Shown here piece after piece: positions 1-64,000 of a stretch of 64,000 bases of DNA. The stretch comes from an uncultured Bacteroidota bacterium (GTDB lineage: Bacteria > Bacteroidota > Bacteroidia > Bacteroidales > SZUA-534): positions 47,602 to 111,601 of the forward strand of contig CAMKOM010000008.1 of the NCBI GenBank assembly GCA_946414435.1, in the 5' to 3' direction. Position 1 is the stretch's first letter. Each line of letters starts with the position of its first letter. The translations under genes and the position numbers were made by a program. Under the pieces are notes generated by a model, which saw only the letters and a list, made by a program, of their open reading frames with translations, was not told where the DNA came from and ran no database searches.

Positions 1-728
1 CAACGCCAATCAACTGCCGTCCGTTTGAGTTCGGCTGCGACATTGTGACTCACGCCACCACCAAATATATGGATGGTCACGCCACCAACGTGGGCGGCTG
101 CATTGTCGATAGCGGCAATTTCGACTGGGAAGCCCACCGCGACAAGTTCCCTGGCCTGACCGAGCCCGACCCGTCGTACCACGGACTGGCTTACAGCAAG
201 GCTTTTGGCAAGGGCGCCTATATCACCAAAGCCACCGCACAACTGATGCGTGACCTTGGCTCGATTCAATCGCCGCAGAACGCGTTCCTGCTCAATCTGG
301 GACTCGAGACTCTGCACGTTCGTGTGCCGCGTCACTGCGCCAACGCTCAGGCCGTGGCCGAATATCTTGAGAAAAACCCGAAAGTGGCCTGGGTTAACTA
401 TTCAGGTTTGAAGTCGAGCCCGTACTACGAGTTGGCACAGAAGCAGTTCACCAACGGTCAGTCGTGCGGCGTGGTAACCTTCGGCGTTAAGGGCGGCCGC
501 GAGAAGGCCATTACCTTTATGGACAGCCTGCAGCTGGCCTGCATTGTAACTCACGTGGCCGACGCCCGCACCTGTGTTCTGCACCCGGCAAGCCACACAC
601 ACCGCCAACTCACCGACGAGCAATTGCTCGAGGCTGGTGTCAAACCCGACCTTATCCGCTTCTCGGTTGGTATTGAGGATGTTGAGGACATTATTGCCGA
701 TTTGGAACAGGCTTTTGCGAAGATTTGA
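1..728 (+). CDS. metY: O-acetylhomoserine aminocarboxypropyltransferase (sulfhydrylase), 3' part
   Basis: PLP enzyme of the Cys/Met-metabolism family that makes homocysteine from O-acetylhomoserine and sulfide in the cytoplasm. The gene enters from outside the window; the frame is open from base 3, upstream of the GTG start given in the ORF track, so that start is internal. About 241 residues remain of a family that is usually about 430. Visible residue 21 is the lysine of THATTKYMDGH, which by family knowledge carries the PLP Schiff base. The C-terminal part (SVGIEDVEDIIADLEQAF) is the typical end of this family. A strong terminator follows at 768. Family assignment is firm; sulfhydrylase versus cystathionine-type activity is inferred from overall resemblance. 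Confidence 0.9.
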   Translation, partial: TPINCRPFEFGCDIVTHATTKYMDGHATNVGGCIVDSGNFDWEAHRDKFPGLTEPDPSYHGLAYSKAFGKGAYITKATAQLMRDLGSIQSPQNAFLLNLGLETLHVRVPRHCANAQAVAEYLEKNPKVAWVNYSGLKSSPYYELAQKQFTNGQSCGVVTFGVKGGREKAITFMDSLQLACIVTHVADARTCVLHPASHTHRQLTDEQLLEAGVKPDLIRFSVGIEDVEDIIADLEQAFAKI

Positions 729-767
729 TTAATCGCTAACCAAACGAATCCAAATAGAAGCTGAAAG

Positions 768-794
768 TGCCGACTGATGAGGTCGGCATTTTTT
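768..794 (+). terminator. Rho-independent terminator after metY
   Basis: Perfect 7-bp stem TGCCGAC/GTCGGCA with a 7-nt loop, followed by six T. It lies 40 nt after the metY stop and separates it from the giant gene. Confidence 0.85.
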
Positions 795-1068
795 GTTGGT
801 TTTAATTTGAAAACATATCGTGTTAAGCATTATTGATTTCGGTCATTGTTTTTTATGTCTGATTACATATTAGGCTTGGGTGTATTTGTGTAAAAAAACA
901 TCAGTGAAATCGGTTGTATTTTGGCTTGATATCAAGTGTTTACGGGACTTGTTTTCTTGGCGAATTTAGAGCTGATTTTTGTCCCATTTTTTAGTCCGAT
1001 TATCAAAAAAACAAGAACCAATCTTGCTTATAGGGCGTATATCAGGATGCAAAAACATTTTATATAGG

Positions 1069-1076
1069 TATCTTTG
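1069..1076 (+). promoter_or_regulatory. Bacteroidota -7 promoter element for the giant surface protein gene
   Basis: TATCTTTG matches the TAnnTTTG consensus of Bacteroidota primary-sigma promoters. No clear TTTG lies 19-21 nt upstream, so only the -7 half is supported. The predicted transcript start, near 1083, would exclude the TTG codon at 1082 as start and favours ATG 1106. The rest of the 729-1105 spacer is AT-rich and I see no other feature in it. Confidence 0.5.
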
Positions 1077-1105
1077 CAGACTTGAAAATTAAGGGAGAAT
1101 TGACT

Positions 1106-4100
1106 ATGAAAAGGTTAGCATTGAATTTCGGAGTAATGAGGAAAACAAGATTGTTTGGTCTTGCGGTTTTGGCTATCATATTGGGAAGTAGTGAGGTGGT
1201 GTGGGGGCAAGACATCCCTAGTGACCCTCGTTATAATTTCCATTCACAGGCAGATGATGATTGGGATGAGGAATCAACATGGACTACGGACTGGCCAGGA
1301 ACAACCGGTACACCGGGTTCTGCAATAGAACATTCGGTTGGTATTGACGGCAATACCGTTGAGCTAAACTCAATGCCCGCAAATGCTATCAAAAGGTTGC
1401 ATATTTACAACAATGGCGCACTTATTCTAAACGGAGCATTAATTGTAACACCAAAAAAAACAAGTGATGATTTCGCAATTTACAATGACGTTGAATTGAC
1501 AGGCACAGGCAGTCTAACCTTAAACGGTGTCATGTCAGGGCGTGGCCACATTTTGACAACAGGAATTAATGTCATTGCAAGTGGTGGTAGCGATTTTAGT
1601 AGTTTGTACCTTGTTGTTGCTGATAGCACCTTCACAAACAACCGAAATGGCAAAACCATCACCTCACTTGAGGTTTCAGGCGGTAAATTTGTTTCCAATT
1701 ATACTACCTATTGTGGCTCTTTGAAATTGAGTGGTGGCGAAATTGAAATTGCCAGTGGTGCTACACTGAAATCAAACGATAGGAGTCTGACCATTGATAT
1801 TCCGAATGTTAATGGCAGTGACACTATTATCGGTAGCGGCACTCTTGATGTTACCACAATTAATGTCGCTGAAGGTGATACGCTGACTATAGGCGGGGAA
1901 GTTAAATTAAGTCAGGTACTTACCATAAATGGTGTTGTGAGAATAATTGGCAACGTCACATTGCAGAATAATACCACAATTAATGGTAAGGTTATTATAG
2001 AAAAAGGCGAAGGAATAAAACTAAACATTGCAGATGGCAAAAACATCACTTTTGGTGAAAACTCAGATATGGAAGGAGGCGGCGAGTTGCATTTTGTTGG
2101 TGCGTCTACAATTAATAACTTACAAGATTGTTGTGATGTTATAGCAATTTGTGACAATGCAAGTAAGACAATTACTTATGCGGCGACATCAACCCACATA
2201 ATTCCAGGTACATATGCGAACTTGACTTTGAATGCGAATACAGATGGTGAGGTTCGAACACTTTGTGATACAGTAATAGTCAATGGCATTTTCACACCAA
2301 ATAAACACTACACACTACAAGGTAATGGCGGAAGAAAAGCATTTGCGGTAAAAGGTGAAGTAAAAAACGGTAAAATCTTAAAGTTTGACAATGTGAATGT
2401 AGCACTTGGCAATAGTGAAAGTGCAGATGCAATGAATGTTTCGGTTTCCGAATTTAATATAGGAGAAAATGATACTCTTACCATTGCGGGAAATGTGAAT
2501 TTAAGCGGTACTGGAAACAAGAAGTTTGATGGTGTTGGAGGAGAAAACGGAGAGATAATTATTGATGAAGGTAAAACACTGACTTCTTCGGGAACAGTTA
2601 CTTTTAGCAACGACCAGACAATCAGTGGCAATGGTACTTTCACAATCAGCAAACAAATTAATGGCACTAAACTCACAACATCAACAAATATCAACATGAC
2701 AGCTGGTGCGGGCTCTAGTATTGAATACGAAGTGGTTGGTGGCACGTTTACAAATACTAATACCACTAACAATTACACAGTAGCCAAATTGACTGTTAAT
2801 GGAGGAACCTATGTGTCGGCAAACGGAAAGAAAATCGCAGATTTGACTGTTGCGGGAGGAACGTTTGTCGCCGCAGAAAACACAACTGCCGATGTGATGA
2901 CCGTCACTGGCGGCACAGTCCAAGTTGATAAAGACAAAACCCTTACGGTTACAACCGGCAACAAACTGAATGTTGATGGTGCAGCGATATTTGTGGGCAA
3001 GGCAGGCAGCAAATTCATAACTGACAATGTTGAATTGTCTGAGAATGCGGCGCTTACTATCAAAGACACCGTAACGCTGACCCGTCCGTTAGTGGTGAAC
3101 AACAACGCAACTCTTGTGGGTGGCACAGTTAGCGACACTTTGAAATGGGACAGCCCCGAGCATTGCAAAATCAGCGTTACTTCTGGCACACTAACCATAA
3201 GCAACACTCTGACAGTGGATGGCGATGTTACACTCGAAGGCGCGATGAAAGTTGCCGAAGGTGGCAATCTGAACCTTGCCGGCAGCACAATCACTTTCGG
3301 CCCGACGGCTAAATTCACAGGTACTCAGGGCAACATAAGTTTTGTTGAAGGTGTTGTGATTTCCGGTTTGAAGAACGACCCCGATGTGAAGGCTAAATAT
3401 TTGAAATTTCCGGGAGCGGTAACTTACGACGCCACTTGCGCGGCAATGTTCCCAGGTGTGTATGGCAATGGTCTGACACTCAGTACCGAGGCTGGTAAGA
3501 ACATAGCCATTTACGATTCGGTTACGATAACAGGCGCACTCAACTGGGCCGCCGGTCGCATTGTGCTGAACGGTAATCCGTTGATTGTTAAAGAGACGTT
3601 CAGTTCGGGCACATTCGATGAGAACCACATGGTGGTTGCCGGCAAAAAAGGCAAGTACATTTTTGTTGCCGACGCTGCTTATGCGGCTCTGGACTTAACA
3701 GCTCCTGTTGGTACTAGCAGTCTGACAAGTGCAGGTACATTATTGTATGGTTATTCACCGGCAACAATTAATATCGGTGAAGCCGTAGCGATAGGCGATA
3801 GCATAATTGTGGAAGTTGAAGGTGAGGCTTTGTTGGGCAAGGCAACCGACTTGCGCCGCTACTGGACAATCAGCAGCAACCAAAATTTCACAGGCACCAT
3901 GACATTCAATTACACCGCAGCCGATGACTTGTTGGATTATGGCAGCAAAAACTATTGGGCAGTATTCCATGGCAGCAGTGTTTATGAAAAAGGTGGTGCT
4001 CAGATTAATAGCCCATTCGCCCAACATTTTAGCATTACAGATGAAAACATAAATGGCGTTTGGACGGCATGTGAATACCCGGCTGCAGTAACTCTTTACT

Positions 4101-7100
4101 CGTTTGGCTCAGGCTATTGGGATAATCCGTCTTCGTGGACAACCAATTCGGCAGGTTCAACTCAGCCGGCTGAAGGCGCACAAGCACCTAACGAACGGTG
4201 CGATGTTGTGATTTTGCCGGGAAGTGTTATCACCGGAAGAAGTGCTGGTGTAAGAGCCCGTTCGGTAACTCTTAAAAACGAGACTTCCACATTGGTTATC
4301 AATCCCGATTGTGCAGATGTTTCTATTGTCAATCTTACAGGAGAGGGAAGATTGGTCATAAAAGATAAGGGAAGTTTCCCTGAGGGCATTGATAATACCG
4401 ATTTGTTTATGGCACCGGGCGGTGGCACAACCGAGTTCAGCGGTTCAAGTTCGGGCGAGTACGAGTTGAGTAAGACTGAGTTTAATAATTTGATTATCAA
4501 TTTGGAAGATGGTGCAGAGGTGAAACTGCCGAGTAATAATAATCATAAGTTGCAGATAAACGGCTATTTCGAACTTGAAAACGGCGAAATTATTTATACC
4601 GCCGAAAATCAGTCGATTCATGTTGGCGGCAATATGAATGTGGGCAGTGGTGGAAAAATCACTAACGAGTCAGGAAAAGGCAATTTGGCTACAGCCGATA
4701 CTTTGCAGGTAGGCGGCGACCTTATTAATGATGGTATAATCAGACTGACCAAACGGCTTTGGGATGATTATTCAATAGCAACGGCAATGGATGATGAAAA
4801 AACGGATGGTCGCGGAATATTGAGGTTTGTAGGCGAAAGCAATGTCGATTTCAAGTGTAACAGCACAACCAATATCAGCCAACTCATTATAGACAAAGGC
4901 TCTAATGACAAATATAAAGTAACACTGTTCTCAAAGACGGAAAGATGTTTTGGCCTTTTAGGGCGCGCCACAAATAATGCAAACCCTGAAGGTTTTAGAA
5001 GCGGTGTGGCTTATCCGGCCAATCCTGTAGTCTTATATAAACCGTTGTGGTTGAGAGCCGGAACGCTTGAACTTACGGGCCATGTTTTTATTCGCTCACT
5101 GTCAGAGAAGGGTGATGGTAATAATGGTTTGGATTGTTTCTATATTCCTGAAAGGGGCAGTTTGGTTTTGAATGGCAGAGATGTTAAGGTTTGGACAACA
5201 TTCTCAGAGACAACGGTATCATACGCTTCAGTTATTCCTGCGGGAAGGCTTATTATAAAAGACGGTGAATTTGACGGGCGGGGTAGTTCTGGTATAACTT
5301 TTGTCGGTTCTTCGTATATTGATATACAAGGCGGAACTTTGCGTGGCGCGCAATTCCGTCCAAGCGCGTTTGCCCTAAATGGTTTAACCACGTATGTACA
5401 ATCGGGCGGAACCGTCACATTCGACGGATGTGGAGAATTGAACACTGGTGCACCAGTATTCTTTATGCCAGAGGCTTCCTACACGTTTAAGATGACTGGA
5501 GGCACACTGATTGTTAGTTCGGCTGGACCAGAAGGTGCGTTTATGGTGAAATCAAATCCTGAAAACGGAAAAATATCAGGCGGTGAAATTATAATAAACA
5601 CTGGTGCTGCTATGAAAAGCGGTAAAGATGAAAGTAAACCTAATTACTTAATTGCTACAGAGTTGCCATTGTATAAGCTGACACTTCGTAACAGCCCTGA
5701 AATTGCACCAAAGAGTTATGCTAGACACTATATTGCTAACGTTAACAAAAAATATCTCAATAATAAATACCAATGTAATATTACTGCGTCAACCATTGTA
5801 GAAAACGATTTGACAATCGAAAATGGTGTTGTTTTCGATTGTCAGGGCTTGCCTGTAACTGTCGGAGGAAACTTGAATATCGAAAGTGGTTCAACAGTTT
5901 ACACCAAAGGTGGCGGCACGTCGGAAAACGAGTTTATTATGAATGGCAGTGGCGAGTTGACAGTTGCCGGAACAGTTGCCTGCAGCAGTAGTGATGCAAG
6001 TGCCGGTTTTTATAATTTGACATTAGCCGAAGGTGCCGATGTGGCGATAAAAAACGACATTACGGTCAGAGGCTTGTTCAAATTGGCCAACAGAGCTACA
6101 ATGAGAGATGGCGGCAGCAACAGAACTTACACAATGCTGGGCGATGTTGAAGTTGATGGAACTTATGAAAAGTGCAGTTCGTGCGGCAGCAAGATGGTGA
6201 TTAAGGGTGAAAATATCTATAGCACAGGCACAGGCGAACTGAGTTATGTCGATATAGACGCCGGCAGCGAGTTGAAACTTGCCGACCGCACCAATGCCGG
6301 ACGTCAGACAAAACTGACAATTTCCGGCAACCTTAACTTTGTTAGCGAGACGCAGTTCAACATTGGCGGCAGCAATTTGGAATTTGGTTCGGAAGCCACA
6401 GTTACAGGTGCGTTCGGTCCAACCCGAATGATTCGCACAGTGGGCACAAGCAGCCGCGGCGTCACGAAAGTGTTTGCCACAAATGGCGAATTCAAATTCC
6501 CGTTTGGTTTTGTATCAAGCGAAGGTTATTCGTACTATACCCCGGCCAACATTAAATACACCACTGCCGATACATACGGTAGTGTTACGTCGCGGCCGGT
6601 GTTCGGGCAGGCTTTCCGCGATGCCAATTCACTCAAGTGCTACTGGATTACCGATGAGCGCGGATTCAGCGGAGCAAGCCTATCACAAGAGTATTTCTGG
6701 TATGACGAAGATGGTAAACCGAGTCTTTCCGAAGGTTCAACAGCAGCCTGGGTGCCGGCTCGCCGCAATGGCTCGACATGGCAGCAGTTCGGAACCAATT
6801 TTGTGGATTTGGATGGCACGGCAAACAGTTCTTATGAGCGTCGCATTTACTTCGACCCGAATGTGACGACCGCTACCGGCTACTACACTTGTGGCTTGCC
6901 GATGTCGTTCACAAACGGAACCCCGCTGTACACGTCGAATGTTGTTGCCGACACTCTGGATTGGTTCGATGTTAACACTTGGTCGGAATCACCCAATGGT
7001 GACCCATGCGGTTGCATTCCGTCGGAAACCACACCTGTATATATTGGTGATGAAGATAACAAACGTGTTGTCAGAATATCTGTTCCTGACGATTACGCTG

Positions 7101-10100
7101 GTTCGCGCGGTGAGTGCGCAAGTCTTGATATTGCACCGGGCTCAACGCTCGACCTGACAAATTACAACAATTTCAAAGCACCTATTGTTGATGTCGATGA
7201 GTCGGTTGGCGCCGGAAAACTGCGTCTGTCGTCGCCATATTTCCCTGAGGGCGATTTCGGCAAATTCAATGGCGAGTTTGGTGGTACGGTTGAGTATTAT
7301 GGTAATGGATATACAATACCAACCGAGGCAATCGATGGTTCGGCCTTGGTAAATTACTGTAATCTACTCATAAGCGGTGGCACGACGGGGAATGAAATAG
7401 GCATGCCCGCGTCCAATGTTACAGTTTTCGACAGCCTTAAAATCAGCGGTAGCGCACGCACAAATCCAACAGGCAGTTTCACTATCGACATTCACAAGGA
7501 TTTTATTATCGCCAATGGCGGAAGGTTTGAAGTATTTGAAAATGGTTCGGCTAATCAGCAAACTATCAAGGTGGCTGACAGCCTGATTGTAGCCGAAGGT
7601 GCAACAATGATTGCTACCGGTACTGCCGCAAACTCAACTACCAATCTTTTGCAGATTGGCCGCGATTTGATTGTCGATGGCACATTTATGGCTAAAAGTG
7701 GCAATTATAAGTTTAATACAGAGTTTGTTGGTAAAACTGACTCGCGTATCAGGAGCAGCCAAAATCTGACACTTAACATGCTCACTTGCAACAAAAACTC
7801 AATAGATGACAAGTTGATTCTTAAAACAACAAAGAAGATTAATACTGCCAATAGCAATGCTCTTCTGGATTTGGTTAAGGGCACATTTGTTGTAGAGATA
7901 GGTGACGGAGGCGAAGTTGAACTCACAGCTAACAAGACGCTAACTATTCCGGGAGAAGCATGTCTGTCGATAGTATCAGGTAAGGCAAAGGTCGCAACGG
8001 GTGGTAACGCTACAGGAATTAGTCTGAAAGGTAAAATTCAAATCTCAGGTGGTGAGTTAATAGTCGGAACTGGCGAATCAGCAAGCAAATACAATAGTAT
8101 TCAATACACTGCCGATGGCAAACCGACTATTGAGATAAGCGGCGGCACATTGAATGTTATCGGGCAAATCAGCAGAACTCAAAACCAAACCACTGGCAGC
8201 CTTATTTGGAAGCAGTATGGCGGTGATGTGGTAGTGCAAGGCAGAAATCGTGGAAGTGTCCTTTGGCTTACAGATTTCGCAGCATTTGAAGTGTTGGAAT
8301 CAGGTGAATTTGACATGCAGGGCGGAACGCTGACGGTCATGAATGGTAATGGCAACGAAGGCTATGGCGACATATTCATAGAGCCCGACATTATGAATTG
8401 CACCGGCGGTACAATCATTGTTGGTGGCGGCTCGCAGAAAGTGTATATTCCGTCAAGTCTGAACAATATCGAAGTGGCCAACGGCGCCACACTTAACGCA
8501 TACACGGCATTAGATGTCAATGAACTGACAATCAACAACACAGGCGTGTTTAATGCACGTAACCATGACCTGACAATCCGCAAGGCGTTTAGAAACTATA
8601 ACAACGAGAACATTTCGGGTATCAGCGCCGGATTCAACTTTGGAACAACAACGCAATTGACCAAGTTTGTCGGTAGCGACATGACTTATGAAGGAGCCAA
8701 CGCTTCGGCAACGCAGTTCAACACGGTAGAAGTCGAAGGCAACCTGACGCTGCTGTCTAACCACTCAAGTATAAGTGTCGGTGGCAATCTTACCCAGAGA
8801 GAAGGTACTGTAACCGACAACGGCAATGTCATTTCGTTGTTCGGGAACCTTATCTATTACGGTGGATTCGAAGGTACCGGCGGTATAAATTTCTGCCGCA
8901 CCGACGATGTCCAGTATATTGAAGGCAACAGTCTGGAATCAATCGGAGCAATAACTGTTAACAATCCGAACGAAGTTTATTTGAACACAAATGTTCGCAT
9001 TAGCAATAAGATTAGATTAGGTGCAAATCTCTATATCAATCGTAACAGCTTGATTCTTGGCAAGGATGCCACGGTTGAGAGCGCAAGCGGCACCTTCGAC
9101 GGAACACACATGCTTCGTCTCAACGGTGAGCATGAAGACAAGGGCGTTACCAAATACGTAAAAAAAGATGCGTCGAACTTTACTCTTCCTATAGGTGTTG
9201 TGCATGAAGGCAACCGCTACTATACGCCGGCAGTCTACGATTTTACCAGCAACGATAGGGACAATTGTTCAATCACGGTCAAGGCAATCAATTCGATTCA
9301 CAATAACTTGACGTTCGATCCGTCGAAGTGGCTCGCTTACTATTGGATGGTTACAACCGAAGGTTTTGGCGAAGACGGTAGAGATAATTTCTCGATAAAG
9401 TCAACCGATTTCTCTGTAACCCAGACATACTATTATCCGGCCGAAAAACTATTAGGAACGAGCGACACGTTGTTCCCCGAATACATGTACTACGGCGGAA
9501 CTGATGAGTATAAGTGGATTGACCTTCGCGGTGATGGCACAACCGGTTCGGAATTGGCGAATATTGGAACGAATAACGTGACATTCAAGCCGTTTGGTCA
9601 TATTGCAGGCGATTACACAGTTGGTGTTGTTGGCAGTAATGCAGAAGACAACGCAGGTATTTACACCGGGCGTCCGATTCTTTACACTCGTGGCGATGGT
9701 GGTGGTGATTGGGACAACCCCAAAACATGGAATTATATAGATGGAAGCGGCGTGGAGCATTGGCTCTATGATGATACGGGTGATGTGGCTGCTGATTATA
9801 AAATAGATGGCAATCCTGTACATATTCTTCCGGGTGATGTTGTAAATGTAAAGCGCAGCCACACAAACGCTTACAGCCTGACATTCGACGATGGCACAGA
9901 AATGGGCGTTTTGAATTTGGGCAATACTGTGGGTAGCAATTTCGGCCGTGTCAATGGTACAGGAAAACTGATTATGGAACCGGTTGAAACAGAAGGCGAC
10001 AAATATTATAAGATGCCGGCCGGAAACTTCACAACATTCTTGAGCGATGAGCGAAGCATTGTCGAATTTGCCGGCGGCGATGGTAAACTGCCAAACGCAG

Positions 10101-13100
10101 TTGTCGGTCACGTCTCTTTGCCGTTGCAGAATGTGGTTCTTTCAGGCGGCGGCACCAAAACGCTGACAAAAGAGTATGGTGAGTATATCAACAAGAGCAT
10201 GGTTATCAGAAACGGAACTAAACTTGCTTTTGGTAATACACCTATTTATATGAAGGGCGACTGGATTGATGAAAACACTGGTGATGGTGGTTTCTTGCCA
10301 GGTTCAAACAACGACAGGTCGATTGTCACATTCAATGGAACCAGCCGGCAGAAGATTGTTCTTTCGGGCAACAACGAGTCGTTCTACCGCGTGATAATCA
10401 ACAACCCAAGCGACGTTGAAATTGTTCGTGCCGAATCGGCCACCGAAGCAGGCATAATTATCAATAAATCGTTGGAATTCACCAATGGTTGCTTGATTGA
10501 TACAGCCGAGAACACAAGCGTCACTCTGCTGCGCACTGCAACTGTTACCCGTCCGGGCGCAACGTCGTTTGTGGCTGGCCCGCTTACATGGAAATTGAAC
10601 GCTGGCGATAACCGCGACTTCCCGATAGGCGGCCTTGACGAGTCGGTGGGCAAAGTTTACGCACTGACAAAACTCAACAACGTGTCTGTGAATGGTGACT
10701 ACACTGTGACATTCCATTCGGGAACATACAGCTTTGATGTGGTATGGCCGTTTACCAGCATGAGCAACACCGAAAAATGGACAGTGTCGGGTCCGACAGG
10801 CGCCACAGCCAAATTGGGCCTTCGCGTAGGTTCACGCACATTCACTACAATTAATGCTTCGATGCTCAAACGTGTGAAAATAGCAGGTAAGAAGGGCACC
10901 GAATGGGAAATAATAGAAAGTTCGCACAACAGCGGCTCAATTCCGACAGCAATAATATTGTCCGCTGCAGCCTTAACAATTTCAGAGTACGAAGAATATA
11001 CGTTAGGCAGCAGCAACAGCACTGCGCGGTTGTTGAGCAAAACCGAAGAAAACCAGACAGATGAAACATATATCTGTGATGGTGACGCCGATGCAACCGC
11101 AATCCCGGTATATTTCACCGGCATGGGTGGCCCGTACACTGTGACTTACAAGATAACCGATAAGGAAAAGAACAAATCGGTAACCGTAACAAGTCCGAAA
11201 TTTACTGACAGCGAAGGTGTGATAGCACTCACCGGCAGCGATTTGGCTGCCAAGTTCGGCAGAACCGACGGCTATTCGACCCAGCCGTATGTGGTTGAAA
11301 TAACCGGAATGAAAGACGGTAGCGAAGATGGTATGCCTGCCGGCAACAACAAGGCAAATGTGAATGTTCTCTACAATCCCAAACCAGTTATCGATGGTGC
11401 AGGAACAGTCGGAATGGGTGACGAGCGCGTCTACACAGTCACAGCCGACGACAAGGTAGACGCCTACACGTGGAGTGATAATTCCGATTATGTTGAAATA
11501 GCACCTGCCGGCAATACTGCAAATATTCAATTCGGTACCAATACTTCCACTTATAGTGTGACATTGACGGTCCGCAACACCTATAAAAAGTCGCACGATA
11601 AGGTTTGCTACCGCGAGAATTCGAAGGATGTAGCCGTCGATATTTATCCGCAACCTGAAATCACTGGTAATTTCGGAATATGCCGGGCAGATGGAACGGC
11701 TGAGTTTATGACAGAAAAAGTCGGCAGCCACACCTATCAGTGGGTTGTCAAAGACGAAGCCGACGAGAACGTTAGCAGCACTATCACTATCGATAAGACT
11801 GGCGAGAGTGCTGACAACAACAAAATCAAACTTACGTGGGACGATAGTTTCACCGCTTCAAAAGTTACACTGCATGTAATTGAGAAAAATGGCGATTTGG
11901 GCAAGGATGTCAAGCGCGTCATAACATTCTACGACGATGTTACATTTAATGCTGATGATTTCTATGGTTCTGTCATTTGTGACAATACGGTTGGAACCGT
12001 GACAATTGAACACACAAACATTAATTACTCATACATTATTTACAAAGGCGAAACTGCAATGTGCGAAGAGTTTGGCGGTAATGGCACCGACGACCCGATT
12101 CAGATTCACACAAGCGAGCCCCTGCGTTACGCCGACGGCAATTTGAATTTCAAAGTCGTTGTTAAGAACAAAGGCTGCCAGAAGCAAGTCAATGACAAAT
12201 CGATTCAGGTTCATGAAAACCCGTCTATTAAAGAATTCATAATAGCCGACAATGAGTTGTACAAAGGCAATCTGGTGCAGATTGACTATACGAAAACAAG
12301 CACCGTTGGCATAAAAGGTTATGAATTTGCTTATAGCCTTGATGGTGTTACATACTCGGCCCCGGCACCTACAGGAATCAGAAAAGACGATTTGTCAGGC
12401 GGCAAAATGGTAATTGAAATACCAAAAGCCGACAGGATGAAGGGCTTGCTCACCATTAAGAGCGATGATGATGTCAAGAGTTGCGACAACACTTACGAAA
12501 TCGACAAACCTATCAGCAACGCTTATTTGTGGCGTGGCGATGGCGCTGATACCGATTGGAATAATGATGCCAACTGGTGGAGCGGTGATGCCCCTGAAAG
12601 TGGTGACGATGTGGTTGTCCGCGACAATTATAAAATCACATTTAAAGGTGGCAAGTCGAGTGATAAAATTAGTATGCCGACAGTCAACGGAACTGCTGCC
12701 GCAGTCAGAAACATTAACGTTGGAGCTGGCGCGAAAGTAAATCTTGCCGATGGTGCCAAATTGACCATACATAAAGATGTTACTTGCGACGGTCAATTCA
12801 ATAGCACTGGCAGTGGCGAAGTTGCCTTCACCGACGGCGAGCACGCAGTCTCGGGTGCAGGCTCGTTCGCAAATATGTCGAACGTGGGAACAGTGACCGC
12901 TAGCAGCGATATGTCAGTGACAGGCAACATTACCAATAACGGCAAATTCGTGGGAACTGTCAAGTTGAACGGCGGCGCCGCACAAAGTGTTGGCGGTGGC
13001 GAATTCGAGAATCTGACAGTCGAGAATCTGACAGTCGACAAAGCTGGCGTTACTATCAATAACAGCATTAACATTGATGGCAAACTGACACTTACCAAAG

Positions 13101-14173
13101 GTGTTGTCAGTGTCAATGGTGGGCAAGCGCTTGTCTTTACCAAAAATGCCAAACCTGTTGCTGGCGCCAGTGCCAATTCATACGTCGATGGCACAATTTG
13201 GAAATATGGAAAAACACCGTTCGTATTCCCGACAGGAAGCAATGGCCGCCTTGCACAAATCGGTATAGCACCAGGCAGCGATGCAACTGACGCCACTTAT
13301 TATTCGGCGTCGTACACCCTTGTTGCGGACAAAGAGCCGTTGACCACGGGTCTGCCAACAGGCATGAGCCGTGTCAGCCAGGCTGAGACATGGTTAGTTG
13401 ATTGCCCAGGTGGGAAATCAAGCAAGCTTACGCTCTATTGGTCTGATGCCGAAGCAAGTGGCATTACACCTGGTAAAGAGTCGGATTTGGTGGTCGCTCA
13501 TTTCACAGAAGGGAAATGGAAGGCCGAGCCTGCCAAGTTCGATGGCGTAAATTCTATTACAACCACAGCGTATATTACGTCCTACAGTCCGTTCACCTTC
13601 GGTGCCAAAAATCCAGAACCGGATATCAATCCGCTTCCTGTCACCTTCGTGACCTTCACAGGCCGTCAGGTTGATAATAGCATTGTGCTTGAGTGGGCAA
13701 CCATGTCGGAGAGCAACAACGACTACTTCGAGATTGAGCGCTCGATTGATGGTGTCAACTACGTGACAGTTGGTTATGTTGACGGTGCCGGCAATTCGAG
13801 CAGCCTGCTCAACTATCAGTTTACTGATAATGCGCCTGAGCAGGGACAACTCTACTACCGCTTGTCGCAAGTCGATTTCGATGGCACGCGCGAGTATGCC
13901 GACAAGATAGTGACTGTGCTTTACGCAGGCGACGAGATGGGTAGTCTGAGAGTCGTGCCGAACCCGACAAACGGTTTGTTCCGCATCAATGTTGGCAGAG
14001 GAATGGCTGACGGTATAGTCCGTTTGATATCTCAGAGCGGTACAGTTGTCAGAGTGTTCGAGATCAATGGTTGCGAGCAAAGTCTCGACATTAGTGATCT
14101 GCAAGACGGTGTCTACATATTGCAGTACACAAGCAACAGTAAGGTTTTGCAACATAAGGTTGTTAAATACTAA
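1106..14173 (+). CDS. Giant secreted repeat protein with T9SS type A sorting domain
   Basis: A 4,355-residue protein, probably exported by the Sec system and then by the type IX system to the cell surface. I chose ATG 1106 over the track's TTG 1082 because a purine-rich site and promoter fit it. A signal peptide (LAVLAIILGSSEVVWGQ) is followed by long Gly/Thr/Asn-rich beta-helix-like stretches. Five modules begin with a W-x5-W motif (W53, W1005, W1953, W2869, W3818). Each ends in a short FPxG-like and YW-type module (for example YWITDE near 1844, YYWMVT near 2744). PKD-like Ig folds occupy roughly 3420-3780. An FN3-like domain (about 4178-4262) precedes the sorting domain (VVPNPTNGLFRI to the end). 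Role not known; adhesin or surface-layer protein is inference from architecture. It is single-gene and terminated on its own. The 5' part looks AT-richer than the 3' part. Confidence 0.9.
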   Translation: MKRLALNFGVMRKTRLFGLAVLAIILGSSEVVWGQDIPSDPRYNFHSQADDDWDEESTWTTDWPGTTGTPGSAIEHSVGIDGNTVELNSMPANAIKRLHIYNNGALILNGALIVTPKKTSDDFAIYNDVELTGTGSLTLNGVMSGRGHILTTGINVIASGGSDFSSLYLVVADSTFTNNRNGKTITSLEVSGGKFVSNYTTYCGSLKLSGGEIEIASGATLKSNDRSLTIDIPNVNGSDTIIGSGTLDVTTINVAEGDTLTIGGEVKLSQVLTINGVVRIIGNVTLQNNTTINGKVIIEKGEGIKLNIADGKNITFGENSDMEGGGELHFVGASTINNLQDCCDVIAICDNASKTITYAATSTHIIPGTYANLTLNANTDGEVRTLCDTVIVNGIFTPNKHYTLQGNGGRKAFAVKGEVKNGKILKFDNVNVALGNSESADAMNVSVSEFNIGENDTLTIAGNVNLSGTGNKKFDGVGGENGEIIIDEGKTLTSSGTVTFSNDQTISGNGTFTISKQINGTKLTTSTNINMTAGAGSSIEYEVVGGTFTNTNTTNNYTVAKLTVNGGTYVSANGKKIADLTVAGGTFVAAENTTADVMTVTGGTVQVDKDKTLTVTTGNKLNVDGAAIFVGKAGSKFITDNVELSENAALTIKDTVTLTRPLVVNNNATLVGGTVSDTLKWDSPEHCKISVTSGTLTISNTLTVDGDVTLEGAMKVAEGGNLNLAGSTITFGPTAKFTGTQGNISFVEGVVISGLKNDPDVKAKYLKFPGAVTYDATCAAMFPGVYGNGLTLSTEAGKNIAIYDSVTITGALNWAAGRIVLNGNPLIVKETFSSGTFDENHMVVAGKKGKYIFVADAAYAALDLTAPVGTSSLTSAGTLLYGYSPATINIGEAVAIGDSIIVEVEGEALLGKATDLRRYWTISSNQNFTGTMTFNYTAADDLLDYGSKNYWAVFHGSSVYEKGGAQINSPFAQHFSITDENINGVWTACEYPAAVTLYSFGSGYWDNPSSWTTNSAGSTQPAEGAQAPNERCDVVILPGSVITGRSAGVRARSVTLKNETSTLVINPDCADVSIVNLTGEGRLVIKDKGSFPEGIDNTDLFMAPGGGTTEFSGSSSGEYELSKTEFNNLIINLEDGAEVKLPSNNNHKLQINGYFELENGEIIYTAENQSIHVGGNMNVGSGGKITNESGKGNLATADTLQVGGDLINDGIIRLTKRLWDDYSIATAMDDEKTDGRGILRFVGESNVDFKCNSTTNISQLIIDKGSNDKYKVTLFSKTERCFGLLGRATNNANPEGFRSGVAYPANPVVLYKPLWLRAGTLELTGHVFIRSLSEKGDGNNGLDCFYIPERGSLVLNGRDVKVWTTFSETTVSYASVIPAGRLIIKDGEFDGRGSSGITFVGSSYIDIQGGTLRGAQFRPSAFALNGLTTYVQSGGTVTFDGCGELNTGAPVFFMPEASYTFKMTGGTLIVSSAGPEGAFMVKSNPENGKISGGEIIINTGAAMKSGKDESKPNYLIATELPLYKLTLRNSPEIAPKSYARHYIANVNKKYLNNKYQCNITASTIVENDLTIENGVVFDCQGLPVTVGGNLNIESGSTVYTKGGGTSENEFIMNGSGELTVAGTVACSSSDASAGFYNLTLAEGADVAIKNDITVRGLFKLANRATMRDGGSNRTYTMLGDVEVDGTYEKCSSCGSKMVIKGENIYSTGTGELSYVDIDAGSELKLADRTNAGRQTKLTISGNLNFVSETQFNIGGSNLEFGSEATVTGAFGPTRMIRTVGTSSRGVTKVFATNGEFKFPFGFVSSEGYSYYTPANIKYTTADTYGSVTSRPVFGQAFRDANSLKCYWITDERGFSGASLSQEYFWYDEDGKPSLSEGSTAAWVPARRNGSTWQQFGTNFVDLDGTANSSYERRIYFDPNVTTATGYYTCGLPMSFTNGTPLYTSNVVADTLDWFDVNTWSESPNGDPCGCIPSETTPVYIGDEDNKRVVRISVPDDYAGSRGECASLDIAPGSTLDLTNYNNFKAPIVDVDESVGAGKLRLSSPYFPEGDFGKFNGEFGGTVEYYGNGYTIPTEAIDGSALVNYCNLLISGGTTGNEIGMPASNVTVFDSLKISGSARTNPTGSFTIDIHKDFIIANGGRFEVFENGSANQQTIKVADSLIVAEGATMIATGTAANSTTNLLQIGRDLIVDGTFMAKSGNYKFNTEFVGKTDSRIRSSQNLTLNMLTCNKNSIDDKLILKTTKKINTANSNALLDLVKGTFVVEIGDGGEVELTANKTLTIPGEACLSIVSGKAKVATGGNATGISLKGKIQISGGELIVGTGESASKYNSIQYTADGKPTIEISGGTLNVIGQISRTQNQTTGSLIWKQYGGDVVVQGRNRGSVLWLTDFAAFEVLESGEFDMQGGTLTVMNGNGNEGYGDIFIEPDIMNCTGGTIIVGGGSQKVYIPSSLNNIEVANGATLNAYTALDVNELTINNTGVFNARNHDLTIRKAFRNYNNENISGISAGFNFGTTTQLTKFVGSDMTYEGANASATQFNTVEVEGNLTLLSNHSSISVGGNLTQREGTVTDNGNVISLFGNLIYYGGFEGTGGINFCRTDDVQYIEGNSLESIGAITVNNPNEVYLNTNVRISNKIRLGANLYINRNSLILGKDATVESASGTFDGTHMLRLNGEHEDKGVTKYVKKDASNFTLPIGVVHEGNRYYTPAVYDFTSNDRDNCSITVKAINSIHNNLTFDPSKWLAYYWMVTTEGFGEDGRDNFSIKSTDFSVTQTYYYPAEKLLGTSDTLFPEYMYYGGTDEYKWIDLRGDGTTGSELANIGTNNVTFKPFGHIAGDYTVGVVGSNAEDNAGIYTGRPILYTRGDGGGDWDNPKTWNYIDGSGVEHWLYDDTGDVAADYKIDGNPVHILPGDVVNVKRSHTNAYSLTFDDGTEMGVLNLGNTVGSNFGRVNGTGKLIMEPVETEGDKYYKMPAGNFTTFLSDERSIVEFAGGDGKLPNAVVGHVSLPLQNVVLSGGGTKTLTKEYGEYINKSMVIRNGTKLAFGNTPIYMKGDWIDENTGDGGFLPGSNNDRSIVTFNGTSRQKIVLSGNNESFYRVIINNPSDVEIVRAESATEAGIIINKSLEFTNGCLIDTAENTSVTLLRTATVTRPGATSFVAGPLTWKLNAGDNRDFPIGGLDESVGKVYALTKLNNVSVNGDYTVTFHSGTYSFDVVWPFTSMSNTEKWTVSGPTGATAKLGLRVGSRTFTTINASMLKRVKIAGKKGTEWEIIESSHNSGSIPTAIILSAAALTISEYEEYTLGSSNSTARLLSKTEENQTDETYICDGDADATAIPVYFTGMGGPYTVTYKITDKEKNKSVTVTSPKFTDSEGVIALTGSDLAAKFGRTDGYSTQPYVVEITGMKDGSEDGMPAGNNKANVNVLYNPKPVIDGAGTVGMGDERVYTVTADDKVDAYTWSDNSDYVEIAPAGNTANIQFGTNTSTYSVTLTVRNTYKKSHDKVCYRENSKDVAVDIYPQPEITGNFGICRADGTAEFMTEKVGSHTYQWVVKDEADENVSSTITIDKTGESADNNKIKLTWDDSFTASKVTLHVIEKNGDLGKDVKRVITFYDDVTFNADDFYGSVICDNTVGTVTIEHTNINYSYIIYKGETAMCEEFGGNGTDDPIQIHTSEPLRYADGNLNFKVVVKNKGCQKQVNDKSIQVHENPSIKEFIIADNELYKGNLVQIDYTKTSTVGIKGYEFAYSLDGVTYSAPAPTGIRKDDLSGGKMVIEIPKADRMKGLLTIKSDDDVKSCDNTYEIDKPISNAYLWRGDGADTDWNNDANWWSGDAPESGDDVVVRDNYKITFKGGKSSDKISMPTVNGTAAAVRNINVGAGAKVNLADGAKLTIHKDVTCDGQFNSTGSGEVAFTDGEHAVSGAGSFANMSNVGTVTASSDMSVTGNITNNGKFVGTVKLNGGAAQSVGGGEFENLTVENLTVDKAGVTINNSINIDGKLTLTKGVVSVNGGQALVFTKNAKPVAGASANSYVDGTIWKYGKTPFVFPTGSNGRLAQIGIAPGSDATDATYYSASYTLVADKEPLTTGLPTGMSRVSQAETWLVDCPGGKSSKLTLYWSDAEASGITPGKESDLVVAHFTEGKWKAEPAKFDGVNSITTTAYITSYSPFTFGAKNPEPDINPLPVTFVTFTGRQVDNSIVLEWATMSESNNDYFEIERSIDGVNYVTVGYVDGAGNSSSLLNYQFTDNAPEQGQLYYRLSQVDFDGTREYADKIVTVLYAGDEMGSLRVVPNPTNGLFRINVGRGMADGIVRLISQSGTVVRVFEINGCEQSLDISDLQDGVYILQYTSNSKVLQHKVVKY
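13007..13036 (+). repeat. Perfect 15-nt tandem duplication inside the giant gene
   Basis: GAGAATCTGACAGTC occurs twice back to back and encodes two copies of ENLTV in the last beta-helix region. It is in frame and looks like a recent slippage or unit duplication. Confidence 0.9.
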
Positions 14174-14178
14174 CAAAG

Positions 14179-14205
14179 AAAGCCGGTTTTTAGCCGGCTT
14201 TTTTT
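14179..14205 (+). terminator. Rho-independent terminator of the giant gene
   Basis: Stem AAAGCCGG/CCGGCTTT with a 7-nt loop and a T-run, 6 nt after the stop codon. The remaining 100 nt to the convergent gene holds only a weak GGCAAAA/TTTTGCC inverted repeat (14247-14280). Confidence 0.9.
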
Positions 14206-14304
14206 ATTTATTATGAATTGTTTTTTTGTTTGGAGTATGGCCGTAAGGCAAAATACATATTGATGTAAATGCTTTTTGCCTAGTGTCTGACATTGATCCG
14301 CTTT

Positions 14305-15906
14305 TTACTCAGCATCATTGACCCTTTCATGCTTCCGAGCCCCTTCCACCTTCGATTTCAAGGCGCGGTAGGTGCCGTCTTCCTGAATGCACATTGTACG
14401 CATAATCTGCTCTTTTTCAAAGCCTTTTGCCTGAAGGATTTTGAAGAATGTCTGGCGCGGGTTGAGCGAGTTGTATTCTTCTTCGATTTGCGCCAAAAGG
14501 CTCAAATCCAATGTTTTGTAGTATTCAAGAAAACGCTCGTAGTCGCGTTTGTTCCACTGGCCGCTGTTGCCGCCGCGGGCGAAAATCTCTTCGTAGAGTT
14601 GCTTGCCCTGGCTGTAGATTTCGGCGTAACGGCTCTCAATTTCGTTGATTTTGCGCTGCAGGCGGGCTATTTCGCGCTCATTGTCAGCCGATTCGCCTGC
14701 TGTGCGCAACTCTTCAATCTTGTCGTGCGACTCTTTCAGAATTTGGCGGTTTTGTGCCAATTCGCGCTCGTAGCGGCGGCGCTGGCGGACAAATATAACC
14801 GTCAGCAGGGCAATCAGTGCGGCAAAACCCAACACCAAGGAAAAAACAATGCGCTGCGTGCGGTTCTGGTTGGCAAGTCGCAGTAAATCAAAGTCGTAAT
14901 TGGTGCTGGCGGTATATACGCGGCTGCTTTCGGTGGCGCTCTGAAAAATTTTGTGGACTAACGGTCGCAGTTCGGCAGCTGTGCGGTCGGCTTCAGCTGA
15001 CATACCGTGGCGGTGATAATAATCGAAGAAATATTCAAGAACAATGGCCCGATTAGCGTCACCAATTGAGCTGCTCTGATAAAAATCAATTGCATCCTGC
15101 AAGCGGTTCAAGCAAAGATAACTCTTTATGCGTGACAATTTTGCGACGTCGTTCCACGGATTAATCTCGGACGCCTTGAGCGCATAGCGAAGCGACTTTT
15201 CGGGTTCTTCTTCGGCGAAAATGAGTCCGTATTCGGCCAAAAATCCATAATTGGTGGTGTCGATTTTCTCACTTTCGCGTATATAATATATCGCGCTGTC
15301 CATCAATCCGTTAAAAAAGAAAATATCGGTCTTTATGGCGAGATAGTGAGCCTTTTGGTCGGTGCTGCGGGTATATGGCCGTATTTTCTCGACAAGTTCC
15401 AAACCGTGTGCGCCCAAGTCGAAAGGACTGCCTTCGGAAGAGTACCGCATAAGTGTGATATGGAATTTCAACTCGTTGTTTGTGAGCGTTTTGGCCACAT
15501 CTTCAGCCTGACGCAAAACTACAACGCCCGTGGCATAGTTGCCCGAAAACATATTCTTAACCGACTTCAGGTAAAGCGCCCACGCAAGTTTCTCTGAATC
15601 AGACGTTTTGCGATAAAAATCGATACAATGGTTAAGCCGCGCAGTGTCGGCAATTCCATTTAAATCAAATAGCGTGAATTTGCCTTTGTAGAGTGATTTC
15701 AAGAGCGTTAGATAGACGCTGTCGGCATCGGAAAGCGGCTGTTTGAGGTCGGACTCGTGGTTTTTGAGGTACTCTTCGGACATTTCGTACTCGCCATCGC
15801 TGAAAAGCGCGTAGGCACGGTCGAAAATAGGTTGGTTTTCAGACTCTTGAGTGCAACCGAACAGGACAGTGGCAAGAGTTATCGACAATAATAGTTTGAG
15901 TTTCAT
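14305..15906 (-). CDS. Membrane-anchored TPR lipoprotein with cytoplasmic coiled coil and HTH-like C-terminus
   Basis: 533 residues from ATG 15906, seven codons inside the track ORF, where a lipoprotein signal begins: MKLKLLLSITLATVLFGC, with C18 as the lipid-modified residue. The periplasmic part (about 20-350) is helical with TPR-like pairs. A single membrane segment (about 352-374, FSLVLGFAALIALLTVIFV) is followed by basic residues and a coiled coil. The C-terminal 75 residues contain an LNPRQ...EKEQIMRTMCI pattern that resembles a LuxR/sigma-region-4 helix-turn-helix. Bacteroidota have known TPR-TM-HTH one-component regulators with this layout, so signal-responsive transcription control is a reasonable inference. 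It is convergent with the giant gene and divergent from the toxin-antitoxin pair. The DNA-binding call is tentative. Confidence 0.7.
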   Translation of the reverse strand: MKLKLLLSITLATVLFGCTQESENQPIFDRAYALFSDGEYEMSEEYLKNHESDLKQPLSDADSVYLTLLKSLYKGKFTLFDLNGIADTARLNHCIDFYRKTSDSEKLAWALYLKSVKNMFSGNYATGVVVLRQAEDVAKTLTNNELKFHITLMRYSSEGSPFDLGAHGLELVEKIRPYTRSTDQKAHYLAIKTDIFFFNGLMDSAIYYIRESEKIDTTNYGFLAEYGLIFAEEEPEKSLRYALKASEINPWNDVAKLSRIKSYLCLNRLQDAIDFYQSSSIGDANRAIVLEYFFDYYHRHGMSAEADRTAAELRPLVHKIFQSATESSRVYTASTNYDFDLLRLANQNRTQRIVFSLVLGFAALIALLTVIFVRQRRRYERELAQNRQILKESHDKIEELRTAGESADNEREIARLQRKINEIESRYAEIYSQGKQLYEEIFARGGNSGQWNKRDYERFLEYYKTLDLSLLAQIEEEYNSLNPRQTFFKILQAKGFEKEQIMRTMCIQEDGTYRALKSKVEGARKHERVNDAE

Positions 15907-15924
15907 ATAGTTATTGATTTGACG

Positions 15925-15932
15925 CAAAAGTA
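15925..15932 (-). promoter_or_regulatory. -7 promoter element for the TPR regulator-like gene
   Basis: Reads TACTTTTG on the minus strand, an exact TAnnTTTG match, 19 nt before ATG 15906. No -33 TTTG at the proper spacing. Confidence 0.45.
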
Positions 15933-15943
15933 TTATTTTCTTT

Positions 15944-15951
15944 TAATTTTG
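15944..15951 (+). promoter_or_regulatory. -7 promoter element for the toxin-antitoxin pair
   Basis: TAATTTTG matches TAnnTTTG; a TTTG at 15918-15921 lies 22 nt upstream, slightly longer than usual. Its position 12 nt from the minus-strand element makes this a compact divergent promoter. Confidence 0.45.
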
Positions 15952-16014
15952 CCCCGCATTATTTTTTTGCCAAACAGATTGTTTTTCGTATTCTTGCTAA
16001 ACAAATTGGTTTTT

Positions 16015-16281
16015 ATGCAAACAGCAATAAATTATCAGGATATGTCGGCGGTTGAAGCACTATGGACGCTCTACCAACAGCAGTCGGAGCGTGTGCGCAA
16101 GACCTTCCGCAGCCGCATAGCGCAGGAAGAGACCGAGGAAAAGCCGTGCATCAGCGAGGCGGAAGCCAAAGCATTGACTTTGCAGCGCGGACGCGACATC
16201 AAGGCTGGACGCTCGAAACTAATTGCCCACGATACGGTTATGCACGAAATGGAGCAAATGATTTCCAACTATGGAAATTGA
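16015..16281 (+). CDS. Putative antitoxin of a type II toxin-antitoxin pair
   Basis: 88 residues from ATG 16015; the track ORF start at 15919 would add a hydrophobic tail that overlaps the promoter region, so I prefer the internal ATG. The protein is charged and helical, with the C-terminal segment HDTVMHEMEQMIS, which fits a toxin-neutralising helix. I do not recognise a named antitoxin family. The call rests mainly on context: its end overlaps the start of a ParE/RelE-type toxin by 11 nt, which implies translational coupling. As in other type II pairs it probably binds the toxin and may repress its own promoter, but no DNA-binding fold is obvious. Confidence 0.65.
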   Translation: MQTAINYQDMSAVEALWTLYQQQSERVRKTFRSRIAQEETEEKPCISEAEAKALTLQRGRDIKAGRSKLIAHDTVMHEMEQMISNYGN

Positions 16282-16582
16282 GTGGAGTGAGCAATCGCGT
16301 GACGACCTGCGCAATATACTTTTGTATGTTGCTGAAAACTTTGGTCGCCGCACGGCCGAAGCGGTGTTGGCCGATATTCGTAGCCGTGCCAATTTGCTGA
16401 AAGACTTCCCAATGTCGGGACGTGTTTTTGTAAAAGACCCCGAACAAGGTATCATCTACCGTTCAATCACCACCAAACTGAACAAAATAGTATATTTCAT
16501 TGACGGCGAGACGATAGTTATTGTCACAGTGTGGCAGAACCGCCGCGACATTGGTCGTCTAAAAAAACAATTAACACAATAG
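16271..16582 (+). CDS. RelE/ParE family toxin
   Basis: 103-residue protein of the RelE/ParE fold. Visible family features are the N-terminal strand and helix (IEWSEQSRDDLRNILLYVAE), the central PMSGR turn before the YRSI strand, and the C-terminal VWQNRRDIGRL, matching the conserved Arg-rich end of this family. ParE members poison gyrase and RelE members cut mRNA at the ribosome; the sequence alone does not decide which. It overlaps the antitoxin by 11 nt and is followed by a terminator, so the pair forms a self-contained cassette. Confidence 0.85.
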   Translation: MEIEWSEQSRDDLRNILLYVAENFGRRTAEAVLADIRSRANLLKDFPMSGRVFVKDPEQGIIYRSITTKLNKIVYFIDGETIVIVTVWQNRRDIGRLKKQLTQ

Positions 16583-16592
16583 AGAATGGTAA

Positions 16593-16620
16593 AAAACAGG
16601 ACCGAAATCCTGTTTTTTTT
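16593..16620 (+). terminator. Terminator of the toxin-antitoxin pair
   Basis: Stem AAAACAGGA/TCCTGTTTT with a 6-nt loop followed by T8, 10 nt after the toxin stop. Confidence 0.9.
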
Positions 16621-17181
16621 GTGCTTCCAATTCTGCACTTTCCCACACTTCCATTAAAAATCCGCCGCCGCCCGCCGAAAAGCACCGTTCCCGAACCGAA
16701 AACACGGCTTTGTAAAATGTTGATTATCATTGGTGTTGGAAATGTTGCGGTTTTGGTACATCTTAATAATCAGCCAAATAGCCAAAAAGGCGGTTTTTAG
16801 AGTGTCTTTCTGACACAAATTTCAGCAAAAAATCAAAAAAAATGCGAGTGCCGATTCCGGGATTATAATCCTGACTATCAGCGTGTAACAATATGGCAAC
16901 GCTGTTAAGATTTTGCCGTTTAAAACCACTTATCGGCTTGAATATCAGCAATATAAATGGCAACGTGCGCGCAAAAGCATTGAACATCAATCGATTAACT
17001 GCTGTAGATTTGTCAGTGAAGTCAGTTGGTAATGGACAATTGACAATTTAGTGAATGAACAGATAACAATTAATAATTAACAATTCGGTAGGAAGGCATA
17101 AGACAAAAGGCATAAGTTACAAAAACAAAAAACTGACGTCTGTAGTCTGAGGTCTGACGACCAACAAAAAAAACTTAAAAA
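16621..17181. other. Gene-free spacer with short degenerate repeats
   Basis: About 560 nt with no convincing ORF. It contains a small GTGTC/GACAC hairpin (16801-16815) and, from about 17030, a chain of short imperfect direct repeats: ACAATTGACAATT, AACAATTAATAATTAACAATT, AAGGCATAAG twice, and GTCTG/TCTGA units. No TAnnTTTG promoter was found in front of the next gene. Confidence 0.6.
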
Positions 17182-19524
17182 ATGAAAAGATTAGTTTCAG
17201 CAGTTTTGGCGACCTTGTTTGGCGCGCAGATTGCAACCGCACAACAGACAATCAACGGACGCATCACCGACGGTGAGGCTCAACCTGTTGAATTTGCAAA
17301 CATTATTCTAATGGCCGCCGACTCGGCATTCTTGGGCGGCACAGTGTCGGATCTTGAGGGGCGCTTCACGCTTGCGCAGCCCGCCAACGCACACTATATT
17401 AATATCTCGTGCATCGGCTACGAGCGTTTCTTGAAACCGATTGCTGAAGTGTCTGATTTTCAGAACATCACGCTGAACGAGGAATCGACTGAACTTGGCG
17501 AGGTGACGGTGAAGGCCATCGCGCCGAAGACGCAACTGAAAGACGGCGCAATGGTGACAACCGTGCAGGGCACCACGCTTTCGCGGACGGCCAGCACCAC
17601 GCGAATGCTGTCGAACATTCCAGGAATCATCAACCGCAACGGAAATCTTGAAGTCATCGGCCGCGGACAGCCCGAAATTTACATCAACAACCGCAAGGTG
17701 CGCGATTGGAACGAGTTGGAAACGCTGTCGCCTGAAAATATTAAGAATGTGGAAGTTATATCGTCGCCAGGAGCGCGCTACGACGCTTCAGTGACATCGG
17801 TGGTGCGCATCACAACCATCGCGCCCACGGGCGAAGGCTTCGGCTTCTCGCTTGAGTCGAGTTTCGGCCAGGGCTTCCGCGACTACACCCGCTGCTACCA
17901 GGAAAAGGCCAACTTCAACTATCGCAAAAACGGGTTCGACCTGTTCGCCAACTTCCGCGCCGACATCAACCAGAAGACGGGCAATCGAATGGACATCTAC
18001 ACCCTTAACAATTCCGACCACCGTTGGGAAACCAACAACTCGATTAAGGGCACGCAGAAAAACCAGTATGTGCCGACCACCTTCGGGCTCAACTACCAGA
18101 TTGACGAGCGCAACTCGGTGGGCGCGCAGTTCACCCACAAAACCGTTATGAATGAGAAAACCAACGCCCGAAACACGCTCGACGTTATGCGCGACGGCGA
18201 ATTTTTCGACCACATTCTGACGCAGACCGAAGAGCGCCGCACCCACGATTTTGAAAACGACCTGAACGCCTATTTCAACGGCGCGATTGGCGACTTCACA
18301 ATCGATTTTAATGCCGATTTTGTTTACAATCCGACTGATAAAGAGGGTGTTACACCCGAAGAGAGCGACAACTACGACGACCGCAACATTGTGACAACAA
18401 ACAGCGTGCTGAACAAGTTGGCGGCCCAGAAACTTGTTGTAGGACACGAACTTATGGGCGGCCGCATCGACGTTGGCGCCGAGGCCACCTTCACCAACCG
18501 CACCGACGAGACTTCGAGCAACCTTGAAGAGTTTGTGCCGTCGGTGAGCAGCGAAGCACGGCAGAAGGCCATTGCGGGATTCGCCGAGTACAAGCGCACT
18601 TTCGCCCAGAAATACAGCCTTACGGCGGGCCTGCGCTACGAGCATCTGAACCTTGACTTCTACAACAACGGCCAACTTGACAGCGAGGCTTCGACGGTCT
18701 ATAGCGAACTGTTCCCGTCGGTGTCGTTCAGCGGACAATTCGGCAAATACATTCAGTTGCAATTCGCTTATAATGAGAAGATTTCGCGCCCGTCGTACTT
18801 CAGTATGAGCAACAACGTGACCTACGCGAGCCGCTACCTGCAGCAAAAGGGCAACCCCACGCTGAAGCCGACCATCATCCGCTCGGCCGAACTGACGGCA
18901 ACGCTTGTGGTGCTTCAGTTGAAGGCCATCTACACTCACAACAAAAACCACTACATTCAGTATCAGGTTGTGAATGAGGAATATCCAGAGTCGGAAGTTC
19001 TGCATTGGATAAACCTTGACAAACCGACGCTGAACCTGCAGGTTGCCACCCAACTGCCATTGGGCATCTACAAGCCGACAATCGCCTATTTCGTTATGAA
19101 ACAATGGATTGACGACATTGAGTCGGAAGGCCGAATGGTGTCGTGCAACAAGCCGATTCAAGGATTTGTGTTCAACAACTCGGTTGAACTGAAGAGCGGT
19201 TGGCTGTTTGAGTTGAACTCGCAGTTCCTTGGCAAAGGCGGCTGTCAGGATTTGGTTGAGTTGCGCAACCGCACTCTCGACGTCAACTTCTACGTTCATA
19301 AATCGTTCTTCAACAAGGCTTTGGATATTGAGGCGGGAATCCGCGACATCTTTGAGAAGGGCGACAACAAAGTCAAACTCTACAAGCAGTCGGGCTATCT
19401 TGAGCAGACAAACACCTACGACCGCCGCCGCTTTACGTTGAGCGTGAAGTACAACTTCAACCCCGCCAAGAGCAAGTATAAAGGCACAGGCGCAGGAAAT
19501 GCTGAGAAGAGCAGACTTAATTAA
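17182..19524 (+). CDS. TonB-dependent-receptor-like outer membrane beta-barrel protein
   Basis: 780 residues. A signal peptide (about 1-20, ending ATAQQ) is followed by a carboxypeptidase-regulatory-like Ig domain (about 22-105; INGRITDGEAQPVEFANI), a plug-like domain (about 115-215; SNIPGIINRNGNLEVIGRG) and a large outer-membrane barrel with alternating aromatic strands to the C-terminus. This is the OMP_b-brl family common in Bacteroidota. Members act in TonB-type uptake or as outer-membrane channels; no substrate can be read from the sequence and there is no SusD-like partner beside it. It appears to be transcribed alone, with a terminator at 19601. Confidence 0.85.
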   Translation: MKRLVSAVLATLFGAQIATAQQTINGRITDGEAQPVEFANIILMAADSAFLGGTVSDLEGRFTLAQPANAHYINISCIGYERFLKPIAEVSDFQNITLNEESTELGEVTVKAIAPKTQLKDGAMVTTVQGTTLSRTASTTRMLSNIPGIINRNGNLEVIGRGQPEIYINNRKVRDWNELETLSPENIKNVEVISSPGARYDASVTSVVRITTIAPTGEGFGFSLESSFGQGFRDYTRCYQEKANFNYRKNGFDLFANFRADINQKTGNRMDIYTLNNSDHRWETNNSIKGTQKNQYVPTTFGLNYQIDERNSVGAQFTHKTVMNEKTNARNTLDVMRDGEFFDHILTQTEERRTHDFENDLNAYFNGAIGDFTIDFNADFVYNPTDKEGVTPEESDNYDDRNIVTTNSVLNKLAAQKLVVGHELMGGRIDVGAEATFTNRTDETSSNLEEFVPSVSSEARQKAIAGFAEYKRTFAQKYSLTAGLRYEHLNLDFYNNGQLDSEASTVYSELFPSVSFSGQFGKYIQLQFAYNEKISRPSYFSMSNNVTYASRYLQQKGNPTLKPTIIRSAELTATLVVLQLKAIYTHNKNHYIQYQVVNEEYPESEVLHWINLDKPTLNLQVATQLPLGIYKPTIAYFVMKQWIDDIESEGRMVSCNKPIQGFVFNNSVELKSGWLFELNSQFLGKGGCQDLVELRNRTLDVNFYVHKSFFNKALDIEAGIRDIFEKGDNKVKLYKQSGYLEQTNTYDRRRFTLSVKYNFNPAKSKYKGTGAGNAEKSRLN

Positions 19525-19600
19525 GGATTGAAGGATTGAATTTTAGAATAGTTAGTTATCTAAACAGCGAAGCGACTAAACCTTCAGAACTTTAAGAAAG

Positions 19601-19632
19601 AGGCTGTCCAAAAAGTTTTTGGGCGGCCTTTT
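19601..19632 (+). terminator. Terminator, copy 1 of the GGCTGTCC family
   Basis: GGCTGTCCAAAAA pairs with TTTTTGGGCGGCC over up to 13 positions including G-U pairs, then TTTT. A near-identical hairpin follows the next gene at 21461. The remainder of the 19525-19826 spacer has an AAGGATTG direct repeat and an ATC-rich region; I see no exact promoter consensus. Confidence 0.8.
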
Positions 19633-19826
19633 CGTTTGACAATTATAGGTAACGCGCGCGCAAACTCTTTTTTAGGCATACTTACTTTGATTTTTTTATC
19701 AAAAAATTCTTTCTTTTGCCTTGCATATCATTTGTTTGCCAGCAAAAACAACTGCGGTTTTAAAATGTTGGCAATCTGACATATAACGGCATCAACATTA
19801 ATTCAGTCATATAAAATGTTTAAAAG

Positions 19827-21437
19827 ATGAAACTGACTAAACAAGGATTACAAAACAAAGCGGAGTGGGAAGCAAAAGGCTACTCACTTCCACAATTCGA
19901 TCGGGAAAAAGTTGAGGCTGCAACTAAAAAAGAGCCGTTTTGGATTCACTTCGGTGCCGGAAACATTTTTCGTGCTTTTCAGGCCAATGTGGTGCAGGAA
20001 CTTTTAAACAAGGGTGTGATAAACCGTGGTCTTGTGGTCGCTGAGGGCTACGACTACGAGATTATCGAGAAAATGTACCGTCCCCACGACAACATCGGTG
20101 CGCTTGTAACACTCAAATCGAGCGGAAATGTCGAAAAAACTGTGGTCGGCTCAATTATGGAGTCGCTGACGGCCGACAGTTCCAATGCCAACGATTGGTC
20201 GCGGCTGATTGAGATTTTCCGAAATCCTTCGCTTCAAATGGTCACATTCACCATTACAGAAAAAGGCTATCTGCTGAAAAATGCGGCTGGCGTGTTTATG
20301 CCTGGTGTTGAAAGCGATTTTGCCGAAGGACCCGTCCTTCCAAAATCTTACATCGGAAAGGTTGTCACATTGCTTTATGAGCGTTATGCCAACGGCGAAC
20401 TTCCGATTGCAATGGTAAGTATGGACAACTGCTCGCACAACGGCGACAAACTGTATGCCGCTGTCAATGAGTTTGCTAAAGAGTGGGAGAAACGCGGTGT
20501 TTGCAAAAAGGGATTCCTTGATTATGTGAATAACGCGAACAAGGTGTCGTTCCCCTGGACAATGATTGACAAAATCACCCCGCGCCCCGACGCCAAAATT
20601 GAGAGGATTCTTGCCGACGACGGAATTGAACAGCTTGAGCCTGTCATCACAAGCAAGAAAACCTACGTGGCGCCTTTTGTCAACGCCGAAGAGTGCCAGT
20701 ATCTGGTTCTTGAGGATAATTTCCCCAACGGCCGTCCCGAACTTGAAAAAGCGGGATTGTATTTTACCAATCGCGAGACGGTGGACAAGGTGGAGAAAAT
20801 GAAAGTGTGCACCTGTCTGAACCCGCTTCACACATTCCTTGCCGTGAGCGGCTGCCTGCTTGGCTACACACTTATTGCCGACGAAATGAAAGACCCTGAT
20901 TTGCTGCGTCTTGTCAAACGTTTGGGATATGAGGAAGGCCTGCCTGTTGTTGTCGACCCAGGCATCATCAAACCGCGCAACTTTATCGACGAAGTTGTTG
21001 ACATCCGCATTCCGAATCCGTTTATGCCTGACACACCGCAGCGCATTGCTTGCGACACATCGCAAAAACTGAGCATACGCTTTGGCGAAACAATTAAAGG
21101 CTATCTCTCACGCAACGATTTGAACGTGGCCAATTTGGAGGTTATCCCCGCTGTTTTCGCTTTGTGGATGCGCTACCTTATGGCAATCGACGATAACGGA
21201 AACGCATTTGAGCTAAGCCCCGACCCGCTTTTGGACGATGTGAGAAAATACGTCGCCGATGTCAAGATTGGCGGAGACGCTGCTGCGGCTTGCAAGGCGG
21301 TTGAGCCGCTTATGCACCGTAAAGAGATTTTCGGCGTCGATTTGTTTGAGGCAGGACTTGCCAATAAGGTATGCGGCTACTTCGCAAAACTTATTGCCGA
21401 CAAAGGCTCTGTCAGAGCAGTGCTGAAAGGCATTTGA
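19827..21437 (+). CDS. Mannitol dehydrogenase family oxidoreductase (fructuronate reductase-like)
   Basis: 536 residues, cytoplasmic NAD(P)-dependent sugar-acid or polyol oxidoreductase of the mannitol dehydrogenase/UxuB/UxaB family. The N-terminal Rossmann motif is WIHFGAGNIFRAF (39-51), the family's SxDN pattern appears as SMDNCSHNG, and the active-site region is CLNPLHTFLA (about 331-340). In characterised relatives the catalytic lysine sits five residues before the conserved Asn; here the nearest Lys is six before it and the exact position is Val, so either the loop is shifted or the residue is changed. Bacteroidota use such enzymes in hexuronate breakdown, but no uronate genes adjoin it, so the substrate is open. 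It sits between two terminators and is monocistronic. Confidence 0.8.
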   Translation: MKLTKQGLQNKAEWEAKGYSLPQFDREKVEAATKKEPFWIHFGAGNIFRAFQANVVQELLNKGVINRGLVVAEGYDYEIIEKMYRPHDNIGALVTLKSSGNVEKTVVGSIMESLTADSSNANDWSRLIEIFRNPSLQMVTFTITEKGYLLKNAAGVFMPGVESDFAEGPVLPKSYIGKVVTLLYERYANGELPIAMVSMDNCSHNGDKLYAAVNEFAKEWEKRGVCKKGFLDYVNNANKVSFPWTMIDKITPRPDAKIERILADDGIEQLEPVITSKKTYVAPFVNAEECQYLVLEDNFPNGRPELEKAGLYFTNRETVDKVEKMKVCTCLNPLHTFLAVSGCLLGYTLIADEMKDPDLLRLVKRLGYEEGLPVVVDPGIIKPRNFIDEVVDIRIPNPFMPDTPQRIACDTSQKLSIRFGETIKGYLSRNDLNVANLEVIPAVFALWMRYLMAIDDNGNAFELSPDPLLDDVRKYVADVKIGGDAAAACKAVEPLMHRKEIFGVDLFEAGLANKVCGYFAKLIADKGSVRAVLKGI

Positions 21438-21460
21438 CAATAAGTGCGATAATCTGAACG

Positions 21461-21496
21461 AGGCTGTCCAAGTGGTTTTTGGGCAGCCTTTTTTTT
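21461..21496 (+). terminator. Terminator, copy 2 of the GGCTGTCC family
   Basis: GGCTGTCCAA pairs with TTGGGCAGCC, followed by T8; the left arm AGGCTGTCCA is identical to that of the hairpin at 19601. Confidence 0.9.
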
Positions 21497-21815
21497 GTAA
21501 AACATACAAGAAGAGTTTGTTTTCAGATATTCAAAAACTCACACACGAATAGCGATTTGCCTGATTTTGCCGCCATAATTCATTTAAGTTCAGGCACTTT
21601 CAATAAATGATATGAATCAAGAATTTTCAAAGCCCACTCTTGCGCGGACAACAAAATGAATTGATTCAAAAGATGCTATCTTCTTGATTATCAACACGCA
21701 CTATTTTGGTGCGCTGTTAAGATTTTATTGCGCCAAAACCCGATGGTTTCCTTATAACATACTGATAATTTGGTGTTTATCACTAAAAACATCCGCAACA
21801 CGTGCCGAACAATTA

Positions 21816-21847
21816 TTTGCAACATCGGCGGGCGGCATTTACTTTTG
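21816..21847 (+). promoter_or_regulatory. Bacteroidota promoter for the serine hydrolase gene
   Basis: TTTG (21816-21819), 20-nt spacer, TACTTTTG (21840-21847): both halves of the Bacteroidota consensus at the expected distance. Predicted transcript start is near 21854, giving a leader of about 40 nt. The rest of the 21497-21815 spacer shows nothing I can name. Confidence 0.75.
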
Positions 21848-21895
21848 GCTTGCGATTTTGAAACGAACAGTTTAACAATTAAAAAACAAATAGAT

Positions 21896-23512
21896 ATGAA
21901 ATCATTAGCAAAAACCTTCGCCGCATTATGTTGCGCCGCCGTCTGCACCGCTTGCAGCCAGCAGACAACCGACCAGAAACTCGACGCTTATTTCAGCACT
22001 CTCGACGGGCATTTTATGGGCTCGGTGGTGGTGCAGCGCGACGGGCAGACCATCTATCAGCGCTCGTTGGGTTGGGCCGACGTTGAGAACCAGATTCCCT
22101 GCACGGCCGAGACGCAGTTCCGCATCGGGTCAATCTCGAAGCCGTTTACAGCGGTTATGGTGCTGAAGGCCGCCAACGAGGGCCGCCTGTCGCTCAACGA
22201 CAACATCGCCAAGTATTTCCCCGACGCACAAATTCCTAATGCAGAGCAGATTACCATCAACCATCTGCTTTATCACCGCAGCGGCTTGGTGGATATTGTC
22301 AACGACAAGCCGTATGAGTATCTGACCTATTATTTGACACCGCAGACGCGCCAGCAGATTCTTGAGCGCGTGGCCGCCGCAGGCACCAATTCCGCGCCCG
22401 ACAGCACTTTCCGCTACTGCAACACGGGCTACAATCTGCTCGGCTACATCTTGGAAGACGTTTACGGAAAGTCGTATGCCGAGGTTGTTGACGAACTGAT
22501 TGTCAAGCCGTTGGACTTGCGGCACACACGTTTCAGCGAGGCCGTAAATCCGCAGCGCGGCGACGCACGCTCATACGCGCTGCTTGACCATTGGCAGGTT
22601 CAGCCCGAAACCGACGCGTCGGTGGCATTGGGCGCGGGCGCAATGGCATCGACACCCGCCGACCTTGCGAAATTCGGCAAGGCGCTGTTCGACGGCATCT
22701 TCGGCGACAATCTGCGCGAGCAAATGAAAGAACTGAACGAGGGCATCGGCCGCGGCCTGTTCACGTTCTCGCACAACGGCCATTCGGGCTACGGCCACTC
22801 GGGCGCCATCGACGGCTTCAGGTCGCAACTTGAGGTTTTCGACAACCTGACAATCTCCATCTGCTCAAACGGCACCGACATCGACCTTAACAAAATCACC
22901 TTGGCCATTCTCGACGCTGTGGACGGGAAGGACATTGAAATGCCCGATTTCTCGAAATACGTCGAACTTTCGGCCGAGCAACTTGCGCAGTACACGGGCG
23001 TTTTCCGTTGCGAGGCGCTTGGAATGGAAGTGACGGTGACGGTGGCAGGCAATCGGCTGTGCGCACAGGCGGCGGGGCAGCAGTCTTTTCCGCTCGACGC
23101 CCTTTCGGCTGACCAATTCGAGAATGCAGGTGTGGGCGTTGTCATTACTGTCGCACCCGACCGCAACAAAATCACACTCAAGCAAATGGGGCAGACATTT
23201 GAGTTTGTGAGAAAATCGGCTAACGCCGATAATCAGACTGAAACACAATCGGTTGCGCTAACCAGTGAGCAGTTGGCGGCATATGTCGGGACCTACTCGT
23301 CGGCGCAGTTGGGAATGGACTTGAAAATCACGTCAGACGGCACGCGGCTGCAAGGCCAGGCCACGGGACAGCCAGCCTTTCCGCTCACCGCAACATCGGA
23401 AACCGATTTCGAGTTCAAGTCTGCAGGCATTGTCATCATATTTAACCTTGCGGATAAAAAACTGACACTCAAGCAGAACGGCGGACAATTTGATTTTTTG
23501 AAGAAAGAGTAG
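21896..23512 (+). CDS. Beta-lactamase/penicillin-binding-family serine hydrolase lipoprotein
   Basis: 538 residues from ATG 21896; the track's longer start overlaps the promoter. The N-terminus is a lipoprotein-like signal (LCCAAVCTAC). The class C beta-lactamase fold shows all three motifs: SISK (S79, K82), YCN (Y174) and HSG (H301). Relatives are D-aminopeptidases, esterases and PBP4-like peptidases acting in the periplasm; a true beta-lactamase is not implied. After the catalytic domain come two similar C-terminal beta domains of about 82 residues (about 359-440 and 454-536), each starting with an L-(S/T)-(A/S)-E-Q-L-A pattern and each holding an ITLKQ/LTLKQ strand, so the tail has been duplicated. 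A full promoter lies upstream; the next gene follows after 117 nt. Confidence 0.87.
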   Translation: MKSLAKTFAALCCAAVCTACSQQTTDQKLDAYFSTLDGHFMGSVVVQRDGQTIYQRSLGWADVENQIPCTAETQFRIGSISKPFTAVMVLKAANEGRLSLNDNIAKYFPDAQIPNAEQITINHLLYHRSGLVDIVNDKPYEYLTYYLTPQTRQQILERVAAAGTNSAPDSTFRYCNTGYNLLGYILEDVYGKSYAEVVDELIVKPLDLRHTRFSEAVNPQRGDARSYALLDHWQVQPETDASVALGAGAMASTPADLAKFGKALFDGIFGDNLREQMKELNEGIGRGLFTFSHNGHSGYGHSGAIDGFRSQLEVFDNLTISICSNGTDIDLNKITLAILDAVDGKDIEMPDFSKYVELSAEQLAQYTGVFRCEALGMEVTVTVAGNRLCAQAAGQQSFPLDALSADQFENAGVGVVITVAPDRNKITLKQMGQTFEFVRKSANADNQTETQSVALTSEQLAAYVGTYSSAQLGMDLKITSDGTRLQGQATGQPAFPLTATSETDFEFKSAGIVIIFNLADKKLTLKQNGGQFDFLKKE

Positions 23513-23531
23513 AATATTTAGGAATTATAAT

Positions 23532-23557
23532 GTAGTGACGCGATTTATCCCGTTCAC
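23532..23557. repeat. Decayed palindromic intergenic repeat
   Basis: GTAGTGACGCGATTTATCCC followed by GTTCAC is an imperfect palindrome resembling the GTAGGGACG...CGTCCCTAC element at 24486. Probably an eroded member of the same palindromic family. Confidence 0.45.
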
Positions 23558-23580
23558 ATAAATCTGAAATACAATATGTT

Positions 23581-23610
23581 ATCGGTTAAAATCGGATTAA
23601 ATCGGTTAGA
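23581..23610 (+). repeat. Three tandem 10-nt repeats
   Basis: ATCGGTTAAA, ATCGGATTAA, ATCGGTTAGA lie head to tail just before the next gene's start. Could be chance or a binding-site array; nothing decides. Confidence 0.6.
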
Positions 23611-23629
23611 AACAATAAAACTTTTAACA

Positions 23630-24442
23630 ATGAAACTATTACCATTAATAATGATATTCGCCGCAATGCCGATAATCGGTTTTGGGCAAACCACAGTCAG
23701 TGGCAACATTCTGAACGAGCGCGGCGAAAAGGTTGAATATGTCAGCATCGGGTTCAATCGCGACAGCGTGGGCACCATTTCGGACGGCGACGGGCATTTC
23801 TCGCTGAAAATCCCCGCAGGACGCACTAACACGTTAGTTTTCAGCCACGTATCGTATCTGCCGACAGAAATTCCATTTGAAACATATTCGGCAGGCAACG
23901 AACTGACTATCGTTTTGAAAGACAAAATGATAGTGCTGCCCGAAGTTACGGTTGGAAAGCAGAGCAAGCCCAAAACCATTGTGGGCCGCGGAATGCCAAT
24001 GCCAGGCAGTTGCGTGCTCACGGGGCGCGGCACCCCCGACGGCCCCGAGGGCGGACCAATGTTCACTCCCGATAAAGATTACATTATCAGCAACATACTA
24101 TTAGACATTAAAAAATGTACTTACAAAGAGTGCAAGTTGAGTTTCAACCTATACGAGAGACGCGACAGCCAACTTGTCAACGTTCTTCAGAAACCGATTT
24201 ATCAGACTGTGCAACAATCAAATAAAGACTTCACGCTCAATGTTGAGCCGACCGACATTCTATGGCTGAAACGCGGCACAGAGTACTATTTAAGCGTGTC
24301 AATGGTGGACAGCGAAGGCGAAGGCACGCTTATGCTCGACGCAAGTATGAAAAGCGGCTATTTCCGCAAAGGGCTGATTAACGGCGAGATAAAGAAAGTG
24401 CCCGTCTGCCCTGCGATTGCGGTGAAGGGGAATGAATTGTGA
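23630..24442 (+). CDS. Secreted carboxypeptidase-regulatory-like domain protein
   Basis: 270 residues from ATG 23630, chosen because a signal peptide starts there (MKLLPLIMIFAAMPIIGFGQ); the track ORF adds an upstream tail that runs through the tandem repeat. Residues about 20-105 form a carboxypeptidase-regulatory-like Ig domain (VSGNILNERGEKVEYVSIGF, DGHFSLKIP). The remaining 160 residues are beta-rich, with paired cysteines near KKCTYKECK, and I do not recognise them. Such proteins sit in the periplasm or on the surface in Bacteroidota. It follows the serine hydrolase on the same strand without a visible terminator, so cotranscription is possible. Confidence 0.75.
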   Translation: MKLLPLIMIFAAMPIIGFGQTTVSGNILNERGEKVEYVSIGFNRDSVGTISDGDGHFSLKIPAGRTNTLVFSHVSYLPTEIPFETYSAGNELTIVLKDKMIVLPEVTVGKQSKPKTIVGRGMPMPGSCVLTGRGTPDGPEGGPMFTPDKDYIISNILLDIKKCTYKECKLSFNLYERRDSQLVNVLQKPIYQTVQQSNKDFTLNVEPTDILWLKRGTEYYLSVSMVDSEGEGTLMLDASMKSGYFRKGLINGEIKKVPVCPAIAVKGNEL

Positions 24443-24485
24443 TTTAAGGTGTTGGTGATTTATGATTTTATTTAAATTAAATACA

Positions 24486-24513
24486 GTAGGGACGCGGCAC
24501 GCCACGTCCCTAC
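24486..24513. repeat. REP-like palindrome
   Basis: Perfect 9-bp arms GTAGGGACG/CGTCCCTAC around a 10-nt GC-rich centre. It has no T-run, so it is not a standard terminator. From memory, similar GTAGGGAC palindromes are dispersed between genes in Bacteroidota. Confidence 0.75.
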
Positions 24514-24552
24514 GTCTAAACTTCAAACTTGTTAAACTTTAAACTTTAGATT
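24514..24552 (+). repeat. AACTTTAAAC-type short repeats before the CPBP gene
   Basis: Spacer made of imperfect units AAACTT(C/G/T)AAAC repeated up to the start codon. Similar to the longer array at 25555. Confidence 0.55.
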
Positions 24553-25518
24553 ATGAACTTTTTTGAAAACGCCCGTGAGGGCAAAAACCACTGGCTGCGG
24601 TATGTGGCAGTGATGGCAATCGCTTTCATTGCGGCGCAAATTCCGTCTATCATTTATATAGTGGGATTGGTTGTGAAAAAAATGAGTGAAGGCAATTTCA
24701 GCCCTGAACAGTTGGCGGGTCTTATCAATTTGAATTCCCAAACGGGATTCTTGGTTTTGATGCTTACATTCGTGTTCTGGGTTGGCCTGATGTGGCTTCT
24801 GTTCAAGCCGTTCCACAAGCGCGAGCCGATGACGATGATTTCGGGCGACCGTCGATTCCGCGCCGACCGTTTCTTTGGCGCGGCAGGCGTCTATTTCGTT
24901 TGTCTTTTAATCTTTTGGACGCTGTTGGCCATTGTCAGCCCCGATGCTTTCACCTTCCATTTCAGCGCCACGAAATTCCTTGTCGGCCTTTTGCTGGCAC
25001 TGATTTTTGCGCCTTTCCAAACGGGCTGCGAGGAACTGATAATGCGCGGCTACCTACTGCCTGGCTTCGGGCTCTGCACCAAAAGCAAAATCTGGGCGCT
25101 GGTGATTGTGACGCTTATCTTCGCTCTGTTGCACTGCAACAACAATGAGGTTTCCGACTTCGGATTCATACGCGCAATGGTTGTCTATCTGACAGGCAGT
25201 CTAATGTTTGGATTTTTCACAATTTTAAACGATGGAATCGAATTCTCGTGGGGAATGCATTTTGCCCACAATTTTACGGGGTTCACGTTGTTTGCCGTTG
25301 AGGGCAACGAGTATGGCTCTTCGCCGCTCTTCACAGTCACAAAAGATTTCGCATCGGACACATTGTTGCTTATTCCTGCTTTAGAAATTCTAATATCTGT
25401 GGCTCTCTACTTCATTTTCCGCAAGAAATTCGGCTGGAATATCCGCGAGGCGTTCGACAGCAGCCGATTGAAGGCGGTTTGTGAGGGAAAATTAACTACA
25501 GAAAGTGATTTTGCTTGA
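24553..25518 (+). CDS. CPBP family intramembrane glutamic protease
   Basis: 321-residue integral membrane protein of the CAAX/ABI (CPBP) family. About eight hydrophobic segments are visible. The family's catalytic motifs are present: EELIMR (E160, E161, R165), a later HCNN after FALL, and HFAHN near 240. Bacterial members are implicated in peptide processing or in self-immunity to bacteriocins; the actual substrate is unknown. Its position just before an ABC-2 exporter pair, on the same strand, repeats a common pairing of CPBP proteases with such exporters and hints at a shared role, but this is inference. Confidence 0.87.
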   Translation: MNFFENAREGKNHWLRYVAVMAIAFIAAQIPSIIYIVGLVVKKMSEGNFSPEQLAGLINLNSQTGFLVLMLTFVFWVGLMWLLFKPFHKREPMTMISGDRRFRADRFFGAAGVYFVCLLIFWTLLAIVSPDAFTFHFSATKFLVGLLLALIFAPFQTGCEELIMRGYLLPGFGLCTKSKIWALVIVTLIFALLHCNNNEVSDFGFIRAMVVYLTGSLMFGFFTILNDGIEFSWGMHFAHNFTGFTLFAVEGNEYGSSPLFTVTKDFASDTLLLIPALEILISVALYFIFRKKFGWNIREAFDSSRLKAVCEGKLTTESDFA

Positions 25519-25554
25519 AAAAGATATTAACCTGTGATATTTACACGTTAAAAT

Positions 25555-25653
25555 CACTTTAAACCTGTTCAACTCGTTAAACTTTAAACCAAACTACTAC
25601 CTTCGGAAAAAACTTAAAACTTCAAAAACTTAAAACTCAAAACTTTAAGCAAA
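25555..25653 (+). repeat. AAACTTTAAAC-type low-complexity array
   Basis: Degenerate short-period units (GTTAAACTTTAAAC, CTTAAAACTTC, CTTAAAACTC, AAAACTTTAAG) fill the spacer to the ABC ATPase start. Confidence 0.55.
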
Positions 25654-26424
25654 ATGTCTGATTTACTAACAGTTAACAATCTCTGCAAGACCTTCAAACT
25701 CTCGCTCAAGCAGCAGAAAATTGAGGGCACGAAGCAGAAAACGGCGGTCAGCGACCTTTCGTTCACCGCTCGGCGCGGCGAGATTTTCGGCCTGCTCGGC
25801 CCCAACGGCGCGGGCAAGACCACCACGCTGCGCATTCTCTCGACGCTCATCCGCCCCGACAGCGGCAACGCCTTTTTCGACGGCGTCAGCGTGGTTGACG
25901 AACCCGAAAAGGTGCGCTCGAAAATCGCGTTCCTGACATCGGAACTCAAACTCGAAGACTTCTTCACGCCGAACTATCTGTTCGACTTTTTCAGCCAGTT
26001 GCACGGCGTCAGCCCCGAAGTGGCCAGAGAACGTAAAGAGCAGTTGTTCAGCCGTTTCGGCATCGACCGCTTTGCCGAAGTGAAGGTGGCCAACCTTTCG
26101 ACAGGGATGAAACAGAAGGTGTCGATAGTCATCTCGCTCGTGCACGACCCCGACATCATCATCTTCGACGAGCCCACCAACGGACTCGACGTGCTCACGG
26201 CGCGCACCGTCACCGATTTCCTTCAGGAACTGCGCGCCAAAGGCAAGACGATAATCCTGAGCACCCACATTTTCAGCCTTGTCGAGCGCCTGTGCGACCG
26301 CGTGGGCGTGATTATCGACGGCCGAATGGTGGCCTGCGGCTCGCTCAACGAAGTGTGCAACGGTCTGCAACTCGAAGACCGCTTTTTTGAACTCTATAAA
26401 GAAGTGAAAGGGAACGAAGAATGA
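25654..26424 (+). CDS. ABC transporter ATP-binding protein (NatA-like)
   Basis: 256 residues, nucleotide-binding subunit of an ABC-2 type exporter. Walker A is GPNGAGKTT (about 49-57), the signature is LSTGMKQK (about 147), Walker B is [12 protein letters not shown] (about 168) and the switch histidine is in STHIF. Arrangement and C-terminal tail resemble the NatA sodium-efflux/antibiotic-efflux group. It overlaps the permease gene by 4 nt (ATGA), so the two are translationally coupled. Transported substrate unknown. Confidence 0.92.
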
Positions 26425-27611
26425 AAAGTAACGTATTGACAATCATAAAGAAAGAGTTTGACCGCGTCTTCCGCGACCGTCAACTTATGTTCACCACAAT
26501 CATCCTGCCAGGCCTGCTCATCTATTTCATTTACAGTTTTATGGGCTCGAGTGCCGACAAATTGACGCAGCAGAACCGCGAAGAGAGTGTTACCGTCCAG
26601 GTTGACAATCTGCCGCAGAGCGTCGCGCAGTCGTTCAATGCGTTGAGCGGCAACGTCACGCTTAACCAAAGTGCTTTCGGTCAAGCCGAAATCGACGCAC
26701 TTAAAGACAAGAATATCAACACGGTACTTGTGCGTTTCCCGTCACAATTCGACGAGCGTGTGAGCGTTTACACAACTGCCGACAGCACGCCTGCACCAAA
26801 CATCGAGATTTACTACAACTCGACCAACGAAGCCACGCAGCGCATCTATTCGGTAATCTGCGGTGTGCTCGGCAAATACGAAGAGTCGATAGGCAACCGC
26901 TTCGACATCAACCGCGCCGACAGCCCCGACGTGCGTTTCAACCAGGCCAACGACGAGCAGGTGAGCGGACAGATTTTGGGCCGTCTGCTGCCAATGCTGA
27001 TTCTGATTATGCTTTTCAGCGGTGTAATGGCGACAGCGCAGAATTCGATTGCGGGCGAGAAAGAACGCGGAACCATTGCCACATTGCTTGTCACCCCAAT
27101 GCACCGCAGCGAGTTGGCTTTCGGCAAGATAGTGGCAATCAGCGGAATATCGCTGCTGAGCGCCATTTCGAGTTTCATTGGCATTGTGCTGTCGCTGCCC
27201 AATATGATTGGCGGAATGGGCGGCGCCGTATCGTTCAACTACGGCACCAGCGATTACATCGTTCTGTTTGCCATAATTATCAGCACGGTGCTGATTATGG
27301 CGGCAATTGTGAGCATCCTGTCGACATTGGCCAAAGACGTGAAAAACGCCGCGTCGCTCTGTATGCCGCTAATGCTTGTAATGGTGTTCCTTGGCATTAT
27401 TTCAATGCTTAGCAGCGACATTTCCACCAACACTGCCGTCTATCTGATTCCGTTCTACAACTCAACGCTAGCAATGACGGCCCTGCTGCAGCACGAATTG
27501 GCATTGCTGAACGCTGTTGTCACCGTCGGTGCGAACATCGCCTACACGGTATGTGCCGTTTTGGTGCTGACAAAAATGTTTAATAATGAGAAGGTTATGT
27601 TTAATAGGTAA
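26421..27611 (+). CDS. ABC-2 type permease (NatB-like)
   Basis: 396 residues, membrane partner of the ATPase before it. One N-terminal membrane segment (TTIILPGLLIYFIYSFMG) is followed by an extracytoplasmic loop of about 145 residues and then five or so segments in the C-terminal half, with the conserved GEKERGTIATLLVTP motif in front of the second segment. That layout is the NatB/ABC2_membrane_3 type. It likely exports sodium, a lipid-like compound or a peptide; the sequence does not say which. Last gene of the plus-strand run, followed by a hairpin shared with the convergent dgt gene. Confidence 0.9.
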   Translation: MKSNVLTIIKKEFDRVFRDRQLMFTTIILPGLLIYFIYSFMGSSADKLTQQNREESVTVQVDNLPQSVAQSFNALSGNVTLNQSAFGQAEIDALKDKNINTVLVRFPSQFDERVSVYTTADSTPAPNIEIYYNSTNEATQRIYSVICGVLGKYEESIGNRFDINRADSPDVRFNQANDEQVSGQILGRLLPMLILIMLFSGVMATAQNSIAGEKERGTIATLLVTPMHRSELAFGKIVAISGISLLSAISSFIGIVLSLPNMIGGMGGAVSFNYGTSDYIVLFAIIISTVLIMAAIVSILSTLAKDVKNAASLCMPLMLVMVFLGIISMLSSDISTNTAVYLIPFYNSTLAMTALLQHELALLNAVVTVGANIAYTVCAVLVLTKMFNNEKVMFNR

Positions 27612-27639
27612 GAAAATGCTCTCATTAATAAAAGTTTCT

Positions 27640-27680
27640 GAGAGATTTGGAATCTTTGATTTCAAATCTCTCAACTTTTT
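27640..27680 (+). terminator. Terminator between the ABC permease and dgt
   Basis: Arms GAGAGATTTG/CAAATCTCTC around an imperfectly paired GAATC...GATT centre, then an A2CT5 tail. Lies between convergent genes and may work in both directions. Confidence 0.75.
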
Positions 27681-27688
27681 ATCTTCTT

Positions 27689-29035
27689 CTAAATCACCAA
27701 CGCATTGTCGCCCCTGATGAGCTTGTAGAGGTCCATTGCGTAAAGGTCAGTCATGCCAGAGACGAAATCGAGAATGGCGCGGCATTTTCCATATGTAGTG
27801 TTGGTGTCAGTTTTGTATTGTTCAGGAATGAGTTGTAAGAGCTTTCGTGAGTAGTTGGTGTTTGGCTCCAATGCGGCTTGCAGAAATTCCTCAACAAGCG
27901 TTTTCAATACGTTGTAGCCAGTTATCTCTACTTTTACCACTGATCGGTTGTTGTATATTTTGCGGACCGACATGTCACTGCTCTCCTCGTATTCAGTCTC
28001 TATTTTTTCTGGCAGATTCTTTACAAGTGAGCCACAGAAAGAGCCATTCATAATATCGTCGCAGTGGTTTAGGAACACTTCTGATGTGCGTGTGGTGAGA
28101 TGGTTTATCGACATTGCCCTCAAGAATGCTACCAACTCGTTGCTGTCAGTTACGATGCCTTTGACATCATCAAGTTTCTTTTTGAAAATTTTCAAGTTTT
28201 CGCCATCGAAGAAACTTGAGAGACGTTCGCGAGTCTCGTCGAACGATAGTATACCCAGCCTGTGAGCGTCCTCAATATCCATAATCATATAGGCAATGTC
28301 GTCTGCGGCCTCCATTAGGTAGGCAAGTGGGCTGCGGGCGTAAATGCCGCGTTTAGTGTCGAGACAGGCGAGTCCGGTCTCCTCAGTAATTGTATGGAAT
28401 GCCTCGCTCTCAGTTTGAAAATAGCCGTATTTGCCTTTGCGTGTGCGTTCGGTCGATGCGAACGGATATTTAATCATGGCAGCCATGCTGGCGTAGGTAA
28501 GCGACATCCCGCCAGATCTTCGTCCTTTGAATTGATGGGTAATCAGTCTCAACAGATTGGCGTTACCTTCAAAATTGGTCAGATCGGCCCATTCGGCTTC
28601 AGTCACTTCTGATTTGAGGCTTTTGCCGTCACCATTCTCAAAAAAATTCGATATGGCGCTTTCACCCGAATGGCCGAACGGTGGGTTGCCCAAATCGTGT
28701 GCCAGACCGGCCACCGACACAATAGTGCCTAGTTCACCAATAAGCGGACGAATGTCTGGCTCCACCTCCGACTCAATGCGCCGTGCCACAATGTTGCCCA
28801 ACGAGCGGCCAATGCTAGCCACTTCAAGGCTGTGAGTCAGTCGGTTATGTACAAAAACACTTCCTGGAAGCGGAAAAACTTGGGTTTTGTTCTGTAATCG
28901 CCGGAAAGCCGAACTGAAAATCAGACGATCATAATCGCGCTGGAAATTTGTACGGATGATTTCGAGGTCAACATCCTTCGTGTTCGCGTCTTTGCCGTAG
29001 CGGCGTGTCGATAGCAGCTGTTTCCAATTCATCAT
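27689..29035 (-). CDS. dgt: Deoxyguanosinetriphosphate triphosphohydrolase
   Basis: 448-residue HD-domain enzyme that hydrolyses dGTP to deoxyguanosine and triphosphate, thereby tuning dNTP pools. Metal ligands are visible as H68 in NRLTHSLEVA and the HD pair H113-D114 in AHDLGNPPFGHSGE; the N-terminal YGKD and the DYDRLIFSSAFRRLQ segment are hallmark dGTPase sequences. The start overlaps the lspA stop as ATGA, so it is the third gene of the DksA-like/lspA/dgt unit. The double ATG leaves one codon of uncertainty at the N-terminus. Confidence 0.95.
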   Translation of the reverse strand: MMNWKQLLSTRRYGKDANTKDVDLEIIRTNFQRDYDRLIFSSAFRRLQNKTQVFPLPGSVFVHNRLTHSLEVASIGRSLGNIVARRIESEVEPDIRPLIGELGTIVSVAGLAHDLGNPPFGHSGESAISNFFENGDGKSLKSEVTEAEWADLTNFEGNANLLRLITHQFKGRRSGGMSLTYASMAAMIKYPFASTERTRKGKYGYFQTESEAFHTITEETGLACLDTKRGIYARSPLAYLMEAADDIAYMIMDIEDAHRLGILSFDETRERLSSFFDGENLKIFKKKLDDVKGIVTDSNELVAFLRAMSINHLTTRTSEVFLNHCDDIMNGSFCGSLVKNLPEKIETEYEESSDMSVRKIYNNRSVVKVEITGYNVLKTLVEEFLQAALEPNTNYSRKLLQLIPEQYKTDTNTTYGKCRAILDFVSGMTDLYAMDLYKLIRGDNALVI

Positions 29036-29649
29036 TTCCGTTCAAGTTCTGATTGCAGATTTTTCCGTTCAAAAAGAAGTATCCAAATCATTCCGCAAGT
29101 GATGGCGGAATCTGCCAGATTGAAAACTGGTCTGAAGAAGATGAACTCCTCGGTGGGGTTGATAGGAGACCATGCCGGCCAATGTCCTTGAATGATAGGA
29201 AAATAAAGCATGTCAACAACTCTCCCTTGTAAGAAACTTGAATAACCTGAGCCAAAGGGTACAAACGAAGCTATGTTGTTCCAACTTTGGTCGAAAATCA
29301 AGCCGTAGAGTGCGCAATCGATGATATTGCCTGCAGCTCCAGCCAATATTAATGTTACGCAAATAAAATAACCAATTGATATATCGCGTTTTGTGAGCTT
29401 AAAAAGGTAGTAGCCAATTAGTCCCACCGCTGCAATGCGGAAGAGACTTAGCAGATATTTGCCTGCACGGCCGAATAGCTCAATGCCGAAAGCCATGCCA
29501 TTGTTCTCGGTAAAGTGGATGATGAACCAATTGCCGGCAATATGGATTTCCTCGCCAATAGCCATATGGGTTTTCACCCAGATTTTCAGAGTTTGGTCGA
29601 TTATTAGAACCGCGGCAATCAGTATGATGGCAAATTTTCCTCTGCTCAT
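29032..29649 (-). CDS. lspA: Lipoprotein signal peptidase (signal peptidase II)
   Basis: 205 residues from ATG 29649; the track ORF begins 16 codons earlier without support. Inner-membrane aspartic protease that removes the signal peptide from prolipoproteins. Four membrane segments are visible, with motif GNIID (D111) and FNLAD (D180) supplying the catalytic aspartates. The stretch between them is longer than in E. coli, with an insertion around VVDMLYFP, as is usual in Bacteroidota. It would process the window's own lipoproteins, including GldK. It overlaps dgt by 4 nt. Confidence 0.95.
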   Translation of the reverse strand: MSRGKFAIILIAAVLIIDQTLKIWVKTHMAIGEEIHIAGNWFIIHFTENNGMAFGIELFGRAGKYLLSLFRIAAVGLIGYYLFKLTKRDISIGYFICVTLILAGAAGNIIDCALYGLIFDQSWNNIASFVPFGSGYSSFLQGRVVDMLYFPIIQGHWPAWSPINPTEEFIFFRPVFNLADSAITCGMIWILLFERKNLQSELERK

Positions 29650-29733
29650 TTGTCGTTCTATTCTGAAAAAGGCCACAAAAGCTGATGCTTGGCGCAAAAG
29701 CCAATGTGGCCGTAGTTCGCTTCGTCTGTAAAT

Positions 29734-30126
29734 CTATTTCTTACTGCTGTTGTTTTTTGCCTCAACGCTCAGCGTCGCGTGCGGAACAGCTCGCAAGCGC
29801 TCTTTCGGAATGAGTTGGCCCGTCTCGCGGCATATGCCGTAAGTCTTATTTTCAATGCGGATAAGTGCAGCTTTCAAGTGTTGGATGAATTTCTCCTGAT
29901 GTTGGGCAAGACGTCCGGTTTCCTCACGCGAGAGCACGCTTGCGCCCTCTTCAAGCACCTTAAATGTAGGCGATGTGTCAAGGGTGTCATTTCCGTCAGA
30001 ATGCGAAAGCGTTTGACACAAAATGTCATACTCCTCTTGAGCTTTTGCAAGCTTCTCGAGTATTATCTGCTTAAATTCAGCCAGCTCCTCATCGGAATAC
30101 CTGACTTTAGGTTGTTCTTCGCTCAT
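29734..30126 (-). CDS. DksA/TraR-like protein lacking the zinc cysteines
   Basis: 130 residues. The N-terminal half is a helical hairpin (coiled coil), the C-terminal half matches the DksA/TraR zinc-finger region: YGICRETGQLIPKERLRAVP. Of the four zinc-binding cysteines only the first is kept; the others are Thr, Ser and Ala. This cysteine-poor form is common in Bacteroidota, as I recall it. DksA proteins bind RNA polymerase in the secondary channel and adjust rRNA and stress transcription; whether this form does so is inferred. First gene of the lspA-dgt unit, 84 nt upstream of lspA. Confidence 0.85.
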   Translation of the reverse strand: MSEEQPKVRYSDEELAEFKQIILEKLAKAQEEYDILCQTLSHSDGNDTLDTSPTFKVLEEGASVLSREETGRLAQHQEKFIQHLKAALIRIENKTYGICRETGQLIPKERLRAVPHATLSVEAKNNSSKK

Positions 30127-30323
30127 AGTGGTATGGTTTTATTGGGCGTTAAAAGTAGCCGTTTGCAGTGTATGACCTTGGTGGCTGCTATGGTTTTTAA
30201 CAACATAATATTAACAATGATGGCATGTCGGTTGAATAACAGCAGCTTTGAATGTGATATATAGTAATTAATTCCTTCTTTCTCTTGATTTTTCTCACAA
30301 TAAGGTTTTGAATAAAAAAAACA

Positions 30324-30331
30324 TACATTTG
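30324..30331 (+). promoter_or_regulatory. -7 promoter element for thrH
   Basis: TACATTTG matches TAnnTTTG and lies 44 nt before the thrH ATG. A TTTG is present upstream but only 13 nt away, too close for the consensus. Confidence 0.45.
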
Positions 30332-30375
30332 TGAATGTCAATTTTTAAGTAGAACCGATTTATAACATATTGATT

Positions 30376-30981
30376 ATGTGGATTGTATGCGCTGATTTGG
30401 AGGGCGTTTTTGTGCCAGAGGTTTGGATAAATTTCGCAAAAAAAACCGGCATCGACGCACTGAAACTCACGACTCGCGATATTAAGGATTACGATGAGTT
30501 GATGCGCTATCGGTTGAAAATCCTCGATGAACATAATTTGAAAATACAAGATATTCAAGGTGTTATTGCTACAATGAAACCACTCGAGGGTGCTCTCGAG
30601 TTTACTCGTTGGCTGCGTCGCGTCACACGGTTTGCAATTGTGTCCGACACTTTTGTTGAATTTGCCAAACCGCTGATGGAACAACTTGAAAACCCATTTT
30701 TGCTCTGCCACTCACTTGAAATTGACGCCACTGGTCGTGTTGTTGACTACAAACTACGCCAACCTGACCCCAAACGCCGCACTGTTGAGGCATTCCAGAG
30801 CCTTAAATACAAAGTGCTCGCCTTCGGTGATTCGTATAACGACATTCCGATGGTAGAATCGGCCGATGTGGGCATTCTTTACTGCCCGCCTGATAACGTG
30901 GTACGCGACTATCCGCAGTTTCCTGTGGCTCGTAACCTCAGCGAACTGAAAGCGCTCATTGAGAAATATGTTTGTGAGTAG
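30376..30981 (+). CDS. thrH: Phosphoserine phosphatase / homoserine phosphotransferase ThrH
   Basis: 201 residues from ATG 30376, two codons inside the track ORF. HAD-superfamily enzyme closely resembling Pseudomonas ThrH, which dephosphorylates phosphoserine and can move the phosphate to homoserine. Motif I is CADLEGVFVP (D7, with E9 in place of the usual second Asp, as in ThrH), then the LKPLEGA segment, SDTF, LRQPDPKR and motif IV GDSYND. Cytoplasmic, serine/threonine metabolism. Monocistronic, convergent with atpZ; no terminator is obvious between them. Confidence 0.93.
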   Translation: MWIVCADLEGVFVPEVWINFAKKTGIDALKLTTRDIKDYDELMRYRLKILDEHNLKIQDIQGVIATMKPLEGALEFTRWLRRVTRFAIVSDTFVEFAKPLMEQLENPFLLCHSLEIDATGRVVDYKLRQPDPKRRTVEAFQSLKYKVLAFGDSYNDIPMVESADVGILYCPPDNVVRDYPQFPVARNLSELKALIEKYVCE

Positions 30982-31057
30982 AAGTTGTTTTGAACGATTG
31001 TGCCAAAACATGAGTGAGTCGGTATAGGCCCGGGAAGGTTCGCGTCGAAAGATGGCC

Positions 31058-31273
31058 TTATTTTTCTTTAGTTTTCATAAAAATCAAGTACATGGCGCCG
31101 GCCACCGATCCAAGCGACAGTAACACCGTCAGCAGGGGTTTAGTGTCAAGAATGGCGTCGAGTTTGAAGCCTCCCCACACACCTAAAAGAATAATGCCAA
31201 GCATTTCGAACGCAACGCCCGAATACTTGGCATAATTGTTAACGTTTTTCAGATTATCATTTTTGCTCGACAT
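31058..31273 (-). CDS. AtpZ/AtpI family membrane protein
   Basis: 71 residues from ATG 31273. Two hydrophobic hairpin segments separated by a short GGFKLD turn (YSGVAFEMLGIILLGVWGGF, then LLTVLLSLGSVAGAMYLIF) fit the AtpZ/AtpI family, which helps F-type ATP synthase assembly or Mg2+ supply. It overlaps the 3' end of the bactofilin gene by 17 nt and is therefore translationally coupled to it. ATP synthase genes are not seen next to it: the next gene downstream is the convergent thrH. The track's longer start would lie far inside the bactofilin gene and is rejected. Confidence 0.85.
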   Translation of the reverse strand: MSSKNDNLKNVNNYAKYSGVAFEMLGIILLGVWGGFKLDAILDTKPLLTVLLSLGSVAGAMYLIFMKTKEK

Positions 31274-31631
31274 GGGCTTGCGGTGCTTTGCTGCCGTCCA
31301 TCTTGCAGTTGCCCGTGAAGGTAGCACCCGGCTCAATGGCCAGCTTCGTTGTCGAAATGTCGCCCAGAATAGCCGCCGTGCTCTTCAGCACCAGCAATTC
31401 GGCAACAAAAATTTTGCCTTCAACCTTGCCTTCGATTTCAGAATTCTTGCAGGTAATCTGGCCGTTGATGTCGCCAGTCGGGCCAATTACAATCTTGCCC
31501 GATATTTTAAGGTTGCCCGTCACCTTACCGTCGATGCGCATATCACCGTTGCAGTCGATGTCGCCTTTGATGGTTGTTCCGCCGCCAATGATATTAATTT
31601 GGTCGCGCAGTGATTCAGTTTCTTTTGCCAT
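31257..31631 (-). CDS. Bactofilin (polymer-forming cytoskeletal protein)
   Basis: 124 residues. A central bactofilin beta-helix domain (about 12-105) is recognisable from regularly spaced glycine/hydrophobic strands such as INIIGGGTTIKGDI, DMRIDGKVTGNL, KIVIGPTGDINGQI and EGKVEGKI, with short flexible tails. Bactofilins polymerise without nucleotides at the inner membrane and organise cell-wall or envelope machinery. It begins a two-gene unit with AtpZ. A 130-nt spacer, which holds the fabH terminator, separates it from fabH. Confidence 0.92.
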   Translation of the reverse strand: MAKETESLRDQINIIGGGTTIKGDIDCNGDMRIDGKVTGNLKISGKIVIGPTGDINGQITCKNSEIEGKVEGKIFVAELLVLKSTAAILGDISTTKLAIEPGATFTGNCKMDGSKAPQAHVEQK

Positions 31632-31702
31632 AGTCAGTTTAAGTTGATGTTTTCAAAAGTGCCCAAAGATAGTTTTTTATGCGGAAATCCGCCCGAAATG
31701 GC

Positions 31703-31736
31703 AAAAAAAACGCACCGCTGAAAAACAACGGTGCGC
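31703..31736 (-). terminator. Terminator of the yceD-rpmF-plsX-fabH operon
   Basis: On the minus strand CGCACCG/CGGTGCG arms with an 11-nt loop are followed by T8, 25 nt after the fabH stop. Confidence 0.9.
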
Positions 31737-31760
31737 TGTAGTATGGTTTGTCAGCAGAAT

Positions 31761-32762
31761 CTATTTTCCGTCGTACCCCCACTTCAGGTAGATCGCGCCC
31801 CAAGTGAAACCTGCGCCGAACGATGACAGAATCAGGTTGTCGCCCTTGTGCAGACGGTTTTCCCACTCGTGCAGGCACAATGGGATGGTGGCCGATGTGG
31901 TGTTGCCGTACTTTTGGATGTTTATCATCACCTTTTCGGGCGAAAGGTCCATCTGGCGCGCCACAGCGTCGATGATTCGCAAGTTGGCCTGATGCGGAAC
32001 TAGCCACGCCAGAGTATCGGCTGTGATGCCGTTGCGTTTCATAACATCAACCGACGCTTCGGCCATATGCGTCACAGCGTATTTGAACACTGTGCGGCCT
32101 TCCTGATAAACAAAATGCTCGCGGTTGGCAACTGTCTCGGCCGATGCCGGATGGCACGAGCCGCCAGCCTTCATATACAAATAGTTGCGGCCAACACCGT
32201 CGCTTTGCGCAATGAAATCGATGACGCCCGTTCCATCGTCCGATGGCTCGATGAGCATTGCGGCAGCGCCGTCGCCAAAGAGCGGACAGGTTGAGCGGTC
32301 GGTGTAATCGACGATTGACGACATCTTTTCTGCCGTCACCAGCAGCACTTTCTTGAACTGCCCCGACTCAACGTACATTTTGGCTGTGATAAGCGTGTAG
32401 ATGAAGCCCGAGCAGCCCGCGTTGATGTCGAAGTGCATGGCGTTTTTGATGCCCACCTTGTCGGCGATGATGCTTGCCGTTGCCGGGAAAGGCATATCGG
32501 GTGTAACCGTCGCGCAAAGCACCAAATCAATCTCGTCGGGATTGGTGCCTGTTTTTTCAAACAGCTGGCGCACAGCACGTTCGCCCATATACGACGAGCC
32601 TTCGCCTTCAATTTTGAGAATATGCCGTTCCTTGATGCCCACGCGGGTGGTTATCCACTCGTCGTTGGTATCAACCATTCGGCTCAATTCGTCATTGGTG
32701 AGCACATAATCAGGCACATACGCTCCAATGCCGGAAATTTTTGCCCGAATCTTTTCTGTCAT
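31761..32762 (-). CDS. fabH: 3-oxoacyl-ACP synthase III
   Basis: 333 residues, KASIII condensing acetyl-CoA (or branched acyl-CoA) with malonyl-ACP to start fatty acid synthesis. The Cys-His-Asn triad is visible: C117 in INAGCSGF, His in VPHQAN (about 254) and Asn in YGNTTSA (about 286). The start overlaps the plsX stop by one base (TAATG), indicating coupling. Final gene of a conserved yceD-rpmF-plsX-fabH cluster and followed by a terminator. Confidence 0.96.
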
Positions 32763-33703
32763 TACTTATACAATTCGCAGATTTTTTCTGAAACCTTGGC
32801 TTCAATCATTTTCTTGGTTTGCAGAATCATTGTCTTAATAGCCTTGTCGTTCGAGATGCCGTGGCCGATTAGCACAATGCCGTTGACTCCCAGCACCGGA
32901 ACAGCGCCGGTGTTCTCGAAGTTGAACTTCTCGAAGAAGTCGTCGGTAAGGCCTTTCTTGCGGATAATCTTGTAAAGACCCTCAGCCTCTTTCAGAACAA
33001 TATTGCCTGTGAATCCGTCGGTTACAACCACGTCGGCGGGACAGTTGCCCAGCAGCTGGTTGCCCTCAATGTTGCCGATGAAGTTGAAGTCCTTGGTGTC
33101 GGCCATAGCCTCGTAGGTGCTCTTGGTGACAAGGTTGCCCTTTGCCGGCTCGGCGCCGATGTTGAGCAGAGCCACTTTGGGGTCGGCAATGCCGTACATC
33201 TGCTTAGCATAAACAGAGCCGATTTGTGCGTACTGGTAGAGCACGTCGGGGCGGCAGTCGGCATTCAGGCCCACATCGAGCAGTAGCGTCGGGGTGCCCT
33301 CGAACTGCGGCATCTCACTTGAGATGCACGGCCGGATGACTCCCGGAATGGCCTTGATTGTGTACATTGCGCCAACGAGCATTGCCCCGGTGCTACCGGC
33401 GCTCGCAAATCCGTCTATCAGTTTTTTCTGAAGATAGCCGAAACCAACGGTGATGCTTGAGTTCGGTTTGGCTGTGAAAGCCTTTGCGGGATGGTCGCCC
33501 ATCTCGATAACCTCCTGTGCGTCAACAATGTCGAACACGCTTGCGTCGAAATTCTCACGCTGGCAGATGGCCTCGATTTTGTCTTTCGGACCGAACAGCA
33601 CCAACTTAACATCAGCAGGAAGCTCTTTTTGCGCCAAAATCGCACCTAAAACGGTTGCTTCGGGCGCAAAATCTCCTCCCATTATGTCAACTCCGATTCT
33701 CAT
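32762..33703 (-). CDS. plsX: Phosphate acyltransferase PlsX
   Basis: 313 residues; converts acyl-ACP and phosphate into acyl-phosphate for phosphatidic acid synthesis at the membrane. The N-terminal [13 protein letters not shown], the [10 protein letters not shown] motif and the [12 protein letters not shown] segment are diagnostic. It lies between rpmF and fabH (53-nt gap and 1-nt overlap), the order found across many bacteria. Confidence 0.96.
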
Positions 33704-33756
33704 TTTTTGAGCAATTTTTGTTAATCAAGGTTCATTCTCACTGTCAAGGCAGCTTG

Positions 33757-33939
33757 TTAGGCAACAGTTTTTTCGATTGCCAATTTGCCACGATAGTAGC
33801 CGCACTCAGGGCATACGTGGTGATATTCAACGGGTGCACCGCAGTTTGAGCATACAGCTACGGTTGGTGCAACTGCCTTGTAGTGAGTTCTTCTCTTGCG
33901 ACCTCTTTCTTTAGAGTGTCTGTGTTTTGGATGTGCCAT
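33757..33939 (-). CDS. rpmF: 50S ribosomal protein L32
   Basis: 60 residues. Basic N-terminus MAHPKHRHSKERGRKRR and a CSNCG...CPECGYY zinc ribbon identify L32. It starts 12 nt after the yceD gene and precedes plsX. Confidence 0.97.
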   Translation of the reverse strand: MAHPKHRHSKERGRKRRTHYKAVAPTVAVCSNCGAPVEYHHVCPECGYYRGKLAIEKTVA

Positions 33940-33951
33940 TTTTGATAATAT

Positions 33952-34470
33952 TTAATTGTTAATCAAATCTTTCAATTTATCCCAGCGTGGGTCGGTTGCC
34001 TGACCGTCGGACTGGTTTACCATAATTTTGTCAAGTCTTTCTATCATTTCCGGGTCGCAGCCAGAATGACCGTTCTCGTCGTCGGGATGGTATTTCTGTG
34101 CTGGTATGGCAAGGCTGATGAACTCATAGATGTACTGCCGCAAATCAAGATGTGTCTCGTTGCGCGCAATTACCACCAACTCGTCCGACACCTCGCCTGG
34201 CTCGTCGCCTTGCTCAAAGTACAGATGCCCCGATTGCTCAATTGGCATATCGAATTCGTCGAGGCAGCGGTCGCAAGTTACAGTGACCTTGCCAGTCAGA
34301 TTGAAAGTCGCATCTACGCCCGTGCTGCGCTTTGTAAGGTCGACAACAACGTGTATTGAGCACTTTTTCACCTCCGACTCTGGGAATGACTCAAAGAACT
34401 TGTCGGCAACATCGAACTCGTATCGGTGCTTGCCTTCTTTCAAATCGTTGATTGGAATTATATAGTCCAT
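33952..34470 (-). CDS. YceD/DUF177 family protein
   Basis: 172 residues from ATG 34470 (the track start 21 codons upstream overlaps the promoter). Contains the DUF177 core with a CDRCLDEF motif (a CxxC preceded by VTVT) and an acidic tail. In other bacteria this family is encoded with rpmF and affects 23S rRNA processing or accumulation; the same neighbour order is seen here, which supports the call. First gene of the rpmF-plsX-fabH operon. Confidence 0.88.
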   Translation of the reverse strand: MDYIIPINDLKEGKHRYEFDVADKFFESFPESEVKKCSIHVVVDLTKRSTGVDATFNLTGKVTVTCDRCLDEFDMPIEQSGHLYFEQGDEPGEVSDELVVIARNETHLDLRQYIYEFISLAIPAQKYHPDDENGHSGCDPEMIERLDKIMVNQSDGQATDPRWDKLKDLINN

Positions 34471-34491
34471 ATCAAGCCTAAAAAATTCGTG

Positions 34492-34499
34492 CAAAAGTA
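34492..34499 (-). promoter_or_regulatory. -7 promoter element of the yceD operon
   Basis: Minus-strand TACTTTTG, an exact TAnnTTTG match, 21 nt before ATG 34470. No -33 TTTG at the usual spacing. Confidence 0.5.
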
Positions 34500-35230
34500 A
34501 AACTAAATATCGAATTCGGAAAAAAGGGCGCAAAATATTGTTAGTGCTCGTAATTCCCGAACTGATAGTTAGTTAGCGCATTGCCGACAGAAACGCTCCG
34601 CGCTGTTTTGCATTGTTTTGCCCGTTGAGAGAGCAAATTCTATGCCAAAAAACTGTCGATATGAACAGGATGTGTGGATAAAATTCGCGGTATCCGACAG
34701 CCATATATTATGGGACGGGTTGTTATATTATAAATACGTGGTGCACCTCGTATCTATTGTGGCAACGATAATAACTATTATGCAAGTGAGAAACTAATAC
34801 GCAGGGGCCTGCGCGCCCCCGATTATTATGTGGATGATTGCGTGAGAGTACCACTTTGGAAGAAAATCGCATCCCTATTTACCAAAAAAGGTAAAAAAAT
34901 ATTCGTCGGAGCGAGAAATGTGCGATTCGCTAATACTATAAGGAATAGAAAATCTGTGTTCCCGATCCCTATCGGGACAGTGTAGTCTGTGCGAGAAAAA
35001 TCCGCGTCATCGGCATTTGTAAATTTCCAATTCGTAATAGAAATACGTAATTCAAAACCAAAACGCGCATATTTTGCGTCTATTCATAATAAAATGTCGA
35101 TTTTTGCGCGGTAAAAATTATAAAGTGTAAAACTGAAAATTGTGGGGCTCGGGAACAGATACAAATTTCTCGTACCCTAAAATTCGTGCTGACAATGTTA
35201 TTTTGCAAAGTGAAATCAGAAAGCGATAAA
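34500..35230. other. Long spacer and carA leader with several palindromes
   Basis: About 730 nt without a credible ORF between divergent operons. It contains one TGTGGATAA (34673-34681, identical to the E. coli DnaA-box consensus on the other strand), a one-mismatch TGTGGATGA (34829-34837), a GC-rich GGGGC/GCCCC hairpin near 34803-34820, the palindromic repeat at 34960-34977, and near-direct repeats of ATTACG around 35028-35053. No riboswitch fold is recognised. Confidence 0.5.
34952..35010. repeat. Dispersed intergenic repeat with a TCCCGAT/ATCGGGA palindrome
   Basis: The hairpin TCCCGATCCCTATCGGGA sits inside CTGTG...CTGTGCGAG and AAATCCGCGTCATC text. From memory, very similar text recurs between genes in Bacteroidota genomes, so this is probably one copy of a repeat family. 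The window itself has only this copy. Confidence 0.5.
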
Positions 35231-36304
35231 ATGAAAAAGGCAATTTTGAAACTGGCCGACGGCTCTGAATATGAGGGCTTTTCGTTCGGCTGCGAGCGGT
35301 CGGTGGCGGGCGAGTTGGTCTTCTACACGGCAATGACGGGCTACCCCGAAAGTTTGAGCGACCCGTCGTACCGCGGACAGATTCTCATCCCGACCTACCC
35401 AATGATTGGCAACTACGGCGTGCCTGGCGACGAGACGGTCAACGGCGTGTCAAGGTTTTTTGAATCGGACCGCATACAGTGCTCGGCGCTCGTAATTTCC
35501 GACTATTCAGAACGTTACAGCCACTGGGACTCGCGCCGAAGCCTTGGCCAATGGCTCAAGGAGTGGCAGGTGCCTGGCATCTGCGGCATCGACACGCGCG
35601 CGCTCACCAAAAAACTGCGCGAGCAGGGCTCAATGCCGGGCAAAATCATCTTCGACAACGTCGACGTGCCCTTTTACGACCCCAACAAGGACAACCTTGT
35701 GGCGCAGGTTTCCACAAAAGAAGTATCTACCTATGGTACAGGACGATACAAAGTTTTGCTGGTTGATTGCGGAATGAAAAACAACATTCTGCGCTGCCTT
35801 TTGAAGTACGACGTTACCGTGAAGCGCGTGCCTTGGGACTACGATTTCACCGCTGAGGATTACGACGGCCTTTTCATCTCGAACGGCCCTGGCGACCCCG
35901 CGCAGTGCACGGCCACTATCGCTCACATTAGCAAGGCTTTACAGCAAGACCGACCGATAATGGGCATATGCCTTGGCAATCAGTTGCTTGCTCTTGCCGC
36001 TGGCGCGAAAACTTACAAGTTGAAATACGGCCACCGCAGTCATAATCAGCCCGTTAAGGTGCCTGGAACGCACCAATGCTTCATCACGTCGCAGAACCAC
36101 GGATTTGCCATCGACGGCGAGACGCTGCCCGCCGACTGGGAGCCAATGTTCGTCAACCTGAACGACGGCACCAACGAGGGCATCCGCCATCGCTCTAAAC
36201 CGTTCTTTTCCACACAGTTCCACCCCGAGGCATCGAGCGGACCAGAGGACACAGAGCCGCTCTTTGCGGAGTTTTTCAACAATATGGTAAAATATAGAAA
36301 ATAA
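35231..36304 (+). CDS. carA: Carbamoyl-phosphate synthase small (glutaminase) subunit
   Basis: 357 residues from ATG 35231; the track start 15 codons upstream is not supported. It releases ammonia from glutamine and channels it to CarB. The N-terminal CPSase small-chain domain (KLADGSEYEGFSFG, AMTGYPE) is followed by a class I glutamine amidotransferase with catalytic C247 in GICLGNQ and the His-Glu pair in FHPEASSGPEDTE (about 330). carB follows after 7 nt. The 700-nt leader may contain regulation, but nothing specific is recognised. Confidence 0.96.
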   Translation: MKKAILKLADGSEYEGFSFGCERSVAGELVFYTAMTGYPESLSDPSYRGQILIPTYPMIGNYGVPGDETVNGVSRFFESDRIQCSALVISDYSERYSHWDSRRSLGQWLKEWQVPGICGIDTRALTKKLREQGSMPGKIIFDNVDVPFYDPNKDNLVAQVSTKEVSTYGTGRYKVLLVDCGMKNNILRCLLKYDVTVKRVPWDYDFTAEDYDGLFISNGPGDPAQCTATIAHISKALQQDRPIMGICLGNQLLALAAGAKTYKLKYGHRSHNQPVKVPGTHQCFITSQNHGFAIDGETLPADWEPMFVNLNDGTNEGIRHRSKPFFSTQFHPEASSGPEDTEPLFAEFFNNMVKYRK

Positions 36305-36311
36305 GATAGTT

Positions 36312-39300
36312 ATGGAAGATTGCAAGAGAATATTGGTTCTGGGTTCGGGCGCGCTGAAAATCGGTGAGTCGGGCGAGTTCGACTACTCGGGCTCGCAGGC
36401 GCTCAAGGCCTTGCGCGAGGAGGGCAAATTCACCATCCTAATCAATCCGAACATTGCCACGGTGCAGACTTCGGAAGGCATTGCCGATTTGATTTACTAT
36501 CTGCCTGTTACGCCCGAATTTGTGGAGAAAGTCATCCAAAAGGAACGGCCCGACGCCATTATGCTCGCCTTTGGCGGTCAGACGGCGCTGAACTGCGGCG
36601 TATCGCTTTATAAATCAGGAATTTTAGAGAAATATAACGTCAAGGTTCTGGGCACGCCCGTCGAGGCCATCATCAACACTGAGGACCGTGAACTGTTTGC
36701 CGAAATGATGCACAAAATCGGCGTTAAGACTGCTAAAAGTGTGGCTGTCAACTCGATAGACGAGGCAATGAGCGTTGTGCGCGAAATCGGTTACCCTGTG
36801 ATTGTGCGCGCCGCCTACACGCTGGGCGGCCTGGGTTCGGGCTTCTGCTCAAACGACGCCGAACTGGAGCGGCTTGCGCAGACGGCCTTCTCATACTCGC
36901 CGCAGATTCTTATCGAGAAATCGCTGAAAGGCTGGAAAGAGATTGAATATGAGGTGGTTCGCGACCGCTACGACAACTGCATCACCGTCTGCAATATGGA
37001 GAATTTCGACCCGCTGGGCATCCACACGGGCGAGAGCGTGGTGGTGGCGCCTTCGCAGACGCTGAGCAACCACGAGTACCATCTTCTGCGCAGCATCGCC
37101 ATAAAAATTGTGCGCGAGGTGGGCATTGTGGGCGAGTGCAACGTGCAGTACGCGCTCGACCCGAATTCTGACGACTACCGCGTGATTGAGGTGAACGCCC
37201 GATTGAGCCGCTCGTCGGCGCTGGCGTCGAAGGCGACGGGTTATCCGCTGGCCGCCGTGGCCGCCAAACTGGGCCTGGGCTACGGTTTGGACGAGATTCC
37301 GAACGCCGTCACCAAAGTTACTTCGGCCTGCTTCGAGCCCGCGCTCGACTATGTTGTGTGCAAAATTCCGCGCTGGGACCTTGGTAAGTTCGAGGGAGTC
37401 AGCAAGTTAATCGGCTCGTCAATGAAGTCGGTGGGCGAGGTTATGTCAATCGGCCGCACCTTTGAGGAGGCCATTCAGAAGGGCCTGCGTATGGTGGGAC
37501 AAGGAATGCACGGCTTTGTGGGCAACACCATCAGCATCCCCGACCTTGATTTTGAACTGAACAACCCAACCGACAAGCGCGTGGCCGCCATCGAGATTGC
37601 CTTCGACCGCGGCTATTCGGTTGAGCGTCTGCACGATATGACCAAAATCGACAAGTGGTTTCTGGCTCGGTTGGAGAACATCCACCGACTGAAACTCGAA
37701 CTGGCCAAATGCAACTCAATCAGCGAGATAAGCGCCGAACTTATGCGCGAGGCCAAGCAAATGGGCTACAGCGATTATCAGATTGGTAAAATTGTATTGA
37801 AAGACAATAAGATAGACGCTCACGCAAAGGGCATCGAAGTGCGCGAATATCGATTGAAACTTGGCATCAAACCTGTTGTTAAACAGATAGATACGCTCGC
37901 GGGCGAATATCCTGCGCAGACCAACTACTTGTATCTGACCTACAACGGCACGGAGAACGACATCAGTTTCGAGCAAGACGGACGCTCGGTAATTGTCTTG
38001 GGTTCAGGCGCTTACCGCATCGGCTCGTCGGTTGAGTTCGACTGGTGCGGAGTGGCGGCCGTGAAGAAGATTCAGGAAATGGGCTACCGCGCCATTATGA
38101 TAAATTACAACCCCGAAACCGTCAGCACCGACTACGACGTGTGCGACCGCCTGTTCTTCGACGAGTTGACGCTGGAGCGCGTGCTCGACATCTGCAGTCT
38201 GGAACAGCCGAAGGGCGTCATCGTCTCAACTGGCGGGCAGATTCCGAACAATCTTGCGTTGCTGCTTGACAGTCAGGGAATTAATATTCTTGGAACATCG
38301 GCAAAATCGATTGATATGGCCGAAGACCGTCAGAAATTTTCGGCAATGTGCGACTCGCTCGGCATCGACCAACCACGCTGGAAGGAACTTTCGAGCATCA
38401 ACGACATCTACAGTTTTGTTGACGAGGTGGGGCTGCCCGTGCTCATCCGCCCGTCGTATGTGCTGTCGGGCGCGGCAATGCGCGTGGTTTCGAGCCGCGA
38501 CGAACTGGAGAACGCCCTGCACAACGCGGCGGTGGTGAGTCAGGAACATCCTGTGGTTGTCACGGAGTTTCTGCAGCACGCCAAAGAGGTTGAAATTGAC
38601 GCAGTTGCGCAAAACGGCATCATCAAATGCTACGCCATCAGCGAGCATATTGAGTATGCTGGTGTCCACTCGGGCGACGCCACGGTGGTCTTCCCCGCGC
38701 AGAAACTCTACTATGAGACGGTCCGTCGTATCAAAAACATTTCCAAACAGATAGCACAGGCTCTGAACATCTCGGGGCCGTTCAATATCCAATTTTTGGC
38801 CAAAGACAACGCGCTGCGCGTGATTGAGTGCAACCTGCGGGCGTCGCGGAGTTTCCCGTTTGTGTCGAAAATCACCAAATTCAACTTCATCGGAATGGCC
38901 ACCGAAATTATGCTCGGCAAAGAGGTTGAGCCTTACGGTAAAACGTTCGCTGACATTGATTATGTGGGAGTTAAGTCGTCGCAATTCTCGTTTGCGCGTC
39001 TGCTCAAAGCCGACCCTGTTCTGGGCGTGGATATGGCTTCGACGGGCGAGGCGGCCTGCATTGGCGACAACTATCACGAGGCGCTGCTGAAGAGTATGCT
39101 CTCGGTTGGGCACCGCATTCCGTCGCCCGACAAGGGAGTGCTCATCTCGTCGGGAACGTCGAAGTCGAAGGTTGAACTGCTGGAGGCTTCGCGAATGCTG
39201 AAGGAGAAGGGCTACAAACTCTACGCCACAAGCGGCACGGCGGCGTTTATGGCCGACAACGGTATTGAGGCGGAGGTTGTTCACTGGCCCGACTCGGAGA

Positions 39301-39530
39301 AAAAGCCGAACGTGCTCGACTGCATCGCGGCGCAAAAGATTGATTTAGTTATCAATATTCCGAAAAACCACACGCAGCGCGAGTTGGAGAACGGTCACAA
39401 AATCCGTCGCGCCGCCGTTGACCACAACATCCCGCTCATCACCAACGCCCGCCTTGCAAGCGCCTACATCTGGTCGGTTTGCAAGATTGGCATTGAGGGG
39501 CTGGGAATTAGGCATTGGGGGGAGTATTAG
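36312..39530 (+). CDS. carB: Carbamoyl-phosphate synthase large subunit
   Basis: 1,072 residues; makes carbamoyl phosphate for arginine and pyrimidine synthesis from bicarbonate, ammonia and two ATP. Two homologous halves each begin with a preATP-grasp segment (VLGSGALKIGESGEFDYSGS and VLGSGAYRIGSSVEFDW), then an ATP-grasp domain (for example NVQYALDPNSDDYRVIEVNAR). The C-terminal MGS-like allosteric domain (about 930-1072, LYATSGTAAFM) is complete. Full length for the family. Cotranscribed with carA. Confidence 0.97.
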   Translation: MEDCKRILVLGSGALKIGESGEFDYSGSQALKALREEGKFTILINPNIATVQTSEGIADLIYYLPVTPEFVEKVIQKERPDAIMLAFGGQTALNCGVSLYKSGILEKYNVKVLGTPVEAIINTEDRELFAEMMHKIGVKTAKSVAVNSIDEAMSVVREIGYPVIVRAAYTLGGLGSGFCSNDAELERLAQTAFSYSPQILIEKSLKGWKEIEYEVVRDRYDNCITVCNMENFDPLGIHTGESVVVAPSQTLSNHEYHLLRSIAIKIVREVGIVGECNVQYALDPNSDDYRVIEVNARLSRSSALASKATGYPLAAVAAKLGLGYGLDEIPNAVTKVTSACFEPALDYVVCKIPRWDLGKFEGVSKLIGSSMKSVGEVMSIGRTFEEAIQKGLRMVGQGMHGFVGNTISIPDLDFELNNPTDKRVAAIEIAFDRGYSVERLHDMTKIDKWFLARLENIHRLKLELAKCNSISEISAELMREAKQMGYSDYQIGKIVLKDNKIDAHAKGIEVREYRLKLGIKPVVKQIDTLAGEYPAQTNYLYLTYNGTENDISFEQDGRSVIVLGSGAYRIGSSVEFDWCGVAAVKKIQEMGYRAIMINYNPETVSTDYDVCDRLFFDELTLERVLDICSLEQPKGVIVSTGGQIPNNLALLLDSQGINILGTSAKSIDMAEDRQKFSAMCDSLGIDQPRWKELSSINDIYSFVDEVGLPVLIRPSYVLSGAAMRVVSSRDELENALHNAAVVSQEHPVVVTEFLQHAKEVEIDAVAQNGIIKCYAISEHIEYAGVHSGDATVVFPAQKLYYETVRRIKNISKQIAQALNISGPFNIQFLAKDNALRVIECNLRASRSFPFVSKITKFNFIGMATEIMLGKEVEPYGKTFADIDYVGVKSSQFSFARLLKADPVLGVDMASTGEAACIGDNYHEALLKSMLSVGHRIPSPDKGVLISSGTSKSKVELLEASRMLKEKGYKLYATSGTAAFMADNGIEAEVVHWPDSEKKPNVLDCIAAQKIDLVINIPKNHTQRELENGHKIRRAAVDHNIPLITNARLASAYIWSVCKIGIEGLGIRHWGEY

Positions 39531-40144
39531 TGGAGGTGATGGGTGTTGGCTATTTAGGAGTTAAAAATTAATTGGAAATATTTAGGAACGTCATATTATG
39601 GTGTCTGATTAATCGATAAAACATTTCACCAATTAAACGACAATGAAACCCATCGCAGAAGGTCATACAAAAGTTATTCTTAAGGCCGAAATCCGACGCA
39701 GATTGTTTTGCGTTTCAAGGACACAATGACGGCCTACAACGGAATGAAACAGGGGCCTGTAGGAGAAGGGGGCACTGGCTAACCTCATATCGGCGCGGCT
39801 AATGGAGCTGTTCGCTGGTGTGGGGGGACGAGAAGCATTTTGTTAGATTACTGCCTGACAATGAGCAATTTTGCTTAAGACCTAAGTGCTGCCGCTGCGC
39901 GTGATTGTGCGTAATGTAGCGGCAGGGTTTATTGACAAGTGATTCGGCGTTGAGGCTTACAAAGAGGTTTGCAAGAAGGTTTACGGGGAGTAAAAGAGTG
40001 TGAGTGGTTACTCGCTTTTACCATTATTCCTTATAAATTATATACTTACGCCTAATAATAATTGCCAATTCAACTTTTATCGAGTAATACTGAAAAAATT
40101 TTGTTTTTCTTTGCGCCGATTTTCAAACCATAAGGAGATTTCTA
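39531..40144. other. Gene-free region, possibly decayed coding sequence
   Basis: About 610 nt with short interrupted frames only. A 28-codon frame opens at 39642; fragments such as LFAGVGGREAF and FGVEAYKEVCKKVYGE appear between stop codons, which suggests eroded coding DNA but matches no gene I can name. An 8-bp inverted repeat CTGCCGCT/AGCGGCAG lies at 39889-39925. No exact TAnnTTTG promoter was found for topA. Confidence 0.4.
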
Positions 40145-42478
40145 ATGCAAAAGAACCTTGTAATTGTCGAGTCACCGGCCAAAGCCAAGACTATTGAGAA
40201 GTTTTTGGGCAAAGATTATATGGTCACATCGAGTTACGGACACATCCGCGATTTGGCTAAAAAAGGCTTCGGCATCGACATTGAGCATCAGTACAAACCT
40301 GAGTACGAGATTTCACCCGACAAGAAAAAACTTGTCACTGACCTAAAGAAAGCCGCCAAAGATGCCGAAACGGTTTGGCTCGCTTCCGATGAGGACCGCG
40401 AGGGAGAAGCTATTGCTTGGCATCTTTATGAAGTGTTAGGATTGAAGGATAAATCGACAAAACGTATTGTCTTTCATGAGATTACCAAAACTGCAATTTT
40501 GAATGCCATTGCCAATCCGCGCGGAATCGACATTAATTTGGTCAACGCACAGCAGGCGCGTCGCGTGCTCGACCGTTTGGTAGGTTTCGAGTTGTCGCCA
40601 GTTCTTTGGAAGAAGGTGAAACCGTCGCTATCGGCAGGCCGCGTGCAGTCGGTAGCTGTACGCTTGATTGTGGAGCGCGAGCGCGAAATCATCGATTTCA
40701 AGCCAGAATCGTCGTTCCGCGTTTTGGGCCAGTTCAACCACCCGACGCTCAAACTTGCAACCGACCTGAAGGCCGAACTAAACCATAAGTTTGCTGGCAA
40801 GTCGGAGACCGAGAAATTTCTTGACGCTTGTAAATCAGCATCTTTCAGCGTAGCCGACATCAGCCAGAAACCAGCCAAACGCACACCAGCGCCGCCGTTC
40901 ACAACATCGACGTTGCAACAGGAGGCCAGCCGCAAGTTCGGATTCTCAGTTTCGCAGACAATGTCGCTCGCGCAACGTCTTTATGAGGCAGGAAAAATCA
41001 CCTATATGCGTACCGACTCGGTCAACTTGTCCGACGCCGCCATCAGCGCCGCATCGAAAGAGATAACCGAGCAGTTTGGCGCTGAATATCTGAAAGTTCG
41101 CCATTACAAAACGCAGACCAAGGGCGCGCAGGAGGCTCACGAGGCCATCCGTCCCACATATCTCGACAAGTCGACCATAACAGGCAACGCCAATGAGAAG
41201 CGGCTTTACGAATTGATTTGGAAACGTACCATCGCGTCGCTTATGGCCGACGCTGAAATGGAGCGCACCACCATCAACTTGAACATTTCGAACTCGAAGT
41301 ATCAGTTTGTCGCTCAAGGCGAAGTCATCAAATTCGACGGATTCCTGAAGGTTTACATCGAATCGACCGATGACGAGGACGAGGAGCAAGGAAAGACAAT
41401 TCTTCCGAAACTGTCTGTCGGACAAGCTCTTAATTATAACAATATTACGGCCAGCCAGCGTTATTCGCAGCATCAGCCGCGATACACCGAGGCCACACTT
41501 GTGCGCAAACTTGAGGAGTTGGGCATCGGCCGTCCATCTACTTATGCGCCAACTATTTCCACAATTCAGAACCGCGAGTATGTGGTTAAGGAGGACCGCC
41601 CTGGAGCCGAGCGTAAGTATGAAGTGCTGACGTTGAAGTCGGATAAAATCAAGGCCGAGACTAAGACCGAGAACTACGGCGTTGAGAAGGGTAAACTTTT
41701 CCCGACCGACATCGGTATGATTGTCAACGACTATCTGGTTGAGTGCTTCCCGTCGATTTTGGACTACAACTTCACAGCTGAGGTTGAGAAGGAATTCGAT
41801 GATATTGCCGAAGGTAAAATAGTGTGGTACAAAATGATAGATGAATTCTACCATCCGTTCCACGACACTATAAACCGTGCTCTTGAGGTTACAGGGCGCA
41901 AGAATGGCGAACGTGTTTTGGGCGTTCATCCCGAAAGCGGCAAGCCTGTGATTGTCAAGATTGGCCGCTACGGCCCAATGGCGCAGATTGGCGATGGCGA
42001 GAACGACGAAAAACCGCAATTCGCATCGCTGCACCGCGACCAGCACATCGAGACCATCACACTCGAAGAGGTGCTCGACTTGTTCAAACTGCCGCGCGAA
42101 CTTGGTGAGTATGAGGGCAAAAAAGTGACTGTTGCCATCGGCCGCTTTGGTCCGTACGTGCGTCACAATAGCTCGTTCTACTCGCTCAAGCGCAATGTCG
42201 ATGACCCTTATACCGTTACACTCGAGCGCGCCATCGAACTCATCAACGAAAAGCGCGAGGCTGAGAAGAACAAGGTAATCAACGTTTTCGAAGGCAAAGA
42301 CGGTCAGATTCAGGTACTTAACGGATTCTACGGGCCCTACATCGCCTATGATGGCAAGAACTACCGCATAGCCAAAGGCACCGACGCAAAAACGTTGTCG
42401 CAGGCTGATTGTGAGGAAATTATTAAAAACAGTGTTGACAAACCAGCCAAAAAGCGCGTCAGCAAAAAAGCGAAATGA
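40145..42478 (+). CDS. topA: DNA topoisomerase I
   Basis: 777-residue type IA topoisomerase that relaxes negative supercoils. The TOPRIM domain starts at once (NLVIVESPAKAKTIEKFLG; acidic DEDREGEAIAWH), and Y287 of ITYMRTDSVNLS is the DNA-linking tyrosine. The C-terminus has repeated Topo_C-type modules with a GRYGPMAQIG / GRFGPYVRH / GFYGPYIAY core but no four-cysteine zinc ribbons, then a Lys-rich tail. The stop overlaps the next gene's ATG by 4 nt. Confidence 0.96.
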   Translation: MQKNLVIVESPAKAKTIEKFLGKDYMVTSSYGHIRDLAKKGFGIDIEHQYKPEYEISPDKKKLVTDLKKAAKDAETVWLASDEDREGEAIAWHLYEVLGLKDKSTKRIVFHEITKTAILNAIANPRGIDINLVNAQQARRVLDRLVGFELSPVLWKKVKPSLSAGRVQSVAVRLIVEREREIIDFKPESSFRVLGQFNHPTLKLATDLKAELNHKFAGKSETEKFLDACKSASFSVADISQKPAKRTPAPPFTTSTLQQEASRKFGFSVSQTMSLAQRLYEAGKITYMRTDSVNLSDAAISAASKEITEQFGAEYLKVRHYKTQTKGAQEAHEAIRPTYLDKSTITGNANEKRLYELIWKRTIASLMADAEMERTTINLNISNSKYQFVAQGEVIKFDGFLKVYIESTDDEDEEQGKTILPKLSVGQALNYNNITASQRYSQHQPRYTEATLVRKLEELGIGRPSTYAPTISTIQNREYVVKEDRPGAERKYEVLTLKSDKIKAETKTENYGVEKGKLFPTDIGMIVNDYLVECFPSILDYNFTAEVEKEFDDIAEGKIVWYKMIDEFYHPFHDTINRALEVTGRKNGERVLGVHPESGKPVIVKIGRYGPMAQIGDGENDEKPQFASLHRDQHIETITLEEVLDLFKLPRELGEYEGKKVTVAIGRFGPYVRHNSSFYSLKRNVDDPYTVTLERAIELINEKREAEKNKVINVFEGKDGQIQVLNGFYGPYIAYDGKNYRIAKGTDAKTLSQADCEEIIKNSVDKPAKKRVSKKAK

Positions 42479-43626
42479 TACTCAATAGCGACATAGCGCA
42501 GTATCTCGACACCGCCCGTCCCGACAACTTGAGGCAGTTCAGCACGCAGGAGGAGTTTTTGGGCAGCCAACTTTTCGCCGAGCCCGACTTACAAAAGTCA
42601 ATAGACGTGCAAGTTGCAATCATTGGCGTTGACGAAACACGCAACGCTTATCCAATGCCATACATTGCCAAAGCCGACAATGTACGTTATTGGCTCTATC
42701 AATTGTCCGGTTTCAATAATTTGAAAATCAGCGATTTTGGTAATCTAAAATTAGGCAATAGCCCGGCCGATACCTATTCGGCGGTCAGTTATCTCACCGA
42801 GTCGCTCGTCAAAAGCGGAGTTATACCTATATATATATGTGGCTCGCACGATTTGACTCTACCGATAGTCGAGGGGATGTGGAAAGCTTGCGGTGAGATA
42901 GAAATCGGCATTATTGATTCGTGTTTCGACATTCTCGAAAGCGCCAACACCAATTCACGTTCCTATCTGCTCGACATTTTACGGATTCACACTGGTAGTG
43001 TGCACAGCAACTTGATTGGCAGCCAGAACTATTTCACACCGCAGAGTCAGTCCGACTTGCTCGACGAGTATGGAGTCGACAAGTACCGTTTGGGAGTCGT
43101 GCGGAACGACATCAATTGCCTTGAACCCGTCTTTCGCGACTGCGATATGGTCTCTTTCGACGCCGGAGCCGTTCGTCAGGCCGACATGCCTGCGGCTCAC
43201 CAGCCCAGCCCCAATGGATTATATACTGAAGAAGCCTGCCAACTTGCCAACTTTGCTGGTTTAAGCGACCGATCGAAGGCGTTCGGCATTTTCGGCGTCG
43301 TCTCGCGGAATACCCCGTTGGAAATTTCGGCACACTTGACCGCCCAGATAATTTGGCATTATATATATGGTATGTCGCAGCGCGAAAACGACTATCCGGC
43401 GTGCAATTTTGACGGTTATAAGAAGATTTTTGTCAATCTAGATGCCCCAAATATCAGCCTTGTTTTCTATCAAAACCCTAAAAACAACCGTTTTTGGATA
43501 GAATTGCCACAAAAAAACAAAGCAGGAAGCGCGGTGGCGTCGTGTTCAAAAACCGATTATATAGCATTGGTTAATAACGAAATACCGGAGCGAATCAAAA
43601 AAGTTTTTATGCGATACAACATATGA
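42475..43626 (+). CDS. Ureohydrolase (arginase/formimidoylglutamase) fold protein with degraded metal sites
   Basis: 383 residues of the arginase/agmatinase/formimidoylglutamase fold. The three family motifs are identifiable but altered: CGSHDLT keeps the first histidine; the DAHxD motif reads DSCFD, with Cys replacing the metal-binding His; and SxDxD reads SFDAGAV, with Gly replacing the second Asp. Two of six manganese ligands are therefore missing, so hydrolase activity is doubtful and a binding or structural role is more likely. ATGA overlap couples it to topA. porP begins about 105 nt downstream, which places it directly before the T9SS core; I recall similar placement in other Bacteroidota but cannot check here. 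Confidence 0.75.
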   Translation: MILNSDIAQYLDTARPDNLRQFSTQEEFLGSQLFAEPDLQKSIDVQVAIIGVDETRNAYPMPYIAKADNVRYWLYQLSGFNNLKISDFGNLKLGNSPADTYSAVSYLTESLVKSGVIPIYICGSHDLTLPIVEGMWKACGEIEIGIIDSCFDILESANTNSRSYLLDILRIHTGSVHSNLIGSQNYFTPQSQSDLLDEYGVDKYRLGVVRNDINCLEPVFRDCDMVSFDAGAVRQADMPAAHQPSPNGLYTEEACQLANFAGLSDRSKAFGIFGVVSRNTPLEISAHLTAQIIWHYIYGMSQRENDYPACNFDGYKKIFVNLDAPNISLVFYQNPKNNRFWIELPQKNKAGSAVASCSKTDYIALVNNEIPERIKKVFMRYNI

Positions 43627-43731
43627 AAAGTGGCGTTTGTGTAAATATTAACAGCAAATTGTTAGCATCGGCATTGTTTGTAAATTTTTTATTTATTTTT
43701 AACGCCATTCTACAGAGTAGTGAATGAATAT

Positions 43732-44682
43732 ATGAATTGTCGACGTCTATTGACGATAGTATTGGTAACACTTGCTTCGGTTGTGAGCGGGCAAACAGAG
43801 AACTTTTCCAGCCTGAGTATGTTCAATTACATGTACTACAACCCGGGTTATGCGGGTGACGGCAATGAGATAGAGGCAAGGGGACTGGTGCGGAACCAGT
43901 GGATGGGTTTTGAGGGTGCACCCCAGACTCAGACCTTCAGCATCGACGCCCCGTTTAAGCTCTTTGGCATAAGAAATGGTGCAGGTTTGACGATTATAAA
44001 TGACGAAATTGGAAATTTTCAGAACATTGGATTAAATTTTTCGTATGCATATAGACGTCAAATGTTGCAAGGTGAAGTTGGTTTTGGCGCAGGCTTGAGT
44101 ATGACAAACCAGTCGTTCAAGGGCTCGTGGGTTTTCCCTGACGGAGGGGCAAACGATCCATGGGTGCCTCAGAACGCGGAAGACAAGCCTATGTTCTTTG
44201 ACATGAATCTTGGATTCTATTATAGTTCCGAAAATGTTTATTTGAGTTGTTCGATGCGCAATTTGCTGCAATCACAAATCAAATATTCATCGACATCAGT
44301 AGGCGATGTGAAGCCGTCATATTGTGCAAGACAATTGTTTATGGGCGCGGGTTATGAATATCAGTTGACAAACCCCTTGTTCACCATCAAACCAAATTTA
44401 TTTATTGCAACAGACTTTGCCACAACATCCTTCTCGTTGTCAGGAATAGTGACTTATAACGAAAAATTCTATGGAGGAGTGGCATACAAGCCCATAGATG
44501 CGATAACATTTCTTGCCGGAGTATCGCTTCCATCGGGTATTGAGGTGGCTGTTTCATACGATTTGACCACAAGTAGTATAATAAATTACAGTCATGGATC
44601 GTTTGAGTTTATGATAGGATATTCATTTAGTTTGGACAAGGATAAGGACAATCGAAAATATAAGAGTGTTCGATTCCTTTAA
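43732..44682 (+). CDS. porP: Type IX secretion PorP/SprF family outer membrane protein
   Basis: 316 residues from ATG 43732, where a signal peptide begins (MNCRRLLTIVLVTLASVVSGQ); the track start is an upstream GTG. The protein has the PorP/SprF N-terminal block MFNYMYYNPGYAG and VRNQWMGFEGAPQTQ, followed by amphipathic strands ending in an aromatic C-terminal strand region, consistent with an outer-membrane barrel. PorP/SprF proteins work with GldK-N and help anchor or export T9SS cargo. It is the first of five consecutive T9SS genes. A weak -7-like TATTTTTA occurs at 43694. Confidence 0.9.
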   Translation: MNCRRLLTIVLVTLASVVSGQTENFSSLSMFNYMYYNPGYAGDGNEIEARGLVRNQWMGFEGAPQTQTFSIDAPFKLFGIRNGAGLTIINDEIGNFQNIGLNFSYAYRRQMLQGEVGFGAGLSMTNQSFKGSWVFPDGGANDPWVPQNAEDKPMFFDMNLGFYYSSENVYLSCSMRNLLQSQIKYSSTSVGDVKPSYCARQLFMGAGYEYQLTNPLFTIKPNLFIATDFATTSFSLSGIVTYNEKFYGGVAYKPIDAITFLAGVSLPSGIEVAVSYDLTTSSIINYSHGSFEFMIGYSFSLDKDKDNRKYKSVRFL

Positions 44683-44745
44683 TTTTTTTGATATTATTAT
44701 TTTTTTTATTGACTTTTAAAGTGTGAAAACAAATACAGTTGGGAT

Positions 44746-46122
44746 ATGAAAAAGTTAGCTTATTTGAGTGTTGTATTGCTCATAATTTCAGGCTGTTCCT
44801 CAGGAGGCAATGGCGAATTGATAGGCGTTCAAAATAGAAACGCTAACTATAGTGCGCCGCCTTTTGGAATGGTTTTGGTGCCAAAAGGAAGCTACCGCAT
44901 GGGACCAAGCGACCAAGATGTGCCTTGGGCAACCACAGCACAATCAAAAACTGTTTCGGTACCAGCATTTTGGATGGATGAGACCGAAATAACCAACAAC
45001 GAGTACCGTCAGTTCGTTTATTGGGTACGCGACTCTCTGGCCTACAGATTGTTAGGCGAGCAGATTGACGCATACCTGATTTCGGAGGACCAATATGGTG
45101 AGCCGATTGACCCACCGTTTATCAACTGGGAAGAGCCTATAAACTGGTATGGTGAAGAAGAAAAGACCATTCTCGAAGATTTGTACTATCCTGAGCACGA
45201 ACGCTTCTTCCGCCGTCGCGATATTGACACGCGTAAGTTGGTCTATGACTATTTCTGGATTGATTATCATCAGGCAGCACAAAAATTCACATTTGAGAAT
45301 GAAGCGCGTCGTCACTACAACTATAAAACTGGTCAGTATGACGGTGAGATTTATAATCTTGAAGGGAAACGCGTGCCAATCAAAGACCGTTCATCGTTCA
45401 TAATGCACGACAAGGTTCATGTATATCCCGATACATTATGCTGGATAGGCGATTTCTCATATTCTTACAATGAGCCTATGACTTCAATGTATTTCTGGTC
45501 ACCTTCATACGACAATTATCCTGTAGTTGGTGTTACATGGAAACAGGCAACAGCATTCTGCGTTTGGAGAACACAATTGTTAAACAATTATTTGATAACT
45601 GTAGGCCAGACATTTGAACAAGATTACAGGTTGCCGATAGAAGGCGAGTGGGAATATGCAGCCCGCGGCGGCAACGATTTGGCAGTTTATCCTTGGGGCG
45701 GCCCTTACACACGTAATGATAGAGGTTGCTTCCTTGCGAATTTCAAGCCTTTGCGTGGTGACTACTTGGATGATGGTGGTATGTACACCGTTGAGGTTGC
45801 CATCTACGAGGCCAACGACTTTGGTCTGTACGATATGGCAGGAAATGTGGCAGAATGGACAAGCTCGGCTTTTGACGAGAGTAGCTATACATTCACACAT
45901 GACTTGAGCCCCGACTACAAATACAATGCTCTGCCTGACGATCTTCCGGTAATGAAAAGAAAAGTTGTCCGCGGAGGTTCATGGAAAGACATCGCATATT
46001 ATTTGCAGAATGGTTCAAGAACATATGAGTATCAAGACTCTGCCAAGTCATATATCGGATTCCGTTGTGTAAGAACTTATATGGGACCTGATGAAACGGG
46101 TGCATCATCAAAAGTTTATTAA
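44746..46122 (+). CDS. gldK: T9SS ring lipoprotein GldK/PorK
   Basis: 458 residues. Lipoprotein signal MKKLAYLSVVLLIISGC (C17). The body is a formylglycine-generating-enzyme/sulfatase-modifying fold: FGMVLVPKGSYRMG at the start, FWMDETEITNNEYRQF, YRLPIEGEWEYAARGG, GLYDMAGNVAEWTSS and VVRGGSWKD. GldK forms the periplasmic ring with GldN under the outer membrane; the FGE fold is structural here by family knowledge. An insertion of about 150 residues separates the N-terminal block from the central FGE motifs, as in other GldK proteins. It lies 63 nt after porP. Confidence 0.95.
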   Translation: MKKLAYLSVVLLIISGCSSGGNGELIGVQNRNANYSAPPFGMVLVPKGSYRMGPSDQDVPWATTAQSKTVSVPAFWMDETEITNNEYRQFVYWVRDSLAYRLLGEQIDAYLISEDQYGEPIDPPFINWEEPINWYGEEEKTILEDLYYPEHERFFRRRDIDTRKLVYDYFWIDYHQAAQKFTFENEARRHYNYKTGQYDGEIYNLEGKRVPIKDRSSFIMHDKVHVYPDTLCWIGDFSYSYNEPMTSMYFWSPSYDNYPVVGVTWKQATAFCVWRTQLLNNYLITVGQTFEQDYRLPIEGEWEYAARGGNDLAVYPWGGPYTRNDRGCFLANFKPLRGDYLDDGGMYTVEVAIYEANDFGLYDMAGNVAEWTSSAFDESSYTFTHDLSPDYKYNALPDDLPVMKRKVVRGGSWKDIAYYLQNGSRTYEYQDSAKSYIGFRCVRTYMGPDETGASSKVY

Positions 46123-46167
46123 TAAGAAAACTAAAAACAAGTAACTAATTTAAATAGGAATAAAATT

Positions 46168-47202
46168 ATGAGTATTGCCGAATTAACCCAAAGTAGGGGG
46201 TACAAAAACTTTATGAAGTATGTGTATGGATGGGGTGCATCAATCGTACTTGTTGGTGCGTTGTTCAAAATCCAGCACTATCCAGGCGCATCAATAATGT
46301 TGATTGTCGGACTTTTGACAGAGGCATTAATCTTCTTCTTCTCGGCATTTGAGCCTTTGGCAGAAGAATTGGATTGGACATTGGTATATCCGCAGTTGGC
46401 AGGCTTGGAAGTAGATGATGATGAGCCTGCAAAACCGAGTCGTAAATTCGACAGAGTTACTGAACCAGCTTCATCTGGCAGCACAGGCGGTGTTTCTGTT
46501 CAGCAAACAGGCGGCGGATCGCAGGCTGCAGCTCCTGCAGGTGGTGGAGTTGTTTATGCCAGCGGCAGTGGTTCTGCTTTAGCTAAATTCGACGAAATGA
46601 TTGAGAAGGCCGAAATCACCCCCGGAATGTTTGAGAAACTGGGTAAAGGTTTGGCAAATCTTAATAAGACAATTGACCAATTGGGCTCTACAGTTGATAT
46701 CAATGTAGCAACTCAGGATTTTGTAACAAAGATGAACTCGGCAACAGAGTCGGTATCCGGCTTGGGCGACGCATACAAAAAATCTACCGAGGCTTTGTCG
46801 GCATCGGTTGGTGTTCTGTCGGAGACTTATGCTAATACCGCACAATCGTTCAATCAAAGCAACAATCAGATTGCCGAGGCTTACTCGCAGTTTGCGAACA
46901 AGCTCACTAGCGAGCTGAACTCCGTAGGCAGTCTGGGTACTGAATATGTTGATAAACTGGGTGGCTTGAACAAGAACCTGTCGGCACTCAATTCAGTTTA
47001 CGAGTTGCAGCTCGACAATATGAACAAGCAAGTTGAGACTTCGAAAGAATACATCAACGGGTTCGGCAGCATGATTGACAATATGAATCAGACTGTTGAT
47101 AATACGAAGAAGTTGAATCAGGGTGTTCAACTTTTGGAGCAGAATGTCGCATCATTGAACAACGTATACGGCAATATGCTTTCGTCGCTTAATATTAAGT
47201 AA
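46168..47202 (+). CDS. gldL: T9SS inner-membrane motor protein GldL/PorL
   Basis: 344 residues. Two N-terminal membrane helices (about 18-36 and 41-62) with the conserved glutamate E52 in GLLTEALIFFFSAFEP, equivalent to the residue implicated in proton-driven rotation of GldL with GldM. The rest is cytoplasmic: a flexible Gly/Ser/Gln-rich linker (about 105-140) and long helical repeats. With GldM it forms the motor that energises T9SS. Twenty nt from gldM. Confidence 0.95.
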   Translation: MSIAELTQSRGYKNFMKYVYGWGASIVLVGALFKIQHYPGASIMLIVGLLTEALIFFFSAFEPLAEELDWTLVYPQLAGLEVDDDEPAKPSRKFDRVTEPASSGSTGGVSVQQTGGGSQAAAPAGGGVVYASGSGSALAKFDEMIEKAEITPGMFEKLGKGLANLNKTIDQLGSTVDINVATQDFVTKMNSATESVSGLGDAYKKSTEALSASVGVLSETYANTAQSFNQSNNQIAEAYSQFANKLTSELNSVGSLGTEYVDKLGGLNKNLSALNSVYELQLDNMNKQVETSKEYINGFGSMIDNMNQTVDNTKKLNQGVQLLEQNVASLNNVYGNMLSSLNIK

Positions 47203-47221
47203 TTAAAGAAAAGGAAAAGTT

Positions 47222-48832
47222 ATGGGTCACGGCAAGGAAACGCCTAGGCAACAAATGATTGGCCTAATGTACTTGTTCTTAACATGTATGTTGGCTCTGA
47301 ACGTATCGAAAGACGTATTGGATTCTTTTGTGCTTGTTAGTGAAAGTTTGGGAAAAACTGTAAAGAACTACGAGACCAAAAACCAAAAGGTTTATGATGA
47401 GTTTGGGAAGCAGCTGACAATCAATGAGAACAAGGTTAGACCTTGGAAAGATAAAGCCGATGGCTTTAAGGAGTTAACCGACAGCCTTTGCAATCTTATT
47501 GAGAACTACAAAAAAGGATTCCTGACTTTGGCGGAGAACAGCAATGTTGAGAACGTGATCAAAGGTGATAGGTATGTCATTGATTCGATGAACTCAAAAG
47601 ATAATATTGACTTTGGTGGTCAGTATTTTATTTTGGAAGGACGCGGTGAAATTCTTAAAGGAAAATTAAATGAATACAAGGATGCCGCATTGGCATTGAT
47701 TCCGGAAAGTGAAATAAGTATTATTGACGGAATAAAAGGCACGCTGAACACTGATAGCCACACTGATAAGGAAGGAGCCATTCATACTTGGGAAGCTCGC
47801 ACCTTTGAGCACATTCCGGCAGTGGCAGATATTGTTATGCTGGACAAGTTGAAAACCGATATCAAGAATATTGAGACTGACGTTATCAACTATCTGTTTA
47901 AGCAAATCAGTGCGGGAGATTTCAAATTCAACGCATTGTCAGCTACGGTTATCCCTAACTCTAACTATGTGATGAGAGGCAATGAGTACACTGCAACGAT
48001 ATTCCTTGCGGCGTTCGACTCAACTCAGGATCCTGAAATTCTTGTTGGTTCTTATAAAAAGAACGGACCCGAGAATTATGAAATGGTTGGAGCATACGAG
48101 ACTTTGACCGTTGCACGTGGAAAAGGAGTCTACAAGAAAGTGGCTTCATCGCTAGGTGAGCGCAAGTGGGGCGGTTTGATTCGAATTAAACGTCCTGATG
48201 GCTCAGTCTCGAGTTATCCGTTTGAGGAGTCGTATCAAGTGGCCGAGCCAAGTCTGGTTATCTCACCGACAAAGATGAACGTATTCTACTATGGTATCGA
48301 GAACCCAGTTGCAATTTCTGTACCAGGTATTCCGTCTGACAAAATCAAGGTCAGCATTCCTGAAGGTGGTGCTACAATTAAAAAAGTTGGCAACGGCTAT
48401 GAAGTCAAACCTACTAAGCGCAGTGGAACTGTGAATGTGGCTGTTGCAGCAGAAATCGATGGCAAGTCAAAGAATATGGGCAGCATGTTGTTCCGTATCA
48501 AGACTATTCCTGAACCTAAAGCAAAGGTTATGGGTTATAGCAGTGGAACTATTGAAAAAGCCGTTCTTAGTGCAGCTAGTGGTGTGCAAGCCGATTTGGA
48601 GGATTTCGTTTTCGATTTGAAGTTCAAAATCACAAAATATACTGTCACAACCGTTGTTAGTGGCGGTATGACAAAGGAAATCGCCAAAAAAGGCGGCACC
48701 TTTGATGCAGAGGTTAAGAACTTGATAAAAGGATTGAAAAATAATGCGAGAATTACTATAGAGGATATTGAGGCTGTCGGACCCGATGGAGTGCCACGCT
48801 CATTGTCGCCTATAGTGTTTAAGGTTAAATAA
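47222..48832 (+). CDS. gldM: T9SS motor/periplasmic protein GldM/PorM
   Basis: 536 residues. The N-terminus MGHGKETPRQQMIGLMYLFL and the single membrane helix (LMYLFLTCMLALNVSKDVLD) are diagnostic. The remainder is periplasmic: a helical first domain followed by beta domains (SLVISPTKMNVFYYGIENPV, SPIVFKVK end) that form the shaft spanning to the GldKN ring. The order gldL-gldM-gldN with gaps of 19 and 13 nt indicates one operon. Confidence 0.95.
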   Translation: MGHGKETPRQQMIGLMYLFLTCMLALNVSKDVLDSFVLVSESLGKTVKNYETKNQKVYDEFGKQLTINENKVRPWKDKADGFKELTDSLCNLIENYKKGFLTLAENSNVENVIKGDRYVIDSMNSKDNIDFGGQYFILEGRGEILKGKLNEYKDAALALIPESEISIIDGIKGTLNTDSHTDKEGAIHTWEARTFEHIPAVADIVMLDKLKTDIKNIETDVINYLFKQISAGDFKFNALSATVIPNSNYVMRGNEYTATIFLAAFDSTQDPEILVGSYKKNGPENYEMVGAYETLTVARGKGVYKKVASSLGERKWGGLIRIKRPDGSVSSYPFEESYQVAEPSLVISPTKMNVFYYGIENPVAISVPGIPSDKIKVSIPEGGATIKKVGNGYEVKPTKRSGTVNVAVAAEIDGKSKNMGSMLFRIKTIPEPKAKVMGYSSGTIEKAVLSAASGVQADLEDFVFDLKFKITKYTVTTVVSGGMTKEIAKKGGTFDAEVKNLIKGLKNNARITIEDIEAVGPDGVPRSLSPIVFKVK

Positions 48833-48845
48833 AAAATTGAAGCGT

Positions 48846-49694
48846 ATGAAAAAGTTGTTTTTAATACCGGCTTTGTTTCTGGGTATGCTCTTCACTTGCA
48901 ATAATGCTGAAGCGCAGGTTATGGATGACATATATGTGCCGGACCATATTCCAAACAGAAAACCAATCCCGTACAAATATTTACGTGAGGCCGACGCCAT
49001 GTATAAAAAACGCGTATGGCGTGTTATTGATTTGCGTGAAAAAATCAATCTTAACCTTTATTATCCAACAACAAAGATTAATGAGCGTATGAGCTTGATC
49101 GACTTGTTGCTGATGGGTATCAATAACGAAGGTTTGACGGCCTACAACACTGATGACGACCGTTTCACACAACCTATGGGGCGTTCTCAGATTGAGACCA
49201 ACTTTGGTGCAGTTGAGAAGAACATAACCTATACTGATGAGAATGGTGATGAGCAGACGCAAACAGTCAAAGGTGAGATTAACAGCACCGAGGTGAAGCA
49301 ATATTGGCTGAAGGAAGACTGGTTCTTCGACCGTAAGCACTCTACTATGGAAGTTCGCATTATCGGTTTGAGCCCAATACGCTTCTATGTTAAGGACGAT
49401 GATGGCAGTGAGGATGCAGAGGTGCGCAAGGCATTTGTGTTTTGGATTTATTTCCCCGAAGTACGCCGCATTTTAGCTGATCATGAAGTGTTCAACAATA
49501 ACAACGATGCTGAGCGTAGAACATTTGACGATATTTTCTTCAAACGTTATTTCAATAGCTTCATCATCAAAGTTTCCAATGTATATGATGATCGCGGAAT
49601 AGCAGATTACTCACTTGGTATTCAATCGTTGCTTGAAGCTGAGGCACTGAAGAAAAAAATCACTGATTACGAGCAAGATTTGTGGGAATACTAA
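48846..49694 (+). CDS. gldN: T9SS ring protein GldN/PorN
   Basis: 282 residues from ATG 48846 (the track begins at an upstream TTG). Signal peptide MKKLFLIPALFLGMLFTC...AEAQ. The family's conserved features are KKRVWRVIDLREKIN, STEVKQYWLKEDWFFD and FWIYFPEVRRIL. GldN pairs with GldK in the periplasmic ring. Last gene of the porP-gldKLMN operon; a strong terminator follows. Confidence 0.95.
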   Translation: MKKLFLIPALFLGMLFTCNNAEAQVMDDIYVPDHIPNRKPIPYKYLREADAMYKKRVWRVIDLREKINLNLYYPTTKINERMSLIDLLLMGINNEGLTAYNTDDDRFTQPMGRSQIETNFGAVEKNITYTDENGDEQTQTVKGEINSTEVKQYWLKEDWFFDRKHSTMEVRIIGLSPIRFYVKDDDGSEDAEVRKAFVFWIYFPEVRRILADHEVFNNNNDAERRTFDDIFFKRYFNSFIIKVSNVYDDRGIADYSLGIQSLLEAEALKKKITDYEQDLWEY

Positions 49695-49717
49695 TTCGTA
49701 TAACCATTCAACATAAG

Positions 49718-49752
49718 AAGAGCCGGTTCCGTTTGGAATCGGCTCTTTTTTG
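49718..49752 (+). terminator. Terminator of the T9SS operon
   Basis: AAGAGCCGGTTCC pairs with GGAATCGGCTCTT over 13 positions (one G-U) with a 4-nt loop, then T-run, 23 nt after gldN. Confidence 0.95.
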
Positions 49753-49850
49753 TTGGTGCATTATGCAGATTAGAATTTTCTACGATACTGCGTTTAAAAA
49801 AAATAACACTATGGTTACCAATTTCACCAAATAGTAACTACTTTCAAGCA

Positions 49851-49864
49851 GTTTTTGCAAAAAC
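49851..49864. promoter_or_regulatory. Perfect 14-bp palindrome just before the TIGR00266 gene
   Basis: GTTTTTGCAAAAAC ends 7 nt before ATG 49872, where a ribosome or repressor would bind. Could be an operator or chance; no protein is known to bind it. Confidence 0.5.
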
Positions 49865-49871
49865 CACATTT

Positions 49872-50648
49872 ATGAATTCACACGAGATTGACTACAAAGT
49901 TATCGGGCACGACATTCAACTTGTTGAAGTTGAGCTTGACCCGGGAGAGACAGTAATTGCCGAGGCCGGCACAATGATGTATATGGAGGACGGCATTGAG
50001 TTCGACACCAAGATGGGCGACGGCTCAAACCCACAGGCCGGATTTTTCGACAAACTGCTGTCGGCGGGCTCTCGGATGATTGCCGGTGAGTCGGTTTTCA
50101 TCACTCACTTCACTAACCGGGGCTTTGGAAAACGCCACGTAGCCTTTTCGGCACCCTATCCGGGCACCATTATGCCGGTAAACCTTGCTCAGTCGGGCTA
50201 TAGCATAATTGTGCAGAAAGACGCCTTTTTGTGCGCCGCGCTCGGCACCCGCATCAGCATCACACTCAATCGCCGCCTAGGCGCAGGATTGTTCGGTGGC
50301 GAGGGTTTCATTCTGGAAAAGCTCGAAGGCGACGGAATGTCTTTTTTGCACGCTTGTGGAGCAGTTGTAGAACGTCAACTGAACAACGAGACTCTGCGTG
50401 TTGATACGGGCTGCATTGTTGGCTTTGAGCCGCAAATTGATTACGACATACAGATGGCCGGAGGTTTGAAATCATCGCTGTTTGGCGGCGAGGGATTGTT
50501 TGTGGCCACTTTGCACGGAACTGGGCGCGTATGGTTGCAGAATATGCCTATCCGCAAACTGATTCAGGCACTTATGCCGCAGTCGCCAAATGCCCGCAAA
50601 GAGAACCAAAGTCTGTTCAACAATCTAAATAACCTTTTTGAAAGATAA
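49872..50648 (+). CDS. TIGR00266/AIM24 family protein
   Basis: 258 residues of the AIM24/TIGR00266 family: N-terminal VELDPGETVIAEAGTMMYM, GESVFITHFTNRG, and glycine-rich turns GLFGGEGFILEKLEG and SLFGGEGLFVATLHGTG, which form the pseudo-symmetric beta-sandwich of this family. Function is unclear; bacterial members have been linked loosely to membrane or stress functions and mitochondrial AIM24 to inner-membrane organisation. No signal peptide is seen. It heads a four-gene run (gaps 12, 2 and 17 nt) ending in ComM. Confidence 0.88.
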   Translation: MNSHEIDYKVIGHDIQLVEVELDPGETVIAEAGTMMYMEDGIEFDTKMGDGSNPQAGFFDKLLSAGSRMIAGESVFITHFTNRGFGKRHVAFSAPYPGTIMPVNLAQSGYSIIVQKDAFLCAALGTRISITLNRRLGAGLFGGEGFILEKLEGDGMSFLHACGAVVERQLNNETLRVDTGCIVGFEPQIDYDIQMAGGLKSSLFGGEGLFVATLHGTGRVWLQNMPIRKLIQALMPQSPNARKENQSLFNNLNNLFER

Positions 50649-50660
50649 AAATAGTTAGCT

Positions 50661-51767
50661 ATGGACCAGAAAATCAGTATTATCAGTGATTGGACGCTGC
50701 AACGGCTACTCACCGAACTTAAAGCCGGCAACATTAAAATTCCACGTTTCCAGCGTGACTATATCTGGGAAAAATCAAAGGTTGTGAAACTTCTCAACTC
50801 AGTTTACCATCAGTATCCTATTGGGTCGCTGTTCTTTTGGAAGGCTCCAGCCAAATATGCCTTTTTCATCCGACCATTTGAGATTGACGGTATAAATGAT
50901 TCGAAAACAGAAGGCGATTTTCAGTTCATTTTAGACGGTCAGCAACGCATAATGTCACTTTTTGTGGCTCTTATGGGTAAGACTATGGGCGGCTGCGACT
51001 ACTCGTCCATCAGTTTCAATGCCGAACGCTGTGAATTTGTAATTCCACGCAGTCAACGTGACGCAACCAACATTGCTGTATGGCGCATTATCGACAGCGA
51101 TGCTTTTGCCGAAACCGTAGCCAAACTTGAGGCTGGTGGTAAAAATGAGAAAAAAGCTGCTCAGAGTTTGCGGACATGCCGTGAAATATTCCTGAATTAC
51201 CCTTTAAGCATTGTACTAACCACAAACACCGAAATTGACGATGTGGTTGAGATATTCGAACGTATCAACCAGGGCGGTAAACACCTTACCATCTTCGACT
51301 TGATTCACGCAACCACATGGAGCGAAAAGTTCGATTTGAAACAAAATATCGATGATTTCAACACCGCACAGCGCATCAAGCAGTTTGGACGGTTGGGCGA
51401 AAAAGTGTTCTCTCTATCGCTGACAATCAACTATTTCGGTGACGCTCGCAGCCTTTATCAACTCAAACTCACACCCGAAATCTGCATCAAGATTTGGCCC
51501 AAAACCAAAGCCGCGCTGACATCGGCACTCGATTTTCTGAAGCAGATGCGCCTTTCGGGCGACCTGACAATGTACCACAATCTGCTACCTACACTGCAAT
51601 ACTATTTCTTCGCTTCGGAGGCCAAAACAATAGATCCTAGCCACCAAAAGACGCTTGAAAAATGGTTCTGGGATTCGAAGTTTTCAAAACGTTATTCGGC
51701 TTCAGCCGCAACGCACTTGAAAGAAGATGTGGAATGGATTAAGTCACTAATTAACAACGAACTATAG
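50661..51767 (+). CDS. DUF262 domain protein (GmrS-like N-terminal domain, no HNH domain)
   Basis: 368 residues. The DUF262 signature is clear: IPRFQRDYIWE (28-37), YPIGSLFFW (52-60) and LDGQQRIMSL (91-100), the DGQQR loop conserved in GmrSD-type modification-dependent restriction enzymes and other ParB-fold proteins. GmrSD also needs a DUF1524 HNH nuclease domain; I see no such motif in the C-terminal half, which is helical and ends in a Trp-rich segment (EKWFWDSKFSKRYSAS). A role in DNA defence or in DNA processing is inference. It is 2 nt from the next gene and sits two genes before comM. Confidence 0.87.
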   Translation: MDQKISIISDWTLQRLLTELKAGNIKIPRFQRDYIWEKSKVVKLLNSVYHQYPIGSLFFWKAPAKYAFFIRPFEIDGINDSKTEGDFQFILDGQQRIMSLFVALMGKTMGGCDYSSISFNAERCEFVIPRSQRDATNIAVWRIIDSDAFAETVAKLEAGGKNEKKAAQSLRTCREIFLNYPLSIVLTTNTEIDDVVEIFERINQGGKHLTIFDLIHATTWSEKFDLKQNIDDFNTAQRIKQFGRLGEKVFSLSLTINYFGDARSLYQLKLTPEICIKIWPKTKAALTSALDFLKQMRLSGDLTMYHNLLPTLQYYFFASEAKTIDPSHQKTLEKWFWDSKFSKRYSASAATHLKEDVEWIKSLINNEL

Positions 51768-51769
51768 TT

Positions 51770-52363
51770 ATGAGAAAGTTACTGTCGTTTGCAATTATTG
51801 TTTGTTTTTTCAGTTGCAATAAGGTAACTGAATGTCCATCGTACCCATATGATTATCTTGAATGGCTACCATATGAGAATGGCACACATACCACATTTAC
51901 AAGCGGAGGGGCACAGCAAACATACGTGTTCGATGATGTGTTCCATACCAAACAGTACACTATCGGGCGTACGGAGGCTTGCAACTGCGAGGCTTTCGCC
52001 CATGCCTACTCAGCAGTCGATTCGACAGGGAACATTCAGTTACGGTGCTCATCGGAAAAACAGAGTATACGCTACAATTTCGCTTTTGAGTTTCAACACT
52101 ACGGAATGCTCGCAAACTACTATGTTCCGAGAAATATTGATAGGTTTACGTTCAGTATTAAAAATGATGGAACATTTGAGAACGCCACATTGCTCAACAA
52201 TGTTGCCATTGGCGGTAAAACTTTCGATAACGTACTTGTTGTTGAAATAGATACAATTTTCGTAAACACCACCGATATCTATAAACTCTATTTGGTGAAA
52301 GGCAATGGTGTGGTAAGATATGATTATCGTTCGGGGCAAAGTTTTGTTATTGCCGATAAGTAA
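51770..52363 (+). CDS. Putative lipoprotein of unknown function
   Basis: 197 residues. Lipoprotein signal MRKLLSFAIIVCFFSC (C16) and a mature beta-rich domain with two further cysteine clusters (TECPS, ACNCEAF). I recognise no family. It starts 2 nt after the DUF262 gene and ends 17 nt before comM, so it is probably cotranscribed, although an envelope lipoprotein inside a DNA-related gene run is unexpected. Confidence 0.75.
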   Translation: MRKLLSFAIIVCFFSCNKVTECPSYPYDYLEWLPYENGTHTTFTSGGAQQTYVFDDVFHTKQYTIGRTEACNCEAFAHAYSAVDSTGNIQLRCSSEKQSIRYNFAFEFQHYGMLANYYVPRNIDRFTFSIKNDGTFENATLLNNVAIGGKTFDNVLVVEIDTIFVNTTDIYKLYLVKGNGVVRYDYRSGQSFVIADK

Positions 52364-52380
52364 AATTCAGATCGAAAGCA

Positions 52381-53928
52381 ATGGAAGATAATTTGGTAAA
52401 AACTTATGGCTCAGCCGTCTTTGGCATCGATGCCACTACCATCACCGTTGAGGTTAACCTCAGCAACGGTATGACTTTCCACCTTGTGGGTCTGCCTGAT
52501 AGTGCCGTCAAAGAGAGCCAGCAACGCATCAACGCCGCATTGAAAAACACGGGATTCCAGTTCCCGGGTAAGAAGATTGTCATAAATATGGCACCGGCCG
52601 ATATTCGCAAGGAGGGTTCGGCTTACGACCTGACGCTTGCTGTGGGCATTTTGGCCGCGTCGGGACAGATTTTGGCAAGTGCTGTTGAGGACTACATTAT
52701 TATGGGTGAACTCTCGCTCGACGGCAGCCTACAGCCAATCAAAGGGGCTCTGCCCATCGCCATCAAGGCGCGCGAGGAAGGCTTTAAAGGCTTTATCCTG
52801 CCAAAGCAGAACGCCCGCGAAGCTGCTGTGGTCAACAATCTGGAGGTGTATGGCGTATCAAATATCCGCGAAGTGGCCGATTTTCTGAACGGAAAACAGC
52901 CAATTGAGCCGACCATTGTGAATACACGCGAGGAGTTTGCCAATAGTGTAAACCATTGGGACTCAGACTTTGCCGATGTGCGCGGACAAGAGAATGTGAA
53001 GCGGGCGATGGAGATAGCCGCAGCTGGTGGTCATAATGTGATAATGATTGGCCCCCCGGGAGCCGGCAAGACGATGCTTGCCAAACGTCTGCCTTCGATT
53101 CTGCCACCGTTTACACTGCACGAGGCATTGGAAACCACCAAGATACACTCGGTGGCCGGGAAAATAGACAAAGACACTAGTCTGATGACCAAACGACCGT
53201 TCCGCTCGCCGCACCACACCATCAGCGATGTGGCGCTTGTCGGAGGCGGCACGTTTCCGCAGCCGGGAGAGATTTCGCTAGCGCACAATGGAGTTCTGTT
53301 TCTCGACGAACTACCTGAATTCCAGCGTACTGTGCTCGAAGTTATGCGCCAACCATTGGAGGACCGCGTGATAACCATCTCGCGCGCACGGTTCACCGTT
53401 GAATATCCAGCCAGCTTTATGCTTGTGGCCAGTATGAACCCCTGCCCGTGCGGCTACTACAACCATCCCGAAAAGGAGTGCACCTGCACACCAATGATGC
53501 GCCAGAAGTATATGAGCCGGATTTCGGGTCCGCTACTCGACCGCATCGACATTCACATTGAGGTGGTGCCTGTGCCGTTCGACAAACTGTCGGGCAAGGA
53601 GCAGCTCGAGACGAGCGCGCAGATCCGAGAGCGTGTAACCCGCGCCCGCGCCATTCAGCAGCAGCGTTTTGCCGATTATGAGGGCGTGCACTGCAACGCG
53701 CAGATGAGTACGCGGCTCATCCGCAAGCATTGTGTTTTAAGCGCCGAATGCAGCCAGATGATTAAAAACGCAATGGAGAAAATCGGACTTTCGGCCCGCG
53801 CCTACGACCGCATTCTGAAGGTGTCGCGCACCATTGCCGACCTTGCCGGCGAGCCCGATATCAAGCCCGAGCACCTTGCCGAGGCCATTCAGTACCGCAG
53901 TTTGGACCGCGATAATTGGGGACAATAA
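52381..53928 (+). CDS. comM: YifB/ComM family Mg-chelatase-like AAA+ ATPase
   Basis: 515 residues. An N-terminal Lon-protease-like fold (about 1-175; VEVNLSNGMTFHLVGLPDSAV) is followed by the AAA+ core with Walker A GPPGAGKT (224-231), Walker B VLFLDELPEF and sensor residues in SMNPCPCGYYNHP, then a C-terminal Mg-chelatase lid. In transformable bacteria ComM is a hexameric branch-migration helicase that helps integrate incoming DNA; homologues are widespread in non-competent species too. Last gene of the four-gene run. The 165-nt spacer after it carries AAGGATTGAAGG repeats and a hairpin assigned to the opposite strand. Confidence 0.95.
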   Translation: MEDNLVKTYGSAVFGIDATTITVEVNLSNGMTFHLVGLPDSAVKESQQRINAALKNTGFQFPGKKIVINMAPADIRKEGSAYDLTLAVGILAASGQILASAVEDYIIMGELSLDGSLQPIKGALPIAIKAREEGFKGFILPKQNAREAAVVNNLEVYGVSNIREVADFLNGKQPIEPTIVNTREEFANSVNHWDSDFADVRGQENVKRAMEIAAAGGHNVIMIGPPGAGKTMLAKRLPSILPPFTLHEALETTKIHSVAGKIDKDTSLMTKRPFRSPHHTISDVALVGGGTFPQPGEISLAHNGVLFLDELPEFQRTVLEVMRQPLEDRVITISRARFTVEYPASFMLVASMNPCPCGYYNHPEKECTCTPMMRQKYMSRISGPLLDRIDIHIEVVPVPFDKLSGKEQLETSAQIRERVTRARAIQQQRFADYEGVHCNAQMSTRLIRKHCVLSAECSQMIKNAMEKIGLSARAYDRILKVSRTIADLAGEPDIKPEHLAEAIQYRSLDRDNWGQ

Positions 53929-54000
53929 CTGAAGGATTGAAGGCGTGAAGGATTGAATGTATTAGTAGTGTTAGGCGTACTGCGTACGTCCGAAATAAAA

Positions 54001-54040
54001 AAAACGCCGCAACCTGAAAACAGATTACGGCGTTTTGATT
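54001..54040 (-). terminator. Terminator of the repeat lipoprotein gene (family copy 1)
   Basis: AAAACGCCG/CGGCGTTTT arms; on the minus strand followed by T8. Nearly the same sequence as the terminator at 54619. May also slow plus-strand transcription from comM. Confidence 0.85.
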
Positions 54041-54093
54041 AGTTTATATTGCAATCACGCAAAAGTCCCGACTGGGCCTTAGAATTGTCAAGA

Positions 54094-54561
54094 CTAATCA
54101 GAAAAATCCATGCCTACATAAAAATCAAGGAATACTGAATGACATTCATCGTCGGAAAAGCAAAATTCGCCTTTGAGTTCCTTTGATGTTCCGCACTCGC
54201 TTACCGCCTTGTAAGTGTGCTCTCTATTTTTTTCTACTTCAACCTCAAGAAAGAACCCATCTTCAATTTTTTCTACTTCAACCTCATGAAATAACCCATT
54301 CTCACCTTTTTCTACTTCATCCTCATGAAAGAATTCATCTTCACCTTTTTCGCACGGATTGAATTCTTCAGTAGCGGAAAGTCGCAAAGTGCCGCATAGT
54401 TTGTCGTCAACATAAACATTAACATCGAAAGGTCCGCAATTCACATAAAGATGGGCATTTGTGTAGAAATACACTTTTGTTGAGTCTATTGATGACTCCT
54501 TGTCTTTTTTGCAACCAGCAAAAGCAGCAAGAATCAATGCTGCAAGTAATAGTTTTTTCAT
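54094..54561 (-). CDS. Lipoprotein with three 13-residue acidic tandem repeats
   Basis: 155 residues. Signal MKKLLLAALILAAFAGC (C17), then a Lys/Asp-rich linker and a small beta domain with cysteines C42, C56 and C70. Residues 71-109 are three tandem copies of a 13-residue unit (pattern E-K-x-E-x-x-x-F-x-E-x-E-V), strongly acidic and encoded by a 39-nt DNA repeat. The C-terminus resumes with a Cys-containing beta segment (ECGTSKELKGEFCF). No known family. It has its own promoter and terminator, so it is a single-gene unit between comM and trxA. The protein would be exposed at the membrane; the repeat number may vary between strains. Confidence 0.8.
   Translation of the reverse strand: MKKLLLAALILAAFAGCKKDKESSIDSTKVYFYTNAHLYVNCGPFDVNVYVDDKLCGTLRLSATEEFNPCEKGEDEFFHEDEVEKGENGLFHEVEVEKIEDGFFLEVEVEKNREHTYKAVSECGTSKELKGEFCFSDDECHSVFLDFYVGMDFSD
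54235..54351 (-). repeat. Three tandem 39-nt repeats in the lipoprotein gene
   Basis: Units share TTCTACTTCA(A/T)CCTCA blocks on the plus strand and differ at a few positions. All stay in frame (39 = 13 codons), so copy-number change would not break the gene. Confidence 0.9.
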
Positions 54562-54587
54562 AAAAAATGATTTAATTGTTTAACAAA

Positions 54588-54618
54588 CAAATATATAACA
54601 TTATTGGACAAAGACAAA
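54588..54618 (-). promoter_or_regulatory. Bacteroidota promoter for the repeat lipoprotein
   Basis: On the minus strand TTTG (54618-54615), 19-nt spacer, TATATTTG (54595-54588): both consensus halves at correct spacing, directly beside the upstream terminator. Confidence 0.7.
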
Positions 54619-54659
54619 AAAACGCCGCAACCCGATAAACAGATTGCGGCGTTTTGATT
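54619..54659 (-). terminator. Terminator of trxA (family copy 2)
   Basis: AACGCCGCAA pairs with TTGCGGCGTT; on the minus strand followed by T7, 15 nt after the trxA stop. About 90 percent identical by eye to the hairpin at 54001. Confidence 0.9.
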
Positions 54660-54674
54660 TCTGCCAAAGTGCGT

Positions 54675-54992
54675 TTACAGCAGCGCGTCGATTTTCTGGG
54701 CGAGAATTGGTTTGGCGGCTGCGCCAACCTGCTTGTCAACCACTTCGCCGTTCTTGAAGAACAACAGCGTTGGAATGTTGCGGATGCCAAACTGCACCGG
54801 AGTGTTCTCGACTTCGTCAACGTTCATTTTCACAATCTTCACTTTGCCTTCGTATTCGGCGGCAAGTTCTTCAACTATCGGTAGCAGCATTTTGCAGGGT
54901 CCGCACCACTCTGCCCAAAAGTCAACTACCACAGGGATTGCCGATTTAAGAACTTCAGTCTCAAAGTCGGCGTCGGTTATTCTTTGTGCCAT
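54675..54992 (-). CDS. trxA: Thioredoxin
   Basis: 105 residues from ATG 54992 (the track start 20 codons upstream is not supported). Classical cytoplasmic thioredoxin: [18 protein letters not shown] with the redox pair C30/C33, cis-Pro region RNIPTLLFF and the QVGAAAKP end. It reduces protein disulfides. It lies downstream of the two sensor genes on the same strand but 61 nt away; a weak TACATTTA at 55014-55021 may be its own -7 element. Confidence 0.96.
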
Positions 54993-55053
54993 AATTGTAA
55001 TTTTTGTTGTCGGTAAATGTATGTTTTTCTTTTTTAGTTGATTTATCACCAAC

Positions 55054-57441
55054 CTATTTTATATTGTCTATTGACTTATATGATTTTCCACCATGCTCAT
55101 CAATGTACGATTGAATTTCAACTTGCAGTCTTTCATTCAATTCTTTTTCGCGCATTTTGCTGATTGACACCAAAATTACTCGATATGGCTCATCATATTT
55201 GTAGATAACCTTATAGTGCTCGGTGGCATAGATGTCTTTTCCCCGGATATTGGCATTCAGTTCACGCAGTGCTTCTCCGTTGGTAATAAGCTTTGTCCAG
55301 AATTCATTATAGGATTCACGTTCGGTATCGTCTTGTGTAATTAGAGATGCAAAAGGTGTGCCTTCGGCGTTGTCGATGTTTATACCATAGAAACGAGCCA
55401 TTTTTTTCGACATGTTCAGAATATTCCCTTCCAAGTCGATTTCGGCAACCATCAATCCATTGTAGAATGCCATCAGATGCGAGTTGAGAGTGTCGTGACG
55501 TTTGGCGGCTTCCTCTTGTGTGGCTTGCATTTCTTCAAGGTTCTGGCGCATCTCCTCTTCGTGCTGCGACAGTTCTTCTGCCTGCTCATTCGACTGCTCA
55601 AGTAAGTGGGCGTTATGGATATTGGTGTTTACGCTCGATACAACCGAAGCAATGTTCTCACAGAGTTTTTCAATAAACTCTATCTTATATTGCTCAATGT
55701 GATTGTACGATACGAGTTCCATGATGCCGAAAATCTCATCGTTGACAATCATTGGCACAACCAACAAATTACGGGGCTTTTGCAGTTCTTTTTTACCTTG
55801 TGTGAAGGTTACGTAATTGTTAGGAATATCCTCAAGATAAATGCACTTCATCTCATCGATTGTGCGACCGAAAATGCCGTCTTTGGCGGTAACCTCGGCA
55901 TTCTCTAGCATAATCTGCTTGCCATAGGCAATGGCCGCCTTGTTTTCGAATTTTATCTCGTCGCTGTACGGATCTTCTTTCTTAAAATAGATGGCACCCT
56001 GCACCACATCGACATATTTGAGCAATTGCGACAATAGGTTAAGAGCAAACTCTTCAACATTGTCGTTTTCCTGCCTGATAATCTCACCAAAATTTGCAAG
56101 GCCATGCGTTACCCAGTTACGCTGGTCATCGAGTTGTTTCTTTTTGTCCTCTTCTTTCTTGGCTTCGATAAGGCTGTTCTGCATTGTTATCAACGATGCT
56201 CCAAGTGTGTCGCCATTGCTAAGCAGATGGTATTCGGCGTTAAGATTTCCCTTCCCGATTTCGCCGGCAAAATCGACTGAAGCCTGAAGACAGTCGAATA
56301 GATTGTCGAGTGAGTTGTTAAGATCTGTAATCTCACTCTCTAGCCGTTTCTTATCGTTGCTGTTTTTGCTGATTATACCCAATGACAAGCCTGCGAGTTT
56401 GTTGTTGATGTTCACTATCGAAGCGGATATGTTGCGTGCCACAAGCGATATCACAAACGACAGTAGCACAAATCCGGCAAGAATAAGTATAATCACATTT
56501 AGAAATGACCGGCTGGCCTCAGCGTAGGCCTCCGCCACTGGCACTGTGGTGAGCAGTTCCCAGTGAGTGTTGGCCATATCAATGCGTTTCAAAACAGTAA
56601 TGGCCGATTTTTTATTCTCATCGTTACCAATATACATAGTGTCGACAAGAGACTCAAAAATCGAATCGGCAAAAAAAGTCTGATCCGAACCCACAAGGCT
56701 GGTGTTGGTGTTATAGATGAATTTTCCGTTGTCGGCCATCAGATAAATCCGTTCACCAGTGTCGGTCTGATAATCCCCTATCGCCTTTTCAACATAGTCG
56801 AGCGCGAAGTCGATACCCACCACGCCTCGGAATTCGCCCCATACTTGTATTGGCGCAATTATCGATGTTATGAGCATCGAGTCTTCGACATCTTTATTGT
56901 AGCTGTACATATATGGGTCGAGCAGCGATACGCTCATAGTCTCACGTGGAATGGTATAATATGGTTTTTCATAAGGGGGCATATTAGGGTTCACCTCAAC
57001 TTTGATTTCATCACCCTGACGGTAGAACGATGGGGAATAATTACCGATGGCCGTACCGTCATCGGTGAGCACGCATTCCTCGTCACGTGAGTCGAATGAT
57101 TCTGGTTCCCAGACAGACCATATTGACAAGATGTCGCTGTTGTCCTCAATTACATTGCGTAGCATTTTTGTGTATGTCTGACGCCGGATGCTTTCATCAA
57201 CGCCTTCGTGTTCCTGCATAGTCAGTGCTAGCGATTTAACAATTCCCGCCTTGCCGTCAATCAGACCGAGAACCTTTTTTGATAGGTCATCTGATTTTTT
57301 TGTGATGTCGGTGCTGGCCATATCTCTTGATATGTTTCTCACCTCAAATCCAACATATCCGAGTGATACTACATATACCAGCAGTGACGCTCCAAGGAAA
57401 TAGAGCATCATTTTTCTATGTATGCGTTTTTTGAAATTCAT
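55054..57441 (-). CDS. Membrane sensor: Cache-HAMP-GAF-coiled coil-PAS, no kinase
   Basis: 795 residues. A membrane helix (about 12-32), an extracytoplasmic dCache-type sensor region (about 40-305; [24 protein letters not shown]), a second helix (about 312-335), HAMP (about 336-390), GAF (about 460-610; ending [19 protein letters not shown]), a charged coiled coil with [17 protein letters not shown], and a PAS domain (about 660-770). No histidine kinase, cyclase, GGDEF or methyl-accepting signalling tip is seen, so output must be by protein contact or the call of non-catalytic sensor is right. The [16 protein letters not shown] segment recurs in many Bacteroidota PAS/MCP-like sensors. The neighbouring 906-residue paralogue is 12 nt upstream, indicating one transcript. 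Confidence 0.85.
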
Positions 57442-57453
57442 TGTCGTGCGTTT

Positions 57454-60174
57454 TTAAAGATTGGTCTTGTTGTTCACTATGTCGTTCAGTTCGGAGCCTG
57501 CCTCTTTCCACAATGTTTTTATTGTTTTGAACAGACCCGGAATGGCTGTCAGGTTCTTGTCGTCATCAATAAGTTTGATTATGGTGTCGGTTGAATCGTA
57601 CATTTTTTTGATACCTAAATAGTTGAGTTTTGTTTTCAGCGATTTTGCCACTGTTTTCAAACTTTTGTAGTTGCGGTCTTTAATCAGAGTGTCCATTTCT
57701 GAAATCTGCGCAGGGATTTGCTCTTCATAGCGCTTAAGGATGTCAAAAATCTTCTTCTCATCGTTTTTATAAACAACCTTCAGGTTGGTCAGGTCGATGA
57801 TTTGGACCTTTGTTTCCACAGTGTCTGGCGCCATTTCTTTTTTCAGATCGTCGGGAATTATGCCCTCTTGGATCATTTGAATCTTCTCCTCAATTTTCTT
57901 TTGGTTGGTGATGTCAATACCTATGGCGACAATTTCTGTTATGGTGCCGTCAGCATCAGTTACAGGAATGAACCGTTCGAGCATCCAAATTTGTTTTTTG
58001 CCGATAGAGAGCAACTCTTCGGTTTCCATAATGTTGCCTTTGAGCAGTTCTTGCCAGAAACGTTCATGTTGTGTCTGTTCTTGTTCGTCCATTATCACCT
58101 CAGACTTGTGGCGCTTGCCGATCAATTTTTCCTTCTTGGTGTTTGCTAGTGCAGCATACTCGTCGTTTACATTGATGATGCGTTGGTTTGTATCGAAGTG
58201 GACGGTTGGCATCACGGAATTGAATCCAGAGATTATAGTGGTGAGTTCTTCTTCTTTTTGTGTCGATTCTTCCTGTGTGGCTTGCATCTCTTCCATATTC
58301 TGGCGGATCTCCTCTTCTTGTTGTTCCAGAGTTTCGGCCTGGCGTTTTGATTTTTCAAGCAGTTGCGCTGTTTGTCCGTTGATTTTGACTGTCGATATTG
58401 TCGAAGCTATGTTCTCGGCCAGTTTTTCAACAAACGAGATTTGATAGGGCTGCAGAACTTTGAATGAGTAAATCTCAATTATGCCTGTCAGGTCTTTGTT
58501 GTAGAGCAGAGGGACAATGAGTGCCGACTTTGGCAGAGCATGGCCGAGCCCGGATCCAATTTGGTCAATGTCAGGAGTGATGTCGCTAATGAAGATGGTC
58601 TCTTTTTCGAGATAAGCCCGGCCAATCAGTCCTTGTCCTGGTTCAACAAATCCGTTGACGGCGGCCTTTTCTTTGCTGAAGCCAATATGTGCTACCAACT
58701 CAGCACCTTTGTGATCAGGAGGGATAATGTAAAATGCACCCATCTGTGAGTCAAGATATAGCGTCAGGGTCTTGATTATCTCGCCTGCAAGAGTTTTCAT
58801 GTCGCTATTGTCGACGCGCAGTACCTTGTTGAATAGGTTGATACCGTTCGATGCCCAGTTGAGTTGGCCTTCTTCGTCGCGTCGTTGGTTTTCTTCTTCT
58901 TTGGCGCGATCGAGGCTATTTTTCATTTCGATGATGGCGTTGCCAAGTACGTCATTTTCGCTAAGTGGAGAGAACTTGTAATCAGAATTACCATTACCGA
59001 TGTTTTCGGCGTATTTGGTAACCTGTAGCAATCCGTCAACCACTTTGTTCGATGAGTCGGCCATTTGCCCAAGTTCATCATTGCTGTCAACATCCATCTT
59101 CAGTGCGTTATTGACTTGCCCGAGAGACAGTTTCTTGATTATAGCGTTTACTTTGTTGATGGGTGTCACAATCTTAATTGAAAGGATGAATATTATGATT
59201 GCCAGCAGTATAAGACCTACAACGATAACCTTTCTGACAAACATCAATGAATTGTCGATTTGAGCGTTCACTTCAGCCACTGATGTGGTTGCAATCAGTT
59301 TCCACTGGTTATCGAGCCCGGCCGGATTGATGTTCCGTGTTGTGCATAAAATACTGTCGTTGCCGAAATGGTCTTTTATCAATAGTGTCTGTTTATCGCT
59401 TGTATCGGCTTTGGCAATAACTGTGTCAATGTCGGCAAATTGAAGACCGATAAGGTCGGGGTTGTAATAATCAACTATCATGCCTCCTGATGAGAGAATT
59501 GTCACTTTTTTGTTGTTTGCATGGCATATGGAATCGACCAAAAGACGCAGAGAGTGAAGATTGATATCGGAACTGATAACGCCTATGGTTTTACCATTCT
59601 TGTTGATGGGGAGTGCAATTGACGACTTGAGGTATTTTTTTGTAATGGATTCGTCTTGGTAAAATGTCGATGGTTCAGAGAAAATTGGTTTGTTGAGTTT
59701 TCTGACAACATAGAATGGAGATCCGGTATTGTTGTCGGTATCGTAGTCGAAGAAAGAGTTTTTGCTTTCAAGTCCGTATGAGGTATTCTCGGTTCTCAGT
59801 AGGTGACGGCCGTTGCTCACTCCGCTCACATAGCCGTTGTCGAAACAAAGCCATACGGTGGCCAGCATCGGATTACCATTGCAGTTGTTTTTCACAATGC
59901 TGCGGTAGAAACTTTCATTGTCGGCGTAGCTGTTGTTCAAAGTCGACTCAATAACCGATTTCAGAGTGACGAGTTTCTTGTATTCACAATCGGCAATATT
60001 CGAAAATGTTGTCGAAATGTCCTCAAGTAACGCGGCATCACGCTTCTCCATGGTCTCAATTATCGATGACCGGAATTGGTTGTTGATTATTCTTGCGGCA
60101 AAAAATATGACCACCGTTACGGTGCCCAATACCATTGCAAGCACCCTGTAACTCAAACGGATTCTAACTTTCAT
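57454..60174 (-). CDS. Membrane sensor: Cache-HAMP-GAF-coiled coil-PAS-Hpt-like, no kinase
   Basis: 906 residues from ATG 60174; the track's earlier start adds 30 unsupported residues. Same layout as the next gene: helix, dCache-like region, helix (about 300-320), HAMP, GAF, coiled coil with [21 protein letters not shown] (about 665-790). It then adds a C-terminal helical domain of about 110 residues that reads like an Hpt domain (DEKKIFDILKRYEEQIPAQI; AKSLKTKLNYLG). The phospho-accepting His of the AHSLK consensus is Lys844. No kinase or other enzyme is present. Probably signals by binding, with the Hpt-like part as a docking unit for a response regulator or kinase; this is inference. Confidence 0.85.
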   Translation of the reverse strand: MKVRIRLSYRVLAMVLGTVTVVIFFAARIINNQFRSSIIETMEKRDAALLEDISTTFSNIADCEYKKLVTLKSVIESTLNNSYADNESFYRSIVKNNCNGNPMLATVWLCFDNGYVSGVSNGRHLLRTENTSYGLESKNSFFDYDTDNNTGSPFYVVRKLNKPIFSEPSTFYQDESITKKYLKSSIALPINKNGKTIGVISSDINLHSLRLLVDSICHANNKKVTILSSGGMIVDYYNPDLIGLQFADIDTVIAKADTSDKQTLLIKDHFGNDSILCTTRNINPAGLDNQWKLIATTSVAEVNAQIDNSLMFVRKVIVVGLILLAIIIFILSIKIVTPINKVNAIIKKLSLGQVNNALKMDVDSNDELGQMADSSNKVVDGLLQVTKYAENIGNGNSDYKFSPLSENDVLGNAIIEMKNSLDRAKEEENQRRDEEGQLNWASNGINLFNKVLRVDNSDMKTLAGEIIKTLTLYLDSQMGAFYIIPPDHKGAELVAHIGFSKEKAAVNGFVEPGQGLIGRAYLEKETIFISDITPDIDQIGSGLGHALPKSALIVPLLYNKDLTGIIEIYSFKVLQPYQISFVEKLAENIASTISTVKINGQTAQLLEKSKRQAETLEQQEEEIRQNMEEMQATQEESTQKEEELTTIISGFNSVMPTVHFDTNQRIINVNDEYAALANTKKEKLIGKRHKSEVIMDEQEQTQHERFWQELLKGNIMETEELLSIGKKQIWMLERFIPVTDADGTITEIVAIGIDITNQKKIEEKIQMIQEGIIPDDLKKEMAPDTVETKVQIIDLTNLKVVYKNDEKKIFDILKRYEEQIPAQISEMDTLIKDRNYKSLKTVAKSLKTKLNYLGIKKMYDSTDTIIKLIDDDKNLTAIPGLFKTIKTLWKEAGSELNDIVNNKTNL

Positions 60175-60204
60175 ATACCTTCGTTTTGTCTTTAACTCAC
60201 AAAT

Positions 60205-60239
60205 GCAGAGACTTGCCAATTGGCTGCGAGAGCCTCTGC
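60205..60239. promoter_or_regulatory. Inverted repeats in the sensor-gene leader
   Basis: GCAGAG/CTCTGC arms enclose a perfect 10-bp palindrome GCCAATTGGC (60215-60224), 30-65 nt upstream of ATG 60174. Possible operator. The remaining 60240-60509 spacer has a small GTCTG/CAGAC hairpin (60410-60422) and nothing else I can name. Confidence 0.4.
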
Positions 60240-60509
60240 CAAACCAAAAAATAAATATGGGCATTTTTTTCTAATGTCGAACAATATTTGGCGAAATAGT
60301 TTCGAAATAAGTGCGATTTGTGTCGTGAAGCAAACAACTTGTCTCATTATCATCACAATACATTCTTGCCAAATTAAATAACCACTTAAAAATGATAATT
60401 TTACGTAGTGTCTGTGTCAGACGGGTTTTCGTCGCTAAAATTATCTGGTAATATTTGAGATAATGGACACTTTTGTAATTAAAAAGCGCCATACAACCGT
60501 TTTGGTGAT

Positions 60510-60517
60510 TATTTTTG
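60510..60517 (+). promoter_or_regulatory. -7 promoter element for mrp
   Basis: TATTTTTG matches TAnnTTTG, 19 nt before ATG 60537. No -33 TTTG at consensus spacing. Confidence 0.45.
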
Positions 60518-60536
60518 CCCTCATTAGAAAAACAAT

Positions 60537-61631
60537 ATGGAAATAACAGCGGCACAGGTGTTCGGCGTGTTGCGGACGGTTGTCCACCCCGAACTTAAAA
60601 AAGACATCATTCAGTTGGGAATGGTTCAAGGCCTCGAAATCGACGGGCTGAATGTCAGTTTCACGCTTATGATTGGCAAAAAAGAAAGTACCAATATTGC
60701 GTTGCTGAAACAAAATTGCGTTGATGCGCTAGAAACAGCTATTGCGGGCGTGAACGTGCGTGGCAACATTCGTGTACAGGCCAAACCCGAAACTGAAGAC
60801 GATGTCCCCAATGGTCTGCGTAACGTGAAGAATATCATTGCAGTGGCATCGGGCAAAGGTGGTGTTGGAAAATCAACGGTAGCCGTCAATCTGGCTGTGG
60901 CCTTGGCGCAAAAAGGCGCAAAGGTTGGCCTTGTTGATGCCGACATCTACGGACCGTCGATCCCATTGATGTTCGATCTGCATGATGCGCGTCCTATGGC
61001 AAATGAAGACCAGATGATTGTGCCAGTTGAGAAATATGGCGTCCGATTGCTGTCAATCGGCTTTTTTGTGAATGCCAAAGATGCTCTTGTGTGGCGCGGT
61101 CCCATGGCAACTAGTGCACTTAAACAAATGATTATGGAGGCTGCGTGGGGTGAGCTCGACTATCTGTTCATCGATATGCCGCCAGGAACCGGTGACATAC
61201 ATTTGGCTATTATTCAAATGCTTGCATTAACGGGAGCCGTCATTGTCAGCACACCACAGGAAGTGGCTCTCGCCGATGCGCTGAAAGGCATGAATATGTT
61301 CCGCAACGAAAAAATAAATGTCCCAGTGCTCGGGTTGGTTGAGAATATGGCATGGTTTACGCCTGCCGAACTGCCTGAAAACAAATATTTTATCTTTGGT
61401 AATGGAGGCTGTCTTCGATTGGCTGAAGCTGAAGGTGTGAATTTCCTTGGGCAGATTCCGATTGTGCAGAGCGTCTGCGAAAGTGGCGACAAAGGAGTGC
61501 CAGCAGCTATGGACCGAACCAGTATAGTCGGCGGATATTTCCACTCTTTGGCTGATAATGTAATAGCCGCTGTTGATTACCGTAACAGTAATATGGCTGC
61601 TACCCGTAAGGTGGAGGTGAAAAAGAAATAA
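60537..61631 (+). CDS. mrp: Mrp/ApbC-type Fe-S cluster carrier ATPase
   Basis: 364 residues. N-terminal MIP18/DUF59 domain (about 1-90), then the deviant Walker [11 protein letters not shown] (about 105-114), [10 protein letters not shown], and the [11 protein letters not shown] and [10 protein letters not shown] segments typical of Mrp/NBP35 P-loop ATPases that carry Fe-S clusters to client proteins. Many relatives have a C-terminal CxxC; here that stretch reads [16 protein letters not shown] and lacks the pair, as in the Bacteroidota form I remember. Convergent with the TPR gene 26 nt downstream. Confidence 0.92.
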
Positions 61632-61657
61632 ATATTGCGTGACATTTCTTTTGTCTA

Positions 61658-63079
61658 CTATTCCATCTCTCTCTTGGCCTTTTGATGGATGCTTTCGCCG
61701 TAGATGGGTGAATCGGTTTTCCGGCAAATTTTGAAATACTCGTTGGCTTTCATTTTGTCGCCTTCCGATTTGTAAATCAGACCGATGTAATATGCGGCAT
61801 AGCATGGGTAGTAAAGCGTTTTCTCAAGATTGCGGTCGATGGCGGCTTCATAGAATCGTTTGGCGTTTTCGTAATCACCAGTTTTGTGACAGACGCGTCC
61901 CATACGGTAGGCGTACTCGTTGGCTTGAATGGGCGTGAACTGTGATTTGTGCTGCCCGGCGGCTTCCAGAATTGATTTGCAACGCTTATAGTCTGCCGCA
62001 TCGAAGGCCAGTCGGGCACGCAGCAATAGAGTGTCCCAATAGCGGTACATGGCACACTCATATTTTGCCTGAACATCAGACGACGTTATGGCTGCAGACT
62101 GCATAACCTTTTGACATAGTGACTCATACTTGGTAGTATCGCCTTTCAGAAACCAGAACCATGCCAGTTTGAATTTGGCGTAGAGCACATCCGACGGGTT
62201 GTTTTGGTTGCTTATAAACTGATTGAGAAAAAACTCGCACGAGTCGTTGCTTATATTGAGCATGGTGTTGCCAATCAACAAGTTAATCGAATTGAATAGC
62301 TTGTTGTAGCCACGATGGCAGGCTGATGAGAGAATATTTAGCGCTCGGGCTGTGCTATCGTCGGCAATGAAACGCTTGGCAGCCGCGTAGGCTGCAATCG
62401 GACTGCTGACGGGCCATTCTTTGCCAAAACTCAACAGTAGCTGTAACCCAGACATATTGTTGCTGCCAACTAATGGGTACAGCAGCAGTGACGCTACTTT
62501 CAACTCGTTTTTTAACGATTCAGGAACTTCGGGGTTATGTGTAAGGTTCTCAACTATTTTGCAATAGCGTTCGGTGCGCTCGTTTTCGGTCAGATTGTCG
62601 GCAAACAGGGGTGCCACATTTTGAACTTGGCCGTCGTAAATCAGCTCAATCAGCTCGAACCGTTGTCGCCGCCAGTCGTTGGGTGGCAGATTTGCAACCG
62701 CCTGCCGGGCTTGAGTATAGGTTGCGTAAGATGACAGATATGAGCCATTCACAAAACAAGCGTAGCATTTCATTAGGTAGATGTCACTCAGACACTGCTG
62801 ATAGTCGGCTGAGTTGGATTGATGGTGCCGGGCAGTTTTCAGCAGTTCGGCAAACGTGTCGGGCTGCGGTTTCCCGAGTTCCGACAGTTGTTCGGCAAAC
62901 AGCGTGTAGGCCGACAACCAGGCTGTTTGGTGACCTTCGGGCATTCGGGAAATCTGATGGCGTGCATCGTCGAATCTGAAATTGAGAATCAGATTATGGC
63001 AACTGTCGCTTTGTGGCATGGCCATTATCGGCATTACCAACAAGACCGTCAATATCGAAACCTTTGTAAATCTTCGCAT
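61658..63079 (-). CDS. Secreted TPR protein of unknown function
   Basis: 473 residues with a signal peptide (KVSILTVLLVMPIMAMPQ). The body is helical throughout and TPR-like; the clearest repeats are near the C-terminus (RMGRVCHKTGDYENAKRFYEAAID and AAYYIGLIYKSEGDKMKANEYFK). Such periplasmic TPR proteins scaffold other proteins; no partner can be named from the neighbours. Convergent with mrp, and separated by a terminator from the GGGtGRT gene upstream on the same strand. Confidence 0.8.
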   Translation of the reverse strand: MRRFTKVSILTVLLVMPIMAMPQSDSCHNLILNFRFDDARHQISRMPEGHQTAWLSAYTLFAEQLSELGKPQPDTFAELLKTARHHQSNSADYQQCLSDIYLMKCYACFVNGSYLSSYATYTQARQAVANLPPNDWRRQRFELIELIYDGQVQNVAPLFADNLTENERTERYCKIVENLTHNPEVPESLKNELKVASLLLYPLVGSNNMSGLQLLLSFGKEWPVSSPIAAYAAAKRFIADDSTARALNILSSACHRGYNKLFNSINLLIGNTMLNISNDSCEFFLNQFISNQNNPSDVLYAKFKLAWFWFLKGDTTKYESLCQKVMQSAAITSSDVQAKYECAMYRYWDTLLLRARLAFDAADYKRCKSILEAAGQHKSQFTPIQANEYAYRMGRVCHKTGDYENAKRFYEAAIDRNLEKTLYYPCYAAYYIGLIYKSEGDKMKANEYFKICRKTDSPIYGESIHQKAKREME

Positions 63080-63149
63080 TGCACGCGCACTTTTTTGGTG
63101 GTGAATTTACGCTATCTTTTTTACATTTTCATTTTTACTTCTGTTCAAC

Positions 63150-63186
63150 AAAAAAGCCCCGACAGAAAATCCATCGGGGCCTTTTC
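63150..63186 (-). terminator. Terminator of the GGGtGRT gene
   Basis: AAAAGCCCCGA pairs with TCGGGGCCTTTT; the minus strand runs into T6, 18 nt after the stop. Possibly bidirectional. Confidence 0.9.
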
Positions 63187-63203
63187 TATGAAAAAGTATG
63201 TTC

Positions 63204-64000
63204 TTACTTGTTCAGTGCAGTTGCAACGTCAACGGCCACAGCCACGGTAGCACCAACCATCGGGTTGTTGCCGATACCAAGGAAGCCCATCATCTCAACG
63301 TGAGCCGGAACTGAAGACGAACCAGCGAATTGAGCGTCAGAGTGCATACGGCCCATTGTGTCGGTCATACCGTATGATGCCGGACCGGCAGCCATATTGT
63401 CGGGGTGCAGAGTACGGCCGGTGCCGCCACCCGATGCTACTGAGAAATACTTCTTGCCACGCTCGGTGCACTCTTTCTTGTAAGTGCCTGCAACCGGGTG
63501 TTGGAAGCGGGTCGGGTTGGTCGAGTTGCCGGTGATTGACACGTCAACGCCCTCTTTCCACATAATGGCCACGCCCTCACGAACGTCGTTGGCGCCGTAG
63601 CAGCGTACTTTTGCGCGCTCGCCGTCAGAGTATTTGATTTCCTCAACCACTTTCAGCTCGCCTGTAAAGTAGTCGAAATCAGTGTGAACATAGGTGAAAC
63701 CGTTGATACGCGAAATGATTTTGGCAGCGTCTTTGCCCAGACCGTTCAGAATGCAGCGAAGCGGCTCTTTGCGCACCTTGTCGGCCTTTGCGGCGATTTT
63801 GATAGCGCCCTCAGCGGCTGCAAACGACTCGTGGCCTGCCAGGAAGGCGAAGCACTCGGTCTCCTCGCGAAGCAGACGAGCTGCCAGGTTGCCGTGTCCC
63901 AGACCAACCTTGCGGTCGTCGGCTACAGAGCCGGGGATGCAGAATGACTGCAGACCGATACCGATAGCCTCAGCGGCGTCAGCAGCGTTTTTGCAGCCCT
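63204..64000 (-). CDS. GGGtGRT family protein, 3' part
   Basis: About 265 codons in view; the frame stays open to the window end, so the 5' part is missing and the track's start at 63776 (a GTG codon) is internal. The name motif is visible in SVASGGGTGRTLHPDNMAAG, with family-typical GLGHGNLAARLLREE, AFLAGHESFAAAEGAIK and C-terminal GFLGIGNNPMVGATVAVAVD. Family function is unestablished to my knowledge; it occurs in anaerobic Bacteroidota and Firmicutes, and cysteine-containing segments (GCKN, SFCIPG, ECFAF) might hold a metal or cluster. Single gene on its strand, followed by a terminator. Confidence 0.88.
   Translation of the reverse strand, partial: GCKNAADAAEAIGIGLQSFCIPGSVADDRKVGLGHGNLAARLLREETECFAFLAGHESFAAAEGAIKIAAKADKVRKEPLRCILNGLGKDAAKIISRINGFTYVHTDFDYFTGELKVVEEIKYSDGERAKVRCYGANDVREGVAIMWKEGVDVSITGNSTNPTRFQHPVAGTYKKECTERGKKYFSVASGGGTGRTLHPDNMAAGPASYGMTDTMGRMHSDAQFAGSSSVPAHVEMMGFLGIGNNPMVGATVAVAVDVATALNK

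Follow-up and report, generated by a model that had tools for sequence, protein, structure and literature searches.

Giant surface proteins exported by the type IX secretion system (T9SS) are well known. SprB of Flavobacterium johnsoniae is a giant gliding adhesin with a type B C-terminal domain (CTD) and a partner, SprF. T9SS surface proteins are also known to recombine: in the P. gingivalis gingipain Kgp, recombination or allelic exchange has given unlinked variants of the catalytic and adhesin domains (PMC5266723). Domain shuffling at the tips of adhesins has been described too, in fibrillar adhesins of the CshA/CshB type, which present a ligand-binding tip on a repetitive stalk (PMC10952558). 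The type A CTDs of P. gingivalis are cleaved off by PorU and the new C-terminus of the cargo is joined to A-LPS (PMC10202324, PMC8545088). It is important to realize that part of the T9SS cargo is released rather than anchored (PMC10202324).

The gene we discuss here lies in a window of 64,000 nucleotides (the whole stretch of DNA that was analysed) from an uncultured Bacteroidota bacterium. Annotation of this gene stops at its T9SS sorting domain. Across the whole protein, Pfam and NCBIfam find nothing else above cut-off than this C-terminal type A domain, the units described below are covered by no Pfam family above threshold, and the one beta-solenoid match in NCBIfam is far sub-threshold. 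Most of the residues belong to one family of units found from rumen Bacteroidales to Hymenobacter. What is new is this unannotated and widely conserved family of putative solenoid units, with positional orthology, in a gene whose tip, core and CTD appear to be inherited independently.

The open reading frame runs unbroken from M to KVVKY and is flanked by a gene for a PLP enzyme and an ORF of 540 aa. Its features are collected in Table 1. Synteny with the nearest relative (G011) is kept upstream of the giant gene and broken directly after it (window 14205 onwards; G011:C17:61543); the genes downstream sit on a different G011 contig. A stretch of about 30-60 bp at 17023-17086 of the window, before a TonB-receptor-like gene, recurs at several unrelated G011 sites and is either a dispersed repeat or a promoter element.

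Table 1. Features of the giant gene and of the export genes in the window, with the evidence for each
Feature	Position in window	Strand	Evidence
Whole gene, predicted giant T9SS type A cargo, 4,355 aa	1106..14173	+	single open frame; TIGR04183 31.4 bits, cut-off 23
Putative signal peptide, residues 1-34, MKRLALNFGVMRKTRLFGLAVLAIILGSSEVVWGQ	1106..1207	+	inspection of the N-terminus; conserved in genus homologues
Variable tip, residues 35-634, front of unit 1; next 3,500 residues 99% identical to G011 ortholog	1208..3007	+	pS ~0.4-0.8 vs core 0.034
Unit 1, residues 35-985, putative beta-solenoid, rear homologous to units 2 and 3	1208..4060	+	hhalign E 9e-14, 2e-11; model pLDDT 81
W-x5-W motif 1, WDEESTW, residue 53	1262..1282	+	motif scan
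Unit 2, residues 986-1935, W motif 4118-4138	4061..6910	+	hhalign E 6e-76 to unit 3; pLDDT 86; conserved across Bacteroidota
Unit 3, residues 1936-2850, W motif 6962-6982	6911..9655	+	hhalign, unit-specific profiles, tree
Unit 3 equivalent of second variable patch, residues ~2040-2320; invariable between this genome and G011	7223..8065 (approximate)	+	seen in G013/G015 and G009_b/G018_b; transferred by unit register
Unit 4, short, residues 2851-3300, made of head and tail, middle absent, W motif 9710-9730	9656..11005	+	hhalign to units 2, 3 and 5
PKD/Ig-like domains, residues 3301-3800, unrelated to units	11006..12505	+	PKD_6 22.5 bits (cut-off 25), above cut-off in relatives; hhalign
Unit 5, short, residues 3801-4190, W motif 12557-12577	12506..13675	+	hhalign to unit 4 tail E 8.5e-23, to unit 2 head E 2e-7
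C-terminal region, subject to exchange between relatives; holds the type A sorting domain Por_Secre_tail at residues 4285-4353	13676..14170	+	PF18962 E 9e-7; TIGR04183 E 1e-7; divergence jump
Putative intrinsic terminator, AAAGCCGG-loop-CCGGCTTT and T run, directly after the stop codon	14179..14205	+	sequence reading
T9SS core genes: PorP/SprF family, GldK, GldL, GldM, GldN	43720..49694	+	NCBIfam matches over cut-off

Secretion through the T9SS is predicted from sequence. The CTD passes the Pfam cut-off as well as that of TIGR04183 (PF18962, 29.6 bits against 27). TIGR04183 is the sole CTD model that the window protein matches; the type B model TIGR04131 is absent from it. Nor does the protein have the C-terminal outer-membrane beta-barrel of a type V autotransporter, its C-terminus being a T9SS CTD. 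Type A CTDs over cut-off number 52 in this genome, which also has a PorU sortase (1,058 bits, cut-off 420, at C28). Two more PorU-like matches, at G000:C40:1413-6086 and G000:C1:182326-183126, are below cut-off. The PorP/SprF gene of the window is 29.5 kb from the giant gene, within the gld cluster, and none lies beside the giant gene. GldL (window 46168-47199) has 84% DNA identity to its G011 counterpart and a pN of 0.071; its neighbours GldM and GldN have 93.6% and 92.3%, and a pN of about 0.01.

Other members of the family are arranged differently. In the relative L068 the protein closes with a type B CTD, and a PorP/SprF gene follows. Two giant relatives without a recognised CTD (L071, 2558-16599; L079, 7178-21471) have a TGPxYxIPN-like end, GPAHHIPN in L079, and are followed by short proteins, one of them with a type B CTD, and by a PorP/SprF gene; export or anchoring in trans is a possible reading of this arrangement. 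Similar ends are seen in L063, L064, L065 and L069. The arrangements of L068, L071 and L079 suggest that one stalk family is used with different export arrangements.

An earlier note, made from the letters of this DNA, described the protein as five W-x5-W modules about 940 residues apart, each with a closing module, and proposed that it grew by duplication of a unit. There are exactly five such motifs and they are where the note put them (WDEESTW at 53, WDNPSSW at 1005, WFDVNTW at 1953, WDNPKTW at 2869 and WNNDANW at 3818). This is well above expectation, the mean being 0.44 and the maximum 4 in 2,000 residue shuffles. The spacings of 952, 948, 916 and 949 residues are correct. The closing modules are only partly there: FPxG is found in units 2, 4 and 5 (1798, 3172, 4041), but unit 3 has FTLPIG (2692) and unit 1 has none near its end, and YW is found in units 1 to 3 (919, 1846, 2746), but unit 4 has KW (3225) and unit 5 has TW (4096).

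To judge whether the units are homologous we built profiles from orthologs and compared them in hhalign; the decoys, profiles with their columns reversed, scored no better than E 7e-4. Between units 2 and 3 the alignment spans the full unit (799 columns, E 6e-76). Unit 4 matches the heads of units 2 and 3 (E 2e-18 and 7e-17) and the tail of unit 3 (E 4e-10), so it is a unit that lacks the middle part. The tails of units 4 and 5 are alike, and the head of unit 5 matches unit 2; the rear part of unit 1 matches units 2 and 3, and its head matches weakly (E values in Table 1). Similarity thus reaches far past the Trp motifs, contrary to the outcome that the note had named as refuting its idea, and by these alignments the five units are truly homologous. 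Comparing unit with unit by BLAST is convincing only for 2-3 and, by the head, for 2-4, so profiles are required. Growth by duplication is supported for units 2, 3 and 4 (E 6e-76 to 7e-17); unit 1 is related mainly through its rear part.

The regular spacing of about 940 residues is only partly real. Units 4 and 5 are short, as the note had it; we measure about 450 aa for unit 4 and 390 aa for unit 5. What fills the fourth gap is indeed a PKD/Ig-like stretch, of about 500 residues, which has no hhalign link to any unit. In the window PKD_6 (PF19408) stays below its gathering score, but it reaches 41.3 and 39.4 bits in the orthologous regions of relatives. The spacing from the motif of unit 1 to that of unit 2 varies as well, being 952 here and 975, 913, about 530-570, about 1,230, 359 and about 2,150 in homologues. 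Since the first spacing is variable and the fourth combines a unit of half length with PKD/Ig-like domains, part of the regularity is accidental, and the idea of five equal modules as a design rule is not supported.

Homologues occur in all ten of the other genus genomes examined and in four further genera of the family. A scan of named genomes adds rumen assemblies of Salinivirgaceae, further Bacteroidales, one assembly of Cytophagaceae, and Hymenobacter negativus. Viral contigs gave no relatives. From Salinivirgaceae to Hymenobacter the order of units 2-3-4 is kept nearly everywhere, and each unit-specific profile scores highest where its own unit stands. A FastTree of 84 units groups unit 3 (support 1.0) and unit 4 (0.85) by position and not by species; unit 2 is not one clean split. 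Clustering by position implies that these duplications are older than the divergence of the taxa, and on this evidence units 2, 3 and 4 are ancient duplicates kept in a fixed order across the Bacteroidota. The number of units varies at the N-terminus, as a search suggested by the earlier note brings out: in G009, G016 and G017 the protein starts with one unit more, and the second unit of these three is the counterpart of unit 1 here. This genome carries at least two giant genes of the unit family. Tandem pairs of such genes are seen in G009 (L034/L035) and G018 (L040/L041). A type A CTD akin to that of the window gene (G000:C1:285431-285934) is on an ORF of 5,021 residues, a third giant cargo.

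The best reading of the units is a beta-solenoid, going by the strand pattern and weak structural neighbours. The AlphaFold models of unit 2 (27 sequences, mean pLDDT 86, pTM 0.79) and unit 1 (9 sequences, mean pLDDT 81, pTM 0.67) are both almost all-beta, which fits the beta-helix-like stretches seen earlier. When solved structures in the PDB were searched with these two models, no match reached E <= 0.001. Unit 2 comes closest to the autotransporter adhesin Ag43, though weakly (E 1.3e-3, prob 0.82, TM 0.15), and at the top for unit 1 are the S-layer protein RsaA (E 0.07) and autotransporter passengers, all at E >= 0.07. Searching the PDB by sequence profile gave only phage spike proteins at chance level. 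No adhesive or ligand-binding Pfam domain is recognised in unit 1 or the tip. The G8 domain (PF10162) matches the first strands just after W-x5-W in the heads of several unit-2 relatives (E 4e-4 to 0.1) and is found somewhere at E <= 0.1 in 12 of 27 unit relatives (best 9e-6); TMEM2 is low in the fold list of unit 2 (E 0.6). We reject G8 membership, as relatives inspected singly reach at most 20.6 bits against a gathering score of 22.9, and keep it as a lead.

There are two other ideas about what the protein is. It could be a structural coat, similar to a surface layer, with a variable end driven by escape from phages or grazers and not by ligand binding. The weak RsaA matches of the unit 1 model speak for this, and phage receptors can show localised recombination. 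However, those matches are not significant, the architecture is strongly polar with one main variable end, and with two or more giant family genes there is no single dominant coat gene. We consider a coat unlikely. The other idea is that the protein is an enzyme working on plant fibre, a polysaccharide lyase or esterase of the beta-helix kind, whose units would serve in catalysis or binding. Polysaccharide lyases are often right-handed beta-helices, the habitat is rich in fibre, the T9SS exports many such enzymes, and relatives have weak G8-like heads. We nevertheless find an enzyme rather improbable. No catalytic Pfam or NCBIfam family reaches its curated cut-off anywhere in the protein and the unit relatives show only partial sub-threshold matches; the solved structures that score best belong to autotransporter passengers and an S-layer protein; and Gly, Pro, Trp, Phe and Tyr make up most of the invariant columns of unit 2.

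The more informative finding about this gene, a mosaic structure that the earlier note had no means of seeing, comes from its close relatives. Compared with G011, residues 635-4180 (the core) are 99% identical in protein, and residues 35-634 (the tip) and the last ~170 residues have diverged. Synonymous divergence (pS) is 0.034 in the core (3,541 codons), about 0.55 in the tip and 0.4-0.6 in the CTD end, against a background of 0.10-0.47 in six other genes. The core is more similar than the genomes are and the tip is less similar. Between adjacent windows of 100 residues pS drops from 0.55 to 0.00. Across close relatives with this signature pS is 0.00-0.03 in the core and 0.5-0.7 in the first 280-640 residues. 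In G013/G015 pS is 0.00 over most of the core and about 0.7 in the first 200 residues; unit 3 holds a second patch of divergence, and the adjoining flank DNA is mostly 78-98% identical. In G009_b/G018_b the N-terminus and the CTD are divergent and the unit 3 patch is seen again, but the background is less even, divergence being scattered along the gene. G016/G017 are reversed: the first 1,290 residues have a pS of 0.22 with stretches at 0.00 and the rest 0.64, a case that leans on one background gene (0.54). That makes four informative close pairs. The tandem genes G009_a and G009_b are 93% identical in the DNA of the CTD and 46% upstream of it.

Tip pN is 0.13-0.51, and dN/dS in the tip is about 0.23-0.29 where computable. 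Such a ratio together with sharp shifts in dS argues for replacement by recombination and not for faster point mutation. The different histories of tip, core and CTD would arise if recombination joins other tips and tails to one core, or one tip to other cores. Judged from these alignments the gene is a recombinational mosaic in which tip, core and CTD are inherited independently, and the domain carrying the export signal is exchanged too. A search of this genome with unit 1 for silent tip cassettes or donor copies returned only the gene itself, and the signal peptide is found once, so these searches showed no donor within the genome.

Because the close homologues all come from metagenome assemblies, strain variants could have been joined within the giant gene, the near-identical cores ending up with the wrong tips and tails. 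Assemblers do break and rejoin long conserved genes at variable sites, and downstream synteny with G011 is lost at the end of this gene. We doubt this explanation strongly, since the compared genes are in frame throughout with signal peptide and CTD in place, and the signature is repeated in independent pairs of assemblies. The flanks of the pairs are clearly diverged, which rules out one strain binned twice as the source of identical cores. Even wrong joins would still require several tips for each near-identical core in the community. It is very improbable that the tip was never replaced and owes its divergence to point mutations under rapid diversifying selection: three close pairs do differ only at the N-terminal end (plus the CTD or one patch) and tip pN is high, but synonymous divergence rises alongside the amino acid changes (between this genome and G011 as given above; 0.00-0.2 vs 0.7 in G013/G015), selection on the protein would not lift dS in this way, and with dS jumping as well we reject positive selection as the cause.

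We believe the gene probably encodes a type IX-secreted beta-solenoid surface fibre of a rumen Salinivirgaceae bacterium, anchored at its C-terminus and bearing an exchangeable recognition tip at its distal end. The fibre protein would be exported through the T9SS, PorU would remove the CTD, and the new C-terminus would be attached to a surface glycolipid as in the type A cargo of P. gingivalis; anchoring to A-LPS is extrapolated from that species. The fibre would then stand on its C-terminus, with a stalk built of units 2-5 and the PKD/Ig domains, and the front of unit 1 would be the distal tip in contact with a partner such as plant fibre, host mucus or neighbouring microbes. Cargo attached through its C-terminus has its N-terminus as the free end, and this would fit the site of greatest variability; variation is also seen in the CTD and in one patch of unit 3. 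Exchanging the tip could change partner specificity, or allow escape from phages or grazers, without rebuilding the stalk. Both the adhesin function and the orientation of the fibre are what we infer from this pattern. An exchanged far end and export tag are as expected for a recognition protein that needs an ever-changing tip, and the mosaic points to the site where the fibre would touch the outside world. The prediction is that swapping or deleting the first ~600 residues changes partner specificity and leaves export as it is.

A wider reading is possible, and we offer it tentatively: a new, phylum-wide family of giant T9SS beta-solenoid fibres with a conserved stalk, swappable N-terminal tips and swappable export modules. 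A fibre would use a type A CTD, a type B CTD together with PorP/SprF, or a type B carrier that is a protein of its own, and the whole might act as a recombination-driven recognition system in gut and environmental Bacteroidota.

How does this compare with the systems already described? Like Kgp, the window protein is a large multi-domain surface protein with a signal peptide and a type A CTD, but it has no gingipain domains, its repeat is a putative beta-solenoid of about 900 residues outside Pfam, and what is exchanged in it is the N-terminal end along with the CTD. SprB and the window protein are alike in being giant T9SS-exported surface proteins. They differ in that the CTD of the window protein is of type A and no PorP/SprF gene adjoins its gene; the SprB-like traits, a type B CTD or an adjacent type B carrier with PorP/SprF, are found in the relatives L068, L071 and L079 of the window protein. 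The likeness to G8 proteins (TMEM2, CEMIP) is in the heads of unit-2 relatives and not in the window's five heads, none of which matches G8. Unit 2 resembles adhesins of the Ag43 type in its predicted all-beta solenoid and its surface display, but the export route is by a T9SS CTD without a beta-barrel, the TM-score is only 0.15, and no sequence homology was found. The comparison with CshA/CshB is one of how the proteins would work, since folds and anchoring differ and the tip function here is the one we propose. On that comparison the giant gene would be the T9SS counterpart of the tip-variable adhesins, with its anchor at the C-terminus and its variable end at the N-terminus.
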